64,000 nt of DNA from Polynucleobacter sp. 73C-SIWE. GTDB taxonomy: Bacteria > Pseudomonadota > Gammaproteobacteria > Burkholderiales > Burkholderiaceae. The notes below the pieces were generated by a model. It searched no databases, was not told the DNA's origin, and was given only the letters and a program-made list of their open reading frames with translations. The stretch lies in contig NZ_JACVOK010000001.1 of the NCBI RefSeq assembly GCF_018882465.1, forward strand, positions 186,001 through 250,000. Direction: 5' to 3'. The position numbers were made by a program, and so were the translations under genes. How positions within the stretch are numbered: position 1 is the first letter of the stretch; each line of letters begins with the position of its first letter. This document shows positions 1 to 64,000 of the stretch, piece after piece.

Positions 1-55
1 CGAGTAAATCTGGAAATATTGCTCTTGCCACTAAAACTTTTGCTTTGTTGCTCAT
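1..55 (-). CDS. 2-hydroxyacid dehydrogenase, N-terminal fragment
   Basis: Only the first 18 codons lie in the window, and the gene runs off the left edge. The ATG is preceded at good spacing by an AAGGA ribosome binding site on the minus strand. The peptide MSNKAKVLVARAIFPDLL resembles the N-terminus of NAD(P)-dependent D-2-hydroxyacid dehydrogenases (glyoxylate/hydroxypyruvate reductase type), as recalled from Burkholderiales proteins. It is divergent from the TRAP operon, so the roughly 220 bp between them should carry both promoters. The family call rests on a short peptide and needs the sequence to the left. Confidence 0.5.
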   Translation of the reverse strand, partial: MSNKAKVLVARAIFPDLL

Positions 56-276
56 CTGCGTCCTTGTATTGATTTGCTCAGCGGTTCGCCGATGCTCCCG
101 TATATTAAATTGATCTTGAAAAAAATGATGGTGACATTTTGATGCACTGCACAATAAAAAGACTACCTTAGCAAGGGGAAACCCTCAACCCTATTTAACT
201 CGTTTTAGAATATTCTCTTTGTAGGATTTGTTTCATCCAGTAGTTAATTTTATAAAAATGACCCTAGGAGATTTTG

Positions 277-1392
277 ATGTCAGATACGAATAAGACTAGT
301 CCACGCCGTAAGTTTCTAAAGAACGCTGCCGTTGGTAGCGCCGGCGCAGCTGCAATGGGCTTCCCAATGATTTCTAGCGCGCAAACTATTAACTTGCGCT
401 TCCAATCAACATGGCCAGCTAAAGATATTTTCCATGAGTACGCTAATGACTACGCAACTAAAGTAAATGCGATGTCAGGTGGTCGTCTGAAAATTGAAGT
501 GCTGCCTGCTGGTTCAGTAGTCAAAGCTTTTGATATGTTGGATGCAGTTTCTAGCGGTACATTGGACGGCGGTCATGGCGTTTTGGCATATTGGTATGGC
601 AAAAGCCCTGCACTAGCACTCTGGGGATCTGGTCCTGCTTTCGGTATGGACGCTAACACTCTCCTGTCATGGAACCAATACGGTGGTGGCCAGCAGTTGC
701 TTAATGAAATCTACAACGACCTCAAACTCGACGTAGTCTCATTCCCTTATGGCCCAATGCCTACACAGCCATTAGGTTGGTTTAAAAAGCCAATCGCTAA
801 GGCTGATGACTTGAAAGGTTTAAAGTATCGTACTGTTGGTCTCTCTATTGAGATCTTCACAGATATGGGCGCATCAGTACAAGCCTTGCCTGGTGGCGAG
901 ATCATCCCAGCAATGGACCGTGGTGTTCTAGATGCTGCTGAGTTCAATAACGCAACTTCAGACCGTATCTTGGGCTTCCCAGACGTTTCTAAAGTCAACA
1001 TGCTCCAGAGCTTCCACCAGTCTTCAGAGCAATTTGAAATTATCTTCAACAAGAAGAAATTTAACTCCTTGCCAGCTGACCTCCAGGCTATCCTGAAATA
1101 CGGTACTGAAGCAGCTTCTGCAGATATGTCTTGGAAGGCGATTGATCGCTACTCCAAAGACTTCGCTGAACTCCAAACTAAGGACAAGGTTAAGTTCTAC
1201 GCTACACCGAAGTCCATTTTGGTAGCCCAGTTGAATGCTTGGGACAAGATTATTGCCAAAAAGGCCTCTGAACTCCCAATGTTCAAGAAAGTCCTGGATT
1301 CCCAGAAAGCCTTCGCTCAGCGCGCAGTTCGCTGGGATTTGCTAGTTAACGTTGATATGAAGATCGCTTACGACCATTACTTCAAAGGCTAA
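277..1392 (+). CDS. dctP: TRAP transporter solute-binding protein, TakP-like
   Basis: Periplasmic binding component of a tripartite ATP-independent periplasmic transporter. The N-terminus carries a Tat-type signal (RRKFLK at about residues 10-15, hydrophobic stretch, cleavage near SSAQ). The ATG at 277 is chosen over the in-frame TTG just before it because AGGAG at 266-270 is well spaced from it. The body matches the DctP family, and segments such as LPGGEIIPAMDRGVLDAAEFNN and GGHGVLAYWYGK resemble the 2-oxoacid-binding TakP subgroup. The ligand is therefore probably a keto or other organic acid, by inference. It is the first gene of a dctP-Q-M operon, separated from dctQ by a terminator. Confidence 0.9.
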   Translation: MSDTNKTSPRRKFLKNAAVGSAGAAAMGFPMISSAQTINLRFQSTWPAKDIFHEYANDYATKVNAMSGGRLKIEVLPAGSVVKAFDMLDAVSSGTLDGGHGVLAYWYGKSPALALWGSGPAFGMDANTLLSWNQYGGGQQLLNEIYNDLKLDVVSFPYGPMPTQPLGWFKKPIAKADDLKGLKYRTVGLSIEIFTDMGASVQALPGGEIIPAMDRGVLDAAEFNNATSDRILGFPDVSKVNMLQSFHQSSEQFEIIFNKKKFNSLPADLQAILKYGTEAASADMSWKAIDRYSKDFAELQTKDKVKFYATPKSILVAQLNAWDKIIAKKASELPMFKKVLDSQKAFAQRAVRWDLLVNVDMKIAYDHYFKG

Positions 1393-1425
1393 AATGCTTT
1401 TATAATACCGGCAGTATGCATCTTG

Positions 1426-1455
1426 ACCGGACGGCATCCCCGTCCGGTTTTTTTT
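1426..1455 (+). terminator. Intercistronic hairpin terminator between dctP and dctQ
   Basis: A perfect 9-bp stem (ACCGGACGG, 1426-1434; CCGTCCGGT, 1440-1448) with a 5-nt loop is followed by a run of T residues, the form of an intrinsic terminator. It lies inside the transporter operon. Partial termination here would give more binding protein than permease. Confidence 0.85.
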
Positions 1456-1507
1456 ATATTTCCCCAAGTGAAATAGATAGTTAGAAAGTTGTTTTAGGAG
1501 ATTAGTT

Positions 1508-2176
1508 ATGGATAAATTCATGCTAAGAGTAGACGAGATCAGCACCTTTGTAGGTAAGGCTGCTGCTTGGCTTGTCGTGCTACTAATGCTGATGGTCTTT
1601 ACAGACGTCGTGCGGCGCTATGCGTTTAATTCCCCATCTGCATGGATTGGTGAATTATCAGTAATGGCATACGGCACGCTATTTATGATGTGCGGTGCTT
1701 ATACCCTTGCACAAAATGGCCATGTTCGCGGCGACTTCTTATACGGTTCAATGAAACCACGCACGCAGGCAACCTTAGATCTGATTTTGTACATCACCTT
1801 CTTCCTTCCAGGAATCACCGCTTTGGTTTATGCCGGTTACACCTATGCCGCAGAATCGTGGCGTATCGGTGAGCACACCACTCAGATTGCAAACGGTCCT
1901 CCGCTCTATCCGTTCAAAACAATTATTCCAGTTGCTGGAGCCTTTGTACTTTTACAAGGGATTGTTGAAATCATGCGTTGCGTTATTTGCCTTAAGACTG
2001 GCGAATGGCCTGAGCGCTTAAAAGATGCTGCCGAAATTGATGTGGTTGAACAGCAATTAGCCGCGTCTACTCACGTTGATGACGAATCACGTCAACAAGC
2101 AATCAAAAACGCCAAATCCATCGATGAAGCAGCACATCATCGTATTGGCCAAACTAAAGAGATAAATCATGAGTGA
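1508..2176 (+). CDS. dctQ: TRAP transporter small permease
   Basis: Four-helix small membrane subunit of the TRAP transporter (DctQ family), 222 residues. Hydrophobic segments are visible near residues 18-38, 52-72, 92-112 and 138-158, and the C-terminal 50 residues are hydrophilic and charged. Motifs typical of the family include the VVRRYAFNSPSAWIGEL stretch after the first helix. The ATG follows an AGGAG site. It overlaps the start of dctM by 8 bp, indicating translational coupling. It pairs with the large permease to move the ligand delivered by DctP across the inner membrane. Confidence 0.9.
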   Translation: MDKFMLRVDEISTFVGKAAAWLVVLLMLMVFTDVVRRYAFNSPSAWIGELSVMAYGTLFMMCGAYTLAQNGHVRGDFLYGSMKPRTQATLDLILYITFFLPGITALVYAGYTYAAESWRIGEHTTQIANGPPLYPFKTIIPVAGAFVLLQGIVEIMRCVICLKTGEWPERLKDAAEIDVVEQQLAASTHVDDESRQQAIKNAKSIDEAAHHRIGQTKEINHE

Positions 2177-4049
2177 TCCAATTCTTGGCCTAGTCATGCT
2201 TGGCTTGATTATTGTGGTAATCATGCTGGGCTTTCCAACTGCCTTTACCCTGATGGGTCTAGGCATGATGTTTGGTTTTGCAGCCTTCTACGATCCTTCA
2301 CAAAGCTGGACTGCAAACAAAGTATTTACCCTGATGGTGCAAAGAACGTTCGGGGGTATGACTAACGATGTCCTGCTATCCATTCCGCTCTTTGTCTTAA
2401 TGGGCTATGTGATGGAACGAGGGGCACTGGTAGATAAGATGTTCTACAGTATCCAGTTAGCATTCCGTCGCCTACCAGCTTCACTTGCAGTAGCTACTTT
2501 GATTGTTTGTACCTTCTGGGGTATTGCAAGTGGTCTCGTTGGCGCAGTTGTGGTTCTCATGGGCGTGATTGCCATGAAGCCAATGCTGAATGCAGGGTAC
2601 GATACCCGTTTGGCTGCTGGCGTGATTACCGCCGGCGGTACCTTAGGTATTTTGATCCCGCCATCAGTGATGATCATTGTGTATGCAGCGGTTGCTGGTC
2701 AATCTGTAGTGAAGCTCTATGCCGCTGCAATGGTGCCAGGATTCTTCCTTGCATTCTTGTACTTGGTTTACATCATCGGTTGGGCTTTAATTAATCCTAA
2801 GGTTGCTCCTAAGCTTCCTCCTGAGCAACTGATCGTGCCAGTTCCTGCGCCGATTCACTTCATGCGCGAGAACTATTCACAAAATATGTTGCTTGCTACA
2901 TTTAAAGCCTTGTTTTCACCAGCCAAGCTCATGAATGCTCCGGCAGATGCAAGACTGTCCTTTGGGAAAATTTTCAAAAATGTACTCGCAGCATTAACCC
3001 CATTATTTTTGATTGCCCTGACTATGTGGGGCGTATGGTGGTATGTCATTATTCATCAGCAAAACGAAAGAGATGCGATGAATTCTGTTCCAGTTGCGAC
3101 TCAAGTAGCCAAAGCGTCTACTAGCGCTGCTGAGCCAGTTGAAGAAGAATTGGTATCGATTGATGCTACCTCTAGCAAGATCAAATCTAAAGTAGTTGAA
3201 GAAGATGCGCCTTTGGTTGCATTGGATGCTGCCGCTGGCGATGATCCAATTGATGCTGGGGCTGTAGCGGAGGCTAATACTGGGCCACCTGAAAATTTCG
3301 AGTTGTATTTTGGCTTGACTTGCGTGCTCTTTGGCTTGTTATTGATTTACTACTACCTCAAGTTTGATGAGGAGCAGTTTGAAATTCTCAAGCTGCTGAT
3401 TGAGTCAGTAATGCCCTTAGGTGTACTGACAATTTTGGTGCTGGCAGTGATCTTGTTGGGCATTACTACTGCTACCGAATCTGCGGCAGTAGGTGCATTG
3501 GGCGCTTTCATTCTGGCGCTTCAAGCAGGCACTCTGGACTTTGAGCGTACTAAGCAGGCAGTTTTCTTAACTGCTAAGACAACCTCTATGGTGTGCTGGT
3601 TGTTTGTAGGCTCAGCGTTGTTCTCAGCGGTGTTTACTATTTTGGGTGGTCAGTCGATCATCGAAAAATGGGTACTCATGCTAGACCTAACACCAATTCA
3701 GTTCATGCTGCTCTCTCAAGCAATCATCTTCTTCCTTGGATGGCCTTTGGAGTGGACTGAAATTATTGTTATTTTCGTGCCGATCTTCTTGCCTATCTTG
3801 GCTCACTTCAATATCGACCCACTCTTGTGGGGAACATTGGTGTTTGTCAACTTGCAAGCAGCGTTCTTGTCACCACCAGTTGCAATGTCTGCCTTCTATC
3901 TGAAAGGTGTATCGCCACCAGGCGTCACGCTTAACCAGATTTTTGCAGGCATGATGCCTTACATGTTCATCGTGATCGCTTGTATGGCCTTCATGTATGT
4001 CTGGCCAGGCATGACATTGTGGCTACCGAAGTTCCTCTACGGAGGTTGA
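2169..4049 (+). CDS. dctM: TRAP transporter large permease with long internal insertion
   Basis: Main transport subunit of the TRAP system, carrying sodium-coupled uptake in known relatives. At 626 residues it is about 190 longer than an ordinary DctM. The conserved halves lie at about residues 1-210 and 400-626. Between them is an insertion with two extra hydrophobic segments (about 274-295 and 379-397) joined by an acidic, alanine-rich linker (about 300-373). Large permeases of this extended kind are known in the mannitol/chloroaromatic-type TRAP subfamily, so the insertion need not be an error. The gene overlaps dctQ by 8 bp and is followed by a strong terminator. Confidence 0.9.
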   Translation: MSDPILGLVMLGLIIVVIMLGFPTAFTLMGLGMMFGFAAFYDPSQSWTANKVFTLMVQRTFGGMTNDVLLSIPLFVLMGYVMERGALVDKMFYSIQLAFRRLPASLAVATLIVCTFWGIASGLVGAVVVLMGVIAMKPMLNAGYDTRLAAGVITAGGTLGILIPPSVMIIVYAAVAGQSVVKLYAAAMVPGFFLAFLYLVYIIGWALINPKVAPKLPPEQLIVPVPAPIHFMRENYSQNMLLATFKALFSPAKLMNAPADARLSFGKIFKNVLAALTPLFLIALTMWGVWWYVIIHQQNERDAMNSVPVATQVAKASTSAAEPVEEELVSIDATSSKIKSKVVEEDAPLVALDAAAGDDPIDAGAVAEANTGPPENFELYFGLTCVLFGLLLIYYYLKFDEEQFEILKLLIESVMPLGVLTILVLAVILLGITTATESAAVGALGAFILALQAGTLDFERTKQAVFLTAKTTSMVCWLFVGSALFSAVFTILGGQSIIEKWVLMLDLTPIQFMLLSQAIIFFLGWPLEWTEIIVIFVPIFLPILAHFNIDPLLWGTLVFVNLQAAFLSPPVAMSAFYLKGVSPPGVTLNQIFAGMMPYMFIVIACMAFMYVWPGMTLWLPKFLYGG

Positions 4050-4070
4050 TTGAGGTAGTTCTAGTAAAAG

Positions 4071-4098
4071 AAAAGCGCTCCAAACGGAGCGCTTTTTT
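4071..4098 (+). terminator. Rho-independent terminator after dctM
   Basis: A perfect 11-bp stem (AAAAGCGCTCC, 4071-4081; GGAGCGCTTTT, 4086-4096) with an AAAC loop ends in a T run. It closes the TRAP operon. The A run on the other side means it could also work for the convergent gene at 4147-4686. Confidence 0.9.
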
Positions 4099-4121
4099 AT
4101 ATGTACTAAAGTGAATTAAGC

Positions 4122-4148
4122 GACTTAAGTAACTTAAGCAACTTACCT
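4122..4148. repeat. Three imperfect 9-bp tandem repeats
   Basis: The units GACTTAAGT, AACTTAAGC and AACTTACCT run head to tail. The last one overlaps the stop codon of the minus-strand gene at 4147. This looks like a small replication-slippage tract. No function is evident. Confidence 0.5.
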
Positions 4149-4686
4149 AGGCAACCTGGTTTAATAACTCACTATTAGTTTTACCTAGGGCAACAGTAAA
4201 TAAACCCTGCCAGTAGTTAAATGCAGTGAGCTCGTCTTCATCCAACTCCATCTCAATAAAGGCAGGATGACGAATCAAAGAAAGCCAGATACGACAAAAC
4301 ATCTTGTCTTCAAGAGTAGAAGGTTTGCTGACAAAAGGAATTTCTTCCAGGTTAGGAATCATTTCATGAACACCATCCTTGTCGACCATCGTCTGCTTAT
4401 CACGACTCAAGCGCATCATTTCAAGCATTACTCTGCCCAGCTGATCGTAATGTCCACTCCAGCATAAAGGGGTACCAGCGATCTCTTTGGTGCTTTCTAA
4501 ATACTTGCGGGCAAATTCGCTCCAGGCATATGCCAAATCAAACTCAGTCTTCACCTTAGCGTTTTGTAAGGGGGTTGGCAGATGGGTAGACTTCATTTGC
4601 TCCAGACTACGGTCACCCCCAAAGGTGTAATCAATAATCAATAGTGGTTTTGCTGTTTTATTGATCTGTAGCCGATACTCTTCCAT
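4147..4686 (-). CDS. Conserved hypothetical protein
   Basis: A 179-residue soluble protein without signal peptide or clear membrane segment. I do not recognise a named family. It is rich in leucine, methionine and acidic residues, with a mid-region WSGHYDQLGRVMLEMMRLSR and a C-terminal acidic patch ELDEDELTAFNYW, and is probably mainly helical. Codon use matches the neighbouring housekeeping genes, which supports it being real. It is convergent with the TRAP operon and divergent from fdxA. No role can be inferred from context. Confidence 0.65.
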   Translation of the reverse strand: MEEYRLQINKTAKPLLIIDYTFGGDRSLEQMKSTHLPTPLQNAKVKTEFDLAYAWSEFARKYLESTKEIAGTPLCWSGHYDQLGRVMLEMMRLSRDKQTMVDKDGVHEMIPNLEEIPFVSKPSTLEDKMFCRIWLSLIRHPAFIEMELDEDELTAFNYWQGLFTVALGKTNSELLNQVA

Positions 4687-4873
4687 AATCCATTCTTTCC
4701 TAGTGGGTTTTATTAATACTGATCCTCAAAGTGTAATCAATTGAAGCTTGCCTTTGGAAAAGGGGCTTTAGCCCAAGAAATCAGGGCCTTGCCTGAAAAA
4801 TTGGCTATTTCGGCTAAAATTGAGCTTTTATAACTTAGCAGCCCCAGTTTTAGGGCTAATTAGAATAAACGCC

Positions 4874-5197
4874 ATGACTTACGTTGTTACCGAATCCTGC
4901 ATCCGCTGCAAATACACCGACTGTGTTGATGTTTGCCCAGTTGATTGCTTTCGTGAAGGCCCTAACTTTTTAGTCATTGATCCGGATGAGTGCATTGACT
5001 GCGCCGTCTGCGTTCCAGAGTGTCCAGTAAACGCGATTTATGCTGAAGATGACGTTCCTGGTGATCAACAGTCATTTATCAAGCTCAATGCGGACCTCTC
5101 CCCCACTTGGACTTCGATCACTAAATCCAAAGGCGCTCTTCCTGATGCGGATGAGTGGAAAGACGTTAAAAACAAACTCGATCAGCTCGTAAAGTAA
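4874..5197 (+). CDS. fdxA: Seven-iron ferredoxin FdxA
   Basis: Small soluble electron carrier of 107 residues with a [3Fe-4S] and a [4Fe-4S] cluster. By alignment with Azotobacter FdI, C9, C17 and C50 would bind the 3Fe cluster, and C21, C40, C43 and C46 the 4Fe cluster. The motifs [18 protein letters not shown] and [12 protein letters not shown] are unmistakable. The ATG at 4874 (MTYVV) is chosen because an upstream extension lacks ferredoxin character, although no strong ribosome binding site is seen. It lies 26 bp before a ferredoxin-NADP reductase, its likely partner. Confidence 0.95.
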
Positions 5198-5223
5198 TTC
5201 TTTAATAGCCTTTTCGAGAATTC

Positions 5224-6270
5224 GTGTTGCACTCACCTACACAAACCGACGCTGTCATTATTGGCGCCGGCCCTGTGGGTCTTTTCCAAGTCTTTGAACT
5301 TGGCCTACTAGAAATCAAAGTCCATGTAATTGACTCCCTCCCCGAAGCTGGCGGTCAATGCATCGAGCTGTACCCAGATAAACCCATCTACGATATTCCA
5401 GCAATTCCAGTGTGTACTGGACGTGAGCTCACCAATAACCTACTGAAACAAATTGAGCCATTTGGTGCGCAGTTTCATTTAGGGCAAGAAGTTACTCAGC
5501 TAGAGAAACAAGCTGATGGACGCTTTCTCATTGGCACCTCTAAGGGCAATCAATTCTTGAGCAAGACCGTCTTTATCGCCGGAGGTGTAGGAGCCTTTCA
5601 GCCCCGCACCCTCAAGCTTGATGGTATTGAGGCTTTTGAAGGTAAGCAGGTGTTCTATAGCGTCAAGCATCCCGATCAATTTAATGGCAAAAAGATAGTG
5701 ATCTGCGGTGGTGGAGATGCTGCATTAGATTGGGCGCTACATTTTGCAGATAAAGCTGCCAGTGTTACGTTAATTCATCGACGTGATGACTTTAAGGCAG
5801 CACCAGCATCCATTGCCAAAATGCGCGAGCTTTGCAAAAACAAACAAATGCAGTTATTGATTGGGCAAGTGACGAGCTACGAAGTGGAGAATGATCAGAT
5901 CACCAAAATAGTGGTGACTGATATTGATGGTCAAGATCAAAAGATAGCGGTAGATGATCTCCTGATCTTTTTTGGACTATCACCCAAATTAGGGCCAATT
6001 GCAGATTGGGGTTTAGATATCGATCGCAAGCAAGTTACTGTCGATACCGAGAAATTTCAGACGAGTATTCCCGGAATTTATGCTGTGGGAGATATCAATG
6101 TTTATCCCGGCAAGAAAAAACTGATTTTGTCAGGCTTTCATGAGGCGGCTTTGGCAGCCTTTGCTGCAGCAGCTTACCTCAACCCAGAAAAGCCTATCCA
6201 GCTCCAGTACACCACCACCTCAACAAAGCTGCATAAGGTTCTTGGGGTGAGCCCGCCCACATTCGAGTAA
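5224..6270 (+). CDS. Ferredoxin-NADP+ reductase, thioredoxin-reductase-like
   Basis: FAD/NADPH flavoprotein of 348 residues, probably moving electrons between NADPH and FdxA encoded just upstream. The N-terminal FAD fold is shown by [17 protein letters not shown] (about residues 12-28) and the family motif [20 protein letters not shown]. The NAD(P) fold is shown by [15 protein letters not shown] (about 160-174). The C-terminal [26 protein letters not shown] closes the FAD site. It lacks the CxxC of thioredoxin reductase, as expected for the type-2 FNR (YumC-like) family. The start is GTG at 5224 or the adjacent TTG. Confidence 0.9.
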
Positions 6271-6305
6271 GCTATCCCTAATTACTTATTTTTGCCAATA
6301 TTTAT

Positions 6306-7100
6306 ATGCGCCAATATCACGATCTCATGAAAGAAGTCCTTGCCAAGGGCGTCCAAAAGTCCGATAGGACTGGCACAGGCACTATCTCGGTATTTGGCCA
6401 CCAGATGCGCTTTAACTTGGCTGAAGGCTTTCCGATGGTGACGACCAAGAAGCTTCACCTTAAGTCCATCATTTACGAATTGCTCTGGTTCCTCAAAGGC
6501 AGCACTAATAACAACTGGCTTAAAGAGCGTGGTGTATCTATTTGGAATGAGTGGGCAGCACCAGATGGCGAGCTTGGCCCCATTTATGGTTATCAATGGC
6601 GTTCATGGCCAGCACCGAATGGCAAACACATTGATCAAATCTCTGAGGTAGTTGAGACAATCAAGAAAAATCCGGATTCACGTCGCATCATTGTTTCTGC
6701 TTGGAACGTGGCAGATATTCCCCGTATGGCTTTAGCACCTTGCCATGCCTTCTTTCAGTTCTATGTTGCTGATGGCAAACTCTCTTGCCAACTCTACCAA
6801 CGCAGTGCTGACATTTTCTTGGGCGTACCATTCAATATTGCCAGCTACGCTTTGCTCACACACATGATGTCCCAACAATGTAATTTAGAAGTGGGTGACT
6901 TCATTTGGACTGGCGGTGATTGTCATTTGTATAGCAATCACTTAGAGCAAGTAGATCTTCAGCTATCAAGAAATTTCTTCCCATTGCCAAAACTCAATAT
7001 TTTGAGAAAGCCAGATTCTATTTTTGACTATGAGTTCGAAGATTTTGAAATTCTCGGCTATGAATCACATCCACATATCAAAGCTCCAGTAGCTATTTAA
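6306..7100 (+). CDS. thyA: Thymidylate synthase
   Basis: Makes dTMP from dUMP using methylenetetrahydrofolate. At 264 residues it has the standard length. The catalytic cysteine lies in [12 protein letters not shown], preceded by [11 protein letters not shown], and dUMP binding is marked by [20 protein letters not shown] and GDCHLYSNH. The N-terminus has the folate-linked [11 protein letters not shown] motif. It sits directly before folA, which regenerates the folate that ThyA oxidises, so the two form a classic functional pair. Confidence 0.97.
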
Positions 7101-7113
7101 AAAGAGAGCATTG

Positions 7114-7602
7114 ATGACACAACCTGCTATTTCTATGATTGTTGCGCGCTCGCGCAATCACGTGATTGGCCGCGATAACCAAATGCCCTGGAAGATCTCT
7201 GCGGATTTGCAGTTCTTTAAGAGAGTGACAATGGGCTATCCAGTCATCATGGGACGCAAGACTTGGGAATCTATTGGTCGCCCACTTCCAGGCCGTCGCA
7301 ATATCGTGGTGAGCCGTAATGCGCAGTTCCAGCTTGAGGGCGGCGAGCTTGCAGGATCATTAGATGAGGCTCTGAATCGCTTAAGCGAAGCACCGCGAGT
7401 ATTTGTCATCGGTGGTGAGCAACTTTTTAAGCAAGCTTTTGCTAAAGCAGATCGACTCTACATCACTGAAATTAATATGGATGTTAACGATGGGGACACT
7501 TTCTTTGAAGTTCCTGATGCAGCCTCTTGGAAAGAAGTCGAGCGCGCCCCGGGATCTGAAGGCGACATCACATTTAATTTTGTGACGCTTGAGCGTAAAT
7601 AA
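7114..7602 (+). CDS. folA: Dihydrofolate reductase
   Basis: Reduces dihydrofolate to tetrahydrofolate with NADPH. At 162 residues it is typical of bacterial DHFR. Landmarks are ISMIVARSRNHVIGRDNQMPW at the N-terminus (substrate and Met20 loop), GRKTWESIGRPLPGRRNIVVS (NADPH binding) and VFVIGGEQLFKQA. The ATG at 7114 is preferred over the preceding TTG. It lies 13 bp after thyA, in one transcription unit with it, and is followed at once by a terminator. Confidence 0.97.
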   Translation: MTQPAISMIVARSRNHVIGRDNQMPWKISADLQFFKRVTMGYPVIMGRKTWESIGRPLPGRRNIVVSRNAQFQLEGGELAGSLDEALNRLSEAPRVFVIGGEQLFKQAFAKADRLYITEINMDVNDGDTFFEVPDAASWKEVERAPGSEGDITFNFVTLERK

Positions 7603-7604
7603 GA

Positions 7605-7630
7605 AAAAGAGCTCCGAGGAGCTCTTTTTT
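7605..7630 (+). terminator. Terminator after thyA-folA
   Basis: A 10-bp stem (AAAAGAGCTC, 7605-7614; GAGCTCTTTT, 7619-7628) with a CGAG loop is flanked by A and T runs. It is placed between the convergent folA and the isomerase gene, so it can act in both directions. Confidence 0.88.
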
Positions 7631-7648
7631 CATCACAGCAAACGTCAT

Positions 7649-8491
7649 TTACTGAATGATGATCTTAGATTCTTTAGCGATCTGAGATAAAAACTCAAAT
7701 TGCTTTCTTTGCGCTATGGCATTGCGAATCGCAGCCTTAGCTTGGTCAAATGTAGGCGGCTTAGTAGACCTCTTATCTTCTAGTTTCACCAAATACCAGC
7801 CTTGCTGAACTTGTATTGGAGCTTGAGAGACTTGCCCCTTAGATAGATTGACTAAGGCAGCTGAAATTTGTGGGGGAAGTTGCCCAGCCTGAACCCAACC
7901 AACAGCACCGCCCTGCACTCTATTTGGCGCAAGAGAAACACTCTTGGCCAACTTATCAAATGGCTCACCCTTTTTAAGACGGCCCAATACTGCTTGCGCA
8001 TCGGCTTCACTAGCTGTCGCTATATCACTCACCTTATATTCAACCAACATACCTTGAGGGCCAAGGGAGGCAATTTCTTTGTTGTATTCGGCTTGTATAT
8101 CAGCATCACTGATTGGGTTTTGTGCCATGAAGGTAGATAACTCAAGATCTGCTAAGTAGTTTTGACGTATCAGCATCAGTTGAGTATTGGCTTTTTCGGA
8201 GTTTGCCAAACCATCGCGTTCTGCACGCTGCGATAACAGCAATACTTCAATGTATTTTTGAACAACCGCTTGACGCAACTCAGGACTATCTTTCTGTCCT
8301 TGCGAAATCGCCATCTTAATACCCTGCTCAACCATATCATTAGTAATGATGGCGCCGTTTACTGAAGCTGCAGCATTAATTGGTAAACCACTTTGCTGAG
8401 CATGTGCGGCACCAATTAATGCTACAGATAAAAAACTGGCAGCAAGCAATGCGCTGAATTTCGATTGAAACAACATGATGACCGAACTCAT
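7649..8491 (-). CDS. Parvulin-type peptidyl-prolyl cis-trans isomerase, exported
   Basis: Periplasmic foldase of the PpiC/SurA type, 280 residues. A signal peptide (hydrophobic stretch, cleavage near AHAQQ) is followed by a SurA-like helical N-domain (PINAAASVNGAIITNDMVEQG, about residues 37-57). The parvulin domain is at about 145-245, with SLAPNRVQGGAVGWVQAGQLPPQISAALVNLSKGQVS and QGWYLVKLEDKRS. An internal ATG giving MLFQSKFS is an alternative start with a cleaner signal peptide. The likely role is folding of outer-membrane proteins. It may be cotranscribed with the lipoprotein gene just upstream. Confidence 0.9.
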   Translation of the reverse strand: MSSVIMLFQSKFSALLAASFLSVALIGAAHAQQSGLPINAAASVNGAIITNDMVEQGIKMAISQGQKDSPELRQAVVQKYIEVLLLSQRAERDGLANSEKANTQLMLIRQNYLADLELSTFMAQNPISDADIQAEYNKEIASLGPQGMLVEYKVSDIATASEADAQAVLGRLKKGEPFDKLAKSVSLAPNRVQGGAVGWVQAGQLPPQISAALVNLSKGQVSQAPIQVQQGWYLVKLEDKRSTKPPTFDQAKAAIRNAIAQRKQFEFLSQIAKESKIIIQ

Positions 8492-8541
8492 AAGACTATA
8501 TCTTTCTAAAAATGAGCCTTAATGGTAACAGCAGCCTAGCG

Positions 8542-8862
8542 CTAGAACCGATAAATGGGAGTGCTTGGCAAATAGGGATCGGCCGATTGGGTTTCGATCG
8601 CCTCTGCCTCTTGCTCACCCTGTGGCTGATTAAAGTATTTTGAATCTCCGGGTGATTGTCTACTCAGACCCTGTTTTTGGGATGGGGTAGCAACCGGACC
8701 AAATGGCCCCTCAGTGAGTGCAACAGGTTGATTATTAAATTCTCTCAATTGCTCAGGAGAGTAAACGGGGGAAGTTTGTGAACCCTTGGGAGGGGGTCCT
8801 TGCTGTGCTGTTGAGCATCCTACCAATGCAAGACAGAGAGCGAATTTTAGAGAGATATGCAT
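8542..8862 (-). CDS. Small putative lipoprotein
   Basis: A predicted 106-residue lipoprotein. From the ATG at 8862 the protein begins MHISLKFALCLALVGCSTAQ, a textbook lipoprotein signal with lipobox LVGC. A longer reading from 8901 lacks a signal-like start. The mature part is rich in proline, glutamine and serine, with no recognisable domain, and looks disordered. It lies about 50 bp upstream of the parvulin gene on the same strand, so the two may share a transcript. The function is unknown. Confidence 0.6.
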   Translation of the reverse strand: MHISLKFALCLALVGCSTAQQGPPPKGSQTSPVYSPEQLREFNNQPVALTEGPFGPVATPSQKQGLSRQSPGDSKYFNQPQGEQEAEAIETQSADPYLPSTPIYRF

Positions 8863-8919
8863 GAGCTCATTGTATGGGAGTCGCAGATCAAATAGCGACA
8901 ATTTGATTACAATTCCTGG

Positions 8920-9810
8920 ATGCAGATTTTCCGCTTTCTTCTCTTTGCTCTAGTGATACAGCCTACTATTTCGTTAGCAGTGGACTTACAGCCTAACGAT
9001 ATTGTTGCGCCATTGCCTAATAAAAATCATGCAATGATTAGTTATGTCAATACCGATAACACAACCTATTATCGAAATGGCTCTGCAGTAAGTGCAAGGC
9101 CTTATAGCAGCCCAGATATTGGTACTCAACTGGCAAATCTTCGTTTAGTGACCTCCTATACCTTCAATGGTTTGCCGGCAGTCTCTTACCTTCAGCTGCC
9201 ATACGGAACAATTAAGCCGGGGGGCTCCTTGGCGGCGTACCCCACTGCGACAGGCATTGGAGACTTAACGCTTGCTAGCGCCTTTTGGCCCTACTCAGAT
9301 AGAGTCAATAGGCGCTATTTGGGTATTGCAGGCTACCTATCCCTTCCAACGGGCAGTTATAACAGTCAGCAGCCCTTTAACACTGGGGAAAATCGTTATA
9401 AATCGGATATTCAGATGGGCTATCAACAAGCCATTATCGGCAACCTCGATGGCATGGTTGCAGTCGATACCATGTGGTTTGGGGGTAATAGCCAATGTGC
9501 TGCAGCATGCAATTCGCCAACCAATACTTCATTGAATCAAAAACCATTGACATCAACTCAGTTGGGGCCGATTTATAAACTCAATCAGACTTACACTGTT
9601 GGCGCCTCTTATTTTTATGTCGCCGGGGGTGCAACTACTATTGGTAGCAGTTATCAAAATAACGTCATCAATACGCAACGATTTTTACTGAGTGGCTTAG
9701 CCTATTACCCATTCGGCAGAATTAGCCTGCAATATGGTCGTGATATGGAAATCAAAAATGGTTTTGTAGAAACGCGTCGGTTTATTCTTCGCTATACAAC
9801 CGAGTTCTAA
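8920..9810 (+). CDS. Outer-membrane transporter-like protein, MetA-pathway phenol degradation family
   Basis: A 296-residue exported protein: a signal peptide ending near ISLAVD, then alternating polar and hydrophobic strands ending in an aromatic residue (RYTTEF), as expected for an outer-membrane beta-barrel. Motifs such as GIGDLTLASAFWPY and YLGIAGYLSLPTGSYN fit the family named after the phenol meta-pathway protein (Phenol_MetA_deg). Members are putative outer-membrane channels whose substrates are mostly unknown. It is divergent from the lipoprotein gene and convergent with msrQ. The family call is from memory of motif style. Confidence 0.7.
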   Translation: MQIFRFLLFALVIQPTISLAVDLQPNDIVAPLPNKNHAMISYVNTDNTTYYRNGSAVSARPYSSPDIGTQLANLRLVTSYTFNGLPAVSYLQLPYGTIKPGGSLAAYPTATGIGDLTLASAFWPYSDRVNRRYLGIAGYLSLPTGSYNSQQPFNTGENRYKSDIQMGYQQAIIGNLDGMVAVDTMWFGGNSQCAAACNSPTNTSLNQKPLTSTQLGPIYKLNQTYTVGASYFYVAGGATTIGSSYQNNVINTQRFLLSGLAYYPFGRISLQYGRDMEIKNGFVETRRFILRYTTEF

Positions 9811-9813
9811 AGG

Positions 9814-10407
9814 TCAGAGACGTATCTTCTGCAGATAAGTCTTCAGCCATGGTAGGCGACATAGTAGCAACAACAAGATAATCAATCCGTAGATAGAGAC
9901 TGTCTGTAAATCATTTTTACCGGCCTTATGCCACCAATAATGAATAATTGCTGTACAAGCAATCACATAAACTAATTTATGAAGCAGACTCCAGCGCCTC
10001 CCTAGAGCCCGCACAGCCCAGTGATTTGATGTGATAGCTAAGGGAACTAACAGCACAAAGGTTGCAAAGCCCATAGTAATGAATGGGCGCTTGAGGACAT
10101 CAGCCCACATTGCTTGAAGATCTAAATTTTGATCAAGCCAGAACCAAATAGAAAAATGAATACAAGCATAGAAGAAGCAAAAGAGGCCAAACATACGACG
10201 CCACTGGATCCAAGCAGACCACCCAGTAATGAGGCGCATGGGTGTCATGGCCAGAGTGATGCATAAAAATACGAGCGCCCAAGTACCAGTAGAGCGAGTA
10301 ATAAACTCTATTGGATTAGCGCCTAAATCATCATGAATGCCAAGCCATATCAAGCGCCCCAACGGCAATAGAGATATGAGAAACAGAGTGCTCTTTAAAT
10401 ACTTCAT
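9814..10407 (-). CDS. msrQ: Haem-binding membrane subunit of methionine sulfoxide reductase
   Basis: MsrQ (YedZ) is the inner-membrane haem b protein that feeds electrons from the quinone pool or flavin reductase to MsrP. The 197-residue protein has about six hydrophobic segments. Histidines in helices (FYACIHFSIWFW and LLHKLVYVIACTAIIHYWWHKAG) match the ferric-reductase-like transmembrane family. Its partner msrP is not adjacent but 4.4 kb away at 14767-15729, on the same strand, with other genes in between. That is unusual, since msrP and msrQ are commonly neighbours. Confidence 0.88.
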   Translation of the reverse strand: MKYLKSTLFLISLLPLGRLIWLGIHDDLGANPIEFITRSTGTWALVFLCITLAMTPMRLITGWSAWIQWRRMFGLFCFFYACIHFSIWFWLDQNLDLQAMWADVLKRPFITMGFATFVLLVPLAITSNHWAVRALGRRWSLLHKLVYVIACTAIIHYWWHKAGKNDLQTVSIYGLIILLLLLCRLPWLKTYLQKIRL

Positions 10408-10564
10408 AAAAGCATATTAAACGACTCGCTCTTGAGCGATGAATTCAAAGAAAAAGTAGGTTTCTGGGATATTGTCATTAGCGTAGATAAATCATTCAGA
10501 GTCTATTACGTCCTATTCAATTGAGAATTAATTTGCTATCCTGAGGGCTCAATTAAGGATAAAT

Positions 10565-10780
10565 ATGACTGACAATGACCAAAACCAAAATGATGAAGAT
10601 TTTGACTATGGCTGCGAATGCGCAATGACTTTGCTTAACGAGCCCACGGAAGATTGCCTAAACGACTTAATTGACGAGCTCGATGAAGATGGAATGATTT
10701 CAACTGAGGTGGTTTATGGCCTACTCGCAACGATTTTAATGAGCATCAACGAAGAAGATCACGAAGGCGATGAGCATTAA
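10565..10780 (+). CDS. Small acidic hypothetical protein
   Basis: A 71-residue, strongly acidic soluble protein with a CEC motif near residue 18, the repeated pattern DLIDELDEDG, and a hydrophobic helix VVYGLLATILMSI before an acidic tail. A good ribosome binding site (AAGGA) precedes the ATG, and a plausible promoter region lies upstream, which supports it being a real gene. I do not recognise a family. It stands alone between two minus-strand genes, so context gives no role. Confidence 0.65.
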   Translation: MTDNDQNQNDEDFDYGCECAMTLLNEPTEDCLNDLIDELDEDGMISTEVVYGLLATILMSINEEDHEGDEH

Positions 10781-10794
10781 TTAGTAAGCACTGC

Positions 10795-11094
10795 TTAGCG
10801 CATGGCTTCAATTGCAAATGTATCCATCGCTTTAGCCATCTGAATATCCAACTCTGTTAAACCCTTGCTTGAGTGCGTGGTTAAATGCACAGCCACTTTA
10901 TTCCAAGAGTTTGACCAATCTGGATGATGATCAAGCTCCTCAGCATATTGAGCACATAAGGTCATAAACCTAAAGGCCTGTTTAAAGTCGGCAAAAGCAA
11001 ACTCTCGAAAGATCGCTTGTTTGGCTTTATCTGGTGTCCACAGGGGAATGCTATTCTGAAAATCAAAATCGCCAGGTATCAATACAGGTTTCAT
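10795..11094 (-). CDS. 4a-hydroxytetrahydrobiopterin dehydratase
   Basis: Pterin-4a-carbinolamine dehydratase family (PhhB/PCD), about 99 residues from the ATG at 11094, which gives MKPVLIPGDF and clears the rsuA stop. A longer reading would overlap rsuA. The conserved block ELDHHPDWSNSWNKVAVHLTTH and LTELDIQMAKAMD holds the catalytic histidines. The enzyme recycles the pterin cofactor of aromatic amino acid hydroxylases. No hydroxylase gene is nearby, and in bacteria lacking one these proteins may have other pterin roles. Confidence 0.88.
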   Translation of the reverse strand: MKPVLIPGDFDFQNSIPLWTPDKAKQAIFREFAFADFKQAFRFMTLCAQYAEELDHHPDWSNSWNKVAVHLTTHSSKGLTELDIQMAKAMDTFAIEAMR

Positions 11095-11108
11095 GGAAAA
11101 GCCTTGAT

Positions 11109-11834
11109 TTAAGAGCTCACGCTTTGTGAGAGCTGTTTCAAATCCTCTGGATATAGCCAACGCCATTGGCCCTCGGCAAGATCTGTAGGCATTACGTAAG
11201 CTCCAATTTCTACGCGGTGAAGCTTAGCAACATGATTGCCAACCGCAGCCATCATGCGCTTGACTTGGTGATAGCGTCCTTCAACTATTGTCATAGCAAG
11301 TACATTTGCCGAGAGCTGCTTGCACGCTGTAGCATAACAAGGCTTTGGATCATCATCCAATACAACACCATTTAATAAGTGCTCCATTTGTTCTGAGGTA
11401 ATGGGATCAGGCGTAGTGATTTCGTATACCTTACCGATATTCTTTTTAGGGGTCGTCATTTTATGAATAAACTGACCATCATCTGAAATCAATAAGAGCC
11501 CAGTGGTATCGAAGTCTAAACGCCCTACGCATTGTAGACCGCGCTCTACAAATGGAGCTGGTAATAAACTATAGACACTGGGATGATGGGTTGTTTTATG
11601 AGAGCACTCGTAATTGGATGGCTTATGAAATGCGATATAGGCCTTTTCGTGATACTCCCAATCTTGCCCTTGGACATTTAAAACCAATCCTTCCGTGGCA
11701 ATATGCTCCTCGGGATCTTCAGCTAGAACATCATTCACCTTCACCATGTCGGCATAGACTAGATCGCTGCAGTAGCGACGTGTTCCAAAGCCTTGGCTAA
11801 AGAGGATTTTTTCGAGGGAAATGGGTTTTGCCAT
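11109..11834 (-). CDS. rsuA: Ribosomal small-subunit pseudouridine synthase, RsuA family
   Basis: Converts a uridine to pseudouridine in rRNA; the RsuA subgroup acts on 16S U516. The 241-residue protein has an N-terminal S4 RNA-binding region (ISLEKILFSQGFGTRRYCSDLV) and the catalytic motif GRLDFDTTGLLL with the nucleophile D107. VEGRYHQVKRMMAAVG near residue 195 is the family's C-terminal hallmark. The gene lies 14 bp upstream of the pterin dehydratase gene. The exact target uridine is inferred from family resemblance, and RluB/RluE-like activity cannot be fully excluded. Confidence 0.9.
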   Translation of the reverse strand: MAKPISLEKILFSQGFGTRRYCSDLVYADMVKVNDVLAEDPEEHIATEGLVLNVQGQDWEYHEKAYIAFHKPSNYECSHKTTHHPSVYSLLPAPFVERGLQCVGRLDFDTTGLLLISDDGQFIHKMTTPKKNIGKVYEITTPDPITSEQMEHLLNGVVLDDDPKPCYATACKQLSANVLAMTIVEGRYHQVKRMMAAVGNHVAKLHRVEIGAYVMPTDLAEGQWRWLYPEDLKQLSQSVSS

Positions 11835-11936
11835 ATGTTGCTGAGAATACTATAGAGAGAACATGCTTTCGATATCAAGACTCCTGAGATCTCAATTCAT
11901 TATGATTGAGTATTGTCATTAACCACCACCTCCACC

Positions 11937-12470
11937 ATGCTTTCTGATCCAAAACCACGTAAGCCGCTACATAAACGCGAAGTTAATTTTAATGGCTATT
12001 CACGAAAGGATGGTCTTTGGGACATTGAGGGCCACCTAAAGGATACTAAGTCACACCCTTTTGTTACGGGCTCAAGAACTTGGACTCCTGGAGAGGCAAT
12101 CCATGATATGTGGGTGAGAGTCACAGTGGATGATGAGCTCACTGTCAAAGATATTGAAGTGACTATGGATAGTCACCCTCACCCCGAGTGCCCACTAGTC
12201 ATTCCGCCAATGGATACATTAATTGGTGCACGTATTGGCAAAGGTTGGCGTAAAACCATTGAGACTCATCTAGGCGGAATTAAAGGCTGCACTCACTTGC
12301 GTGAACTACTGAATAACATGGCCACTGCAGCCTATCAATCTATTCCAGGTGCGCTCTTTGATCCCGATGAAAATAAACCGCCTTTATATTTAGGTAACTG
12401 CAAGTCTTGGGATTTTGATGGCCCAGTCGTCATGCGGGTCTATCCCCAGTTTTATCAGTGGAAAAAGTAA
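11937..12470 (+). CDS. DUF2889 family protein
   Basis: A 177-residue soluble protein of the DUF2889 family, recognised by RKDGLWDIEGHLKDTKSH, the DSHPHPECP block and GCTHLRELLNNMATAAYQSIPG. The ATG at 11937 is preferred over an upstream TTG. The family is widespread in Burkholderiales, with no established biochemical function. It is preceded by a divergent rsuA and convergent with the SDR gene, so it probably forms its own transcription unit. Confidence 0.85.
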   Translation: MLSDPKPRKPLHKREVNFNGYSRKDGLWDIEGHLKDTKSHPFVTGSRTWTPGEAIHDMWVRVTVDDELTVKDIEVTMDSHPHPECPLVIPPMDTLIGARIGKGWRKTIETHLGGIKGCTHLRELLNNMATAAYQSIPGALFDPDENKPPLYLGNCKSWDFDGPVVMRVYPQFYQWKK

Positions 12471-12475
12471 CCCAA

Positions 12476-13246
12476 TCACAGCTCCCCACGATACAAGGTA
12501 GTGCCAGCAAATGATTGCTGAATAGGCATAATTTCAACAGCATTGACATTCATGTGCGCAGGTAAGGTTGCGGACCAGAATATTGCCTCTGCCACATCGT
12601 CAGAGCTCAGTGCCTCAACCCCTTCATACACTTTCTCTGCTTTTGCATCATCACCCTTGAAGCGAACATTCGAGTATTCAGTTCCTGAACTCAGGCCAGG
12701 CTCTACACAGGTAACGCGTAAACGCGTGCCTATCAAATCTGCACGCAAGTTCAGGCTAAATTGTTTTACAAATGCTTTGGTAGCGCCATACACATTACTG
12801 CCAGGGTAGGGATAGAGCCCTGCCACAGAGCCAACATTAATCACGTGACCACATTTTCGCTCGACCATGCCGGGCAAAAACGCTCGAGTCATATGAACAA
12901 GACCTCGAATATTGGTATCAATCATTTGATCCCAATCAGCAATATTGGTTTGATGCGCCGGCTCCAAACCTAATGCAAGCCCAGCGTTATTGACGAGAAC
13001 AGTAAGCTTCGCAAACTCTTGAGGCAAAGAAGCTGCTAAAGAATCAACCTGGGCGCTATCACACACATCCAATGCCAGGATGTAAAGCTTCTTCTGCTGC
13101 TCTGCAGGTAGCGATGCCTTGAGTGACTCTAAGCGCTCGATTCTTCTACCGGCAGCGATGACCTTATGACCATGAGCCAAAAAACGTCGTGCAGTTGCCT
13201 CACCAAATCCAGCAGTTGCACCTGTTACTAAAACGGTATGTTCCAT
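12476..13246 (-). CDS. Short-chain dehydrogenase/reductase, YdfG-like
   Basis: NAD(P)-dependent oxidoreductase of 256 residues. The Rossmann motif VTGATAGFGEATARRFL is at about residues 6-22, followed by the cofactor-selecting AAGRRIERL, NNAGLALG, and the catalytic SVAGLYPYPGSNVYGATKAFV (Tyr and Lys of YxxxK). The overall pattern matches YdfG, which in E. coli reduces 3-hydroxy-acid-type substrates and malonic semialdehyde. The same substrate here is an inference. It is the first gene of a minus-strand run that may include no close partner, since the metallo-hydrolase lies upstream by 20 bp. Confidence 0.85.
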   Translation of the reverse strand: MEHTVLVTGATAGFGEATARRFLAHGHKVIAAGRRIERLESLKASLPAEQQKKLYILALDVCDSAQVDSLAASLPQEFAKLTVLVNNAGLALGLEPAHQTNIADWDQMIDTNIRGLVHMTRAFLPGMVERKCGHVINVGSVAGLYPYPGSNVYGATKAFVKQFSLNLRADLIGTRLRVTCVEPGLSSGTEYSNVRFKGDDAKAEKVYEGVEALSSDDVAEAIFWSATLPAHMNVNAVEIMPIQQSFAGTTLYRGEL

Positions 13247-13266
13247 ATCTCCTTCAACTCCAATGA

Positions 13267-14190
13267 TTAAGCTAGGTCTACTAACTTCTGATCTTCAAGC
13301 TTAGCAGCCCCTGACTTTACCAAAGCCTGAGGCAACCATTTACTGAAATCCTCTAAATCCATATTTAACTGGTTTGCAGCGCTTTTGAGTGCCGGTGTAT
13401 TGACAATCCAATCGTTAACCAAAGGCAGTTCTTTTGAGCGCCACTCTATCAACTTGTATTTGAGCAACACTTTTGCGCCATGACGGGCATTGCGGTCTGG
13501 ATCAGAAGCCAAATAATCCAATCTTGATCGTGCCGTGGCTATTGATTTGGCAACATCTAGAAAGGGTTTGCCATGCCCCGGAATTACCAGATTCACTGGC
13601 AAACTCTCAATGAAGTCTAGGGTCTGGGCAACCTCTTCAAAACCAGGCTCACCCCAGAGCTCAGGGAAAATGACGCCAAAGCCCTCTTCCCAAAGTGCGT
13701 CGGCAGAAATCAGAATGCGATGATCTGGCTGATAGAGCATCACGGAATGGTGATCATGTCCTGGAGCCGCCATAATTTGCCAAACATAACGACCAAGCAA
13801 TATTTCCTGTCCGGGAATCAGCAATCCATGATGAGTAAAACGTGGACACTCTTGCCCTAGATTTTGATAACTTAATAAATCTTCATTCCAATTACTCACT
13901 GCTGTTTCTTCTGCCACTGGAATCAGAATCTCACAATGAAATGCTTTTGCTAGAGCAGCATTGCCACCACAGTGATCTGAATGGAGGTGTGTATTCACCA
14001 CTTTATTCAAACCCGATAATGAATTCTTATTCAGTGCATTGCGCACTAGATCAATCGTGAGATTTTCATGTGCGCAATAGCCAGTGTCCACGAGCGAAAC
14101 ATCCTGATCGCCAAAGTGAAAAATATTATTAGCAGAAAGCCAGCCTCTTTCAAAGACTTCAATCCCTGGAGGCAATAAACGGGTGGGCAC
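13267..14190 (-). CDS. Metallo-beta-lactamase-fold hydrolase
   Basis: Zinc hydrolase-like protein of 307 residues. The metal motif HLHSDH (H68, H70, D72, H73) is complete, with APGHDHHSVMLY and SADALWEEG as further metal ligands and VIPGHGKPF near residue 208. The C-terminal 90 residues form a helical extension typical of the glyoxalase II/lactonase-like group. The substrate is unknown. It lies almost flush against the lipocalin gene upstream (1 bp gap) and 20 bp before the SDR gene, suggesting one transcription unit from msrP to the SDR. Confidence 0.85.
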   Translation of the reverse strand: MPTRLLPPGIEVFERGWLSANNIFHFGDQDVSLVDTGYCAHENLTIDLVRNALNKNSLSGLNKVVNTHLHSDHCGGNAALAKAFHCEILIPVAEETAVSNWNEDLLSYQNLGQECPRFTHHGLLIPGQEILLGRYVWQIMAAPGHDHHSVMLYQPDHRILISADALWEEGFGVIFPELWGEPGFEEVAQTLDFIESLPVNLVIPGHGKPFLDVAKSIATARSRLDYLASDPDRNARHGAKVLLKYKLIEWRSKELPLVNDWIVNTPALKSAANQLNMDLEDFSKWLPQALVKSGAAKLEDQKLVDLA

Positions 14191-14191
14191 T

Positions 14192-14761
14192 TTAATTTCT
14201 AAGATTGGCTTGCGGGGTCAACTCTAATTGACGAGTGTCAAACTGTTGACCTTGCAGTCTCTGTAAAAGATCGTCATAGGTCTTTTTATCTAACTGCGGT
14301 GTTCTAGAAAGAATCCAGAGATATTGACGTCGAGGATCGCTGATTGCAGCCACCTGATACTGAGAATCCAAATCAATCACCCAGTAATCACCCCACACCA
14401 TGGGTAAAAAAGAAAGCCATGCTGGCGCAAATCGCACCTCTAGCTTGGGCGAATCTTTGGCACCGATTTGCCGTGCTGTACCCTCAGCATCCAAGAGTTC
14501 ACCGTCAGCATTTTTGCAGCTATTGAGCACTTTGAGATTGCCATCAGGCCTTATTGAATAAACTGCTTTGGTATTGCTAATACATTTCCTCTGAAACCAG
14601 TTCGGAAACTTGGCAATTTCATACCAAGCACCCAAGTATCTCGGTACATCTAAAGCTGGGATCGTCTTGACTGAATCATCGCTTACTTGACTATTACTTT
14701 GACTATAAGCAGGCAAGCAAATTAAGAGGAGGAGACTGAATAAAGCGCCTTGTATTTTCAT
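14192..14761 (-). CDS. blc: Lipocalin family protein, Blc-like
   Basis: Bacterial lipocalin of 189 residues with an N-terminal signal peptide (cleavage near AYSQS). No lipobox cysteine is seen, so it is probably soluble in the periplasm rather than lipid-anchored. The hallmark is VPRYLGAWYEIAKFPNWFQRKC (GxW motif) followed by ARQIGAKDSPKLEVRF and YWVIDLDSQYQVAAISDPRRQYLWILSRTP. The family binds lipids or small hydrophobic ligands during envelope stress. It sits between msrP and the metallo-hydrolase on the same strand with very short gaps. Confidence 0.9.
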   Translation of the reverse strand: MKIQGALFSLLLLICLPAYSQSNSQVSDDSVKTIPALDVPRYLGAWYEIAKFPNWFQRKCISNTKAVYSIRPDGNLKVLNSCKNADGELLDAEGTARQIGAKDSPKLEVRFAPAWLSFLPMVWGDYWVIDLDSQYQVAAISDPRRQYLWILSRTPQLDKKTYDDLLQRLQGQQFDTRQLELTPQANLRN

Positions 14762-14766
14762 AATGC

Positions 14767-15729
14767 CTAATAGTACTTCTTCAGATCCATGCCAGCATAC
14801 ATGCTGGCGACTTGATCGCCATAGCCGTTAAACATCTGAGTTTTAATCTTCGGCGCAAACATCCCTTTTGCATCACCAATACGTCGCTCAGTTGCTTGAC
14901 TCCAGCGTGGATGATCTACTTGAGGGTTTACATTGGAATAGAAGCCATACTCGCGCGCATCAAACTGACTCCAGCTTGTTTTCGGCATTTCTTCTGTAAA
15001 CCGAATTTTTACAATAGACTTTGCGCTTTTAAAGCCATATTTCCATGGAACTACGATGCGGACTGGTGCACCGTTTTGCTTTGGTAGCACCTCACCATAC
15101 AAGCCAAGAGTCAGTAGTGTTAAGGGATTCATCGCCTCATCCATACGCAAGCCTTCGCGATAAGGCCAATCAATAATATTGCTCTTAAGTCCTGGCATTT
15201 GTTTGCGGTCGGCCAGAGTGATAAATTCCACATACTTTGCAGAACCTAGGGGCTCTACTTTATTAATGAGTTTTGATAATGAGTAGCCATCCCAAGGGAT
15301 CACCATTGACCAACCCTCAACGCAGCGCATGCGATAGATACGCTCCTCAATTGGCGCCAGTTTTAATAGCGCATCAATATCGAGAGTGACGGGCTTTTTC
15401 ACTAAGCCCTCAATAGAAATAGTCCATGGTCGAGTTTGTAAGGTATGAGCATATTGAGCTGGGTCAGCTTTATCAGTTCCAAACTCATAGAAGTTGTTAT
15501 AGCCCGTTACATACTTATAGGGAGTTAATTCATCCTTGGCTGCATAAGCCTGATTGAGCACTGCGCTCAGTTTGTCCGGATTGGAAGCCAAGGCCTCTCT
15601 TGAAAACCAAGGAGCTAGCGCCATACCGAAGCTGCCTGCAGCCGCGGCCTTGATGAGATTGCGGCGATTCTCAAAAACAGCTTGAGGAGTGATATCACTC
15701 GGAAGAATTGTATTATCAATAAAGCGCAT
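14767..15729 (-). CDS. msrP: Periplasmic methionine sulfoxide reductase, catalytic subunit
   Basis: Molybdopterin enzyme (YedY) that repairs oxidised methionines in periplasmic proteins. The 320-residue protein starts with a Tat signal ([18 protein letters not shown] at 22-23). The molybdenum-ligand cysteine is C136 in [15 protein letters not shown]. Other family segments are [27 protein letters not shown] and the C-terminal [12 protein letters not shown]. It is the first gene of a minus-strand run with the lipocalin and metallo-hydrolase. Its haem partner MsrQ is encoded 4.4 kb downstream rather than next to it. Confidence 0.93.
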
Positions 15730-15797
15730 GGGATACCCCAGTCAATGTAATTAGCTTATTTTGCTACTGATGGCAATTTATTGCTCGATACCTAATC

Positions 15798-16202
15798 TTA
15801 TTGAGTCGCCCGCATCTTATTGATTAGTTCCAGGCTATGTTTATCCATTCCACCAACTACCTCAGCTAAAGCTGGATAATCTTTAATTAAGGTATCGCCT
15901 CCATAAAACCGTAGTAACCAGGTCGGGAAGCTACGCGATGAAATTTCTCGAATCTCTAAAAGCTCAATCCGGTGATGACGCTTATCCTCTTGAATCCGCT
16001 TCCATACCTTCATTATATTTTGGCGCTCACCCTCAATCACTTGGCCAAACTGCTGATTGTCATACAGCAAGATTCCAGTAACTCCATGCTTTTGATTAAA
16101 GGCTCTAGCAGACTCTAATAAGCGCATCAAACCCAAAAAAGACATGTCTGAAACTGACTCACTTAAGTAGGTGAGTTCAATAAGGTCTTGTGGTTTTGGC
16201 AT
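15798..16202 (-). CDS. Stand-alone BLUF blue-light sensor
   Basis: FAD-binding photoreceptor of 134 residues consisting of little more than one BLUF domain. By comparison with AppA and PixD, the key residues are Y12 (ELTYLSE), N36 (RAFNQKHGVTGILLY) and Q54 (QFGQVIEGE), all present. The switch tryptophan W95 is kept (SFPTWLLRF), but the usual methionine two residues later is leucine (L97). A short helical C-terminus follows. No effector domain is fused, so output must pass through a protein partner not evident nearby. It is encoded between icd and msrP on the minus strand. Confidence 0.9.
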   Translation of the reverse strand: MPKPQDLIELTYLSESVSDMSFLGLMRLLESARAFNQKHGVTGILLYDNQQFGQVIEGERQNIMKVWKRIQEDKRHHRIELLEIREISSRSFPTWLLRFYGGDTLIKDYPALAEVVGGMDKHSLELINKMRATQ

Positions 16203-16227
16203 AGATATTTCAATACTAAGCTTTCAA

Positions 16228-16260
16228 TAAAAAGGCAAACTCGCAAGTTTGCCTTTTTAT
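16228..16260 (-). terminator. Terminator downstream of icd
   Basis: A long stem (AAAAGGCAAAC paired with GTTTGCCTTTT around a TCGCAA loop) is flanked by A and T tracts. It lies just past the icd stop codon and immediately upstream of the BLUF gene on the same strand. The BLUF gene would need its own promoter or readthrough. Confidence 0.87.
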
Positions 16261-16289
16261 CGCTTGGCTTTATAGTCCTTATCTGCTGA

Positions 16290-18524
16290 TTAAGTTCTGG
16301 CTGCCTTCAAAGCGGCATTGAAAGTGGCGCTTGGGCGCATTACTGCCTTGCACTTTTCTGGGTCAACTGCAAAGTAACCGCCGATATCTACTGGCTTACC
16401 TTGAACTGCCTGGAACTCACTCACAATCTTCTGTTCGCTTGCCTGCAAAGATTTAGCTAAGGGTGCGAAGTAAGCTTGCAATTCTTTGTCTTCAGTCTGC
16501 GCTGCTAATGCCTCTGCCCAATACATCGCCAAATAGAACTGGCTGCCACGATTATCCAACTCACCAGTACGTGGAGAGGGTGACTTATTGTTATCTAACA
16601 ATTTGCCAGTTGCCTCATCCAAGGTGCGAGCTAAGATTTTCACCTTAGGATTGCCCGTCTTGTCGCTGATATCTTCTAGAGATACCGCTAAAGCCAAAAA
16701 CTCGCCCAGTGAATCCCAACGCAAGTGGTTCTCTTCAACCAACTGTTGTACGTGCTTAGGAGCAGAACCACCGGCGCCTGTTTCAAAGAGGCCGCCACCT
16801 GCCATTAAAGGCACGATAGATAACATCTTTGCGCTAGTGCCTAACTCCATAATTGGGAACAAGTCGGTGAGGTAATCACGCAAGATGTTGCCGGTGACAG
16901 AGATGGTGTCTTTGCCACGAATCACGCGCTCAAGGGTATAACGCATTGCACGTGTCTGGGACATGATCTGAATATCCACGCCTTTGAGATCGTAGTCTTT
17001 CAGATAGGTATTGACCTTCTTAATGAGCTCAGCTTCGTGTGGACGGTACTCGTCCAACCAGAATACTGCTGGAGTATTGGAGAGGCGAGCACGATTCACT
17101 GCCAACTTCACCCAGTCACGAATTGGTTCATCTTTAACTTGGCACATGCGCCAGATATCGCCCTCTTCTACATGCTGCTCAAGCAATACAGTTCCGTCAT
17201 CAGCAACAATACGAGCCACACCAGCCTCAGGGATTTCAAAAGTCTTATCGTGTGAACCGTACTCTTCGGCCTGTTGGGCCATTAAGCCAACGTTAGGCAC
17301 AGTACCCATTGTTGTTGGATCAAAGTTACCGTGGGTCTTACAGAAATTAATGATTTCTTGATAGATACGCGCAAAGGTGCTTTCTGGAATCACCGCCTTG
17401 GTATCGTGCAAGCGCCCATCAGCACCCCACATCTTGCCACCAGCACGAATCATGGCTGGCATGGAAGCGTCAACGATCACATCACTTGGGGAATGTAGGT
17501 TGGTAATGCCTTTAGCAGAGTCCACCATTGCCAATGCTGGGCGGTGCTCATGACAAGCATGCACATCGTGGATGATTTCTTCACGCTTGGACTCTGGTAG
17601 CGATTTAATCTTGTCATAAAGGCTACTCATACCATTATTGACATTGACGCCTAATTCTTCAAACAACTTACCGTGCTTAGCAAAAGCATCTTTATAGAAA
17701 ATCTTTACAGCATGACCAAAGACGATTGGATGCGAGATCTTCATCATGGTTGCCTTCACGTGCAAGGACAACATCATGCCAGTCTTATAAGCATCTTCGA
17801 TTTCTTTTTCATAGAACTCGCACAAGGCTTTCTTGCTCATGTACATACTGTCGATAATCTCGCCAGCTAGCAAAGAGACTTTTGGCTTGAGCACAATAGT
17901 CTTGCCACTCTTGGTCACCAGGTCCATCTTCACATCGCAGGCTTTGGTCATGGTCATTGACTTTTCGCCAGCGTAGAAGTCGCCACCGTGCATATGGGAT
18001 ACGTGAGTTCGGGATGCTTGGCTCCACTCACCCATCGAATGCGGATGTTTACGAGCAAACTGTTTCACCGCATTTGGTGCGCGACGATCAGAGTTACCTT
18101 CACGTAAGACGGGATTTACGGCACTACCTAAGCATTTAGAGTAACGAGCGCGAATGGCTTTTTCTTCATCATTCTTAGGATCATCTGGGAAATTCGGGAT
18201 TTTGTAGCCCTTGCCTTGCAACTCTTTAATTGCTGCAAGCAACTGAGGTACGGAAGCACTAATATTTGGCAACTTAATGATGTTGGTATCAGGCATTAAA
18301 GTCATTTTGCCGAGTGCAGCCAAGTTATCAGGCACTTTTTGTTCAGCCGTTAAGCAATCAGAAAACTCAGCCAAGATACGGGCAGCAACAGAAATGTCGC
18401 TCTTTACAATCTCAACGCCAACAGGCGCTGTAAAAGTGCGGATGATTGGCAGAAATGCACAAGTCGCCAAAAGTGGCGCTTCATCTGTCAGTGTGTAAAT
18501 AATCTTTGATTTCTCTGAAGCCAT
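16290..18524 (-). CDS. icd: Monomeric NADP-dependent isocitrate dehydrogenase
   Basis: Oxidises isocitrate to 2-oxoglutarate with NADP in the TCA cycle. At 744 residues it belongs to the large monomeric type (IDH-II), unrelated in length to the 45-kDa dimeric enzyme. Segments [15 protein letters not shown] at the start, [19 protein letters not shown] (substrate binding), [21 protein letters not shown] and the C-terminal ALKAA region are typical. It is transcribed alone: about 235 bp upstream separate it from the divergent MFS gene, and a strong terminator follows. Confidence 0.96.
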
Positions 18525-18760
18525 TAACGTTTCCTCAATTTTGAAAAATTTACAGGGCTAGGTTTTTACCCAACCAGTCTCACATCCGCATTTTGCAAGC
18601 CGCTTTTAGCGCGCCCATTGCCAACGAGGGGAGCTCTCTATTTTAAATCATCGGGGTTGGCAAAATTGCTGGATTTATAGCCTAAACCCACCAATACCGC
18701 CCTATTTAAGGGAATCCACCAAGACAACCAAAGGTCTGAATTCGCCGTAAACTCCATCTC

Positions 18761-19954
18761 ATGCCCAACAAGCACCCTTTACTCAATAAAAATCTGGTGC
18801 TGCTCATTATTTGCCAAGGCCTATTCCTGACTAATAACGTCACCTTTATCGCCATTAATGGTTTGGTTGGCCTCAGTCTGGCGCCTGCTAGCTGGATGGC
18901 CACCTTGCCGGTCATGGGCTATGTAGTGGGTGCTGCGTTCTCCACTTCCATTGTTGCGAAATCTCAGAATTACTTTGGCAGAAAGATTTCTTTTCAACTG
19001 GGGCTACTAGTAGCTATGCTCTCCGCCCTCTTATGCGCCTATGCGGCCCTGAGTCAGAATTTTTGGCTCTTGGTAACAGGTACTTTTATTGCCGGCTACT
19101 ACAGCGCTAATGGTCAGCTCTATCGTTTCGCCGCTGCTGAGCTCACCGAAACTAGCCAGCGCGATAAAGCCGTCTCCTGGGTTTTGGCAGGCGGCATTCT
19201 GGGTGCAGTCATAGGCCCCAACCTTGCATCCTGGACACGCGATTTATTCGATACCGCCTTTTTGGGGGCCTATCTCACTCTATCGATTGCCGCCTGTATT
19301 GGTATCTTTGTGATGCAGTTCATTCACTTTCCTGAAGAATTTAAAACCCAGCATGCACTTTCAGATGGACGCGCGCTCAAGAGCATTCTCCAGCAGCCGG
19401 TCTTTATGGTTGCCATGATTGGCGCTGCCCTTGGTTATGGTGTGATGAATTTACTCATGGCAGCAACCCCACTTGCAATGCAAATGTGTGGGCTCCCTTT
19501 TTCAGATACAGCCCTTGTTCTGGAATGGCATGTCATTGGCATGTTCGCACCAGGATTTTTTACTGGCTCCCTCATCCAACGCTTTGGCGCCATCAAGATT
19601 ATGGGTGTTGGAGTGGCCCTCAATTTGATTTGTATCTTGATTGCATTGAGTGGTGCAGATCTACATCAATTCTTCATTGCACTTTTCTTACTGGGCGTTG
19701 GTTGGAACTTTTTATTTACTGGCTCCACCTCTTTGGCGATGACTGCCTACAAACCCAATGAGCGAGATAAAGCTCAAGCAGCCATTAACTTCTTTGTCTT
19801 CGGGACGATGGCATTTACCTCATTTGGATCTGGTGCCCTAATTACCTCACAAGGCTGGAATATCCTCAACCTGGGATCACTCTTTCCTGTTTTTGTAACT
19901 GCAGCAGCACTACTCTGGCTAGCTAGCAAAAATCGGAAACTGAAAAATACTTAG
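18761..19954 (+). CDS. MFS transporter
   Basis: Major facilitator superfamily membrane protein of 397 residues with about 12 hydrophobic segments. The loop NYFGRKISFQLG after the second helix matches the family's G-x-x-x-D/G-R-x-G-R-K-type motif. A central hydrophilic loop near residues 190-205 divides the two halves. The substrate cannot be told from sequence; the style resembles drug or metabolite efflux members. It is divergent from icd and convergent with the hypothetical gene at 19959, with only 4 bp between stop codons. Confidence 0.88.
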   Translation: MPNKHPLLNKNLVLLIICQGLFLTNNVTFIAINGLVGLSLAPASWMATLPVMGYVVGAAFSTSIVAKSQNYFGRKISFQLGLLVAMLSALLCAYAALSQNFWLLVTGTFIAGYYSANGQLYRFAAAELTETSQRDKAVSWVLAGGILGAVIGPNLASWTRDLFDTAFLGAYLTLSIAACIGIFVMQFIHFPEEFKTQHALSDGRALKSILQQPVFMVAMIGAALGYGVMNLLMAATPLAMQMCGLPFSDTALVLEWHVIGMFAPGFFTGSLIQRFGAIKIMGVGVALNLICILIALSGADLHQFFIALFLLGVGWNFLFTGSTSLAMTAYKPNERDKAQAAINFFVFGTMAFTSFGSGALITSQGWNILNLGSLFPVFVTAAALLWLASKNRKLKNT

Positions 19955-19958
19955 AGCC

Positions 19959-21002
19959 TTAAGAAGCTTTTGCGAGCGGCAGGTTAAATAAGAGATTTTG
20001 GGGCTTTAGCTTAAGTTGCTGCTGCTCGTTCATAGCAATTGCCATATAGACTGGCTTACCTGCCTGAGCTTTAGCTACAGCAGCCTCATCAATAAAGTCT
20101 AGACGAAATAGGCAGATTACTTTCTCAAGCTCATCAGCCTCAACAGCCTCCTTGTTGTAAAGCTTATTTAGTATCTCTGTTGCCGCAGCATCTAGACCCA
20201 CATGCCATGACCACTTGGGATCGCTGATTTGCTGCATTGGAGTAATGCGCACTTTAGCCCCCAGAAAATGCTCAATCCATTTTTCTAGAACACGGCAAAA
20301 GTGATTGATAGGCTCATGTCCGAAGTTCAGCTGTACTGCAAAGTCAAAATCGGTATTTCGGGTCCAGTACTCGGCGGAGTTTTCTTCATACAAGACATCC
20401 AAGTCTGCCGACCGCATCGTCATCGATTTACCTTTTAATAAATCCATGATGTTGCCGGTATCACCTGCTTGGGCATTGCGAGAGACTGTCTCCTCATCTG
20501 CGCCCATCACAATGGAATCTTCCAGCACTGTAATCTTTTGGGTCCTAAAGAACAGCTCGCCCATGCGCGCTTCCAAAGGATGAACTTCATCTCCCAAAAT
20601 ATGTCGCACGAAGATCTGCGCCAGTTGCGCTACAAATAAGGGAGGAACGTCAACGCCCTCACCCCTAAACAAGCTCATATAAAAACTCTCTAAAGAGCTT
20701 GCTGCTAATAGACGAGCTCGATACCGCAACCAGACCCGATAGTTTTCTTGAATATCCTCATCGGCCATAGTGGCAATTTCAGTATCGGCAATCTCGCTTC
20801 GGGGGTTTTCCATCAAGCGCTGGTGCAAGGCTTTCTCAATAGCGCAGGACTCCGGAACCAAGCTAAGCTCAGGTCGGAGCAAGTAGGTACGTAAAAAGTC
20901 ATCCGTGACTAATAGCTGCCGGTCTGGGCTATGCAAAAGGGTGTTGTATGCGGAATTGGGCCAATAATTTGTCATGTCATAGAGCCAAATGCGGCTCGTC
21001 AT
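19959..21002 (-). CDS. Conserved Burkholderiales protein, DUF6352-like
   Basis: A 347-residue soluble protein from the ATG at 21002 (MTSRIWLYDMTNYW). Segments LLVTDDFLRTYLLRPELSLVPESC, NYRVWLRYRARLLAA, DVPPLFVAQLAQIFVRHIL and the C-terminal MNEQQQLKLKPQNLLFNLPLA match a conserved family that I recall as DUF6352. The label should be checked. It has no signal peptide, membrane helix or recognisable catalytic motif. It is divergent from the FKBP isomerase gene. The function is unknown. Confidence 0.7.
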   Translation of the reverse strand: MTSRIWLYDMTNYWPNSAYNTLLHSPDRQLLVTDDFLRTYLLRPELSLVPESCAIEKALHQRLMENPRSEIADTEIATMADEDIQENYRVWLRYRARLLAASSLESFYMSLFRGEGVDVPPLFVAQLAQIFVRHILGDEVHPLEARMGELFFRTQKITVLEDSIVMGADEETVSRNAQAGDTGNIMDLLKGKSMTMRSADLDVLYEENSAEYWTRNTDFDFAVQLNFGHEPINHFCRVLEKWIEHFLGAKVRITPMQQISDPKWSWHVGLDAAATEILNKLYNKEAVEADELEKVICLFRLDFIDEAAVAKAQAGKPVYMAIAMNEQQQLKLKPQNLLFNLPLAKAS

Positions 21003-21063
21003 CAGAATCAATAAAGCTCAGAATATACTAGCCAATCAATTTGTGTGAAATAGGAAAAACATT

Positions 21064-21411
21064 ATGAGTGAACTCAAAAAAATCGATACCGTTGTGGGCG
21101 ATGGCAAAGAAGCGGTAGCTGGCAATCACGTTGACGTACATTACACAGGCTGGCTCTATGACGAGAATGCTGCTGATCATAAGGGTCAGAAGTTTGATAG
21201 CTCATTAGATCGCGGCCAACTGTTTAGCTTTCCCCTGGGTGCCGGTCATGTCATCAAAGGCTGGGATGAAGGCGTTGCCGGCATGAAAATCGGTGGTAAA
21301 CGTACGCTCATCATTCCTTCGGATATGGGCTATGGTCCTCGCGGTGCGGGTGGTGTTATTCCACCAAATGCAACTTTAGTATTTGATGTTGAATTGCATG
21401 GTGTTAACTAA
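21064..21411 (+). CDS. FKBP-type peptidyl-prolyl isomerase
   Basis: Single-domain FKBP of 115 residues without signal peptide, so cytoplasmic. The fold is shown by [65 protein letters not shown] and the closing [16 protein letters not shown]. Active-site aromatics typical of FKBP12-like enzymes are retained. The enzyme speeds proline isomerisation in protein folding. It is a monocistronic gene with its own terminator. Confidence 0.95.
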
Positions 21412-21440
21412 GCACCATTAGATTCGTCTTGATGGAATGC

Positions 21441-21468
21441 AAAAGACCACCCTAGGGTGGTCTTTTTA
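21441..21468 (+). terminator. Terminator after the FKBP gene
   Basis: An 11-bp perfect stem (AAAAGACCACC, 21441-21451; GGTGGTCTTTT, 21456-21466) with loop CTAG sits between convergent genes and has A and T runs on both sides. It probably serves both. Confidence 0.9.
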
Positions 21469-21497
21469 TTTATGCTGCTATGTATATGCCACTCAAA

Positions 21498-22484
21498 TTA
21501 AGAGCGCACATTCTTGCCGTTTGAGGTCAAACGATTTGTAGGGCGGGTTTGGCACAGGCTGATGATGCGATTTCTTTCAGCCATGACTTTGTCGGCATAA
21601 CCGCCATCATGTTCAGCATTTGCGGCACCAACGTAGTACTTCAAACCATTACGCAATGAGCCTGCGGTGGCGATGAGGTATTTCAGAATATAGGCGCCGA
21701 TACGAATATTGACTTCAGGCTTCACTGCTTCAGTAGTACCACCATACAAAGCATACTTATCCTTGTGTACTGAAGTCATCACCTGCATCAGACCTTCAGC
21801 ACCAGCATGACTCTTGGTGTTTGGGTTGAAGTTTGACTCCACGGAAATCACAGCTAATAGAAGCACTGGATCAATATTGACTTCTTTAGCAATCAAAATC
21901 GTTTTCGATACATACTCTTCAATTTTGGCGCGATCGAGTTTGTATTTCTGCTCAAAGAAATCTGCAACTAGTCGTTGATTCTGAATTGAACTCATCAAAT
22001 GACTATCCAGAGCCTGTGGATCAATCTTGGAGGTCGGAATACGGTCAGACAAATGAGAAATCGATTTCACCTGCACCTGCGCAACTGAAGGCATTAACAA
22101 TGCAACGGTCTGCTGCTTAGCACTATTGAAGCCAGTGGAGTGAGAATGACCTTTGTTATAAATCACCGAAGCGATTTCAGAATCTGCCATCTGGGTCGAA
22201 CTGTCATTTGCAGTCTTATATTGCTCGAGCATGCCAAAGCCATTGCTCCAAACAATATGGCGGGCTTCGTCTGGGACTAAGATGCGGGCTAAATCAAAAG
22301 CGCCGGCATTGGTGCCGTTGCCAGAAAGCCAAAGTCCTACGACCATGAATACACTAACAACCAGGATGCCATTGATCACCCGGTAAACCGGGTTCATGGC
22401 ATGGGTCAGCAGATCTTTAGCGGCCAGGATTACTGACGGCTGATCTTGCATCTCACTTAAATTATTCGTTAAACATTTACTCAT
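21498..22484 (-). CDS. Membrane-anchored lytic transglycosylase
   Basis: Peptidoglycan-cleaving enzyme of the SLT family-1 type, 328 residues. One hydrophobic anchor lies at about residues 37-54, so the enzyme is tethered to the inner membrane facing the periplasm. The catalytic domain is at about 190-315, with AVISVESNFNPNTKSHAGAEGLMQVM (catalytic E216), a NIRIGAYILKYL helix and GLKYYVGAANAEHDGGY. A 105-residue unstructured-looking stretch separates anchor and domain. It has a long upstream region (about 500 bp) before the next gene. Confidence 0.9.
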   Translation of the reverse strand: MSKCLTNNLSEMQDQPSVILAAKDLLTHAMNPVYRVINGILVVSVFMVVGLWLSGNGTNAGAFDLARILVPDEARHIVWSNGFGMLEQYKTANDSSTQMADSEIASVIYNKGHSHSTGFNSAKQQTVALLMPSVAQVQVKSISHLSDRIPTSKIDPQALDSHLMSSIQNQRLVADFFEQKYKLDRAKIEEYVSKTILIAKEVNIDPVLLLAVISVESNFNPNTKSHAGAEGLMQVMTSVHKDKYALYGGTTEAVKPEVNIRIGAYILKYLIATAGSLRNGLKYYVGAANAEHDGGYADKVMAERNRIISLCQTRPTNRLTSNGKNVRS

Positions 22485-23001
22485 TTATTTGTTTGCGTCA
22501 CCCAAAAACCTAACTACCAATTTATGTTGCAACGCAATATCTAAAAAACATGGGTCATCCTAAAAAGGTTCTTATATCAAGTCAAGAATAAGAAAGATGA
22601 TTTCAATAACTTTTTGATCTCAAAATACGGGATCTCCCTTAGATACTTTCCAATATCAATATTTAATTTATTGAAATCAACCACTTATAAAAGTTAGGGA
22701 GTACTAATTTCATACTATAAAAAAATGGCTAAATTTGGACTTTTTACGATTTGGGATAAAAAAATGGTCTCAAAAACCATACATCTAGTGTTTTAGACTG
22801 CCTCAGTTTCTACCGGTAGTAGCCACACCCAATCACACCCAACTATTGCAAGGCATTATTTTTAAAGCATTTCTGCTTCATTACGGTTGGGCAAAGGCAC
22901 GCTGAACTCTCGCCTCGAGTCAAATTCCTATTAGCTCCATGGCTAGCTCCATTGAAAAATTGGCAGGGGTGTTTTGCTAGCACCCCCTACACTTACATCC
23001 T
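22485..23001. other. 517-bp intergenic region with short repeats and palindromes
   Basis: No convincing coding sequence is seen. The region carries a 10-bp palindrome CTACCGGTAG (22810-22819), a tandem near-identical 10-mer (CACACCCAAT then CACACCCAAC, 22824-22843), and an AGGGGTG/CACCCCCT hairpin ending 14 bp before the nuclease start. It must hold promoters for the lytic transglycosylase and the nuclease. A small RNA is possible but not shown. Confidence 0.45.
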
Positions 23002-24027
23002 ATGAAATCTCTTCGCCAGTTTCTTGTCCTAGCAGTCCTGCTTGGCCTTCTAAACCCACTGAGCGCCTTTGCCTTATTTGAGGATTGCAAGGATCTATTC
23101 CCAGGGCGGAAGATTCCGAGCACCCAACAGGTAGGGCGTGACCTCTGCTTTGATAGCTTTGCGATCTATTACTCACCCTCAGATAAGAAGCCTATCTATA
23201 CCGTGGAGAAGTTGAGTCGAGAGCAGTTATTGGCCCCTCACCCCAAAAGAAGTAACCAGTTCTACGAGGAAGCCAGACTGCCATTGGCTGAGCGCTCGCT
23301 ACTTTCAGACTACCGTGGGAGCGGTTATGACCGAGGTCACAACGCCCCAGCTGGAGACATGACGAATGAGCGGTCAATGGCCCAGTCATTCTCATTGGCA
23401 AACATGATGCCCCAGGCCAGACAAAACAATCAAGGCATTTGGGCCAAGAATGTGGAAGAGCCGACCAGACTTTACGTCAAAAGAGCAGCTGGCGATATTT
23501 ATGTCTACACCGGATCCACTGGAAATAACGGCAGTATCGGTAGCGGTCGCGTCACCATTCCAAGTCATTTATACAAACTGGTTTACGACCCAAGCAAAAA
23601 TTTAGTCTGGGCTTATTGGATTGAGAATACCAACGAGGCCACTATGACTCCGCCAATCTCTTATCAAGACTTGGTTCAAAAAACCGGGATTGATTTTCAG
23701 CTAGCGCTCAATACGGGGACGACTAAAGCTCAAGCAGTAACGCTGGCGCCTAATTCAAATAAAGCCATAATGGGTGGGTGGTACCCGGTCTTTTTTGATG
23801 ATTACTCGTCAACCAAGATAGATCAACTCATCAATCACATTAAAGAAGGTCGTGTAGCGAGTATTGAGATTCAATACGACCGCAATAGTGACCTAGCTAA
23901 AAAAATTGTTGCTCAAATTGGATCACAAACATCGATTACGCCCGTCTTAGTTCACAGTAGCCCACCAGATTCAGCTACTGTGACTTATGAGCGCAACCGA
24001 GTCACTGCAATTATCAGATCAAAGTAG
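23002..24027 (+). CDS. Exported DNA/RNA non-specific endonuclease
   Basis: Secreted or periplasmic nuclease of the NUC1/Serratia nuclease family, 341 residues. A signal peptide ends near SAFALF. The active-site motif DRGHNAPAGDM has the general-base histidine at H113, and MMPQARQNNQGIW supplies the metal-binding asparagine region. The catalytic domain covers about residues 30-270; the last 70 residues are an extra tail of unknown role. No immunity protein is seen nearby, as expected for an exported scavenging nuclease. The stop is directly adjacent to the convergent DUF3820 gene. Confidence 0.9.
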   Translation: MKSLRQFLVLAVLLGLLNPLSAFALFEDCKDLFPGRKIPSTQQVGRDLCFDSFAIYYSPSDKKPIYTVEKLSREQLLAPHPKRSNQFYEEARLPLAERSLLSDYRGSGYDRGHNAPAGDMTNERSMAQSFSLANMMPQARQNNQGIWAKNVEEPTRLYVKRAAGDIYVYTGSTGNNGSIGSGRVTIPSHLYKLVYDPSKNLVWAYWIENTNEATMTPPISYQDLVQKTGIDFQLALNTGTTKAQAVTLAPNSNKAIMGGWYPVFFDDYSSTKIDQLINHIKEGRVASIEIQYDRNSDLAKKIVAQIGSQTSITPVLVHSSPPDSATVTYERNRVTAIIRSK

Positions 24028-24261
24028 TTAAGGCCTAGTATTCAAAACATGAGCCCTCTGAATGGGGGCCAAAAGTCCACGCAAGCCATTGTGATCGAGC
24101 GTGTGCATCAACTCTAGCAGCTGCCCCAGTTCCCCTTTGGGAAATCCCTCTCTTGCAAACCAGGCTAAATAATTTCCTGGCAAGTCTGCGAGTGCGCGCC
24201 CAGCATGTTTGCCGTAAGGCATTTTCATTAAGACGAGTTTCTCGAGAGCTTCTGCATTCAT
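24028..24261 (-). CDS. DUF3820 family protein
   Basis: A 77-residue protein matching DUF3820, seen in LVLMKMPYGKHAGRALADLPGNYLAWFAREGFPKGELGQLLELM. The family has been annotated as a putative quorum-sensing-regulated virulence factor in Pseudomonas, but its biochemical role is unclear. It shares its 3' end region with the nuclease gene (stops 0 bp apart). Its promoter would lie in the same 150-bp gap as the two Fur boxes at 24340-24382. Confidence 0.85.
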   Translation of the reverse strand: MNAEALEKLVLMKMPYGKHAGRALADLPGNYLAWFAREGFPKGELGQLLELMHTLDHNGLRGLLAPIQRAHVLNTRP

Positions 24262-24339
24262 TGAAGTGAAATCTTACAAGCAATACAGAAAAGCCTGATA
24301 AGAAAAGCCATTTATCGGAAGCTGGTCATTTTTTCTATT

Positions 24340-24354
24340 TGAGAATCATTCTCA
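24340..24354. promoter_or_regulatory. Fur box 1 upstream of the flavin/haem operon
   Basis: TGAGAATCATTCTCA is a perfect 7-1-7 inverted repeat and matches the core Fur consensus (GATAATGATAATCATTATC-type, 7-1-7 form) very closely. It lies 63 bp before the first start codon of the operon. Under iron-replete conditions Fur-Fe(II) would be expected to bind and repress. Confidence 0.88.
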
Positions 24355-24367
24355 TTTGATGCTATAT

Positions 24368-24382
24368 TGAGAATTATTCTCA
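24368..24382. promoter_or_regulatory. Fur box 2 upstream of the flavin/haem operon
   Basis: TGAGAATTATTCTCA is a second perfect 7-1-7 palindrome, centred 28 bp from the first, close to the likely -10/-35 region. Two boxes spaced this way imply tight cooperative repression by Fur. Confidence 0.88.
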
Positions 24383-24416
24383 TTTAGATTTTTTCAACCA
24401 CCTACCTGATACGACT

Positions 24417-25331
24417 ATGAAAATAACCATCAAAAGACTGATTGCCTTTAGCTTCATCATTGCAAGCGCCCTTCATTTCTCCTTTGCCAATGCCGGCGAA
24501 GGAGTATTCGGCTGGATCTACACCCTAGACCTTCAACCCAAAGGGAAGTTGGAGTTTGAACAACGCCTACAACTCAATCAACAACAGGCCGCTGGAACCT
24601 ATGAGGCATGGACTGCTAGATCAGAATTGGAATATGGCTTAACAAATGATTTGCAAATTGCGGGTTATATCAATTCTTACTACACCAATGCAAATCAAAA
24701 CTACACCAATCCTGAAGCATGCGGCGATGAGCCAAGCTGTACTGGCGGCTATGCAGTGCCATCCTCGCATGATCCTGCTACAGCATATAGAAAGAGTGGT
24801 ATTGAAGGGGTCTCACTGGAAGCTATTTATCGACTCACCAATCCAGTAACTTCTCCTGTTGGAGTAGGATTTTATTTGGAGCCTACCTGGGGTAAAAATA
24901 AAGATGAGCTAGCAGCTCGACTCTTATTACAGTCTAACTTCCTAGATGATCGTTTAATACTTGCCGGCAATGTTGTAGTAGCAAATGAGCGCTTGAAATT
25001 TATTGAGAATGGCAATGTCCCCGAATCAATGCTCGATTTTTTAGTGGGGGCCAGCTATCGGTTTGCTCCTAAGTGGTCTGCAGGCATAGAGGCACGCTTT
25101 CATAACGATTATTCAGAACTCAATCTACGCAACCAAGTACAACGCGCCACCTTTGTGGGGCCCAACGTGCACTACGCCTCCAAAGGCTGGTGGGTAACTG
25201 GTGCCTGGCGCTATCAACTGGCTGGCGGTAACTGTATGGGTGGCGGTGAAGCTGAATGTTCCAACGCCCGGGTATGGGATAGCCACACCGTTAATGAATT
25301 CATTCTCAAAGTTGGTTTTCCACTGAACTAA
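24417..25331 (+). CDS. Putative outer-membrane protein of an iron-regulated operon
   Basis: A 304-residue exported protein: a signal peptide ending near ANAGEG, then many short amphipathic strands with aromatic girdles, in the style of an outer-membrane beta-barrel. I recall similar proteins being labelled DUF6662, but that name is tentative. It has four cysteines in two pairs (CGDEPSC and CMGGGEAEC) that may form disulfides. It is the first gene after two Fur boxes and lies 15 bp before the FMN-binding protein gene, so it is probably induced by iron starvation. It is not a TonB-dependent receptor: too short, and no plug domain. Confidence 0.7.
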   Translation: MKITIKRLIAFSFIIASALHFSFANAGEGVFGWIYTLDLQPKGKLEFEQRLQLNQQQAAGTYEAWTARSELEYGLTNDLQIAGYINSYYTNANQNYTNPEACGDEPSCTGGYAVPSSHDPATAYRKSGIEGVSLEAIYRLTNPVTSPVGVGFYLEPTWGKNKDELAARLLLQSNFLDDRLILAGNVVVANERLKFIENGNVPESMLDFLVGASYRFAPKWSAGIEARFHNDYSELNLRNQVQRATFVGPNVHYASKGWWVTGAWRYQLAGGNCMGGGEAECSNARVWDSHTVNEFILKVGFPLN

Positions 25332-25346
25332 AGATAAAGACATTCA

Positions 25347-25880
25347 ATGAACTGGAAACCCAACCCTTTTGCGATTGTTGGCTTAGCAATGGTGAGTGTC
25401 CCCATTATTGCTCAGGCAAAGATTTATGTGACAGTAGATCAAGTACAGAAAATTCTATTCCCTAATAAGCAGCTCACAAAAACACCCATCATCATTACCG
25501 ATGATCTCCAAGAGAGGATGCGGGCAGCCTCTAGTATTCGCCACCCCTTTCAAGGGGACCGAGTCTGGAAAGCATCTGATGGTAGCTGGCTCATTGTTGA
25601 TGAAGTTGTTGGTAAACACGAAATGATTACCTATGCCGTGGGGATCTCTCCCAATGGCAGTATTTTAGGTATTGAGATTTTGGAATACGTTGAATCTTAT
25701 GGCTACGAGGTAGCAGAAGCTCAGTGGCGCAAACAATTTGTTGGTAAGTCGGCGAAGGATCCTATCAAACTCAATCAAGATATCCAGAATATTGGTGGCG
25801 CGACCCTTTCTTGCAAACATATTACCGATGGAGTGAAGCGAGTAGCAGTCTTGTATGACTTAGCTTTAAAGGCTAAATGA
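25347..25880 (+). CDS. Exported FMN-binding domain protein
   Basis: A 177-residue protein with a signal peptide (cleavage near IAQAK) and a single FMN_bind domain as in NqrC/RnfG. The C-terminal IGGATLSCKHITDGVKR matches the flavinylation motif, in which FMN is linked covalently to a threonine by a phosphoester bond. T143 is the predicted acceptor. It probably acts as a periplasmic one-flavin electron carrier. Its last 4 bp overlap the start of the ApbE gene, whose product would attach the FMN. It belongs to the Fur-controlled operon. Confidence 0.85.
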   Translation: MNWKPNPFAIVGLAMVSVPIIAQAKIYVTVDQVQKILFPNKQLTKTPIIITDDLQERMRAASSIRHPFQGDRVWKASDGSWLIVDEVVGKHEMITYAVGISPNGSILGIEILEYVESYGYEVAEAQWRKQFVGKSAKDPIKLNQDIQNIGGATLSCKHITDGVKRVAVLYDLALKAK

Positions 25881-26695
25881 CCATCCGCTGCCAAGCCCTT
25901 TTGGGAACATTTGTAGAAATCACTATCGATCAAGAAAGTGATGGAGCAATCACTAAAGCATTTACTACAGTAGGGCAAGTTCAACACTTGATGAGTTTTT
26001 ATGATCCCTTAAGTGAGCTCAATCAAATTAATCGCTGGGCCCATCAAGTATCCCTGGTAGTTCACCCATGGACTGCTGAAATCATCAAGATTGCCCAAGA
26101 GATATATCAGCAATCAAATGGCTTATTTAATTGCGGCATTGGGCATCGACTTGTTGCTGCTGGCTTATTGCCTCGCCATCTTGATCTATCCCAATATGAG
26201 CTAGGCGGCATAGAAGATATTCACTTTATAGACCCGCAAACTTTAAGAGCCTCTAAGCCCGTATGCCTAGATCTCGGAGGAATTGCCAAAGGGTTTGCAG
26301 TCGATAAGGCTGTTGAGAGTTTGCTGGCAAGCGGCATTCAATCGGGTTGCGTGAATGCGGGAGGTGATTTGCGAGTATTTGGAACGGCAAGACCAGTGCA
26401 AATTCGAAATCCAAGCCGCCCAAACCAGTTGATCGATGTTGGCTCTCTACAAAATGGGGCTATCGCTACAAGTGGCTTGTACTTTTCCAATCGCGATCAA
26501 GAACAAAGCCACATCATCAACCCTTTTGCAAAAGATGAATCTGAGGCACATCTCCATTTTTCAGGATCGTATTCCGTCTTAGCGAATGAATGTGTTTATG
26601 CAGACGCGCTTACCAAGGTACTTGCACTCTCAAACCTGCGAGATCATACTTGCTTTACCCACTTCTCAGCCAAGACCATCAAGATTGCCGCATGA
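25877..26695 (+). CDS. apbE: FAD:protein FMN transferase
   Basis: ApbE-family flavin transferase of 272 residues. It splits FAD and joins FMN to a Thr/Ser of a target protein, here most likely the FMN-binding protein encoded just before it. Family motifs include MSFYDPLSELNQINRWA, CLDLGGIAKGFAVDKAVESL and VNAGGDLRVFG, with IATSGLYFSN and ADALTKVLAL near the end. It starts MTIRCQALLGT with no signal peptide or lipobox, unlike most periplasmic ApbE lipoproteins, and the ATGA overlap with the upstream gene leaves no room for a longer N-terminus. Confidence 0.9.
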   Translation: MTIRCQALLGTFVEITIDQESDGAITKAFTTVGQVQHLMSFYDPLSELNQINRWAHQVSLVVHPWTAEIIKIAQEIYQQSNGLFNCGIGHRLVAAGLLPRHLDLSQYELGGIEDIHFIDPQTLRASKPVCLDLGGIAKGFAVDKAVESLLASGIQSGCVNAGGDLRVFGTARPVQIRNPSRPNQLIDVGSLQNGAIATSGLYFSNRDQEQSHIINPFAKDESEAHLHFSGSYSVLANECVYADALTKVLALSNLRDHTCFTHFSAKTIKIAA

Positions 26696-27150
26696 GTCGT
26701 TTAGGAAAAATGCCTAGCTGGCAAAGGTCATTTGTCATTATCAGCATGCTTGCCTGCTCAATGAGTGGGAGCCTATATTTACTTGGCCATGAGTTTCAGG
26801 TTCAAAGATCAGCTTTAGGAAAGCACCATATTCTGGCTTTGCATGGAGTCTTTGCGATGATCGCAACTCTCGCCCTAGGATCGGTGCTGCCCTTTCACTT
26901 AAAGGCTGGTCTTAAATCTAAAAAGAAATGGTTAAGTGGTTTTAGCCAATTGAGCCTCTTGCTAGCCCTACTCACTACTGGGGCTTTACTCTATTACGGA
27001 CCTGCAGAAATTCGAGATGCTGTTATTAGTACCCACTGGATCTTGGGACTGCTGTTCTTTACTATTTTTTTAATTCATTCAATCTTGCGATTAGAAATAA
27101 GAGGTATCAAAAAGGGGATGTACTTGGCACCCCCTCTAGATAAATCTTGA
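26692..27150 (+). CDS. Four-helix membrane protein with histidines, putative haem b subunit
   Basis: A 152-residue inner-membrane protein with four hydrophobic segments (about 12-32, 47-67, 80-101, 112-132). Histidines H51 and H69 lie in or at the end of helix 2, and H115 and H129 in helix 4, an arrangement able to bind one or two haems as in cytochrome b561 or DUF4405-type proteins. The ATGA overlap with apbE marks translational coupling. In this Fur-controlled operon it would be a natural link from the quinone pool to the exported flavoprotein. Haem binding is inferred, not shown. Confidence 0.7.
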   Translation: MSRLGKMPSWQRSFVIISMLACSMSGSLYLLGHEFQVQRSALGKHHILALHGVFAMIATLALGSVLPFHLKAGLKSKKKWLSGFSQLSLLLALLTTGALLYYGPAEIRDAVISTHWILGLLFFTIFLIHSILRLEIRGIKKGMYLAPPLDKS

Positions 27151-27160
27151 TTCAGTTTAA

Positions 27161-27373
27161 TTACTTACAGCAAGAGCCCTTATCAGCAGATACTCCGCAT
27201 GAATTTATTCCAAGCAAAGGATAGGCTGGGCAAAAACGAAATAATCCAGTTGCTAATGGAATCACACCCAACCAGCCCCACCATCCAACTACATTACTCG
27301 CTGCAAGTGCCACTAACAATGCGCCAACTGCGATTCTTAAGATACGATCAATACCACCGACGTTGCATTTCAT
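27161..27373 (-). CDS. DUF2892 (YgaP-type) membrane protein
   Basis: A 70-residue protein with two membrane helices, matching DUF2892 (MKCNVGGIDRILRIAVGALLVALA...GLFRFCPAYPLLGINSC). These small proteins often sit beside, or are fused to, rhodanese domains in sulfur metabolism. Four cysteines besides C3 are clustered near the C-terminus (FCPAYP, NSC, SCCK). It lies just beyond the persulfide-sensing regulator, so a role in sulfur handling is likely. Confidence 0.85.
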   Translation of the reverse strand: MKCNVGGIDRILRIAVGALLVALAASNVVGWWGWLGVIPLATGLFRFCPAYPLLGINSCGVSADKGSCCK

Positions 27374-27439
27374 GGTGAATCCCTTCTTTTAATAAAACGT
27401 TAACTCAATTTTGATTACCGCTTCACTTTGATGCAGTCA

Positions 27440-27751
27440 TTATTTTTTGCAATAGTGCTTATATAGCAATCCCATCACCGCAACAACTACCTGGCTAGCA
27501 AGCGAGTAGTAGATTTGCTTGCCATCCCTTCGGGTCTTTACTAGCTTTTCGTTTCGTAAAACGGTTAATTGCTGTGAGAGTGTCGGTTGATGAAGATCTA
27601 AGGCAGCTTCAAGCTCGCCAACGCATTTTTCACCCTGACCAATTTCACATAAGAGCATCATGCGATCTCGGTTAGAAAGTACTTTCATGAGCTTGCAAGC
27701 ATCTTCTGCAGAAGATTGCATTTTCTTAAGCTCAGATTTTGAAATCGGCAT
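27440..27751 (-). CDS. bigR: BigR/SqrR-type persulfide-sensing ArsR-family repressor
   Basis: Winged-helix DNA-binding repressor of 103 residues from the ATG at 27751. An alternative earlier start would overlap the dioxygenase gene. The recognition helix lies in LDLHQPTLSQQLTVLRNEKLVKTRRDGKQIYYSL. C35 (MLLCEIGQG) and the C-terminal C101 (KHYCKK) sit where BigR and SqrR have the cysteine pair that forms a disulfide or polysulfide bridge. The gene follows the persulfide dioxygenase gene by 7 bp and should control that operon through the palindrome at 28662. Confidence 0.87.
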   Translation of the reverse strand: MPISKSELKKMQSSAEDACKLMKVLSNRDRMMLLCEIGQGEKCVGELEAALDLHQPTLSQQLTVLRNEKLVKTRRDGKQIYYSLASQVVVAVMGLLYKHYCKK

Positions 27752-27758
27752 ATTCATA

Positions 27759-28631
27759 TCAGAGAGTATTGAGTGGAATTTTGAGATAGGACTTACCATT
27801 CGCCTCTGGCTCAGGAAAGTGACCAGCACGAATATTGACCTGAATCGATGGCAAGATGAGTTGAGGCACCTCTAAAGTAGCATCCCGCTTACTACGCATT
27901 TGTACAAATGCATCTTCAGTAATGCCATCATGGACGTGAATATTGCTTTGCTTCTCTGCGCCTACAGTACTGAGATGGGCCACTGGTCGATCACTTGGAG
28001 GGTAATCGTGACACATGTACAGCTTAGTTTCATTAGGATAGGCTAAGATTTTCTGGATGGATTGATACAGGGCTTTAGCATCTCCTCCCGGGAAATCACA
28101 GCGTGCCGTACCAACATCAGGCATGAACAATGTATCTCCTACAAATAAGGCATCTCCAATTTCATAAGCCATACAGGCTGGGGTATGACCTGGAACGTAC
28201 ATTGCCTTTAAGGATAAATTACCAAAAGTAAGTGATTCATCATCCTTGAGTAGATGATCGAATTGAGAACCATCAATTGGAAATTGCTCATCTAAGTTGA
28301 AGATACCTTTAAAAACTTGTTGCACATTGGTAATGTGATCACCAATGACAATTTTGCCACCAAGCTTACCTTGCAAATACGGGGCAGCAGTGAGATGGTC
28401 TGCATGGGCATGGGTTTCTAATATCCAAGCAAGTTGTAGCTTATGCTCAACAATGAATTGGATTACCTCATCTGCAGATTTAGTAGTGGTTCGACCTGAC
28501 TTAGATTCATAGTTCAAAACAGAATCAATCACTACACAAGCACTTCCCTCACCCGCATAGACCACGTAGGTGAATGTCCAGGTTTCTGGATCGAAGAAAG
28601 CTTTAATGTCAGTATGCACTTTTGAGTTCAC
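27759..28631 (-). CDS. Persulfide dioxygenase, ETHE1/Blh type
   Basis: Iron-dependent metallo-beta-lactamase-fold enzyme of 290 residues that oxidises glutathione persulfide to sulfite. The metal motif HAHADH (H74, H76, D78, H79), H149 in VPGHTPACMAYEI, and GDTLFMPDVGTARCDFPGG are diagnostic of this group. No rhodanese domain is fused. The start is GTG, and the upstream region carries the BigR-like palindrome. Sulfite made here could be removed by the divergently encoded TauE/SafE exporter. Confidence 0.92.
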   Translation of the reverse strand: MNSKVHTDIKAFFDPETWTFTYVVYAGEGSACVVIDSVLNYESKSGRTTTKSADEVIQFIVEHKLQLAWILETHAHADHLTAAPYLQGKLGGKIVIGDHITNVQQVFKGIFNLDEQFPIDGSQFDHLLKDDESLTFGNLSLKAMYVPGHTPACMAYEIGDALFVGDTLFMPDVGTARCDFPGGDAKALYQSIQKILAYPNETKLYMCHDYPPSDRPVAHLSTVGAEKQSNIHVHDGITEDAFVQMRSKRDATLEVPQLILPSIQVNIRAGHFPEPEANGKSYLKIPLNTL

Positions 28632-28661
28632 AATAGTCTTTCTATGATTGATCTTGGTAAT

Positions 28662-28683
28662 TAATATATATATTTATATATTA
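28662..28683. promoter_or_regulatory. Perfect AT-rich palindrome, probable BigR operator
   Basis: TAATATATA (28662-28670) and TATATATTA (28675-28683) form a perfect 9-bp inverted repeat around TATT, midway between the divergent persulfide dioxygenase and TauE genes. BigR-type repressors are known to bind AT-rich palindromes overlapping the -10 region. Binding here could control both directions. Confidence 0.72.
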
Positions 28684-28705
28684 TCTTAATATAAAATAAA
28701 TTGCA

Positions 28706-29527
28706 ATGGATTACTCAATACTGATCGGCCCCGCCTTAGGCATCCTTGTAGGCCTCCTCATGGGCCTTACTGGCGCTGGTGGAGGTATTTTGTCTGTCCC
28801 ATTGCTCGTCTTTGCCCTGCATCTATCAGTAGCAGAGGCAGCTCCGATTGCTTTATCTGCTATTGCGCTTGCCGCCGGTGTTGGTGCGCTATTAGGGCTG
28901 AAAAATAAAATCTTGAGATACAAAGCCGCTGGATTTATGGCGATCTTTGGATTACTACTATCCCCAATAGGTCTTTGGTTAGCGCAACGCGTACCTAATG
29001 GACCATTATTGATTTTATTTAGTTTCACGCTCTTCTATTCATCAACCAATCTCTACAAACAAGCCAGCAGAGAATTATTGGGTATCACTGACTCAGCGAG
29101 TAAACCACCACCATGTTTGCTAGATCCATCAATTGGTAAGTTGGCTTGGAATATTCCTTGCGCAAGAGCGCTGATGCTTTCTGGTGGAGTGGCAGGATTT
29201 TTATCTGGGCTTCTGGGTGTTGGTGGTGGCTTTGTAATTGTTCCTGCGCTGAAGCGCTATACCGATCTACCAGTTCAATCGATTGTGGCTACTTCATTAG
29301 GCGTGCTTGCGGTCATTTCAGCTGGTGGCGCCGTGTTTTCTGCCGCTTCTGGAAACTTGGATTTACTGCTTGCAGCTCCCTTCTCTTTAGGGGCTTTATT
29401 AGGTCTTTTGATTGGAATGGCGTTTGGTAAAAAAATCAGTGGTCCGCGCCTACAGCAAATTTTTTCGATTCTTACTTTTGCAGTGGCATTTAGCCTCATG
29501 GCCAAAGGCATCAAAAGTTATTACTAG
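28706..29527 (+). CDS. TauE/SafE-family sulfite exporter
   Basis: A 273-residue inner-membrane permease with about eight hydrophobic segments. Two glycine-rich repeat motifs, GLLMGLTGAGGGILSVPLLV (about 16-35) and GFLSGLLGVGGGFVIVPAL (near 168), are the TauE/SafE signature. It is divergent from persulfide dioxygenase, with the palindrome between, so it probably exports sulfite or a related sulfur anion formed during persulfide oxidation. The start is ATG at 28706. Confidence 0.88.
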   Translation: MDYSILIGPALGILVGLLMGLTGAGGGILSVPLLVFALHLSVAEAAPIALSAIALAAGVGALLGLKNKILRYKAAGFMAIFGLLLSPIGLWLAQRVPNGPLLILFSFTLFYSSTNLYKQASRELLGITDSASKPPPCLLDPSIGKLAWNIPCARALMLSGGVAGFLSGLLGVGGGFVIVPALKRYTDLPVQSIVATSLGVLAVISAGGAVFSAASGNLDLLLAAPFSLGALLGLLIGMAFGKKISGPRLQQIFSILTFAVAFSLMAKGIKSYY

Positions 29528-29543
29528 GCAATGAAAATATTGA

Positions 29544-30476
29544 TTATTTTCTAAAGAACTTTTCTAGATTCGGCCAAAATAAGTTCACGATCAGTCCAGT
29601 AATCACTAGGCCAGCAGCCAAAATTTTCCACAAAGGGAGCGGTTCGCTTAAAAAATAGACTGAAGCACCCATCCCAAATATCGGCACCAATAATGGAGCT
29701 GGTGCCACTACTGCAGCAGGATGCTTTGAGAGCAGCCAAGCCCAAGCAGCGTAACCAAAGACAGTGTTACCCCATGATTGCCAAAACACGCCAGCCCATG
29801 CACTCATTGGCGCAGAACTGATTGAAGTACTCATCTGCTCCCATCCACCTTCAAAAATCCAAGAGATCAGAAAGAGTGGTGGCAGCGAAAACACACTTGC
29901 CCAGACAACATAAGCAAGCATATTAATAGAGCCAGCACGCCGACTCACCGTATTGCCCATTCCCCAAGCTAGACCTGCAAGAACCACTAAAGCCAATCCC
30001 AAAAATGTTGTGTTTGCATCCGTATGGAGCGCAATAATTGCGAGGCCGGTCATTGATACCGAGACAGCAACTGCTTGATAAAGCTTCAAACGCTCTTTTG
30101 CAAAGAACATTGCAAATCCAATGGTAAAAAATACCTGTGTCTGCACTACCAAAGAGGCTAAGCCTGGAGAAATTCGCCCATCAATCGCAAAAAATAAGAT
30201 ACCGAATTGCCCAACCCCAATGGCAACACCATATGCACACATATTGGCCCAAGAGACCTTAGGTCTGGGTATAAAAAATGCCAAGGGTAAAAATGCAAAG
30301 GTATAACGTAGCGCTGCAAATAGGAATGGTGGAAAGGCATCTAAAGAAAGTTTGATCACCACAAAGTTTGTTCCCCACACCGCCACAATAGCTAAAGCTA
30401 GCAGAAGATGACTTAAGGGAAGCTGATTGCTTTTAGGACTATTCAATAGTGAGTAACTCCGCAACACGCTCTGCAA
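29544..30476 (-). CDS. EamA/DMT-family exporter
   Basis: Ten-helix drug/metabolite transporter of 310 residues with two EamA domains (about 24-155 and 165-300). Motifs include AIVAVWGTNFVVIKLSLDAFPPFLFAALRY and GLAWGMGNTVSRRAG. The pattern resembles EamA/YdeD, which exports O-acetylserine and cysteine in E. coli; the same substrate here is only suggested. The reading from 30476 overlaps the GMC oxidoreductase stop by 38 bp. A TTG at 30446 that overlaps by 8 bp is an alternative start. Convergent with TauE/SafE. Confidence 0.85.
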   Translation of the reverse strand: MQSVLRSYSLLNSPKSNQLPLSHLLLALAIVAVWGTNFVVIKLSLDAFPPFLFAALRYTFAFLPLAFFIPRPKVSWANMCAYGVAIGVGQFGILFFAIDGRISPGLASLVVQTQVFFTIGFAMFFAKERLKLYQAVAVSVSMTGLAIIALHTDANTTFLGLALVVLAGLAWGMGNTVSRRAGSINMLAYVVWASVFSLPPLFLISWIFEGGWEQMSTSISSAPMSAWAGVFWQSWGNTVFGYAAWAWLLSKHPAAVVAPAPLLVPIFGMGASVYFLSEPLPLWKILAAGLVITGLIVNLFWPNLEKFFRK

Positions 30477-32064
30477 TCATCATCGTTGGAGCAGCGGTGT
30501 TACCTGAAGTGATGGTGGGCATAGCAGAGGCATCAACTACTCGTAGGTGCTGAATACCTCTGACGCGTAATTGAGAATCTAGTACTGCCATCGGATCATC
30601 TACACGTCCCATCTTACAGGTGCCAACTGGATGAAAAATAGTGGTGCCGATATCACCAGCAGCTTTAACCAACTCCGCTTCAGTTTGGTACTGTGCACCC
30701 GGCTTGTATTCTTCTGGTGAATAAGGCTGAAGGGCTGGGCTTTGCACAATCTTGCGTGTTAAGCGTAACGATTCAGCCGCAATCTGGCGATCTTCCTCGG
30801 TTGATAAATAATTTGGGCAAATCACTGGTGGCGCTTCAGGATCCAGAGAATTGATATGCACACTGCCACGAGATGTAGGTCTCAGATTGCAAACACTAGC
30901 TGTAAAGGCATTAAATGAATGCAAATCTTCGCCAAACTTCTCTAATGAGAGTGGTTGCACGTGATATTCCACATTAGCACTCTTTTGCGTTGGAGAACTA
31001 TAAGCAAAAGCACCCAATTGGGATGGTGCCATCGACATCGGGCCAGAGCGCCTCAAGAGATATTCCAAACCAATCATCAACTTACCAAACCAAGAGTTGG
31101 CCTTGGTGTTGAGAGTCTTAATGCCATTGACTTTATAAATCATGCGCAGTTGTAGGTGGTCTTGTAGATTTTGACCAACACCAGGCAAATCAGCCATCAC
31201 CAGAATGCCTAATGCAGAAAGATGTGCAGCATCACCAATACCGGATCGCTCTAATATTTGTACGCTGCCAATAGAGCCTGCACTCAGTAAAACTTCGCCG
31301 CCAGACTCAATTGTGCACAGGGCTTGGTGAAGAACCCCATCTTTGCGATACTCGACTCCAAAGCAACTCTTGGTAGTTGGATCAATCTTGAGCTTAGTAA
31401 CCATTGCTTCAGTAATCACTGTCAAATTGCTACGCTTGGCCGCCTCTTTTAAAAAAGCCTTGGCAGTGTTTAATCGCAAACCAGAGCGCTGACTGACATC
31501 AAAGTAGCCTACGCCAAAGTTATCGCCTCGATTAAAGTCATCCGATGATGGAATGCCTGCCTCTACAGCCGCCTCTCTAAACTTATCCATGATGGGCCAG
31601 CGTAGGCGTTGCTTAGATACGGTCCATTCACCACCTTTGCCATGCCAATCATTAGCAGCACTATGGTAATCCTCAAACTTTTTGTAACGGGCTAGAGCAT
31701 TTTGCCAAGACCAATCATCATCGCCAGTAGCCTCCACCCAAGCGTCGTAGTCACCGACTTGGCCACGCATATAAATCATGCCGTTAATGGAAGAGCATCC
31801 ACCCAGAACTCTGCCGCGAGGGTAGATTAATGAGCGGCCATTGAGGCCTTTTTCAGTAGCGGTCTTAAAACGCCAATCTGCTCTCGGGTTATCAATGCAA
31901 TACAGATAACCCACCGGAATATGAATCCAGATGTAGTTATCACTCTTACCCGCTTCAATGAGTAAAACCTTCTTCTTGGGGTTCTCGGTCAAACGTTTGG
32001 CCAACATACAGCCAGCGCTGCCTGCCCCAATAATGATGTAGTCGTAGGTATTTGCTTGAGTCAT
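30439..32064 (-). CDS. GMC-family flavin oxidoreductase
   Basis: Glucose-methanol-choline oxidoreductase of 541 residues from the ATG at 32064 (MTQANTYDYIIIGAGSAGC). The FAD-binding GAGSAGCMLAKRL is followed by RGRVLGGCSSINGMIYMRGQ (GMC signature 1) and GEVLLSAGSIGSVQILERSGIG (signature 2). The C-terminal HPVGTCKMG and NTAAPTMMIAERVAELL hold the active-site histidine and asparagine region. It resembles choline or alcohol dehydrogenases, with substrate unknown. It forms an overlapping pair with the EamA exporter gene. Confidence 0.9.
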   Translation of the reverse strand: MTQANTYDYIIIGAGSAGCMLAKRLTENPKKKVLLIEAGKSDNYIWIHIPVGYLYCIDNPRADWRFKTATEKGLNGRSLIYPRGRVLGGCSSINGMIYMRGQVGDYDAWVEATGDDDWSWQNALARYKKFEDYHSAANDWHGKGGEWTVSKQRLRWPIMDKFREAAVEAGIPSSDDFNRGDNFGVGYFDVSQRSGLRLNTAKAFLKEAAKRSNLTVITEAMVTKLKIDPTTKSCFGVEYRKDGVLHQALCTIESGGEVLLSAGSIGSVQILERSGIGDAAHLSALGILVMADLPGVGQNLQDHLQLRMIYKVNGIKTLNTKANSWFGKLMIGLEYLLRRSGPMSMAPSQLGAFAYSSPTQKSANVEYHVQPLSLEKFGEDLHSFNAFTASVCNLRPTSRGSVHINSLDPEAPPVICPNYLSTEEDRQIAAESLRLTRKIVQSPALQPYSPEEYKPGAQYQTEAELVKAAGDIGTTIFHPVGTCKMGRVDDPMAVLDSQLRVRGIQHLRVVDASAMPTITSGNTAAPTMMIAERVAELLTIE

Positions 32065-32145
32065 ATGCTTGAGCACCTATTATTTACCAAACCCAGAATC
32101 CTGACATCTAATTAGGATAGTCCAATACCCGTCTAAAATGGTTGT

Positions 32146-32673
32146 ATGCACATTAATGAGAAGAATCGCACACCCAAGCTAGTCGAGGCTGATGAAGGCC
32201 CTAGCAAGTCTGAACTTAAGCGCCAAATGACTGAGCGCCAGAAATTGGCAGAAGTTTTGGCAGCCTTAAGTAGCGATGCTCTCAAAACCATCCCCTTAGA
32301 TGAAGCAATCAAAGTAGCAATTGCAGAAACGAATAAAATCAAAAGCTTTGAGGCGATTCGTCGCCATAAGCAATATCTTGGCAAACTCATGCGCTTTTTG
32401 GATGCAGAAGAGCTTGACGCTATTCAGAAACGTTTAGATGCTATTCAGGGTGTTAGTAAAGCAGAAACTGCCAAGCTCCATTTTTTGGAAAGCTATCGCG
32501 ATCGCTTAATTGCCAATGATGAAGCTTTCACCAAAATGATTGATCAATATCCCGATATGGATATTCAGAATATGCGTACGCTGATTCGGAATGCCCGTAG
32601 AGAAAAAGAGCAAAATAAGCCGCCTAAAGCTTATCGCGAGATCTTCCGGGTCTTAAAAGATATGGGGCTCTAG
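32146..32673 (+). CDS. darP: DarP (YjgA) ribosome-associated protein
   Basis: DUF615 family protein of 175 residues that in E. coli helps late assembly of the 50S ribosomal subunit. It is all helical and highly charged, with PSKSELKRQMTERQKLAEVL, EAIRRHKQYLGKLMRFLD and the C-terminal RNARREKEQNKPPKAYREIFRVLK. The family length is standard. The gene is alone between a divergent GMC gene and a convergent acyltransferase gene. Confidence 0.92.
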   Translation: MHINEKNRTPKLVEADEGPSKSELKRQMTERQKLAEVLAALSSDALKTIPLDEAIKVAIAETNKIKSFEAIRRHKQYLGKLMRFLDAEELDAIQKRLDAIQGVSKAETAKLHFLESYRDRLIANDEAFTKMIDQYPDMDIQNMRTLIRNARREKEQNKPPKAYREIFRVLKDMGL

Positions 32674-32688
32674 GTAAATAATCTAGAC

Positions 32689-33744
32689 CTAGATTTTCAG
32701 GCGCATTGTAGGTAGCTCAACAGCACGATATAGATAATTTGCAGCGACAGTACTGCAGATCACTACCCCCAACATCAAGACAAGCGCTAGGATCCCGCTT
32801 TCATGCATGTACATGCCTGTTGCAATGTACAGGGTATTGGCGAGCAAGATCAATGCAAAGTGAATGAGAAACGCACAATAAGAACGCTGACTTCCCCAAG
32901 CAATTATTTCTAGCATTTTGCTATCTGCAGTTGGATATGATTTGTTTCCCCAAAATAGTAATGCTATTGCAACGAACCAGGCTAAATAGTTTCTGAGCCA
33001 AATTTCTTGAAAGGAGGAAACGATAATGATGAGTCCGATGAGGAATAGCGCGATTTTGGCTAGGCGATTCACGCCCTGATTATCAAAGCACTTAGCTAGG
33101 TAGGCCAAGACCCCTAAGCTGTAAGAGCCAATGAAATAGATAAAGTAGGCCTCATACGTACCAGAGCGATTAAAGAACATAAGTGAACTCACTGCTAGCA
33201 CGCTAATCACCCAAATGACTGCCTGATATCTTGGAAAGGAAATCAATAAAATAGCCAACACTGAATACAGCTGCCAATCAATCGCGATATACCAAGCACC
33301 TGCGGAGATGGAATCCAGCCCTAAGATCCCCTGAATAAAAAAGAGGTGGGCTAAAAATTGTGAAAGTGTTTCGGCTTCACCCACAAATTCATCGCTAATC
33401 CAAAAGCGGGCAATATAAGCACAAGCAATCGTCAAGACTAAGGCGGCAGCATAAGGGCCCAATAGGCGCAAATAGCGATTGAGGATGACCTTGAGCAATC
33501 CTTGTGCACTAAATTTGACATAAGCGTAGCGAGTTAAAGACTGAGCAGCTAAATAACCCGCCATCACCAAGAATATTTGTACAGCATAGCGACCGTACTC
33601 AAAAAGCCAATTCATGATGCCGGGTAGAGCCTGACGAGCATCCTCTGCAATCTGCCCATAACTCGATAAATGGTGAAGAATAATCAGAAGAGCCGCAAAG
33701 ACCTTTAAAAAATCAATCAGAAGAAATGGTGAGGATTGCTTCAA
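32689..33744 (-). CDS. Acyltransferase 3 family membrane protein
   Basis: A 351-residue multi-pass membrane protein of the OafA/YrhL acyltransferase-3 family, which transfers acetyl or other acyl groups to surface sugars or lipids. The N-terminus has FLLIDFLKVFAALLIILHHLSSYG, whose histidine pair area is conserved in the family, followed by YGRYAVQIFLVMAGYLAAQS. About ten hydrophobic segments follow. The start is a TTG at 33744. Its acceptor is unknown, and it is far from the polysaccharide cluster. Confidence 0.85.
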   Translation of the reverse strand: MKQSSPFLLIDFLKVFAALLIILHHLSSYGQIAEDARQALPGIMNWLFEYGRYAVQIFLVMAGYLAAQSLTRYAYVKFSAQGLLKVILNRYLRLLGPYAAALVLTIACAYIARFWISDEFVGEAETLSQFLAHLFFIQGILGLDSISAGAWYIAIDWQLYSVLAILLISFPRYQAVIWVISVLAVSSLMFFNRSGTYEAYFIYFIGSYSLGVLAYLAKCFDNQGVNRLAKIALFLIGLIIIVSSFQEIWLRNYLAWFVAIALLFWGNKSYPTADSKMLEIIAWGSQRSYCAFLIHFALILLANTLYIATGMYMHESGILALVLMLGVVICSTVAANYLYRAVELPTMRLKI

Positions 33745-33752
33745 GTGAATTA

Positions 33753-33929
33753 CTAAGGTTTTTTCTTGCCCATTAAAGAAGCCAGCATCGGGTTTGCCTC
33801 AGCTAGCTCTTTTTTAGTTTTGGCTTTAGCTTCAGCAGCCCCAAGCTTGGGAGTCTTGGCAGCATTTTTCATACGCTGAGCAGTAGTTAAGGCTAGGTTC
33901 TTATACAGGTCGGTTTTTTTCATTGTCAT
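33753..33929 (-). CDS. Small basic protein
   Basis: A 58-residue reading frame (MTMKKTDLYKNLALTTAQRM... ending ANPMLASLMGKKKP), very rich in lysine and alanine, with a predicted helical middle. It has a clean start pair (ATG at 33929 or 33923) and ends 8 bp before the acyltransferase start. Its composition is too regular for a chance frame, and similar short lysine-rich proteins are common in this lineage, but I know no function. Nucleic acid binding is possible. Confidence 0.6.
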   Translation of the reverse strand: MTMKKTDLYKNLALTTAQRMKNAAKTPKLGAAEAKAKTKKELAEANPMLASLMGKKKP

Positions 33930-33970
33930 ACAAAATTCTTTCTGTGCTAAGTACCCTTATGACTCGATCA

Positions 33971-34786
33971 CTACAAACTTCTATCAATAGAATCTATGAA
34001 TTCGCGTACTGTGCGATTAAATGCTGCTGGCTGCTCAATATTGGATAAGTGCGCTGCATCTTGAAGCACTACCATCTTAGAGCCGTCAATGAGTCGATGT
34101 AAAACAGTGCCTTGATCGACTGTACAGGCTGGATCATATTGTCCTGAAAGCACTAAAGTCGGGGTTTTGATCTTAAGCAACATCGTGCTTTGTGCCATAT
34201 CCCTCACCGCACTTCCACAAGCCATATAACCATCAACATTTGTGCCCAAAATCATTTGACGCACTTTTTCAATATCTTTTGGAGCGCGCTCGATAAATGG
34301 CGCAGTGAACCATCGCTTGATGGTGCCATCGACTAAACCAGCAATACCTTGAGTTCGAGCAATTTCAAAACGCTCTTCCCATAAACTGCGTGGTGGCATC
34401 TCTGAAGCAGAATTGCAAAGCGATAAAGAATGAACTCGCTCTGGATAACGTGCCCCCAATTGCTGGCCAATCATGCCGCCAATGGATAAGCCCATAAAGT
34501 GGGCTTTTTCAATTCCGAGCGCATCCAATAATCCAACTGCGTCATCTGCCAGTTGGGCAATCGTATATGGTCCAGGACTTACCCCTGACTGTCCATGCCC
34601 TCTTTTGTCATAGCGCAGTACGCGATATCGATCGGCTAGAGCAGGTACGTTCCAATCCCACATGCTGCCATTGGCCATCAGGCTATTTGCCACCAATAAA
34701 ACGCGGCCATCTTTAGGGCCGTCAAAACGGTAGGCTATATCTATCCCATTTACTTTTGCGGTCTGGACATCCTGCATTTTCGTCAT
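33971..34786 (-). CDS. Alpha/beta hydrolase, 3-oxoadipate enol-lactonase-like
   Basis: Serine hydrolase of 271 residues from the ATG at 34786. The nucleophile elbow is GLSIGGMIG, the oxyanion region VANSLMANGSMWD, the acid is in LSGQYDPACT and the histidine in LQDAAHLSNIEQP. Close overall resemblance to PcaD, which opens the enol-lactone in the beta-ketoadipate route, supports that label, but no other pca genes are nearby. It is divergent from the Bug protein and amidohydrolase genes, so it may belong to a small aromatic-acid catabolic locus. Confidence 0.8.
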   Translation of the reverse strand: MTKMQDVQTAKVNGIDIAYRFDGPKDGRVLLVANSLMANGSMWDWNVPALADRYRVLRYDKRGHGQSGVSPGPYTIAQLADDAVGLLDALGIEKAHFMGLSIGGMIGQQLGARYPERVHSLSLCNSASEMPPRSLWEERFEIARTQGIAGLVDGTIKRWFTAPFIERAPKDIEKVRQMILGTNVDGYMACGSAVRDMAQSTMLLKIKTPTLVLSGQYDPACTVDQGTVLHRLIDGSKMVVLQDAAHLSNIEQPAAFNRTVREFIDSIDRSL

Positions 34787-34875
34787 TTGCCTCAATCTTT
34801 ATTTATCTATTGTGAAGAGCATGTTAGATTATCCAATGAAATAAGTAAAAAATTAAAAAACACTAAGGAGACGAG

Positions 34876-35880
34876 ATGTTCACCTCAATTAAAAAGGGAC
34901 AGCATGCCCTAAATAGCCTCATTCTTGGCAAGCTCATCATTGCGGCTGGCCTCTGCTTTGGCATTAGCCTGGTGCAGGCCCAAAACTACCCCAATCGGAC
35001 AGTCAAAATGGTGGTGCCATTAACGACCGGATCAGGCGCTGATATTGCCGGTCGTGTCGTTGCAAAGAATCTTTCAGAAACCTGGAAGCAATCGGTCATT
35101 ATTGAAAACCGTCCTGGTGCTGGTGGACTCATTGGTACTGGTGTGGTGGTGAACTCCGAACCAGATGGCTATACCCTACTAGTGCAATCTGCCTCTTATG
35201 CAGCCAATCCAGCAATTTATAAGAAGCTACCTTATGACCCGCTCAAGAGCTTGGTCGATGTCGCTATTCTTGGGCAAACTCCGTATGTGATGATTACGGC
35301 AGCAGATGGTCCTTATCAAACTATTCGAGATTTAGTAATCGCAGCTAAATCCAAACCAGGAGAAATTACCTTTGCCTCTGCTGGCGTTGGTAGCTCAACC
35401 CACTTAGCTGCTGAGTACTTCAACCAAATTATGGGCATCAAGCTTATTCATGTGCCTTACAAAGGATCTCCAGAGGCTATTGCTGACACGATGTCTGGTC
35501 GCACGGCTTTTTATATGGCGCCACTGGATACAGCCATTGGTCAACTCAAAGGTGGCAAAGTGCGTGCCTTAGGTATCACTAGCAAGACTCGTAATGCGGC
35601 AGTTCCTGAGATTGCTAGCATTGCTGAGCAAGGCTACCCCGCTTTTGAAATTGGTCTTTGGTTTGGTGTGTGGGCTCCCGCAGGAACTCCAGCTGCAGTA
35701 ATTAAAAAGATCAACACCGATATCAACCAATCGATGCAAGATCCCGAAGTCAAAACTGCTTATGAAACTAAAGGCATTAAAGCAACCCCAATGAGCCCTG
35801 CTGAATTTGGTAAGTTTGTTCGTGAAGAAATGGCGAAGTATCAAAAAATTGCCAAAGAAGCGAACATCGAACCACAATAA
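34876..35880 (+). CDS. Bug-family (TctC) tripartite tricarboxylate solute-binding protein
   Basis: Periplasmic binding protein of 334 residues with a signal peptide (cleavage near VQAQN). Signature segments are YPNRTVKMVVPLTTGSGADIAGR, VVNSEPDGYTLLVQS, FASAGVGSSTHLAAEYF, IKLIHVPYKGSPEAI and EIGLWFGVWAPAGTP. An AAGGAG site precedes the ATG. Bug proteins are highly expanded in Burkholderiales and often bind carboxylates. No TctA/TctB genes are adjacent, as is typical of orphans. The downstream amidohydrolase suggests an aromatic or pyrone carboxylate ligand. Confidence 0.92.
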   Translation: MFTSIKKGQHALNSLILGKLIIAAGLCFGISLVQAQNYPNRTVKMVVPLTTGSGADIAGRVVAKNLSETWKQSVIIENRPGAGGLIGTGVVVNSEPDGYTLLVQSASYAANPAIYKKLPYDPLKSLVDVAILGQTPYVMITAADGPYQTIRDLVIAAKSKPGEITFASAGVGSSTHLAAEYFNQIMGIKLIHVPYKGSPEAIADTMSGRTAFYMAPLDTAIGQLKGGKVRALGITSKTRNAAVPEIASIAEQGYPAFEIGLWFGVWAPAGTPAAVIKKINTDINQSMQDPEVKTAYETKGIKATPMSPAEFGKFVREEMAKYQKIAKEANIEPQ

Positions 35881-35889
35881 AGAATTGCT

Positions 35890-36801
35890 TTGACTCAAAC
35901 CGTTTCAGCACCGCTGTGCCAAGCCCCTGATTCAGAAATCCGATCGCCACAGATTAGATTTCCGGCTGGGGCGGTTGATTGCCACGCACATATATGTGGC
36001 CCAGCCAATCAATTTCCGTATTCGCAGGCACGGATCTATACGCCACCCGATGCCACGCTAAATAATTACCAAGATCTACTAGAGATGTTAGGTATTGATC
36101 GCGCAGTGCTAGTACAACCGAGTGTATACGGCACAGACAATCGAGCCATGCTCGCAGCACTAAAAGTCCATCCAAAAAAGTTTCGCGGTGTGGCAGTGAT
36201 TTCTAATGATGTGCATGAAATTAGTGATGAAGAGTTAGAGCGCCTTCATACATCTGGCGTACGCGGCATCCGCTGCAATATTGTGGATGTTGCTGATCAG
36301 TCAGCCGGATTGCCCATACAAAATCTAAAAATGCTGGCTGAGCGTATCAAACCTTTTGGCTGGCACTTAGAGCTACTGATGCATGTGAATGAATATCCAA
36401 ATCTGGCTACAGTTTTTGAAAACTTTCCAGTAGATTTGGTTTTGGGGCATTTTGGTTACTCCCATACCAAACATGGGTTTAAGAATGAGGGGTTTTTGGG
36501 GCTTCTAGATCTCCTGAAAAGTAACCGTGCTTGGGTCAAAATGACTGGTCCCTATCGAATTTGTGATGGCGATCTGCCTTATGTCGATATGCGCCCATTT
36601 AACGATGCGGTCATTGAGGCAAACCCCCATAGGCTAGTTTGGGGCACCGATTGGCCACATGTGATGGTCAAGCGAAAGATGCCCCATGATGCTGATCTGT
36701 GTGACCTACTAGGGTCTTGGGTTCAAGATGAAAATCTCAGAAAATCCATCCTAGTCGACAACCCCTGTATCCTGTATGACTTTGCGGCACTTACTCCCTA
36801 A
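35890..36801 (+). CDS. Amidohydrolase-fold metal hydrolase, LigI-like
   Basis: TIM-barrel hydrolase of 303 residues resembling 2-pyrone-4,6-dicarboxylate lactonase and related proteins. The N-terminal VDCHAHICG gives the HxH motif, LVLGHFGYSH and LVWGTDWPHVMV give further barrel-end residues (D of the last strand). The start appears to be TTG at 35890, 9 bp after the Bug gene, indicating an operon. It may act on the ligand bound by the Bug protein; the exact substrate is unknown. Confidence 0.85.
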   Translation: MTQTVSAPLCQAPDSEIRSPQIRFPAGAVDCHAHICGPANQFPYSQARIYTPPDATLNNYQDLLEMLGIDRAVLVQPSVYGTDNRAMLAALKVHPKKFRGVAVISNDVHEISDEELERLHTSGVRGIRCNIVDVADQSAGLPIQNLKMLAERIKPFGWHLELLMHVNEYPNLATVFENFPVDLVLGHFGYSHTKHGFKNEGFLGLLDLLKSNRAWVKMTGPYRICDGDLPYVDMRPFNDAVIEANPHRLVWGTDWPHVMVKRKMPHDADLCDLLGSWVQDENLRKSILVDNPCILYDFAALTP

Positions 36802-36855
36802 ATAGTGGATAGGGCCGACCCATCAGGATTTGTATTTAGCAAGAAAGAAGCTTTT

Positions 36856-37080
36856 ATGGATAACACTTTCACCATCATTTTTGGCATTGTTGCCATGCTC
36901 CTACCAATCGTGGTGGGTCGCCTTGTATGGAAACGTTTTGATCAATACTTTGGCCGGGGCGATGAAGCCTATATGGATACTCTTGAATACTTTCTCAAGA
37001 AAATTGGCTCCACAATCCTCGTTGCTTTTATATTGCTATGGATTGGTATGAGTCTCGTATTTAGCGGTAGTACTTCTTAA
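36856..37080 (+). CDS. Small two-helix membrane protein
   Basis: A 74-residue protein with two hydrophobic segments (about 5-22 and 48-68) around a charged loop (KRFDQYFGRGDEAYMDTLEYF). ATG at 36856 is chosen over an earlier in-frame start with a hydrophilic leader. No family is recognised. It is followed 18 bp later by another small membrane protein gene, so the two may function together. Confidence 0.55.
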   Translation: MDNTFTIIFGIVAMLLPIVVGRLVWKRFDQYFGRGDEAYMDTLEYFLKKIGSTILVAFILLWIGMSLVFSGSTS

Positions 37081-37098
37081 TAAAACGCAGTGATCAAT

Positions 37099-37470
37099 AT
37101 GAACGATCAACTCAAAGCCATCTTTATTAAAGCAAAACTCAACTTTGCTATTTTGGCCAGCATTTTGGTGATTGCAGTATTGGGTAAATTTACTAACCCT
37201 GAGTTTACAAATACAGTATTTGTAACAGCAGATCAGCTTGTATCTGATTTATACATTGTATTTATTGCAATTACTTTAGGCGCTTTCATTCCAAACTTTA
37301 AGTTAGTTGTACTGGGCTCTATTGCTGCCTTTATTGGAGCAGCAATACTCATTCCAATGGGTATCTTTACTTACTTAACGGTTGACTATGCTTTTTCAAT
37401 CTTGATCGTCATTCTTGGCTTTGCATCGATTGCCAATCTGTATAAGCACTATCGGGAATTTCGGTTGTAG
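37099..37470 (+). CDS. Small membrane protein
   Basis: A 123-residue protein with three or four hydrophobic segments (about 14-30, 45-62, 70-88, 95-112) and a basic C-terminal tail ending KHYREFRL. The ATG at 37099 is preferred over a GTG at 37090. I do not recognise it. It is downstream of and probably cotranscribed with the 74-residue membrane protein, and convergent with the Doc toxin gene. Confidence 0.55.
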   Translation: MNDQLKAIFIKAKLNFAILASILVIAVLGKFTNPEFTNTVFVTADQLVSDLYIVFIAITLGAFIPNFKLVVLGSIAAFIGAAILIPMGIFTYLTVDYAFSILIVILGFASIANLYKHYREFRL

Positions 37471-37477
37471 CAAAAAA

Positions 37478-37858
37478 TTAGGTGTTATGACTCCTAAGCC
37501 ACCCAGCTAGCTCAACCTCAGTTTTTATATCTGAAGCAATTGCAATAATCCAATCGCCTAACTCAAGAGTTGGAAAATTAATCTCAATGCCGTTTTCAGT
37601 TAATATAAAAAATAGGACTGCGGCTGATGTTCTTTTATTCGCATCATTGAAACAATGCCCTTTAGCGATAAAAGTTGCGTAGCATGCTGCCAAGTCAAAA
37701 GCGTCCGAAATAAATCCATACTGCAAGCGGTTATGCACCCTCTCTAGCGTAGCCTCTAAGGATTTATCTTTTGCTAAGCCTCGCAACTCTTTTTTACCAA
37801 TGACCGCATCATGAATCAATACGACATTTTCAACATCAATGACAACAAATTGAGCCAT
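37478..37858 (-). CDS. doc: Doc-type (Fic-fold) toxin
   Basis: Death-on-curing family toxin of 126 residues. The Fic motif HCFNDANKR (H68, F70, D72, N74, K75, R76) is complete, so the protein should be catalytically competent. The family member from phage P1 phosphorylates EF-Tu and halts translation; the same activity here is inferred. The gene starts 3 bp after the antitoxin stop codon, the normal antitoxin-toxin order. Confidence 0.92.
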   Translation of the reverse strand: MAQFVVIDVENVVLIHDAVIGKKELRGLAKDKSLEATLERVHNRLQYGFISDAFDLAACYATFIAKGHCFNDANKRTSAAVLFFILTENGIEINFPTLELGDWIIAIASDIKTEVELAGWLRSHNT

Positions 37859-37861
37859 TAA

Positions 37862-38110
37862 TTACTTATCTTTAAGGTAATCTAAGACGTGATCGATCTT
37901 CGGTAACTTGGAGCTTATAAACTCAGTCACTTGATCCTTTGAAGCAAGTTTCAATTCAATATCGGCCAGAGCAGCTTTGGGCACAAAATAGCCAATAGCT
38001 TCGTTACGATTCAGTATCGCTACGGGCTGATTACCGGCCCTGGCAATCACCTTATTCGGCTCCCTCAGCTCTGTAAGTGATGCTGTGAGAGATGTTAATA
38101 GGTTTTCCAT
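37862..38110 (-). CDS. phd: Phd/YefM-type antitoxin
   Basis: An 82-residue antitoxin from the ATG at 38110, which has a strong GGAGG ribosome binding site 6 nt upstream. An N-terminal DNA-binding fold of the Phd/YefM type is shown by VIARAGNQPVAILNRNEAIGYFVPK, and the charged C-terminal half would wrap the Doc toxin. It should repress its own promoter through the AT-rich inverted repeats just upstream. Confidence 0.85.
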   Translation of the reverse strand: MENLLTSLTASLTELREPNKVIARAGNQPVAILNRNEAIGYFVPKAALADIELKLASKDQVTEFISSKLPKIDHVLDYLKDK

Positions 38111-38120
38111 AAAGCCTCCA

Positions 38121-38150
38121 ATTAAATATATGTTTAATTGTATATTTAAA
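38121..38150. promoter_or_regulatory. AT-rich inverted repeats, probable antitoxin operator
   Basis: ATTAAA-TATATG-TTTAAT (38121-38138) is an inverted repeat, followed by the self-complementary TATTTAAATA (38143-38152). They lie directly upstream of the antitoxin start, where Phd-Doc complexes usually bind for autorepression. Confidence 0.6.
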
Positions 38151-38177
38151 TACATTAAGAAGGCAATAAGCTTTTAA

Positions 38178-38188
38178 CCCCCCCCCCC
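38178..38188. repeat. Run of eleven C residues
   Basis: An uninterrupted C11 tract in the gap between the toxin-antitoxin promoter and the sulfite reductase leader, flanked by partly complementary AAGCTTT and CAAAGCTA. It is the only such homopolymer in the window. Confidence 0.85.
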
Positions 38189-38248
38189 TCAAAGCTATTG
38201 ATGCAGACTTTTGAGGTTTGAATAGGTTTTCAGGCTCTTTATATCTAA

Positions 38249-38287
38249 ATTGCTATAAGGAAACGACTTTTAAGTATTTGTAGCAAT
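38249..38287. promoter_or_regulatory. Inverted repeat in the sulfite reductase leader
   Basis: ATTGCTA (38249-38255) and TAGCAAT (38281-38287) form a perfect 7-bp inverted repeat with 25 bp between, ending 27 bp before the start codon. It could be a binding site for a LysR-type regulator such as CysB, or an mRNA hairpin. The assignment is tentative. Confidence 0.4.
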
Positions 38288-38314
38288 ATCAAAATCCCTA
38301 GACAATCGTGGCTT

Positions 38315-40033
38315 ATGTATAGATATGACCATATTGACCAAACCCTGGTAGATCAACGGGTTGCCCAATTTAGAGACCAGGTTGCCCGGCGTCTGAATGG
38401 CAGCCTAGCAGAGGAAGAGTTTCGCCCCTTGCGCCTGCAAAACGGTCTCTACCACCAGCGCCATGCTTACATGCTGCGCGTGGCAATTCCGTATGGCTTG
38501 TTTAATTCTAAGCAATTACGAACCATGGCGTTCATTGCTGAAAAGTATGACCGAGGTTATGGCCACTTCACTACTCGGCAAAATATTCAGTACAACTGGG
38601 TTACCTTAGAAGACACTCCCGAAATTTTGGCTGAACTTGCCAAAGTAGAAATGCATGCTATTCAAACATCCGGCAACTGTATTCGCAATATTACAAGTGA
38701 CGCCTTTGCCGGAGTTGCTGGTGATGAGTATGTAGATCCACGTCCTGTTTGTGAATTACTACGTCAATGGTCAACACTGCACCCTGAATTTGCACATTTG
38801 CCACGCAAATTTAAGTTTGCCATCAACGGTGCCAAAGAAGATCGCACCATATTACTATGCCATGACGTAGGCATTGAACTCAAGAAAAATACTCGGGGCG
38901 AACTCATTGCTGATATTTATGCAGGTGGTGGCATGGGTCGCACACCCATTTTGGGTTCGCTCATCAAGTCCGAATTGCCATGGCAGCTACTACCAAGCTA
39001 TCTCACCGCCTTACTACGTGTTTACAACCGTTTTGGTAGACGTGACAACCTCTATAAGGCTCGCATCAAGATTTTAGTCAAGGCTTTAAGCCCTGCAGAA
39101 TTTGCTCGCCAAGTTGAAGGCGAATGGCTATACATCAAAAATGGTGATGACAACTTCACTCAAGCAGAGTGGGATCGTGTTGCTCAGCACTTTACTAAGC
39201 CTGATTACAAGAGCTTGCCAAAACTCTCTGATGAGCAAGTAATCAATACTGCCAGCGCAACAGAAAAAATCGCTTTCTCAAAATGGCTAGAGCGTAACGT
39301 GAAATCTCATCAAGTTGATGGCTATGCCAGCGTGATTTTGTCGCTCAAACCCCATGGCACTGTGGCGCCTGGTGATGCCACTACTGCACAAATGTTAGCC
39401 ATTGCTGATTTAGCCGATCAATATAGCTTTGGTGAATTACGTGCTACTCACGAACAAAACTTAGTATTGGCTGATGTAGAGCAAGCTAAGCTTTATGGCC
39501 TGTGGCAAGAAGCGAAAAAACAAAAAGTAGCTCTACCTAATATTGGCTTACTCACCGATATCATCGCTTGTCCTGGTGGTGACTTTTGCTCACTAGCAAA
39601 TGCCAAGTCCTTACCAATTGCTAAGGCGATCCAAGAGCGCTTTGATGATCTCGATTACTTATTTGATTTAGGTGATATCAGCTTAAATATTTCAGGCTGC
39701 ATCAATTCTTGCGGCCATCATCACGTTGGCAATATTGGCGTGCTCGGGGTCGATAAAGATGGTGAGGAGTGGTATCAAATCACTTTAGGTGGCGAGCAAG
39801 GCAATGATGCCGCGATTGGCAAAGTAATCGGACCCTCTTTCTATGCTGATGAAATTCCGGATGTCATGACTAACATCATCAATAGCTATACCCAGCAACG
39901 CAATGAGGACGAGTCTTTCATTGAAAGTTATCGCCGTCTGGGTATGGCGCCATTTAAAGAGGCCGCCTACAAGAACAAGAAAGAAAACACTAAGCAAAAA
40001 GAGAAGATTGAGACTGTTGGAGAAGTGGCGTGA
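38315..40033 (+). CDS. cysI: Assimilatory sulfite (nitrite) reductase, haemoprotein
   Basis: Sirohaem and [4Fe-4S] enzyme of 572 residues that reduces sulfite to sulfide for cysteine synthesis. The cluster/sirohaem ligands are in CPGGDFCSLANAKSLP (C-x5-C) and SGCINSCGHHHVGNIG (C-x3-C). The two ferredoxin-like halves start at HQRHAYMLRVAIPYG and near PHGTVAPGDATTAQML. Assignment to sulfite rather than nitrite rests on the DUF934 partner and CobA gene downstream. The final TGA overlaps the GTG start of the DUF934 gene by 4 bp. Confidence 0.92.
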   Translation: MYRYDHIDQTLVDQRVAQFRDQVARRLNGSLAEEEFRPLRLQNGLYHQRHAYMLRVAIPYGLFNSKQLRTMAFIAEKYDRGYGHFTTRQNIQYNWVTLEDTPEILAELAKVEMHAIQTSGNCIRNITSDAFAGVAGDEYVDPRPVCELLRQWSTLHPEFAHLPRKFKFAINGAKEDRTILLCHDVGIELKKNTRGELIADIYAGGGMGRTPILGSLIKSELPWQLLPSYLTALLRVYNRFGRRDNLYKARIKILVKALSPAEFARQVEGEWLYIKNGDDNFTQAEWDRVAQHFTKPDYKSLPKLSDEQVINTASATEKIAFSKWLERNVKSHQVDGYASVILSLKPHGTVAPGDATTAQMLAIADLADQYSFGELRATHEQNLVLADVEQAKLYGLWQEAKKQKVALPNIGLLTDIIACPGGDFCSLANAKSLPIAKAIQERFDDLDYLFDLGDISLNISGCINSCGHHHVGNIGVLGVDKDGEEWYQITLGGEQGNDAAIGKVIGPSFYADEIPDVMTNIINSYTQQRNEDESFIESYRRLGMAPFKEAAYKNKKENTKQKEKIETVGEVA

Positions 40034-40623
40034 GTCAACTCAATATCAGCGCTACCAATGCCATTGCTTCACATGAGCAAATCTTGCACTTTCCAAAGAA
40101 CGGCAAGCCAACACTCGCTAAAAATGAATGGCTGATCTGGAGTGGCAGCCAAGATGAAGGTGGTTTGCCAGACCTAGAGTATGGCGCTCATAAAGTATTG
40201 GTTCCCTTTGCCTGGTGGATTACCCATCATAAAGAAGCAGATATTCAAGAAAAAGCAAAGGCCGGCCAAATTGGTGTTTGGTTTGCAGCGGATGATGACA
40301 TTTTGAAGCACGCAGACCTCGTGGAAGATGGCAAGAAAATATGGCCTCTAGTAGGTGCGCACTTTCCTATTTTCAGAGATGGCAGAAGCTTTAGTACTGC
40401 AGCTCTATTACGAGATCGCTTTCAATGGACTGGTGAGATTCGGGCGATTGGTGATGTACTCATTGATCAGCTCCTACAAGGTGCTCGCGTTGGCTTTGAT
40501 AGTTTTGCATTACGCCCTGATCAAAATACGGATGTTGCCCTAAGACAATTTGATCTGTTTTCAGTAACTACCCAGAATAGTTGGCGCGGCCTCAGAACAA
40601 CACGCGCTACTGTAAGTGCTTGA
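40030..40623 (+). CDS. DUF934 protein linked to sulfite reduction
   Basis: A 197-residue soluble protein of the DUF934 family, annotated elsewhere as an oxidoreductase probably involved in sulfite reduction. Conserved segments include FAWWITHHKEADIQEKAKAGQIGVWFAADDD, FPIFRDGRSFSTAALLRDRFQWTGEIRAIGDVLIDQ and GFDSFALRPDQ. The GTG start overlaps the cysI stop codon, so the two are translationally coupled. The biochemical role is not established. It may help electron delivery, since no cysJ flavoprotein is present here. Confidence 0.88.
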   Translation: MSQLNISATNAIASHEQILHFPKNGKPTLAKNEWLIWSGSQDEGGLPDLEYGAHKVLVPFAWWITHHKEADIQEKAKAGQIGVWFAADDDILKHADLVEDGKKIWPLVGAHFPIFRDGRSFSTAALLRDRFQWTGEIRAIGDVLIDQLLQGARVGFDSFALRPDQNTDVALRQFDLFSVTTQNSWRGLRTTRATVSA

Positions 40624-40643
40624 GCAAGAAATCCAAAGTTCAC

Positions 40644-41462
40644 ATGACAACGCTAAAAAACTCCAATGCCACTAGAACACCTGGAAAGGTATTCTTGGTT
40701 GGTGCTGGCCCAGGTGCCGTTGATCTCATTACTGTGCGCGGCGCAAAACTACTAGAGCAAGCCGATATTGTTTTTTATGACGCACTAGTCGACCCGGAAA
40801 TGCTCCTTCTTTGCCCACAAGCGCTTCAAGTAGCCGTAGGTAAACGCTGTGGCAAGCTCTCGTCTGTCCAGCAATTTATCAATAAGCGTTTAGTGGATGC
40901 CGCCCAGAAATACCAAACCATAGTGCGTCTAAAAGGTGGCGACCCTATGCTCTTTGGCCGCGCTGATGAAGAGATCCAAACGCTGAAGGCTGCAGGTATT
41001 GCAGTCGAAGTAGTGCCTGGTATTACTGCAGCCTTGGCTGGTGCTGCCAGCATTCAGCAATCATTAACTCTACGAGGAGTGAGTAGAAGTGTTGCTTTTA
41101 TTACCTTAGCCCAAGGTACTGAAAATCTCCCTGCTGGACAACCCATCGCCAATCCCAGCGCTGATACATTGGTGTATTACATGGGTCGCAAAGATGCCGC
41201 CAAAATTGCTCAGCGATTAATTGAGCAAGGGCAACATAGTGGTACTCACAAGCAAGATACGCCCGTGCAAATCTTGGAAGCAGTCAGCACACCACGTGAG
41301 CGGCTTTGGAGCAGCACCCTACAAGAGTTGGCCGACGGTAAAGCAGATGCTTGGTTTGATAGCAGCTCACCTGCACTGATTATGGTTGGTGAAGCACTAA
41401 AAGAGGTGGCCTCAAGCGAGCGCCCAAATCAAGCCCAAGAGGTCCGACTAAAAACTGCTTAG
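40644..41462 (+). CDS. cobA: Uroporphyrinogen-III C-methyltransferase
   Basis: SAM-dependent enzyme of 272 residues that makes precorrin-2, the precursor of sirohaem. Motifs are VFLVGAGPGAVDLITVRGAKLL (SAM site), VFYDALVD, RLKGGDPMLFGRADEE and VVPGITAALAGAAS. It lacks the CysG oxidase/chelatase domains, so chelation must come from another protein, probably the SirB-like protein encoded at 41696. ATG at 40644 is chosen; an earlier reading overlaps the DUF934 gene. It serves the sirohaem need of the reductase upstream. Confidence 0.93.
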   Translation: MTTLKNSNATRTPGKVFLVGAGPGAVDLITVRGAKLLEQADIVFYDALVDPEMLLLCPQALQVAVGKRCGKLSSVQQFINKRLVDAAQKYQTIVRLKGGDPMLFGRADEEIQTLKAAGIAVEVVPGITAALAGAASIQQSLTLRGVSRSVAFITLAQGTENLPAGQPIANPSADTLVYYMGRKDAAKIAQRLIEQGQHSGTHKQDTPVQILEAVSTPRERLWSSTLQELADGKADAWFDSSSPALIMVGEALKEVASSERPNQAQEVRLKTA

Positions 41463-41466
41463 ACTG

Positions 41467-41622
41467 CTATTGCCTAGCAAATTGCATTAAGAATTCCAGA
41501 TGTTTATTGCCTGCAGTTCTAAACACTAACAAATATTTTTGAAGAGTGGCTCCAGGAAAATTGTTCATCCTAAGATTCATAATCCATGCATCTGTCACCA
41601 AACGAGCATGCCTAAGACGCAT
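41467..41622 (-). CDS. Small unrecognised reading frame
   Basis: A 51-codon frame (MRLRHARLVTDAWIMNLRMN... ending FLMQFARQ) in the 233-bp gap between the convergent cobA and sirB genes. AAAGGA lies 9 nt before the ATG. The product would be basic and hydrophobic. There is no family match I can recognise, so a chance frame is quite possible. Confidence 0.3.
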   Translation of the reverse strand: MRLRHARLVTDAWIMNLRMNNFPGATLQKYLLVFRTAGNKHLEFLMQFARQ

Positions 41623-41695
41623 TACAGGCGATCCTTTTGACTATAATAAAAATCAGCAGATGATGCCTGGGGTTATTTTCAAGACGGCAAAACCC

Positions 41696-42058
41696 TTAAA
41701 GTGCCCTTGCACCAAAATCTAGAATCGCCTGCAAAACAGCCTCGTCCTCCCCAACAGCCAGCGTAGCACTTAAAGTAATTGCTGGAAACTTTTCCTGGCA
41801 GGCGGCAAGCAATGCCGGGAAGTCATTGCGCAAATGACCACCCTGGCCAAAAAAGACTGGCACCACCACCACATGATTAACACTAGCAGCTACCAAGGAT
41901 GCAATTGCCTCTTCTAAGCTGGGCTGCATTAACTCCAAGAAGGCCAGTTCCACTGGCACCCCAGCATGCTGGGCCTTCCATAAGGAGGTCAATCGATCAA
42001 ATGGCTCGCGCCACCGACTATCTCGGGCGCCGTGGCCAAACAGAATCAAGGCTTTCAT
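41696..42058 (-). CDS. sirB: CbiX/SirB-type sirohydrochlorin chelatase
   Basis: A 120-residue short chelatase (CbiX small form) that inserts iron or cobalt into sirohydrochlorin. The N-terminal ALILFGHGARDSRWREPF holds the metal-binding histidine, and the second conserved block is VVVVPVFFGQGGHLRNDFPALL with H99-type histidine. It would complete sirohaem made by CobA for the neighbouring sulfite reductase. It is convergent with that operon. Iron rather than cobalt is inferred from context. Confidence 0.9.
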   Translation of the reverse strand: MKALILFGHGARDSRWREPFDRLTSLWKAQHAGVPVELAFLELMQPSLEEAIASLVAASVNHVVVVPVFFGQGGHLRNDFPALLAACQEKFPAITLSATLAVGEDEAVLQAILDFGARAL

Positions 42059-42214
42059 ATCAATCCTTATAGAGGCGGAAGAAAAGTACTGCTATTGAAC
42101 CAATTAAATCACCTTAAAATGACTCAATTGAGTAAAACAAAGTAGTGGCATTCTATATTAACGAGCAATGACGCTTCTTAGCGAAAATATCTACCCCCTA
42201 TAAACATACATTCA

Positions 42215-43234
42215 ATGACATATCTTCTCAGCCAAACTTGGTTTATTGGCCTCATGGGCATCATTTTAATTGGCGCAGTTCTATCTGCAGTGCACCATGC
42301 CGAAGTCATTGCCCATAAAACGGGTGAGCCTTATGGAACTCTGGTTCTATCCATTAGCGTGACGATTATTGAGGTGTCACTGATTATCGCCATGATGCTA
42401 TCAGGCCATGAGGGTGCTGAATTTATTGCCAGGGACGCCGTCTTTGCTACCGTCATGATTGTGGTCAATGGTGTAATTGGCTTATGCATCTTTATGGGGG
42501 GCTTTAAGCATCATGAAATGTCTTTCCGCAATGAGGGTACAAACTCTACTCTATCGGTACTCACCGCTTTAGCAACTTTTATTTTAGTGATGCCCATGGT
42601 GACTGTGAGCGCGCCAGGACCAGATTTCACGAAGAGTCAGCTTGCCTTTGCGGGCATTGCTTCTTTTGCCCTGTATGGTGCTTTTATTTTCTTCCAGACA
42701 GTTAGTCATCGCGATTACTATCTTCCTAAAGCGGATGGCAAAAAGACGGATGGCGACATCCACGCTGATAAGCCGAGCAATCTAAAAACTACTGTCAGTG
42801 CTTTTCTGCTGCTATTTTCTCTTGCGATTGTGGTCGGCTTGGCTAAAGCACTCAGCCCAGCCATTGAAGTTGGCGTTAAGTCTGCTGGAGCCCCCAAGAC
42901 AATAGTTGGTATCGCTATTGCCATGCTGGTATTAATGCCAGAAGCTTATGCCGCAGTTAGAGCAGCAAGAGCCAATCGCCTACAAAGCAGTTTGAACCTC
43001 GCCTTAGGTTCAGCACTAGCCAGTATTGGACTGACTATTCCAACAGTAGCAGCGATTGCAATCTTCTTTAACTTGCCGCTAAGTCTAGGCATCAGTTCAC
43101 TCAATATGACGCTGATGTATCTCAGCTTCTTTATTGGCGCACTGACATTGGCAATTGGCAGAACTACCCTTCTACAGGGTGTGGTGCACCTCATTATCTT
43201 CTTTGAGTACTTGTTCTTGAGTCTAGTGCCTTAA
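42215..43234 (+). CDS. Calcium/proton antiporter, ChaA-like
   Basis: Inner-membrane cation/proton antiporter of the CaCA superfamily, 339 residues with about ten or eleven hydrophobic segments. The repeated ion-binding motifs are visible as ETGEPYGTLVLSISVTIIEVSLI-like (HKTGEPYGTLVLSISVTIIEV) in the first half and MLVLMPEAYAAVRAARANRLQSSLNLALGSALASIGLTIP in the second. It resembles E. coli ChaA and rhizobial y4hA, which export calcium or sodium in exchange for protons. The ion is not determined here. Confidence 0.88.
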   Translation: MTYLLSQTWFIGLMGIILIGAVLSAVHHAEVIAHKTGEPYGTLVLSISVTIIEVSLIIAMMLSGHEGAEFIARDAVFATVMIVVNGVIGLCIFMGGFKHHEMSFRNEGTNSTLSVLTALATFILVMPMVTVSAPGPDFTKSQLAFAGIASFALYGAFIFFQTVSHRDYYLPKADGKKTDGDIHADKPSNLKTTVSAFLLLFSLAIVVGLAKALSPAIEVGVKSAGAPKTIVGIAIAMLVLMPEAYAAVRAARANRLQSSLNLALGSALASIGLTIPTVAAIAIFFNLPLSLGISSLNMTLMYLSFFIGALTLAIGRTTLLQGVVHLIIFFEYLFLSLVP

Positions 43235-43297
43235 AAGTAAGCATATTCATGCTAGCAGCTATTCATAAAGCCCAAAAAAGCAGCAAAAACAAAAGTA

Positions 43298-43946
43298 ATG
43301 TAAGGCTAAAATATTTGGCTTATTAAGCTACGCTGCATTGAGCGCTCCTGTGTCTGCAGAGCCCGTATCAAAACCTTCTAGCACTCAGGCGAATGGTTCT
43401 CAATCTCTTGAAATGGCAATGTTGAGCACTCTTCCAGCCAAGCCCACAGTATTATGCTCAGTAAAAGAAATTAAAAACTCTAATATTTCTAGTGATTACG
43501 GGAATCGCATCGAACCATTTACCGGCTTGCATAAAAACCATGATGGCTTAGACATCTCGGCAGAGTTAGACAGCCGCATACTCGTAGCAGGCAAAGGAGC
43601 AGTCCTCTAAGCTGCTTACACGCCGGGATATGGCAATCTATTTGAAATAGATCATGGTCAGGGAATGATTATCCGCTATGGGCATGCCCAAAAGTTACTG
43701 GTCAAGGCTAGCGAGAGCATTCAGCAATCACAACAAATTGCAACAGTCGGCAGCACGGGAAAATCTACCGGGCCTCATCTGAATTTTGAGGTGAGTAAAG
43801 GCGGCATATCAATTGATCCAAAACTTCTCTTTGCTATTGAAGGCAAACCCAATAACAGGGATATTAAACGCTACACCTTCATCTTTAAAGATATCGATTT
43901 AAAAACGCCTAACCAACTCAGGCATTTCAAATCAAATCAAGCATAG
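43298..43946 (+). pseudogene. M23 (LytM-type) peptidase pseudogene with several lesions
   Basis: The frame reads a signal peptide (KAKIFGLLSYAALSAPVSA) and then an M23 metallopeptidase. Three faults are visible. First, the start ATG at 43298 is followed by one extra T, so that it reads ATG-TAA unless that base is removed. Second, an in-frame TAA at 43608-43610 interrupts the domain after AGKGAVL. Third, the hallmark HLHFEV reads HLNFEV. The remaining motifs NHDGLDIS and RYGHA are intact, and the frame is otherwise open on both sides of the stop. A peptidoglycan hydrolase has decayed here. Confidence 0.82.
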
Positions 43947-43961
43947 GTGGTTTACATATCC

Positions 43962-44096
43962 TTGGCCACTAGAAAATCAGGTGAGCCCATAATCACTGTT
44001 AGAGTGCCTGCAGGCAAGATCCAACAATGGATATCTAGTAGTAAATACCTTTTAACGCGGGCAAGCCTTCGAGAAAAAGTGCAGCAATTGATGTAA
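43962..44096 (+). CDS. Very short unrecognised frame
   Basis: A 44-codon frame beginning with TTG (MATRKSGEPIITVRVPAGKIQQWI... ending KVQQLM). An AGGTGG site is upstream but distant. The pattern ITVRVPAGKI followed by helices faintly recalls a ribbon-helix-helix DNA-binding protein. It overlaps the 3' end of the minus-strand small membrane protein gene, so at most one may be real, or it is a remnant. Confidence 0.22.
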   Translation: MATRKSGEPIITVRVPAGKIQQWISSSKYLLTRASLREKVQQLM

Positions 44097-44267
44097 GACT
44101 GGCTCCCAAGATAAAGGATCTGGCGCGGCACTTTTTTGAATTGGGTTTGTTACAGGCAAGGCATTAGACACGGCGCTCACTACGGGATTACTATCCACAG
44201 AATTGTTTTGAGTAAGCTGACACAATCCACTAATGAGGATGCTGAAGCATACAAACAAGATTAGCAC
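44052..44267 (-). CDS. Small single-helix membrane protein
   Basis: A 71-residue frame starting GTG (MLILFVCFSILISGLCQ) with one membrane helix and a periplasmic-looking polar tail. The frame continues upstream, giving a more natural N-terminus (KDFYSNDARKTIKIIIGLVLIL) from a possible CTG at 44324, only 2 nt after the DUF3108 stop codon. If that start is used the gene is coupled to the DUF3108 gene. No family is recognised. Confidence 0.4.
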   Translation of the reverse strand: MLILFVCFSILISGLCQLTQNNSVDSNPVVSAVSNALPVTNPIQKSAAPDPLSWEPVLHQLLHFFSKACPR

Positions 44268-44326
44268 TAAGCCAATGATGATTTTGATAGTCTTACGTGC
44301 ATCATTCGAATAAAAATCTTTCAGCT

Positions 44327-45142
44327 CTAAAGCTTGGGAATCTTTTTCAAATCCACCTGAATGGTTGCTCCATATTGGTCGCTTAATCCAATTACTGAGC
44401 GCAAAGGTACGTGCTCCTTTTCAGAGAACCACACCTCAAAGGTAGCGGAGTCATCTTTAGAGGTGGTCTTATAATAACGAATTGCCTTTACCTTGGTGCC
44501 ATCAAAAGGAAATTCCCAAGGCTCGCCACGTACCAGGGCATAACTCTTGAGAGAGCGACCATCCGTTACCGGCAAAACAATCGATTTAGCAGGTAAATCA
44601 CGGCCCATAAATTGATAGCCTACCGTCACCATGTCGAGTAGGCGACCGGCATAAGGAGCTGCACCTACTGGTGGAGTGCGAGAAGAAACTTTATAAAAGT
44701 TCAAGATATTTTTTTCGACCTTGGCGATGAGCAACTCTGTATTGCCACTCTTTTGTTGATAGGTATTAGTTAGCATACCGTTAGCACCAATAGTTCCTAC
44801 TGAATCCCGAATAAGTTTTTGGTCCTGAAGTACCGTAGATAAGACTGTACTCAAAGTACCAATAGAGCTAATGCGGTATTTATCTTTACCGATATCCACC
44901 TTATCCACGATGGTGGCTACGGAAACTGACCCCTTAATCAAACTATAGACCTGCTCATAAGGGCTGGGGGCTTCGCCAGATTGCTTAAGATAGGCGGCAC
45001 GTTTGTCAGGGTCAGCCGTGATCTTGAGGTCGTACTCAAACTGGGCATTGATAGGTGAAATGGGAACCTGTTGGGAGTGGGCGACTAAGGAGAAGCTTGC
45101 CAATAAGACAATGCCGAGGACGATGTGGAGGGATCGCTTCAT
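44327..45142 (-). CDS. DUF3108 domain protein, exported
   Basis: A 271-residue protein with a signal peptide (cleavage near AHSQQ) and a DUF3108 domain over most of the mature part: NAQFEYDLKITADPDKRAAYLK, VDKVDIGKDKYRISSIGTLSTVLS, VTDGRSLKSYALVRG and the closing FEVWFSEKEHVPLRSVIGLSDQYGATIQVDLKKI. The family is common in Burkholderiales, probably periplasmic or lipid-binding, without a known role. It lies at the border of the polysaccharide region but in the older-looking base composition. Confidence 0.82.
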   Translation of the reverse strand: MKRSLHIVLGIVLLASFSLVAHSQQVPISPINAQFEYDLKITADPDKRAAYLKQSGEAPSPYEQVYSLIKGSVSVATIVDKVDIGKDKYRISSIGTLSTVLSTVLQDQKLIRDSVGTIGANGMLTNTYQQKSGNTELLIAKVEKNILNFYKVSSRTPPVGAAPYAGRLLDMVTVGYQFMGRDLPAKSIVLPVTDGRSLKSYALVRGEPWEFPFDGTKVKAIRYYKTTSKDDSATFEVWFSEKEHVPLRSVIGLSDQYGATIQVDLKKIPKL

Positions 45143-45201
45143 TTTGAGCCCACGAGATTAAAGATTAAAAATGCTAAGAAAATAGACTTTATAATAAAGG
45201 G

Positions 45202-45435
45202 GTGAAGAATAGTGAGAGCGCTACAACTCAATCATCATACCCTCAAACCCAGATCATTAAACCCCATCTGAGTTTGTGGCGGAATGGCAAAAGGAATTAA
45301 CAACGGGAGCCAGATTTTCTAAATGAAATTGATCCGATAAAATCAGACAGTCCAGTATATAAACCTCATGGCATTTTTTTAACTAAGAAGTTGGTAGCTC
45401 ATGAAAACTATGGCATGTGGGTCCAGGATCCTTAG
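45202..45435 (+). pseudogene. Possible broken small gene or gene remnant
   Basis: A frame begins at GTG 45202 (VKNSESATTQSSYPQTQ), hits TAA at 45298 and then stays open for another 44 codons (QREPDFLNEIDPIKSD...HENYGMWVQDP) to a TAG at 45433. The amino-acid composition on both sides of the stop looks protein-like. I cannot name a family. It lies at the left border of the AT-rich sugar cluster, where remnants are common. Confidence 0.35.
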
Positions 45436-45515
45436 ATCCCAAAATATATATAGGCTACCAAACATTTATCATAGTTACACTTAGTAGTTAAATTAACAAA
45501 TTACCTTAATAAAAA

Positions 45516-46382
45516 ATGAAGCTTTCTATTTTAATACCGCTATACAATTGCGAAGACGAGATAATAAGCGTATTAACCCATTTAGAGAATCAACTGTCAA
45601 ACATACCCGTTAATTCATATGAAATAATTATTAGAGATGATTGCTCAAATGATAATACATATGAATTCTGCAAAAATTTTTATGCCAGCAACAAAAAAAA
45701 CAACGTTACTTTAAATAAAAATGTAACAAATGTAGGAATTTATAAAAACTGGAATGCTTTAATATTTGACGCACAAGGTGATTACATACTATTTCAGTGT
45801 CAAGATGATTATATTATTAATGACTTCATCTCCGAGGCACTTTGGATAATAAACGAAAAGCCTGAAATTCTCATTGTGTTTCCTCACTCAAGAGTTATCT
45901 TTAAGAATTCTAAAATTGTTCATAGATATGAAACCTGCCACAAAATAGGTACAGGAAAAAGTTATTATGAAAGGTTTTTAAATACCATAAATTGCAAGGA
46001 AACCGTGGCTATTCATGGCTTAATTAATAGAAGCGCACTTTTAAAGACAAAATTATTTGATGGTTGCGTTGGATCAGATCATCTATTATTAAATGAACTG
46101 TCTTTGCTCGGGAATTTTGTTAGCACCAATAAAATTGGTCTTGATTATTATGAGAATGATGACAAGCCGTTTAACAATGAATCGACAAAAAAAATAATTG
46201 GAAATAATAAAACATTTTATGAGTCAATCCTAATACTAAAAAATATTCAAACAATTTTAAAATTTCACCGAGGAAATTTTTGGGTTAAGATCAAAATTTC
46301 ACTAAATATAATAAAAATTGAAAGAGGAATGTTACGAAATGATTTCGTTAAAATATTACGAAATATTTTTACCATTTCATAA
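45516..46382 (+). CDS. Family 2 glycosyltransferase
   Basis: A 288-residue GT-A-fold glycosyltransferase. The N-terminal LSILIPLYNCEDEIISVL and EIIIRDDCSNDNTYEFC (first acidic pair) are followed by VGIYKNWNALIFDAQGDYILFQCQDDYI, which carries the DxD-like metal site (QDD). The C-terminal 60 residues are basic and may attach to the membrane. The gene is markedly AT-rich, and it is the only plus-strand gene of the sugar cluster, converging with the methyltransferase gene (6-bp overlap of ends). The sugar donor is unknown. Confidence 0.87.
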   Translation: MKLSILIPLYNCEDEIISVLTHLENQLSNIPVNSYEIIIRDDCSNDNTYEFCKNFYASNKKNNVTLNKNVTNVGIYKNWNALIFDAQGDYILFQCQDDYIINDFISEALWIINEKPEILIVFPHSRVIFKNSKIVHRYETCHKIGTGKSYYERFLNTINCKETVAIHGLINRSALLKTKLFDGCVGSDHLLLNELSLLGNFVSTNKIGLDYYENDDKPFNNESTKKIIGNNKTFYESILILKNIQTILKFHRGNFWVKIKISLNIIKIERGMLRNDFVKILRNIFTIS

Positions 46383-47195
46383 AAATTTTTTAATTATTAT
46401 CTTAAATGGCTTGGTTAAGATTGCGATAAATTTTTCATAAAAAATTGTCGAATCTTGATAATACTTGTCGGGCAAATATATTAGTATTTTTTGTGGGGCG
46501 TAGATAAAATTTGACACTGCATAAAAAAACTTTTTTTTATGACCGAGCTGATTCTTTAAAATTTTATTTTTTTCTTCTAATTCTAATTCTAATTTTTCTT
46601 GTGCAATCACATAATCGGAAACAAACAAATCTTGATCAAATCGTATTGCCTTATTTGATCCAATCATCTGACCTACAAAATATAAATCCCGACTTTTTTT
46701 ATTTATCAAGAATAAAAACGATGAGAAATATTTTTTAAATTCAATATTTTTTGTAAAATCTTTCGCTGTAAGATTTCGATAATAATCCCAGCCGACACTT
46801 TGGGTTCCAGGCGAATCCTTAGCCGCCGTTCTTCTTGTGCCATGCTCACGTCTTCCTTTGGTCGCGCAAGTAAAGGCCACGACCCCCCCTTTTTTTGTCA
46901 TACGTAACATATTAAAAAATGTCTCGAGCCAAAATGGATTATGCTCAAAACATTCGCAAGAGAGAGTTACGTCATAAAAATTATCGTCATGACTCACTAA
47001 ATGACCATCAGCAACAATATCAACACCAGGCCCATCAATCAGGTCAACCCCGCAGTAATTACTATCAGGGAAAAATTTTCTTATTCCGCCATTAACATCA
47101 TAAGATCCCATTTCTAATATATGCAATCCCGCAAAACTATGAGCAATATTCTTAGAGAGGACTTCAATAAAGGAAATTTGCTGTGGATGTGCCAT
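46377..47195 (-). CDS. Class I SAM-dependent methyltransferase
   Basis: A 272-residue protein. The Rossmann-like SAM site appears as HILEMGSYDVNGGIRKFFPDSNYCGVDLIDGPGVDIVADGH, with the acidic strand-end DVTLSCECFEHNPFWLETFFNML characteristic of sugar-cluster methyltransferases. The last 75 residues are basic and hydrophobic, beyond the catalytic domain. AT-rich like the neighbouring glycosyltransferase gene, which it meets tail to tail. It may methylate a sugar of the surface polysaccharide. Confidence 0.8.
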   Translation of the reverse strand: MAHPQQISFIEVLSKNIAHSFAGLHILEMGSYDVNGGIRKFFPDSNYCGVDLIDGPGVDIVADGHLVSHDDNFYDVTLSCECFEHNPFWLETFFNMLRMTKKGGVVAFTCATKGRREHGTRRTAAKDSPGTQSVGWDYYRNLTAKDFTKNIEFKKYFSSFLFLINKKSRDLYFVGQMIGSNKAIRFDQDLFVSDYVIAQEKLELELEEKNKILKNQLGHKKKFFYAVSNFIYAPQKILIYLPDKYYQDSTIFYEKFIAILTKPFKIIIKKFL

Positions 47196-47636
47196 AAAAA
47201 TTTTCAGTGGTTCTTAATAAATTAATTATATACAATCGTATTTTAAAAAAATTTAAAATTTCATCCACCAGACTATCTTACTTACCTGAATGAGCCATAA
47301 TTTTTAACTAATTAGAAATTCATATATTTTTCTAACATTTCTTTCCAATACAGGGGTGGGACAAATTAATATCATTTCCATAGTTTTAGGAAGGCCCCTT
47401 CAGTATCCTTGTCTTACCCCACGAACATTACGATAATTGTCACTTAGGCCAGATATCGAAGCGCTAACCACCAGCTTCTCATAACTTAAATAAACTAAAA
47501 TCTTCAAGGGGTAATTTATTTCGTCACTGGGGACAGAAGGATCATAATGACCTACTTATATTTCAATCCACTTAATTTCATATTTTCTCTTAGCGTAAAC
47601 TCCAACTTCAATAATATGCGGGACTAGATTTTGGAA
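47196..47636. other. 440-bp AT-rich intergenic region
   Basis: No complete gene is seen. On the minus strand a 55-60 codon stretch lacking a start codon is open (reads ...LVVSASISGLSDNYRNVRGVRQGY then stop), which could be a remnant or chance. No terminator hairpin with T run is clear after the epimerase/dehydratase gene. The region separates the main minus-strand operon from the methyltransferase gene. Confidence 0.4.
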
Positions 47637-49625
47637 TTACTCATGGCTCAGTAATTCCTCTCCATGCCAATCTACCGCATTACCCTTAGATTGGTAGCCA
47701 GGTACTAATTTTTTGAGTACGTCTTCAATCAGCTGACCATCAAATGCATTTAAGGCTAAATTTAGCTTTTCAAGATCTGGCTGTAAGTCATCCCAAGATA
47801 AAAACTCTTCATGCGCCTTCATAATTTTGGGGTGGGCTGTTGGCCGTGGGTTATCACCGATAAGGAGTTCTTCATAGAGCTTTTCGCCTGGACGTAAACC
47901 AGTCACCTTAATCTCTATATCGCCATGAGGGTGAGATTCGTCCTTGACCAATAGACCCGATAAAAATACCATCTTGATAGCTAAATCATGAATCCGAACA
48001 GGTTCACCCATGTCTAATACAAATACATCACCCCCAACAGCCATGGAACTCGCTTGAATCACTAACTGCGCTGCCTCGGGGATGGTCATGAAATAACGCG
48101 TCACTTCAGAATGCGTCAAGGTAATAGGTCCACCTGCGGCAATTTGTGCACTAAACAGTGGCGCCACTGACCCTGACGAGCCGAGCACGTTACCAAAGCG
48201 CACCATCGAAAAATTGGTTGAATGGTCGTCTTTAGTGTCTGCCATGGCCTGCAAAACTAGTTCGGCAATACGCTTGCTGGCGCCCATAATATTTGTTGGT
48301 CTAACAGCTTTATCGGTGCTCACCAAAATAAAATTGCATACGCCACAGTCTAAACTCAACTGGGCGCATGTAAGCGTCCCAAATACATTATTACGAATGC
48401 CTTCGAAAGGGTTTTGCTCCACCAAAGGAACATGCTTATATGCCGCCGCATGAAAGACCGTAGTAGGCTGATGAGTCGTAAAGATTTTTAGGAGTAGATC
48501 TGCGTCACGCACCGAAGCCAAGCAAGGCACTAACTTAATCGGTAAAACCGGATGTGGCGAAAAAACTTGACCGCCAAAGTCCCTTGCCGCACTACCATCC
48601 TCCGGCCCAATAAGAACCTTCTTTAATTCTTCATAGATCAAATAGAGGGAATGCTCGCTGTTATCAATCAAAATTAAGGATTTAGGAGAAAATTTAATGA
48701 TTTGACGGCATAGCTCACCACCAATTGAACCGCCAGCACCAGTCACCAATACAACGTGGTTACGAATATTTTTTTCTAATAGATCTAGTTGAGGTGGAAC
48801 TACCTCCCTCCCGAGCAAGTCATTCATATCTAAGTCATGCAGGTCAGACGCCCTGACTCGGCCAGTAGCCAGATCATTCAGCCCTGGTAGGGTGCGAACA
48901 CGCACTCCACACCCATTAAATGAAGCGATAATTTCCTTTCTGCGATCCTGACTAGCAGAGGGAATAGCTAGAAGCACATCTGTAACATCGAGTCGATGGA
49001 TTAGAGCTTGCAGGCCAGTATTAGGGTATACATAAATTCCATTAATAGTACTTTTCTGCAGATGAAGATCATCATCAATAAAACCCTTAACCAACAGCTC
49101 CTTGTTATTGGATAAGCCAGATGCAAGCTGACGACCTGCTGACCCAGCACCATAAATCAGTGCGATAGGTTGCGCTCGGTTAAACGACTTTTGAATATTA
49201 TTAATGCTACCCAACCAATATCGCATGAAGTATCGACTTACTCCAATCCCAATAAATAGGAGGATTGGCTGAATGACGCCAATTGAGCGGGGCACGTCAT
49301 TTATTCCAAGAAGTGTAAATACACAGAAGAATAAACTGGTATAAATGATGAAAACACGCGTCATGGAGGCTAGTGCAGCCGAGCCAACATATCTAAAAAT
49401 AGCTCGATATAAGCCAAAAGCAATAAAGAGGGGGAATGAAAGCCCAATAGCGACAATGAGGACTATCCATTCCTGGACTTGAAATTGACCCCACTGATCT
49501 AAGCGAAGCCCAAAAGCCAGCCATACACTGAATGCACAAATAAGGACATCGCAATATATCACTATGCCCCGCTTGACTGAACGAGGTAGATTCAATAAAG
49601 AATGTTTGGTTACTTTAACTCGCAC
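47637..49625 (-). CDS. Membrane-bound nucleotide-sugar 4,6-dehydratase, WbpM/FlaA1 family
   Basis: A 662-residue protein: four membrane helices (about 20-40, 52-72, 85-108, 113-133), a first Rossmann domain (ALIYGAGSAGRQLASGL) and the catalytic domain from about residue 290 (VVLVTGAGGSIGGELCRQI). Conserved STDKAVRPTNIMGASKRIAEL carries the catalytic triad region. It probably converts UDP-GlcNAc to UDP-4-keto-6-deoxy-GlcNAc, as WbpM and PglF do. The start is GTG. It is the last gene of the minus-strand polysaccharide run and should feed the WbpV-like reductase. Confidence 0.92.
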   Translation of the reverse strand: MRVKVTKHSLLNLPRSVKRGIVIYCDVLICAFSVWLAFGLRLDQWGQFQVQEWIVLIVAIGLSFPLFIAFGLYRAIFRYVGSAALASMTRVFIIYTSLFFCVFTLLGINDVPRSIGVIQPILLFIGIGVSRYFMRYWLGSINNIQKSFNRAQPIALIYGAGSAGRQLASGLSNNKELLVKGFIDDDLHLQKSTINGIYVYPNTGLQALIHRLDVTDVLLAIPSASQDRRKEIIASFNGCGVRVRTLPGLNDLATGRVRASDLHDLDMNDLLGREVVPPQLDLLEKNIRNHVVLVTGAGGSIGGELCRQIIKFSPKSLILIDNSEHSLYLIYEELKKVLIGPEDGSAARDFGGQVFSPHPVLPIKLVPCLASVRDADLLLKIFTTHQPTTVFHAAAYKHVPLVEQNPFEGIRNNVFGTLTCAQLSLDCGVCNFILVSTDKAVRPTNIMGASKRIAELVLQAMADTKDDHSTNFSMVRFGNVLGSSGSVAPLFSAQIAAGGPITLTHSEVTRYFMTIPEAAQLVIQASSMAVGGDVFVLDMGEPVRIHDLAIKMVFLSGLLVKDESHPHGDIEIKVTGLRPGEKLYEELLIGDNPRPTAHPKIMKAHEEFLSWDDLQPDLEKLNLALNAFDGQLIEDVLKKLVPGYQSKGNAVDWHGEELLSHE

Positions 49626-49793
49626 GCAATGGATTATAAATTAAATAGTCAAATTAAGGTAATCCAGTATTTAATGCGACAGATGATCGATTCTCCCGTA
49701 AAAATACAGTCAGCATAATTGATGTTAAGTTCATAGCCGTCCTCTTAACTGAAATTGGCTCATAAAAATAGGGGCACATACAAGACATCCGGT

Positions 49794-50360
49794 CTAATGA
49801 GAAACTCCAGCTCGCCGAATCACCTTTAAAAAGGTTAGGCTCAGTACCTTCATATCAAGCCAAAAAGATTGATTCTGTAGATATTGCACGTCATATTGCA
49901 CTTTGAGTGGAATAGATAATTCATCTCGGCCGTTTACCTGCGCCAAACCCGTTAAGCCCGGCACTAACTTATCAACCCCATAATGTGTTCGCAATTCAAT
50001 TAAATCATCTTGATTAAACAGTGCTGGGCGTGGGCCCACAAAACTCATATCGCCAAGCAAAATACTCCATATCTGTGGTAATTCATCTAGGCTAGATTTC
50101 CGCAAAAAAGAGCCTACTGGAGTTAAGTATTGATCGGAATCAGCAAGCAAGTGAGTTGCTACAGCAGGGGTTCCAACTTGCATAGTGCGGAACTTGGGCA
50201 TCCTAAAGATAGTGTTATGTCTACCCACACGATCAGACCAATAAAGAATAGGTCCGGAGGACGTGAATTTCACTAAAAGTGAAATCACTAAAAACGGAAT
50301 AATGAAAGCAAACGTAGCCAGGATCGCCAACAAAAAATCAAATATGCGCTTTAGAAACAT
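49794..50360 (-). CDS. Initiating sugar transferase (PglC/WecP-like)
   Basis: A 188-residue phosphoglycosyl transferase that puts the first sugar phosphate on undecaprenyl phosphate. One re-entrant membrane segment ([25 protein letters not shown]), then [19 protein letters not shown], the [23 protein letters not shown] block and the [16 protein letters not shown] end. This is the short (single-domain) type. It follows the WbpV-like epimerase by 21 bp, which agrees with initiation by a QuiNAc- or similar diacetylated 6-deoxysugar. Confidence 0.93.
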
Positions 50361-50381
50361 AGTAGAAATATATACATTCCC

Positions 50382-51356
50382 TTATACGTTCGCACCTTTT
50401 TGCAAAAAAGATAAGGCGGTTAAGCGCAGACCCTCTTCAACAGTAAAAGGAGGGGTCCAATTAAGTAAACGTTTAGTTGGCTCAATATCCAACTGTAAAG
50501 AGTCGCACAAACGCCGAGCAACCCCAGGTCCGCCTATGTAACTAGCAAAAAATCTTACCCAAGCCTCAGGAAAAGGAATTAAGAATGTATGCCGATCAAG
50601 GGCTGCCCCGATACCCCTTAGTAACTCAGAAGTTGAAAGATCTTGACCATCACTCACTAAAAACGTCTGGTTTGCAGCCACTGGACTACCTATACAAACA
50701 ATCAATAGATCAACCAAATTTCCCAAAAAAACAAAGCTTCGCCTATTTTTGGTTATCCCACCAAGAGGCAAAGGATATCTTCGCAATAAACATACCATCA
50801 AAGCTAAAAAATTCGCCTTTACTCCAGGGCCATATACCAATGGCGGCCGAATTATGACCAACTCCATTTCTGAATTTTTAACCACATCCTTTAGCGCCAA
50901 CTCTGCTTCGCACTTACTAACACCATAGGGGTCTTGAGGGTTTGGAGCATCTTTGGCGGTAAAAGGTATACCCAACTCAGTAAAGTCTCCATTTACTTTT
51001 ATAGAGCTCATGTAAATAAATCGTCTAACGCCCGACCTTCTGGCCTGAATGGCAAGATTTAAGGTTGAGGTAACGTTATCAATGCGATATTGATCTATCG
51101 AATTGATAGCTGAATCAGTCAAAATATGAGCCCTAGCAGCAAGATGAATTACGGTATCAATGCCAATCAAGCACTCACCCCACTCTTGCTGGGAGCTCAA
51201 ATTTCCCATAGATGCGTAACTTAAATTTGGATTGCGAATAGCATTAGGATCCCTAGAGCGTACTACTGATAGCACCTGAAATCCTTCACTTAAGAGGCGA
51301 GAGATTAATCCGAGGCCTACAAAACCATTTGCCCCAGTAACTAAAATTTTGTTCAT
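50382..51356 (-). CDS. NAD-dependent epimerase/reductase, WbpV-like
   Basis: An extended short-chain dehydrogenase of 324 residues. The N-terminus has ILVTGANGFVGLGLISRLL, the active-site segment YMSSIKVNG and YGVSKCEAELAL (YxxxK). Placement next to an initiating transferase and a WbpM-like dehydratase suggests the 4-keto reduction that gives UDP-QuiNAc, as for WbpV. A generic UDP-sugar 4-epimerase remains possible. It is upstream of the transferase on the same strand. Confidence 0.85.
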   Translation of the reverse strand: MNKILVTGANGFVGLGLISRLLSEGFQVLSVVRSRDPNAIRNPNLSYASMGNLSSQQEWGECLIGIDTVIHLAARAHILTDSAINSIDQYRIDNVTSTLNLAIQARRSGVRRFIYMSSIKVNGDFTELGIPFTAKDAPNPQDPYGVSKCEAELALKDVVKNSEMELVIIRPPLVYGPGVKANFLALMVCLLRRYPLPLGGITKNRRSFVFLGNLVDLLIVCIGSPVAANQTFLVSDGQDLSTSELLRGIGAALDRHTFLIPFPEAWVRFFASYIGGPGVARRLCDSLQLDIEPTKRLLNWTPPFTVEEGLRLTALSFLQKGANV

Positions 51357-51426
51357 TATTAGATCTCATTATTGCCAATAAAAATCTGAGAAATTAATCC
51401 ATTAATTATTTGCGAATTATAAAAAA

Positions 51427-52308
51427 TTACCGCAGATTTTCACCATGCAGACTTTTATGAATCTCCATATGTGGAGCAATATTCCAATCCACCGAACGCG
51501 CAGCATCAGTTACAGTCAAAAATGTGAAATCGGCTATTAAACAGCGCAACTTTCTTAGTGAACCACCTAATCCTACATAAGATTTAAATCTTCGAGCGAT
51601 AGTGAGGTTATTCATCATGGGCTGATCTGGATCAAAATCTCTTGGATGAAAGTACATCATGTTGTAATTTGATTTATCCATGAAGTATTTTATAAGAAAG
51701 TAGGGAAGAATTCTAAAATATCCTCCACCAGAATACATTAAATTGCCGCCCAAAAAGGGGGCAGAGCCAATAGGAAGCTCTTTAATAAGAGACCCGCTCG
51801 GAGTCTTTATAAGGAATGGCTTGTTAAATCCATTTTTTTTTATACCACCAAAATCATGGGGGCCAGAAAAAACTGAGCAATCTATCTCAACACCATGATC
51901 CAATAAAATATCAAGCGCCCAAGAATTTTTCTCACAAATACTAAAAGCTGGGGCCCTATAAATCTGCACTTTTTTTGAAATACAGTCCTCAAGTATCTTA
52001 ATCGAACTTGAAATATCTTCCTTAACGCTCATCTTATCCATGCTAGTTAAAAGTCGATGAGAAAATGAATGTGAACCAATTTCGTGCCCCCTTCTATCGA
52101 TCTCGGTAATTAAACTAGGGTAGCGCTCAACTACCCAGCCGAGGCAAAAAAAGGAAGCTTTAATATCAACTTCATCAAGAAGATTTAATAGGGTCATAAC
52201 CGAATCCACAACTCTGCTCGGATATTCAGAACAGCTGACTCCCTCAAAGAATCCTTGATCGAACCGAATATGAAACCAATCCTCCACATCAAAACTCAAT
52301 ATATTCAT
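51427..52308 (-). CDS. XrtA/PEP-CTERM-associated polysaccharide deacetylase
   Basis: NodB-fold deacetylase of 293 residues from ATG 52308 (MNILSFDVEDWFHI). The DxE metal motif is at FDVEDW, the conserved histidines are in GHEIGSHSFSHRLL, and RAPAFSICEKNSWALDILLDHG follows. The C-terminal DUF3473 part contains NYNMMYFHPRDFDP. This subgroup belongs to exosortase (XrtA)-linked exopolysaccharide loci. No exosortase or PEP-CTERM gene is in the window. It probably removes N-acetyl groups from a surface polymer. Confidence 0.88.
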   Translation of the reverse strand: MNILSFDVEDWFHIRFDQGFFEGVSCSEYPSRVVDSVMTLLNLLDEVDIKASFFCLGWVVERYPSLITEIDRRGHEIGSHSFSHRLLTSMDKMSVKEDISSSIKILEDCISKKVQIYRAPAFSICEKNSWALDILLDHGVEIDCSVFSGPHDFGGIKKNGFNKPFLIKTPSGSLIKELPIGSAPFLGGNLMYSGGGYFRILPYFLIKYFMDKSNYNMMYFHPRDFDPDQPMMNNLTIARRFKSYVGLGGSLRKLRCLIADFTFLTVTDAARSVDWNIAPHMEIHKSLHGENLR

Positions 52309-52425
52309 TGAAATACCTTTATATGCCAATCAATAGCGAAAGCTAACACCTAAAAATCAAATAGATTGTAGATACAGCGGTAAACTATCCTCTATATTCA
52401 GAATATATAAAAAATCTTTACAATC

Positions 52426-53202
52426 TCAAGGGACATCTATTGTGTCTATATCCAGCTCTGCAATTGCCTCGGTTATTCTGGCTTCAAGAAAAGAGGTATT
52501 ACTACAAAGTAAAACATAACCAAATTTCTTTGGCTTAATCAATGCCGATGGAATTCGAATAAAAAACATACCCGGCGGCTTGGCTGCTAAAGTAAAACAC
52601 AACGATAGAAGACTGCCGCCATAAACACAGCTTCTACCTAAAAGTGAAACGAATGGAGGTGGCTTTGAGAAAAATCCATTGGGGGGTCGGATTACACTCC
52701 AAAGAAAGGCATCTCCCTTTTTTTTCATAAAGATCCTCCAAAGAAGTGGCACCCCCACAAAAGGGTAAATTGAGCCTGCCATTCTCCAACCAAGTCTTCG
52801 TTGTCGAATAAGCGCAATATTTTCATTTGGATAACCACACACAGCCACAACCCCGCCTCTAGAAAGGTAGCCATACAAATAATTGCCAAGCCTAACTGTT
52901 GCATTCACCATAATCCCTTTCGACATCGTATCAGTAGATAAAAATATGTTTTTATCTCCAATCGCTAGAATCAACCCAGAATAACAGGCAACAATCTTCC
53001 GATCAACCAAGCCAAAACAAAAAATAGATCCATCCCCATGGAGGACATATTTTCTAAATATTGATTCAGCTTGATTTTCATTTTTCTTAAAGCAATGACA
53101 AAAGAGTTGAATCCATGCCACCTTTTCGTCAATTGATAATGCACTAACACCGTGTCTCAGAATAATATCGGGATTCTTCTGGTCATTCATAATGAAATTC
53201 AT
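52426..53202 (-). CDS. GNAT-like acyltransferase
   Basis: A 258-residue protein resembling GNAT-fold N-acetyltransferases seen in exopolysaccharide loci. Weak landmarks are KNENQAESIFRKYVLHGDGSIFCFGLVDRKIVACYSGLIL (strand region) and VRLGNYLYGYLSRGGVVAVCGYPNENIALIRQRRLGW, which is similar to the acetyl-CoA-binding side of sugar acyltransferases. Its start overlaps the GT4 stop by 4 bp (ATGA). The exact reaction is unknown. Confidence 0.6.
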   Translation of the reverse strand: MNFIMNDQKNPDIILRHGVSALSIDEKVAWIQLFCHCFKKNENQAESIFRKYVLHGDGSIFCFGLVDRKIVACYSGLILAIGDKNIFLSTDTMSKGIMVNATVRLGNYLYGYLSRGGVVAVCGYPNENIALIRQRRLGWRMAGSIYPFVGVPLLWRIFMKKKGDAFLWSVIRPPNGFFSKPPPFVSLLGRSCVYGGSLLSLCFTLAAKPPGMFFIRIPSALIKPKKFGYVLLCSNTSFLEARITEAIAELDIDTIDVP

Positions 53203-54434
53203 TCAAAATTACGGGCTTTAATTTCGCCCATATTAGATAGCAAAAATTTTATTAGGCGACTCTTGTTAAAATTACGATCAGCATATAAAACACCATGAGC
53301 ACCCATATGAGCCCTTTCTTCAAGACTCATACTTTTTATCTTCAATATACTTTCTGCTAAACCTTTTGAATCACCCGCTCCAACAACCAATGCAGCGCAT
53401 GATTCTTTAAGAACTCTAGAGCCTTCGCCATCGAGCATGCCAACTATTGGCTTACCCATTGAAAGGTAGGTTTGAACTTTTCCGGGAAGTGCGGTTGAAA
53501 ATACAGGACCGCTCCGAAGCGATACAAGCAGAGCTGATGCACGCTCATATATGTATGGCATGCTATTTGAGGGGTACGGACCCAAAATCCTCACCACGTC
53601 CCCCAACCCCAAAATCAGTATTTCCTTATTCAACCATTCTCGAACTCTTCCATGTCCAATCAAATATATTGTTACGCACATACCCTTTAGCAACTTTGCG
53701 GCATTCAATACAGATTCAAAATCTTGACTTTCGCCAAAATTACCGGCGTACACAACATTAAATTCATCAGTTGACAGCGGATACTTAAACTCAGAATCTG
53801 AAATAATATTAGACTTATCAATGCATGTGGATTCAACCCATTGCGGGAAATATATTGGATTTAATTGCTTTGGAGCATACTTTGTTACTGAAGACAGAAA
53901 TCCAAGGGATGATATGTATATTCGATCAGTATTTTTATAGATCCACATTACCAAATATTCAAACATTTTGAAGATTAGCCCCTTTTTGATAACCTTCATG
54001 GCAATAAGCGCCTCAGGCCAAAGATCCAAAACCCAAACACTTAACTTTGCCAAATTTTGACGCTTGAGCAGAATGGCTGGAAGTACTGCGGTAATTGGCG
54101 AGGTCTGAAAAACAAAAATCTCATCAAACTTTTCTTTTCTCAAGAGAATAGAACCTAGAATAGAGCCAGATATTACAAAACTTATATAGTTAAGGACTAA
54201 GCGAGTTTTTGTCCCGCCCCTTAAGATAATTGGCACCCTATAGACCCTAATACTTTTGTAATAAGAGTATTTTTTAGGATCTTTTTTAAATTCAGAAAAA
54301 ATTTTTCCTGATGGGTAATTAGGTAAACCCGTCAATACAGTTACCTGACATCCATGATCTGCAAGCCCTTTAACCAACTCATTTATCCTAAAATTTTCGG
54401 GCCAAAAATATTGAGAAACAACAAGTATTTTCAT
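53199..54434 (-). CDS. Family 4 glycosyltransferase, WbuB-like
   Basis: A 411-residue GT-B glycosyltransferase. It starts MKILVVSQYFWPENFRINELVKGLADHG, has the membrane-proximal helix ILLKRQNLAKLSVWVLDLWPEALIAMK, and the donor-binding C-terminal YAGNFGESQDFESVLNAAKLLKG and VSLRSGPVFSTALPGKVQTYLSMGKPIVG. It is close to WbuB, which adds L-FucNAc in E. coli O26. That is a good match to the L-FucNAc genes just upstream. The acceptor is inferred. Confidence 0.88.
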   Translation of the reverse strand: MKILVVSQYFWPENFRINELVKGLADHGCQVTVLTGLPNYPSGKIFSEFKKDPKKYSYYKSIRVYRVPIILRGGTKTRLVLNYISFVISGSILGSILLRKEKFDEIFVFQTSPITAVLPAILLKRQNLAKLSVWVLDLWPEALIAMKVIKKGLIFKMFEYLVMWIYKNTDRIYISSLGFLSSVTKYAPKQLNPIYFPQWVESTCIDKSNIISDSEFKYPLSTDEFNVVYAGNFGESQDFESVLNAAKLLKGMCVTIYLIGHGRVREWLNKEILILGLGDVVRILGPYPSNSMPYIYERASALLVSLRSGPVFSTALPGKVQTYLSMGKPIVGMLDGEGSRVLKESCAALVVGAGDSKGLAESILKIKSMSLEERAHMGAHGVLYADRNFNKSRLIKFLLSNMGEIKARNFE

Positions 54435-54594
54435 AATACTGCTATTATCGCGAGGCCAGATATTCCCTTCCGCCTAATTTCGTGAGAAAAATTAAATCTC
54501 TTTAAAAAACAGGGAGTGGCCCAAGAAATCACAATTATGACATTTCGATATAAATGTGCTTTCAGATTGATTGCGGTCAATTGCCTGGCAAGCA

Positions 54595-55731
54595 TCAGTA
54601 CTCTTTCCAAACCACTCGCCTTACATAATCTGTGTAACTATGGAGAATACGAATAATCTTTTCTGAAACATTTGGGACACCATAATCCTTCACCAAAAAA
54701 ATGTTTCTATTTATTCCTGTAAGTTGTGAATTGAGAATTGATAGCCCCTGTAGAACTCGGTCAACATTTAATCCAACCATCATTACAGCCGCCTCCTCCA
54801 TCCCCTCGGGTCGTTCGTGCGCCTCCCGCAAATTCAAAGCGGGGAAATTTAATACTGATGACTCTTCATTAATCGTTCCGCTATCAGACAGCACCGCTCT
54901 TGCAGACATCTGTAACTTTACATAATCAAAGAATCCTAATGGCTTTAACAATTTGACCAGTGGGTGGAATTTTATACCGGCAGCATCCACTCGTTTTTGA
55001 GTTCGGGGGTGGGTTGAAACTATTACCGGCAAATAAAAGTCCTCCGCAAGAATATTTATAATATTGACAATATTGATAAAATTTTTATCCGATTCAATAT
55101 TCTCCTCGCGATGAGCACTGACCACAAAATAATTATGCCTACTAACCTGAAGACGCTCAAGCACATCTGATGACTCAATCTGCGGCAGATAGTATTGCAA
55201 TACCTCATACATTGGGCTCCCAACCTTAATCACTTGGTCCGGAGGAAGGCCCTCTCGCAAAAGGTAATCGCGAGCATTTGTACTATATGTTAGATTAATA
55301 TCAGATATATGATCGACAATTCTACGATTAGTCTCCTCTGGCACACGCATATCGAAACATCTATTGCCAGCCTCCATATGGAAAATAGGTATTTTACGTC
55401 GTTTTGCGGGGATTACAGACAGGCAACTATTAGTATCGCCAAGTACTAATATTGCATCAGGCTGTACATCAGCCAAAACTTTGTCAACTGAAGTGATCAA
55501 GTTGCCTATTGTGTTGGCAGAACTTACGCTACCATTAGCGCTCCCTAGAAAATAGTCCGGCTCACGTACCCCAAGATCGTCAAAGAAAATTTGATTTAAT
55601 TCATAGTCGTAATTTTGACCAGTATGAATCAAAATATGTTCGCAGTGCTTATCTAAACCGGCAAGAATACGAGATAAACGAATAATCTCCGGCCGCGTGC
55701 CCACAACAGTTACGACTTTTAATTTTTTCAT
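54595..55731 (-). CDS. fnlC: UDP-sugar C2 epimerase, FnlC/CapG
   Basis: A 378-residue enzyme of the WecB (UDP-GlcNAc 2-epimerase) family. MKKLKVVTVVGTRPEIIRLSRIL, HTGQNYDYELNQIFFDDLG, HMEAGNRCFDMRVPEETNRRI and LSDSGTINEES carry the family's catalytic residues. The RCFDxRVPEE variant is typical of FnlC/CapG, which makes UDP-L-FucNAc by C2 epimerisation of UDP-L-PneNAc. It follows fnlB by only 2 bp, confirming the pathway. Confidence 0.92.
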   Translation of the reverse strand: MKKLKVVTVVGTRPEIIRLSRILAGLDKHCEHILIHTGQNYDYELNQIFFDDLGVREPDYFLGSANGSVSSANTIGNLITSVDKVLADVQPDAILVLGDTNSCLSVIPAKRRKIPIFHMEAGNRCFDMRVPEETNRRIVDHISDINLTYSTNARDYLLREGLPPDQVIKVGSPMYEVLQYYLPQIESSDVLERLQVSRHNYFVVSAHREENIESDKNFINIVNIINILAEDFYLPVIVSTHPRTQKRVDAAGIKFHPLVKLLKPLGFFDYVKLQMSARAVLSDSGTINEESSVLNFPALNLREAHERPEGMEEAAVMMVGLNVDRVLQGLSILNSQLTGINRNIFLVKDYGVPNVSEKIIRILHSYTDYVRRVVWKEY

Positions 55732-55733
55732 GG

Positions 55734-56852
55734 CTATAACTTCATTAGATAGGGGAAGGTATCTGGCTTATTTCGATCAAATATCTCATTTGCCCACAAC
55801 ATTACAAACATTTCATCATTTCCAATATTGGTAATATCATGCGCCCACCCAGGTATGGTATCAACAACCTTAGACTCTTCGCTTGATACATCAAATTCAA
55901 TAGTATGGCCATTTAGAATATGACGAAATCTAAAATGCGCGCGACCTTTAATAACAAGAAACTTTTCCGTTTTAGTATTATGAAAGTGCCCCCCACGCGT
56001 CACTCCAGGCTTTGCAGTAAAGTAGGATACTTGCCCAGAATTTTCCGTCTTAATCATTTCTACAAATGAGCCTCGTGCATCACAATATCTTGGGACCGAA
56101 TAAGAAAACTCCTCATGCGGCAAGAAGCTAAGATAAGTTGCATAAAGAGCCCTCATCAAACCCGATCCAACCTGATGAACATTCAATTCAAGGCGGCCAG
56201 CCTTGAATGCCTGAATACATGACGCCAACTCTCCTATGGTTATGGTGTACTGAGGCAAAACAGAATGGTATTCATGAACTTGCAGGCCTTCATCGCCATT
56301 TAGTAACTTGATAAACTGATCTACTACATCATCCACATATACAAGCGTTATCTTTGTAGCAGGATCATTTATCTCAATTGGAATATTACGAGCCAAATTG
56401 TGACAATATGTGGCGACGACTGAATTGTAATTTGGCCTAGACCACTTACCAAATATATTTGGAAGACGAAATATATAAGCGGTTATTTGATTTTTTTGCT
56501 GAAATTTACATATAACATTTTCGGCATTGCGCTTGCTTATCCCATATGGATTATCAAGAATGGCTTGGGTAGATGAAGCATAAATTATAGAGATTCTTCG
56601 CCTACTATCTGCAATTGCATTACATAGTGCTTCAGTAAGCTCAATATTATCCGCTACAAATCCAGCTTGATCTCGGGGTCGATTCGCACCCGCCAAATGA
56701 AAAACAAAGTCGACGTTTTCCAATAAACATGGCAACTGCAGTAAATTATTTCTTCGAGTAAAAGAAATAATCTCCACTTCTTTAATCTTATCCAAATATG
56801 AGCAAAGATTTTTTCCTAGAAATCCATCGGCTCCTGTAACCATTACTCTCAT
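55734..56852 (-). CDS. fnlB: Bifunctional reductase/epimerase with cupin, FnlB/CapF
   Basis: A 372-residue protein from the ATG at 56852 (MRVMVTGADGFLGKNLC). The N-terminal SDR domain has YASSTQAILDNPYGISKRNAE, and the C-terminal cupin (about 245-372) has VTRGGHFHNTKTEKFLVIKGRAHFRFRH with metal-type histidines. CapF/FnlB performs epimerisation at C3 and reduction at C4 in the UDP-L-FucNAc route. The gene is between lfnA and fnlC on one transcript. Confidence 0.93.
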   Translation of the reverse strand: MRVMVTGADGFLGKNLCSYLDKIKEVEIISFTRRNNLLQLPCLLENVDFVFHLAGANRPRDQAGFVADNIELTEALCNAIADSRRRISIIYASSTQAILDNPYGISKRNAENVICKFQQKNQITAYIFRLPNIFGKWSRPNYNSVVATYCHNLARNIPIEINDPATKITLVYVDDVVDQFIKLLNGDEGLQVHEYHSVLPQYTITIGELASCIQAFKAGRLELNVHQVGSGLMRALYATYLSFLPHEEFSYSVPRYCDARGSFVEMIKTENSGQVSYFTAKPGVTRGGHFHNTKTEKFLVIKGRAHFRFRHILNGHTIEFDVSSEESKVVDTIPGWAHDITNIGNDEMFVMLWANEIFDRNKPDTFPYLMKL

Positions 56853-56934
56853 AAACTTCAACTGAACCTATATTGTGTGTTTGCAATAAATATCTTCGAC
56901 CATTTTGGCAGATCTACAGGGCTATTAAAACCCA

Positions 56935-58080
56935 TCATTTAAAATATCTTTTTTCTAAGCCTATTGATCGCAATATTTTTGCTCCAAAACCAATTACCCA
57001 TCTTTTATTTCTATAATCTCTATATGTTTTCAAAGGGATCTCAAATAAATTTTGCAATTCTAACGTTGTCAACCCCAGCTTATGTGCTACGTACTCGAAT
57101 TCCTGGCTAAGAAATTGCTCATCCATTTCTGGCTTTAAAAGCCTGACTATAGCCTGCTCACGTGTCATCTGCCCTGTCACAATTAAACTTGAGAAGTGGG
57201 CTCTACGCTTCTGATACCCAAATCGCCTTGGAAGCCAATAATCCTCATAAAATCTTGTAAATCTTGATTCATGGTGTTTATGCTTAAACTTTTGCCAACC
57301 ATATAAACGCTCCAATTCATCCTCAGCATCCTTCTTAATGTAGGAAACGAGATTTAAAGGGGAGTGCAACTTCATACCTAATATTATCTGATACCAAAAC
57401 TTATAAATGAAAATATCGGTCAGTGTAAAAATAATCGGCCTACCATTACCGAACTTATTCCATATGTCATCAAATAACCTTTTGTCAATACCCAAGTATC
57501 CGCCCCACTCTTCTGGTTCACGACAACATTCAGTTGAAAAATTTCCACCTTTGATAATATGTTTGATGCCATATTGCCGCGCAAACTTATAGAGCGCAGA
57601 AAAGAAGGCTGCGTCCTGAACTAAATCTTGGTCAGGAATCCCAGAGCGTAAAAACGCCACCTGCATTGACTTTACCCCCTCCCAATCAACAACTTCAGTG
57701 AACAAATCAAGCTCAAGACCATCAACAAGTTTTTCTATATTACTCACAGCCTGCGCAGTATTCCATCCAGCATCTACATGAACAAGCAATGGTCGCAAGC
57801 CCATTTTTGTCTTTGCGATATACGCAGCATATGAACTATCAAGTCCGCCACTAATTCCAATAATGCAATCAAAATCTTTCCCTTTACCATCCTTGCGAAT
57901 TTTGCTCGCCAAAGTCATTAGTTCAACTTCGCTCCCCTGGTTAATTGTCCAGTTAGGAAGAATTGATGATTTAAAATTTTGGCAATAATTACATTCACCC
58001 AATTCATCAAATTGAATGCTAGGGTCGGAAGTGTCCATGATGCAGTTAGAGCAGATTTGATAAGGACGATTTACTTGCAT
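56935..58080 (-). CDS. lfnA: N-acetyl-sugar amidotransferase, LfnA/WbpG-like
   Basis: A 381-residue PP-loop ATP-pyrophosphatase enzyme. Two cysteine pairs (C10/C13 and C30/C33) form a zinc site, and ISGGLDSSYAAYIAKT (about 77-83) is the PP-loop. KGGNFSTECCREPEEWGGYLGIDKRLF is family-specific. It uses ammonia from HisH2/HisF2 to turn an N-acetyl group into an acetamidino group. With fnlABC next to it the expected product is UDP-L-FucNAm, as LfnA makes in P. aeruginosa O12 and E. coli O145 clusters. Confidence 0.9.
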   Translation of the reverse strand: MQVNRPYQICSNCIMDTSDPSIQFDELGECNYCQNFKSSILPNWTINQGSEVELMTLASKIRKDGKGKDFDCIIGISGGLDSSYAAYIAKTKMGLRPLLVHVDAGWNTAQAVSNIEKLVDGLELDLFTEVVDWEGVKSMQVAFLRSGIPDQDLVQDAAFFSALYKFARQYGIKHIIKGGNFSTECCREPEEWGGYLGIDKRLFDDIWNKFGNGRPIIFTLTDIFIYKFWYQIILGMKLHSPLNLVSYIKKDAEDELERLYGWQKFKHKHHESRFTRFYEDYWLPRRFGYQKRRAHFSSLIVTGQMTREQAIVRLLKPEMDEQFLSQEFEYVAHKLGLTTLELQNLFEIPLKTYRDYRNKRWVIGFGAKILRSIGLEKRYFK

Positions 58081-58081
58081 C

Positions 58082-59293
58082 TCAATGTTTTCTTGTTAAT
58101 TTAGAGTAGAGGTTCTGGTATGCATCAACCATAACATCCTTTGAATAATTAGTAGTAGCAAAAAATCTACATTCATTTTCTGACCTCATAGACGCAAGCC
58201 CATGATAATTTTTCCTCAGCAGCGACTCTAAAGCTCCCAAGTCTCCATATGGAACAAATTCTCCAAACCCATCTGGCGCTACCTCTACTGGCGCTCCCGC
58301 ATCAAAACCGATAATCGGTCGTCCGCAAGCAAGACTTTCAGCGCAAACCATAGAAAAAGTTTCCTTAGCACTAGTAAGGAGAATCACTTTAGCTAATGAA
58401 TAATATTTGGAAAGAAGAATTTGGTCATAAACGGCGGCCACCAACCTAACATTAGAAGGCACTGGGATCCCTAACTCTTTTACTCCCACCATCACAAAAG
58501 TCATCTCAGGATTCCGCTCCGCCAGGGTCAACACCCATCGACCTCCTTTAGCCTCTGAGAGCAAATCAGAACCAACCGATAAAACCACATATTCATGATT
58601 TATCCCTAACTCGTATCTCAGGATGTCGGACTCTCGAGGACTGAAGATTTCGGTATCTAAACCATTGGGAATAACAGAGATAGATCTACCATTTAATATG
58701 GGTGACTTTCTCATTCTATTTGCAAGCCAACTAGAAGGGGCTACGAGAGATAAATGCTCAAAATCTTCAAACATTTGCTGCTTTTGATCGAACATGAGTG
58801 CAGTAAAGTCTAAAACCCAACTTTTTGGATACCCTGCTAAATTTGGGCAAGCGTTGCAATGGCTTTTCCATTTCTCACAATCGAGCGCATGCCCGCATTT
58901 CCCCGTATACATAAATTCACTATGAAATGTCCAAACTGTTGGGATGTTATTTGACTTAAGGTAGCCAACAAGTTCGCTAATATTGATAAAGTAACCGTGT
59001 AAGTCATGAAGATGAACTACATCAGGCTGAAATTCAGTCAATAATCTAATTAAATTGCGAGTTGCCAGAGGAGAATAGATGCCAGTTAGACCCGTTAATC
59101 TTGTTGCAAAAGCATGCAGTAAAACCTCTGTGCTGGAGCTAATTTTATGCACATTTGGTGTATCTTGATCGGGCCCTCGACCAAAATAAGCGGCAGTTTC
59201 ATGCCCCCTCAACTTAAGACCGGTTATCAGATCAAAAACTATCTTACCGGTGCTGCTAGAGAGATAATTTACGTCGACTTGCGCGATTTTCAT
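58082..59293 (-). CDS. Family 4 glycosyltransferase
   Basis: A 403-residue GT-B glycosyltransferase from the ATG at 59293 (MKIAQVDVNYLSSSTGKIVF). The acceptor half includes PDVVHLHDLHGYFINI and VWTFHSEFMYTGKCGHALDCEKWKSHCNACP, with a cysteine-rich insertion of the colanic-acid-type transferases (WcaC/WcaL-like style). The donor site is in LSVGSDLLSEAKGGRWVLTLA and SAKETFSMVCAESLACGRPIIGFDAG (E-x7-E region). It lies 2 bp before lfnA on the same transcript. Donor sugar unknown; L-FucNAm is a candidate. Confidence 0.9.
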   Translation of the reverse strand: MKIAQVDVNYLSSSTGKIVFDLITGLKLRGHETAAYFGRGPDQDTPNVHKISSSTEVLLHAFATRLTGLTGIYSPLATRNLIRLLTEFQPDVVHLHDLHGYFINISELVGYLKSNNIPTVWTFHSEFMYTGKCGHALDCEKWKSHCNACPNLAGYPKSWVLDFTALMFDQKQQMFEDFEHLSLVAPSSWLANRMRKSPILNGRSISVIPNGLDTEIFSPRESDILRYELGINHEYVVLSVGSDLLSEAKGGRWVLTLAERNPEMTFVMVGVKELGIPVPSNVRLVAAVYDQILLSKYYSLAKVILLTSAKETFSMVCAESLACGRPIIGFDAGAPVEVAPDGFGEFVPYGDLGALESLLRKNYHGLASMRSENECRFFATTNYSKDVMVDAYQNLYSKLTRKH

Positions 59294-59574
59294 TAGCGAA
59301 TTAATCGTTAATTGAACCAAAAATCCATCAGGGGCAATATATAAGCATTTGCAATCATAATGACGAAATTAAGCAAAGGGGGAACCCAATAAGTTACTAA
59401 ATTATATTGTGGGCAAGTTAATATTTCGTGGCACTCGACTTTTTCTCATTTAAAAAACATGCTATCAATATGAGAATTTAAGCGACTACTCAAGATAATG
59501 CTCTAGTCACGTTTAACGGGCCATGCAATTCAAGCTTCAAAGAATCCACATTAGCTCTTTTCCTGCACAAATCA

Positions 59575-60597
59575 TCAATGTTCAAATGCATTATTCTCTT
59601 TAACGGCCTCTAATAATTTTAGCTTTTTTAACAAGGCTGTCACCCCGAAAATATCTAATTGAGTGGTGTTATTGGAGTTATAGTCAGAGATCTCTGCAAT
59701 GCTTGCCTCCCCTTCCTCTACATACTTACCATAATTTAAGTCCCGCAAATCGGGACGAATTCGATAATAGCGGCCAAGATCATCTGCGCAAAAATTTTCC
59801 TCGCGACTTAATAAGGCCTCTGATTGCTTTTCACCATGACGAGTACCTATTACCCTAATTTCATGGTCTGGAGTATCAAATAAATTCGCTAAGGCGAGAG
59901 CCAAAGTGGAGATAGTACACGCCGGAGACTTTTGAACAAAAATCTCTCCAGCCCCTCCAGTTTGAAATGCAAATAAGACCAAATCTACAGCATCATCAAG
60001 AGTCATCATAAAACGCGTCATTTTTGGATCCGTTATTGTTATTGGAATTCCAGAAAGAATTTGCCCAACAAATAGCGGAATAACAGAACCACGTGAAGCC
60101 ATCACATTCCCATAACGTGTTATGCATATAGTAGTCGCATCACTCTCCCGAGACTTTGCAACAGCGACTTTCTCCATCATGGCCTTAGAGATTCCCATTG
60201 CATTTATTGGGTAGACGGCTTTATCTGTGCTGAGACAAACCACACGCTCTACACCACTGCTTATAGCGGCCTCAAGCACATTTTCGGTACCCAACACATT
60301 AGTTTTGACGGCCTCAAGCGGGTAAAATTCACACGAGGGAACTTGCTTTAACGCTGCCGCATGAAAAACAAAATTTACGCCTATCATTGCAGCTTTGATG
60401 CTCGATGGATCGCGGACATCTCCAATATAAAATTTAAGCTTAGGATGATTAAATTTTTTGCGCATATCATCTTGCTTTTTTTCATCGCGACTAAATACTC
60501 TAATTTCAGCAATATCAGTATCAATAAAGCGATTTAGAACTGAATTTCCGAAGGACCCAGTGCCCCCCGTTATTAACAAGGTTTTATTCGCAAACAT
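59575..60597 (-). CDS. fnlA: UDP-GlcNAc 4,6-dehydratase/5-epimerase, FnlA/CapE
   Basis: A 340-residue soluble SDR that starts the UDP-L-FucNAc pathway. MFANKTLLITGGTGSFGNSVLNRF, AALKQVPSCEFYPLEAVKTNVLGTENV, LSTDKAVYPINAMGISKAMMEKV and TRYGNVMASRGSVIPLF are typical. The absence of membrane helices separates it from the WbpM-like protein at 47637. CapE/FnlA gives UDP-2-acetamido-2,6-dideoxy-L-arabino-4-hexulose. It is located 2 bp after the hisF2 gene, with about 250 bp of non-coding sequence separating it from the next gene of the run. Confidence 0.94.
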   Translation of the reverse strand: MFANKTLLITGGTGSFGNSVLNRFIDTDIAEIRVFSRDEKKQDDMRKKFNHPKLKFYIGDVRDPSSIKAAMIGVNFVFHAAALKQVPSCEFYPLEAVKTNVLGTENVLEAAISSGVERVVCLSTDKAVYPINAMGISKAMMEKVAVAKSRESDATTICITRYGNVMASRGSVIPLFVGQILSGIPITITDPKMTRFMMTLDDAVDLVLFAFQTGGAGEIFVQKSPACTISTLALALANLFDTPDHEIRVIGTRHGEKQSEALLSREENFCADDLGRYYRIRPDLRDLNYGKYVEEGEASIAEISDYNSNNTTQLDIFGVTALLKKLKLLEAVKENNAFEH

Positions 60598-60599
60598 TC

Positions 60600-61397
60600 T
60601 TAGGGCCTATTATTCATAGAATAAAGCGGGGAACTCTCAAACAAATTATATCGCTGAGCCAATGTCGGATAATTAATTAAAACAGCGCGAAATACGCCTT
60701 TAAATACAAAAAGACTTCCAGCGCCCGCCCCAATAACACCGCATTCTTTTATTAAACTTTTTATATCATCCAGACGACCGGCCCCGCCAAGAATAGTCAG
60801 CGGCACGCCTATGGCATCCCTCATTTGCTTAGCCAAAACCAAATCATAGCCGGTCATTGCCCCGTCCAAGTCGACTGAATTAACTAATATCTCCCCAGCC
60901 CCAAGTTTCTCAGCTTGAATTGCAAAATCAACCGCCCTAATACTAACGGCGTATTGGCTATTTTTTCTAAAAACCTCATATTCACCGGTTATAGAATTGT
61001 ATTTGACATCAATAACCACCACGACGCTTTGAGATCCTACCTCTTGAGCAATATCTGTAATAAGCTCAGGACAGTCAATCGCTGCGGAACTTAAAGCAAC
61101 TTTCTCAATGCCGAAAGTTATAATTCTTCTTGCTTGTTGAATATTTTTTATTCCACCCCCGTAACACAAAGGCATTCTGCATTCTGCTGCCAATTTCTCA
61201 ATAAGCCGATAATTCGGGTCGGCATTTGTAATTGAAGCGTCAATATCAAAAACAGTTAGCTCATCAGTTTCTTTTTCATTAAAAATACGCACCGCGTTAA
61301 TGGGGTCTCCGACATATCTCGGATTTTTAAATTCCTGAGTTTTAACCAAAGCACCATTGGATAGAAGCAAACACGGTATGATTCGTGGACTTAACAT
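60600..61397 (-). CDS. hisF2: HisF-like imidazole glycerol phosphate synthase cyclase homologue
   Basis: A 265-residue TIM-barrel protein from the ATG at 61397 (MLSPRIIPCLLLSNGALVKT). It is the HisF2/WbpI-type paralogue, in which the usual catalytic CLDVKDG reads CLLLSNG, so it is not expected to make histidine. VVVVIDVKYNSITGEYEVFRKNSQYAVSI and ILVNSVDLDGAMTGYDLVLAKQM, ILGGAGRLDDI are other conserved barrel parts. It channels ammonia from HisH2 to the amidotransferase LfnA. It begins 1 bp after the hisH2 stop codon. Confidence 0.9.
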   Translation of the reverse strand: MLSPRIIPCLLLSNGALVKTQEFKNPRYVGDPINAVRIFNEKETDELTVFDIDASITNADPNYRLIEKLAAECRMPLCYGGGIKNIQQARRIITFGIEKVALSSAAIDCPELITDIAQEVGSQSVVVVIDVKYNSITGEYEVFRKNSQYAVSIRAVDFAIQAEKLGAGEILVNSVDLDGAMTGYDLVLAKQMRDAIGVPLTILGGAGRLDDIKSLIKECGVIGAGAGSLFVFKGVFRAVLINYPTLAQRYNLFESSPLYSMNNRP

Positions 61398-61398
61398 T

Positions 61399-62013
61399 TT
61401 ATAGTTTTGCAAAATTCTCTAATAGCCTAACCCCAGCATGGTGACTTTTCTCAGGGTGGAATTGGACGCCATATATATTGCGGGAAGAAATGGCGCTTGT
61501 AAAGCCTATCCCGTATTCAGTGGTCCCAATAGAATTCATCTCATCCGAGCACTCAAAAAAATATGAATGCAAAAAATAAAATCTTGGGGCTACAGATATT
61601 CCATCAAATAGTGGAGACGATATTTCAGGTACAACTTGATTCCAGCCCATATGAGGTCTTGGCAACCCTAAAGATGTAACTTTAGAGGCGAATGAAATAA
61701 CTCTACCAGGTACAAAATTAAGCCCAGGCATACATCCCTCTTCACTAGACGCAGCTAAAATTTGCATTCCAACGCACACGCCTAAAATTGGCACCCCATC
61801 ATTAAGCACCAATGATTCCAATACCGGCCTCATGCCGGACATATTTAACTTTGAAATAGCGTGGTCAAAAGAGCCTACACCAGGCAAAACTATTTTGGAT
61901 GCACCTTCCAATTGCTCGGGGGTTGATGCTCGGGCCGCTTTCAAACCCATACTCTTGTATAGATTTAAAAAAGCCTGAATATTTCCAAGTCCGTAGTCAA
62001 CCACATGAATCAT
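61399..62013 (-). CDS. hisH2: HisH-like glutamine amidotransferase
   Basis: A 204-residue class I glutamine amidotransferase. The catalytic triad is C80 (ILGVCVGMQIL), H186 and E188 (VQFHPEKSHH). MIHVVDYGLGNIQAFLNLYKSMG at the start is typical of HisH. It produces ammonia for HisF2 and LfnA in the acetamidino-sugar pathway rather than for histidine. It is followed within 2 bp by hisF2. Confidence 0.93.
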   Translation of the reverse strand: MIHVVDYGLGNIQAFLNLYKSMGLKAARASTPEQLEGASKIVLPGVGSFDHAISKLNMSGMRPVLESLVLNDGVPILGVCVGMQILAASSEEGCMPGLNFVPGRVISFASKVTSLGLPRPHMGWNQVVPEISSPLFDGISVAPRFYFLHSYFFECSDEMNSIGTTEYGIGFTSAISSRNIYGVQFHPEKSHHAGVRLLENFAKL

Positions 62014-62038
62014 CTGAATGATATTTACTTAATTTATA

Positions 62039-63148
62039 TTATTTCTTGGCAATAATAGCAGCATGTATAGATGGAATATCTCCTATTTCGCAATAATGAC
62101 CTTCTAAACTTAGAATTAAATTCAGCAGATTTAGATCATCAGGATTTCCAGAATCATAATTTGAAATAAATTTATCGTCAAGTGCATATGCAACTATGGA
62201 ACCATTATAGGGGTATACGGTTACATCAGTAAAAACGCTTTTCAACACTGAAATAATTTCACTAGACCTAATGCCCTCTGATGGATCTCCTTTTTTAATA
62301 TTTTCAGGGCTTATATCAAAAACTTTGCTGTAATTAAATTCTTTTTTATTTGAAAAATATTTTAAAATAATTTTATTTATTGAAATAATTACATTTGTAA
62401 TTTTATTGGTATTAATATTATACCTTTCAAATACAGATGAAATATCTAAATTCCTAAAATTATAAATTATAAATAATAATAACTTAAATTTTTTATATTT
62501 CAGTTTGGGTGGTACAAAATTTTTCTCTGAAAAATTCTTAAGTCGATCTGGTATCAAATGAATTACCGAATTTATAATTTCTCGATGTCGAAATGATAGA
62601 TCCGAATAGTTTGGCCCTATATATTCATCGCAGAATAATAATCCACCCTTCTTTAAGGATGCGTAGACCTGGTTAAACAAGTGCTCCAAATTTGCAATGT
62701 GATGTGCGCCACCCGCAATATAAATTAAATCATATAACTCAACACCAAGAGAGCAACTATTCAAATCAGCTGTTTGATAATGGATATTATTAATTCCAGA
62801 TAAGTTTCTTAGCCGCTTCGCACTCGCTATTGCTGCAGTGCTTACATCCATACCAATGCAATTTTTAAATACACCTAACTGATTCAATCTTCTATCGCGC
62901 GAGCCATGTCCGCAACACAGACTCAAACAAAGACCTACCGGCGCATTTTTTCCAAGGTACTTATTTTTAAACCAGCTCTCAAGCCAATCATCATTTGGGT
63001 TTTGAGTTTCAGCACCCGTGACTAATTTTTGAAAATATCTCCTAATCGGTAAAAAGCTGTAAATATCAAGAGCGGAATTATGGCGGGACTCCCGCCCCCA
63101 GAAATCGCTTACCTGCTTTAAATTATCTTGAGAAAAATTTGTAGTCAA
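62039..63148 (-). CDS. Class I SAM-dependent methyltransferase
   Basis: A 369-residue AT-rich protein. The SAM motif is CLSLCCGHGSRDRRLNQLGVFKNCIGMDVSTAAIASAKR (about 72-110), then DLIYIAGGAHHIANLEHLFNQVYASLKKGGLLFCDEYIG. A long C-terminal part (about 200-369) of unknown role is rich in Asn, Lys and Ile. It begins by overlapping the stop codon of the FkbM gene by 4 bp. Its target may be a sugar of the surface polysaccharide. Confidence 0.82.
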   Translation of the reverse strand: MTTNFSQDNLKQVSDFWGRESRHNSALDIYSFLPIRRYFQKLVTGAETQNPNDDWLESWFKNKYLGKNAPVGLCLSLCCGHGSRDRRLNQLGVFKNCIGMDVSTAAIASAKRLRNLSGINNIHYQTADLNSCSLGVELYDLIYIAGGAHHIANLEHLFNQVYASLKKGGLLFCDEYIGPNYSDLSFRHREIINSVIHLIPDRLKNFSEKNFVPPKLKYKKFKLLLFIIYNFRNLDISSVFERYNINTNKITNVIISINKIILKYFSNKKEFNYSKVFDISPENIKKGDPSEGIRSSEIISVLKSVFTDVTVYPYNGSIVAYALDDKFISNYDSGNPDDLNLLNLILSLEGHYCEIGDIPSIHAAIIAKK

Positions 63149-64000
63149 TTTCTGATTTTCTGCACAAGTATGTTTATATTATCTCTTTTGGAATATAAAT
63201 CTATCAATTCAAAATCTCGCGGTATTTCGATATCAATCTCACCCCGGTATATTATAGTAAATTTGTTAAATCCTAATTCTTTTAAAATATTAAAAATATT
63301 TACTCTAGATGAACCATTCTCATTCATTATTTTTCTATTATACTCAAATATCAGTTTAATATCAGGATTTTCACTTATAATTTTTCTCATCCCTATTATT
63401 GCCTGATACTCAGCCCCCTCTATATCCATCTTTACAAGATTAATTTTTTTTATACTATTAATAATCGCGTATTTATCAATACTAATAGTTTTAATTTTTA
63501 TTAGATTTTCAACACCTTCATCAAATTGAGAAATCTTATTACATTCAGATGAATCGCTGTTAACAATAAAATTAACATTCTTACTGCAATCAGAGACCCC
63601 AAAACTCTCTACAGTAATGATATTTTTTAGACCATTATCTATAACATTTTTATCTAGTGTATCTCGCGTTGCCGGGGTTGGCTCAAAAGCATAGACGTGG
63701 CCCGTCTCACCAACAATTCTTGCTGCGATTAAAGCGTAAAATCCAATATGACTTCCAAGATCTAAAAAAATATCCCCTTTTTTAAGAATTCTTTCTACGA
63801 CCCTTCTTGTCGCCTCCTCATAATCATTATTTGTTTTAATAAAATTAATTAAACTATAATCATCTTTTAAATAATTTATTTTAAATCCATTATGATGTAT
63901 AAAATATTTATCATTATCCTTTAATATTCCTAGCCTTCTAATAGAAATATCTAAATTAACTAGATAATTTCCAAAATATAAGTCTATGAAAGGTCTTTTA
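63145..64000 (-). CDS. FkbM-family methyltransferase, partial
   Basis: The frame is open to the right edge of the window, so the N-terminus lies outside. About 284 residues are visible. The SAM-binding motif is IFLDLGSHIGFYALIAARIVG, followed by VYAFEPTPATRDTLDKNV and the FkbM hallmark LVKMDIEGAEYQAIIGMRKII. The C-terminus ends NINILVQKIRN. It overlaps the downstream methyltransferase start by 4 bp. FkbM proteins methylate hydroxyls of sugars or polyketides, and here a sugar target is likely. Very AT-rich. Confidence 0.9.
   Translation of the reverse strand, partial: KRPFIDLYFGNYLVNLDISIRRLGILKDNDKYFIHHNGFKINYLKDDYSLINFIKTNNDYEEATRRVVERILKKGDIFLDLGSHIGFYALIAARIVGETGHVYAFEPTPATRDTLDKNVIDNGLKNIITVESFGVSDCSKNVNFIVNSDSSECNKISQFDEGVENLIKIKTISIDKYAIINSIKKINLVKMDIEGAEYQAIIGMRKIISENPDIKLIFEYNRKIMNENGSSRVNIFNILKELGFNKFTIIYRGEIDIEIPRDFELIDLYSKRDNINILVQKIRN

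Follow-up and report, generated by a model that had tools for sequence, protein, structure and literature searches.

A predicted L-FucNAm cassette with an unusual gene order in Polynucleobacter sp. 73C-SIWE

We analyzed a stretch of 64,000 nucleotides (the window) from Polynucleobacter sp. 73C-SIWE, a small-genome and probably freshwater bacterium. An L-FucNAm gene set is known from some strains of Escherichia coli and Pseudomonas aeruginosa. In the window, the order on the minus strand is hisH2-hisF2-fnlA-GT4-lfnA-fnlB-fnlC, followed by another GT4 gene. The hisH2 gene (61399-62013) encodes a class-I glutamine amidotransferase, a HisH paralogue that is the predicted ammonia source, and hisF2 (60600-61412; AglZ/HisF2/WbuZ family) encodes a TIM barrel with Leu in place of the cyclase Asp11, the predicted ammonia conduit. 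Then come fnlA (CapE/WbjB; 59575-60597), for a UDP-GlcNAc 4,6-dehydratase/5(3)-epimerase; a GT4 glycosyltransferase gene within the cassette (58082-59320; Pfam Glyco_transf_4/Glycos_transf_1); lfnA/wbuX (56935-58080), for a PP-loop N-acetyl sugar amidotransferase (NASAT); fnlB (CapF/WbjC; 55734-56861), for a 4-keto reductase with a C-terminal polysaccharide-biosynthesis domain (PF14667); and fnlC (CapG/WbjD; 54595-55731), for the non-hydrolysing C2-epimerase that leads to UDP-L-FucNAc. A stop count found all six named genes open, with no internal stops; they share one strand, the minus strand, as the preliminary description had it.

The GT4 gene at 53199-54434, also on the minus strand, is the candidate L-FucNAm transferase gene. 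Its product is WcaI-like, with a score below the cut-off of that model, and it occupies the position of the transferase in the O12 locus of P. aeruginosa PA7. The preliminary description had placed a WbuB-like transferase with the six genes; the strand was right, and the gene lies outside the range 54595-62013. The likeness to WbuB did not hold. The protein was 22% identical over 172 columns (best BLAST segment) to the product of the E. coli gene that we take to be in the WbuB position, whose annotation says family 4 glycosyltransferase only; with the PA7 transferase the identity was 43% over 402 columns. By these alignments it belongs to the type found in P. aeruginosa O12. It is not WbuB-like, which is a point against the L-FucNAm reading. 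The GT4 gene between fnlA and lfnA had been missed earlier; its product is 49% identical to a glycosyltransferase of Atopomonas (L080) whose gene lies immediately before lfnA. Further along the minus strand are genes for an SDR sugar reductase/epimerase (50382-51356; 48% identity along its length with the product of the SDR gene at the same position in PA7), a polyprenyl-phosphate sugar-1-phosphate transferase, the priming enzyme (49794-50360; 219.3 bits with TIGR03025, below the full-length cut-off of 295.55), and a WbpM-like nucleotide-sugar 4,6-dehydratase (47637-49625; 47% identical to the PA7 protein in the same position).

The fnlABC set is complete in the window: FnlB passes its family cut-off, and FnlA and FnlC are 71% and 68% identical to the E. 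coli enzymes. The score of FnlB with NF047837 was 554.4 bits (cut-off 500), and that of FnlC with TIGR00236 (WecB), a general 2-epimerase model, was 227.7 bits (cut-off 210.15); the TIGR00236 label is also given to FnlC of E. coli and PA7. FnlA reached 569.1 bits with TIGR04130, below the cut-off of 730, and this counts against the L-FucNAm reading. Among the controls, FnlA of PA7 (677.1) and of a Sphingomonas plasmid (605.1) also fell below 730, and that of E. coli O118/O151 (763.6) was above it. The E. coli and PA7 orthologues scanned as controls receive the same NCBIfam labels as the window proteins.

HisH2 passed TIGR01855 (200.2 bits, cut-off 105.4), and its catalytic triad, Cys80, His186 and Glu188, is kept in all 81 sequences compared. 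HisF2 passed the AglZ/HisF2 model NF038364 (356.6 bits, cut-off 310). With the narrower WbuZ model TIGR03572 it scored 274.7, below the cut-off of 299.7, as did the proteins of E. coli (268.5) and PA7 (291.3). The column of Asp11, which in HisF numbering we take to be the cyclase aspartate, holds Leu in 81 of the 81 HisF2 proteins compared, and such a loss is expected of an ammonia conduit. A role of hisH2 and hisF2 in histidine biosynthesis was rejected, because the genuine hisH and hisF are located elsewhere in the genome (C2:479-481 kb).

LfnA passed the WbuX model TIGR03573 (257.1 bits, cut-off 203.2), which is common to NASATs of several substrate types and does not separate substrates. 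The tetracysteine of the zinc site (Cys10/13/30/33) and the PP-loop SGGLDS (77-82) are present. LfnA was 71% identical to the WbuX homologue of E. coli O118/O151 and about 67% identical to LfnA of PA7. The predicted structure had a pLDDT of 86.2, and its first PDB match was 8wex, a solved amidotransferase; the match was moderate (TM 0.63, 17% identity), again a point against the L-FucNAm reading. The model also shows a basic amphipathic C-terminal helix at 360-372. The mean C-terminal net charge was +6.1 in 86 LfnA-type rows versus +1.1 in 61 other NASATs. King et al. 2008 call the LfnA and WbuX proteins membrane-associated in the title of their paper. The helix of the LfnA-type proteins fits this association.

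We propose the following pathway. FnlA, FnlB and FnlC would convert UDP-GlcNAc into UDP-L-FucNAc. HisH2 would free ammonia from glutamine, and the ammonia would pass through the barrel of HisF2, which would have no cyclase activity. LfnA would activate the carbonyl of the N-acetyl group with ATP and replace its oxygen with nitrogen, giving an acetamidino group. The substrate would be UDP-L-FucNAc rather than a lipid-linked sugar. One of the two GT4 enzymes (53199-54434 or 58082-59320) would then add L-FucNAm to an acceptor oligosaccharide that the sugar-1-phosphate transferase at 49794-50360 may start, and the product would be an L-FucNAm residue of a lipid-linked surface polysaccharide, presumably an O-antigen. 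Among the papers found that mention both Polynucleobacter and O-antigen, none deals with the O-antigen genes of Polynucleobacter, judged by title and the start of the abstract.

The stage of amidination deserves separate consideration. The same enzymes might have lipid-linked L-FucNAc, or the oligosaccharide under assembly, as their substrate instead of UDP-L-FucNAc, and the C-terminal helix of the LfnA-type proteins, together with the membrane association mentioned above, would suit such a stage. However, a soluble UDP-sugar substrate is compatible with membrane attachment, and a passage of an Aeromonas paper credits UDP-L-FucNAm synthesis to fnlABC/wbuX, as annotation (PMC6124807). We think that amidination at the lipid-linked stage is rather unlikely, and that amidination at the UDP-sugar stage is quite probable.

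The same six enzymes are encoded in the O-antigen cluster of E. coli O118/O151 (L002) and are 49-71% identical to those of the window (LfnA 71%, FnlA 71%, FnlC 68%, HisF2 55%, HisH2 49%, FnlB 49%). There the order is amidotransferase-hisH-hisF2-fnlA-fnlB-fnlC-glycosyltransferase, PGAP labels the last two enzymes wbjC and wecB, and the last glycosyltransferase is a distant GT4. The wbuX gene of E. coli O145 was available to the comparison from papers only. PA7, serotype O12 according to a passage of PMC2809737, shares lfnA, hisH2, hisF2, fnlA, fnlB and fnlC with the window (L094), and also the GT4 gene of the same subfamily (43%), the SDR gene (48%) and the WbpM-like dehydratase gene (47%). The two loci differ in several respects. 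In the window, lfnA lies behind fnlA together with an extra GT4 gene, and the last glycosyltransferase gene is followed by an open reading frame without a family match and a deacetylase-like gene. The priming enzyme of the window is a sugar-1-phosphate transferase of 188 aa, whereas that of PA7 is a PF00953 glycosyltransferase. A NeuB homologue is present in the fetched region of PA7, in contrast to the window, where one Azospirillum query gave no match at E 1e-5.

Gene order was compared among 85 loci, six of which lack fnl genes and so are unable to show it. The usual order lfnA-hisH2-hisF2-fnlA-(fnlB)-fnlC was found in 74 of the best-scoring 80 loci of a pattern scan of genome contigs. The window has the same six genes but does not keep this order, and it alone among the 85 loci was seen to have lfnA between fnlA and fnlB. 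An order unlike that of the other loci is a further point against the L-FucNAm reading; the usual order is typical and not required for the chemistry. One might suppose that a rearrangement broke the amidine branch, leaving a cassette that makes only L-FucNAc, and both the position of lfnA and the gap of 254 bp between fnlA and the GT4 gene would agree with this. However, every gene is open and of full length, the catalytic residues are intact, and lfnA retains 72-75% identity with its best matches, so that a broken cassette seems very unlikely. BLAST against the fetched loci found no relict gene in the gap. Scans gave 37 promoter sites versus 36.1 expected and 9 terminators versus 7.6 expected; these counts are close to expectation, and we build no claim on either. 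The cassette genes are 57-78% identical to their best matches. Those of lfnA, fnlA, fnlB and fnlC are mostly from Burkholderiales, with Nitrincola for lfnA, and those of hisH2 and hisF2 (G035) differ from them; thus no single donor can be named.

A quick tree with SH-aLRT support only was built from 158 amidotransferase rows, with six dropped for a length outside 300-520 aa; neighbour labels were drawn from the sequenced stretch at hand for each locus. The window LfnA fell inside a clade of 86 rows (SH-aLRT 100) that also includes the proteins of E. coli and PA7, and for 79 of these rows the locus carries both fnlA and fnlC. The grouping with WbpG or PseA that the preliminary description had thought of was not seen; LfnA sits in the fnlABC-linked clade. 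Among rows with WbpB-type (n = 5) or NeuB-type (n = 29) genes and no fnl pair, one of each lay inside the clade. Six fnl-labelled rows lay outside it. They come from loci with two different amidotransferases, one of them an LfnA, and these rows represent the other. As a caution, and a point against our reading, the loci of 20 fnl-labelled rows of at least 60% identity contain a gene of NeuB or WbpB type as well.

The preliminary description had called the sugar rare, a word that should be softened: lfnA-hisH2-hisF2 occurred together with fnlA and fnlC in 75 of the best-scoring 80 loci of the pattern scan, several of them MAGs or short contigs. Such a selection speaks of association, not of prevalence.

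Homology searches at E 1e-5 of the window and the next 36 kb (L163/L164) gave no match to WbpB/WbpD/WbpE-type genes (Massilia queries) or to a NeuB-type synthase (one Azospirillum query). A pseudaminic- or legionaminic-type reading was rejected by the tree, the neighbours and the homology search of the 100 kb. A cassette of WbpG type on a Massilia plasmid (L057) shares NASAT, HisH and HisF2 with the window and has genes for a nucleotide-sugar dehydrogenase, a Gfo/Idh oxidoreductase, an acyltransferase and an aminotransferase instead of fnlABC. That LfnA is a WbpG-type enzyme for a sugar like UDP-ManNAc3NAcA, and the fnl genes supply some other residue, would accord with the breadth of TIGR03573, with two fnl-labelled loci (at least 60% identity) that also have a WbpB-type gene, and with a 9.4-kb contig (L084) inside the LfnA clade that has WbpB-type but no fnl genes, but it is most improbable, given that four of the five WbpB-linked rows without fnl genes lie outside a 97-row LfnA clade, that the Massilia protein is only 38% identical, and that the searches for WbpB/D/E-type genes were negative.

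Gene content, intactness, catalytic residues and family placement were thus observed, and no rival sugar pathway was detected nearby. The complete pathway to UDP-L-FucNAc and L-FucNAm predicted in the preliminary description is supported by families, identities, the tree, neighbours and catalytic residues. Of the readings considered, the one clearly favoured by sequence is conversion of UDP-L-FucNAc to L-FucNAm by the predicted enzymes, and it is highly probable that the cassette serves L-FucNAm, whatever the stage of amidine formation. The set is a well-founded, if ordinary, instance of its kind, and its gene order is unusual.

Two observations were made among the relatives of LfnA. In Bacteroidota, three of the four zinc-site cysteines are absent from all 24 LfnA proteins examined. 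A sister clade of LfnA relatives lacks fnlABC and adjoins an oxidoreductase-heparinase gene pair (cassette type in L204); this branch also occurs in a congener (G105). It suggests another substrate, so membership of the LfnA family alone does not fix the substrate, which is one more point against our reading. No paper was found that combines heparinase, bi-domain and O-antigen; PMC10607449 is among those that mention both N-acetyl sugar amidotransferase and zinc. We tentatively suggest, as a possibility that we hold with less than even confidence, that LfnA-type enzymes are membrane-tethered and split by substrate, with L-FucNAm for the window and, for the sister branch, an undescribed sugar whose synthesis would involve a heparinase-like protein and an alcohol-dehydrogenase/Gfo-Idh fusion, and that the zinc site, regarded as characteristic of the family, is dispensable because it was lost from the LfnA of a whole phylum.

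With this cassette, a charged-sugar pathway that has been studied in pathogens reaches an environmental bacterium with a small genome. The amidine, which carries a positive charge, would alter the surface charge and perhaps the receptors for phages and grazers. The tree, the neighbours and the C-terminal helix separate FucNAm-type from WbpG- and legionaminic/pseudaminic-type amidotransferases, and annotations can therefore name the sugar. The zinc-less LfnA of Bacteroidota and the sister branch matter more than the cassette itself; these natural enzymes offer material with which to test a little-studied mechanism.

The predicted L-FucNAm cassette lies on the minus strand and reads downwards from position 62013 as hisH2 (61399-62013), hisF2 (60600-61412), fnlA (59575-60597), a GT4 transferase gene (58082-59320), lfnA (56935-58080), fnlB (55734-56861), fnlC (54595-55731) and a second GT4 gene (53199-54434). 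The six genes named in the preliminary description were confirmed; five of them scored above an NCBIfam cut-off, and the six are 49-71% identical to those of the E. coli O118/O151 cluster. FnlA was under its curated cut-off (569 vs 730). The FnlA proteins of P. aeruginosa PA7 (677) and of a cassette on a Sphingomonas plasmid (605) likewise fell short of it; the E. coli protein, at 764, exceeded it. The profile labelled FnlC as WecB, and the E. coli and PA7 FnlC proteins receive the same label. Separate hisH and hisF genes for the histidine pathway lie at 478.9-481.1 kb of C2, the contig holding the window; the hisH2/hisF2 pair is therefore not needed for histidine.

In order to clarify which sugar is made, we surveyed the neighbours of lfnA in the best 80 loci among the genome_contigs matches listed, within the DNA available for each locus. 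fnlA and fnlC accompanied lfnA-hisH2-hisF2 in 75 of these loci; all six genes were recognized by the thresholds used in 51, and fnlB alone was unrecognized in 24. The fnl genes were absent from the available DNA in five, including L084 (9.4 kb) and L114 (5.5 kb). Seven fnlB-less loci were inspected, and in five of them the space between fnlA and fnlC is occupied by a divergent gene resembling FnlB (30-35% identical). No fnlB relative was found in the other two loci, L129 and L134, so that either some other enzyme would have to carry out the 4-keto reduction there, or the product is a different one. At these two loci fnlC directly follows fnlA (L129:13459-15586, L134:11811-13944).

The preliminary description had named a phylogenetic placement of the amidotransferase with WbpG/PseA as a refutation. 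In a tree of 152 sequences, with support by SH-aLRT, the enzyme grouped with fnl-linked LfnA. It fell with the E. coli and PA7 proteins in a clade of 86 rows (SH-aLRT 100), 79 of them fnl-linked. A wider clade of 97 rows (SH-aLRT 100) adds six more fnl-linked rows and five unlinked ones. Among rows with WbpB-type (5) or NeuB-type (29) genes and without the fnl pair, one of each type lies inside the wider clade, in otherwise fnl-linked groups. At identities of at least 60%, a NeuB-type gene is also present in 18 fnl-linked loci and a WbpB-type gene in 2; the labels thus overlap, which multi-sugar loci would lead one to expect. WbpB/D/E- and NeuB-type genes had no match in the window or in C2 onwards to 286 kb. 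The agreement of the neighbours, the tree and the lack of rival pathway genes in this stretch makes L-FucNAm by far the best prediction for the product, as had been proposed. PA7 is of serotype O12, its O-antigen locus being described as 99.4% similar to the O12 locus over 24 kb (PMC2809737), and a report on Aeromonas gives the fnlABC/wbuX combination the same reading (PMC6124807).

The residues of the three amidination proteins were also compared. HisH2 keeps the Cys-His-Glu triad in 81 of 81 sequences (the window and the best 80 loci). In the same 81, HisF2 has Leu at the column of the cyclase residue Asp11 of HisF and keeps Asp130, as would be expected if the barrel conducts ammonia and has lost imidazole-ring closure. 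LfnA possesses the PP-loop SGGLDS at residues 77-82, a pattern found in 85 of 86 amidotransferases from the window and the best 80 loci, and zinc-site cysteines at 10, 13, 30 and 33. Its AlphaFold2 model (mean pLDDT 86.2) matched best in the PDB with the Legionella amidotransferase 8wex (E 3.2e-14, TM 0.63, 17% identity). The structure paper describes zinc at the tetracysteine site, characterises the family by this motif, and suggests a chemistry in which ATP is converted to AMP and PPi (PMC10607449).

This zinc motif is not universal. In the 86 rows that share no less than 60% identity with the window LfnA, it reads CCCC in 61, CTSY in 24 and CTSC in 1. All 24 Bacteroidota LfnA have CTSY, meaning that three of the four cysteines are lost (L101, L108, L111, L114, L115, L117, L119, L120, L122-L127, L130-L133, L135-L140), and one Achromobacter LfnA (L103, CTSC) has lost two. 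Other N-acetyl sugar amidotransferases in the same Bacteroidota loci showed CCCC in 4 of 4 checked.

The transferase behind fnlC had been called WbuB-like, which did not hold: its best segment reached 22% over 172 columns against the gene that occupies the WbuB position in E. coli, but identity to the correspondingly placed PA7 enzyme is 43% over 402 columns. The next shared genes of PA7, an SDR gene (48% identical) and a WbpM-like gene (47%), agree with this PA7-type assignment. The GT4 gene inside the cassette had been overlooked. The usual order has lfnA first (74 of the best 80 loci); in the window the GT-lfnA pair is located between fnlA and fnlB. The comparison took in 85 loci, 79 of them with fnl genes, and showed no second case of this kind. 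In Atopomonas (L080), where the order is usual, a GT 49% identical lies directly before lfnA, and therefore the pair may have moved together. The cassette is an ordinary system of known type with an unusual gene order.

The window corresponds to C2:186001-250000 in a genome of 2.0 Mb and four contigs. After the second GT4 gene follow, in the same direction, an ORF (52426-53202) that neither NCBIfam nor Pfam matched, a deacetylase-like ORF (51427-52329), the SDR gene, a priming sugar transferase and the WbpM-like dehydratase. The deacetylase-like ORF resembles the XrtA-system deacetylase (TIGR03006, 236.5 bits, below the cut-off of 276.2); neither ORF was matched in the PA7 stretch. Past the window the same strand carries more glycan genes, among them those for GalE and for an ABC transporter resembling PglK/MsbA (below the PglK cut-off), and the whole region is a large surface-glycan locus. 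Near the transporter, about 13.5-14.8 kb beyond the window's end, an ORF (L163:17550-18752, in the stretch past that end) looks chain-length-regulator-like by eye; it had no NCBIfam match at 1e-8, and an (AAT)n run in it encodes a poly-asparagine tract, possibly length-variable. GC is 41-47% in the first 44 kb of the window vs 30-44% over the glycan locus (44001-64000), with a minimum of 30% at 62-64 kb. Low GC is often met in exchanged surface-glycan genes.

The sugar had been called rare, which stands as a statement of present knowledge and fails as one of distribution. The best 80 LfnA loci belong to organisms as varied as Pseudomonas, Aeromonas, Chryseobacterium and a planctomycete, and an amidotransferase above cut-off, of any substrate type, occurs in 41 of 398 genomes of a Pseudomonadota sample, the window's included. 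Within the genus the figure is 15 of 186, again including the window's; among 16 stretches from 15 other genomes, only one (in G035) has the FucNAm set as in the window.

A sister clade of five rows (47-51% identity, SH-aLRT 97) comes from loci without fnlA and fnlC. No FnlC relative was found at E 1e-60 in four of the five genomes; in the fifth, G626, the locus is cut by a contig end and a 48% FnlC relative lies on another contig. The four full-context loci (L035:2216-9866, L204:8877-16597, L216:1348-9129, L229:1746-10118), one of them from the window's own genus, have amidotransferase-hisH2-hisF2 followed in order by an alcohol-dehydrogenase/Gfo-Idh fusion, a heparinase II/III-like protein and a GT4. 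The fusions share 58-74% identity with the L204 one, and L229 carries an additional gene ahead of the heparinase-like gene. Of 398 genomes, in a sample whose tallies equal those of the Pseudomonadota one, 18 encode the fusion; 13 of these are not among the 42 genomes with an amidotransferase there, and the fusion is therefore part of a wider module. The gene content of these loci suggests a possible second LfnA substrate in the sister branch.

LfnA-type proteins have a basic amphipathic helix at the C-terminus. In the window LfnA it spans residues 360-372, and its hydrophobic moment is above that of 99% of all 13-residue stretches in the protein. Over the last 26 residues, net charge averaged +6.1 in 86 LfnA-type rows, +3.7 in 11 intermediate rows and +1.1 in 61 other N-acetyl sugar amidotransferases. 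King et al. 2008 describe LfnA and WbuX as membrane-associated in their title, and the basic helix would fit such association. A lipid-linked sugar might be amidinated at the membrane, which we consider less likely; amidination of UDP-L-FucNAc is favoured as the probable course. In a study of O12, the authors propose a part for the acetamidino group in how adhesion responds to pH (PMC11637443). This proposed role offers a hint as to why a bacterium might keep the acetamidino group.
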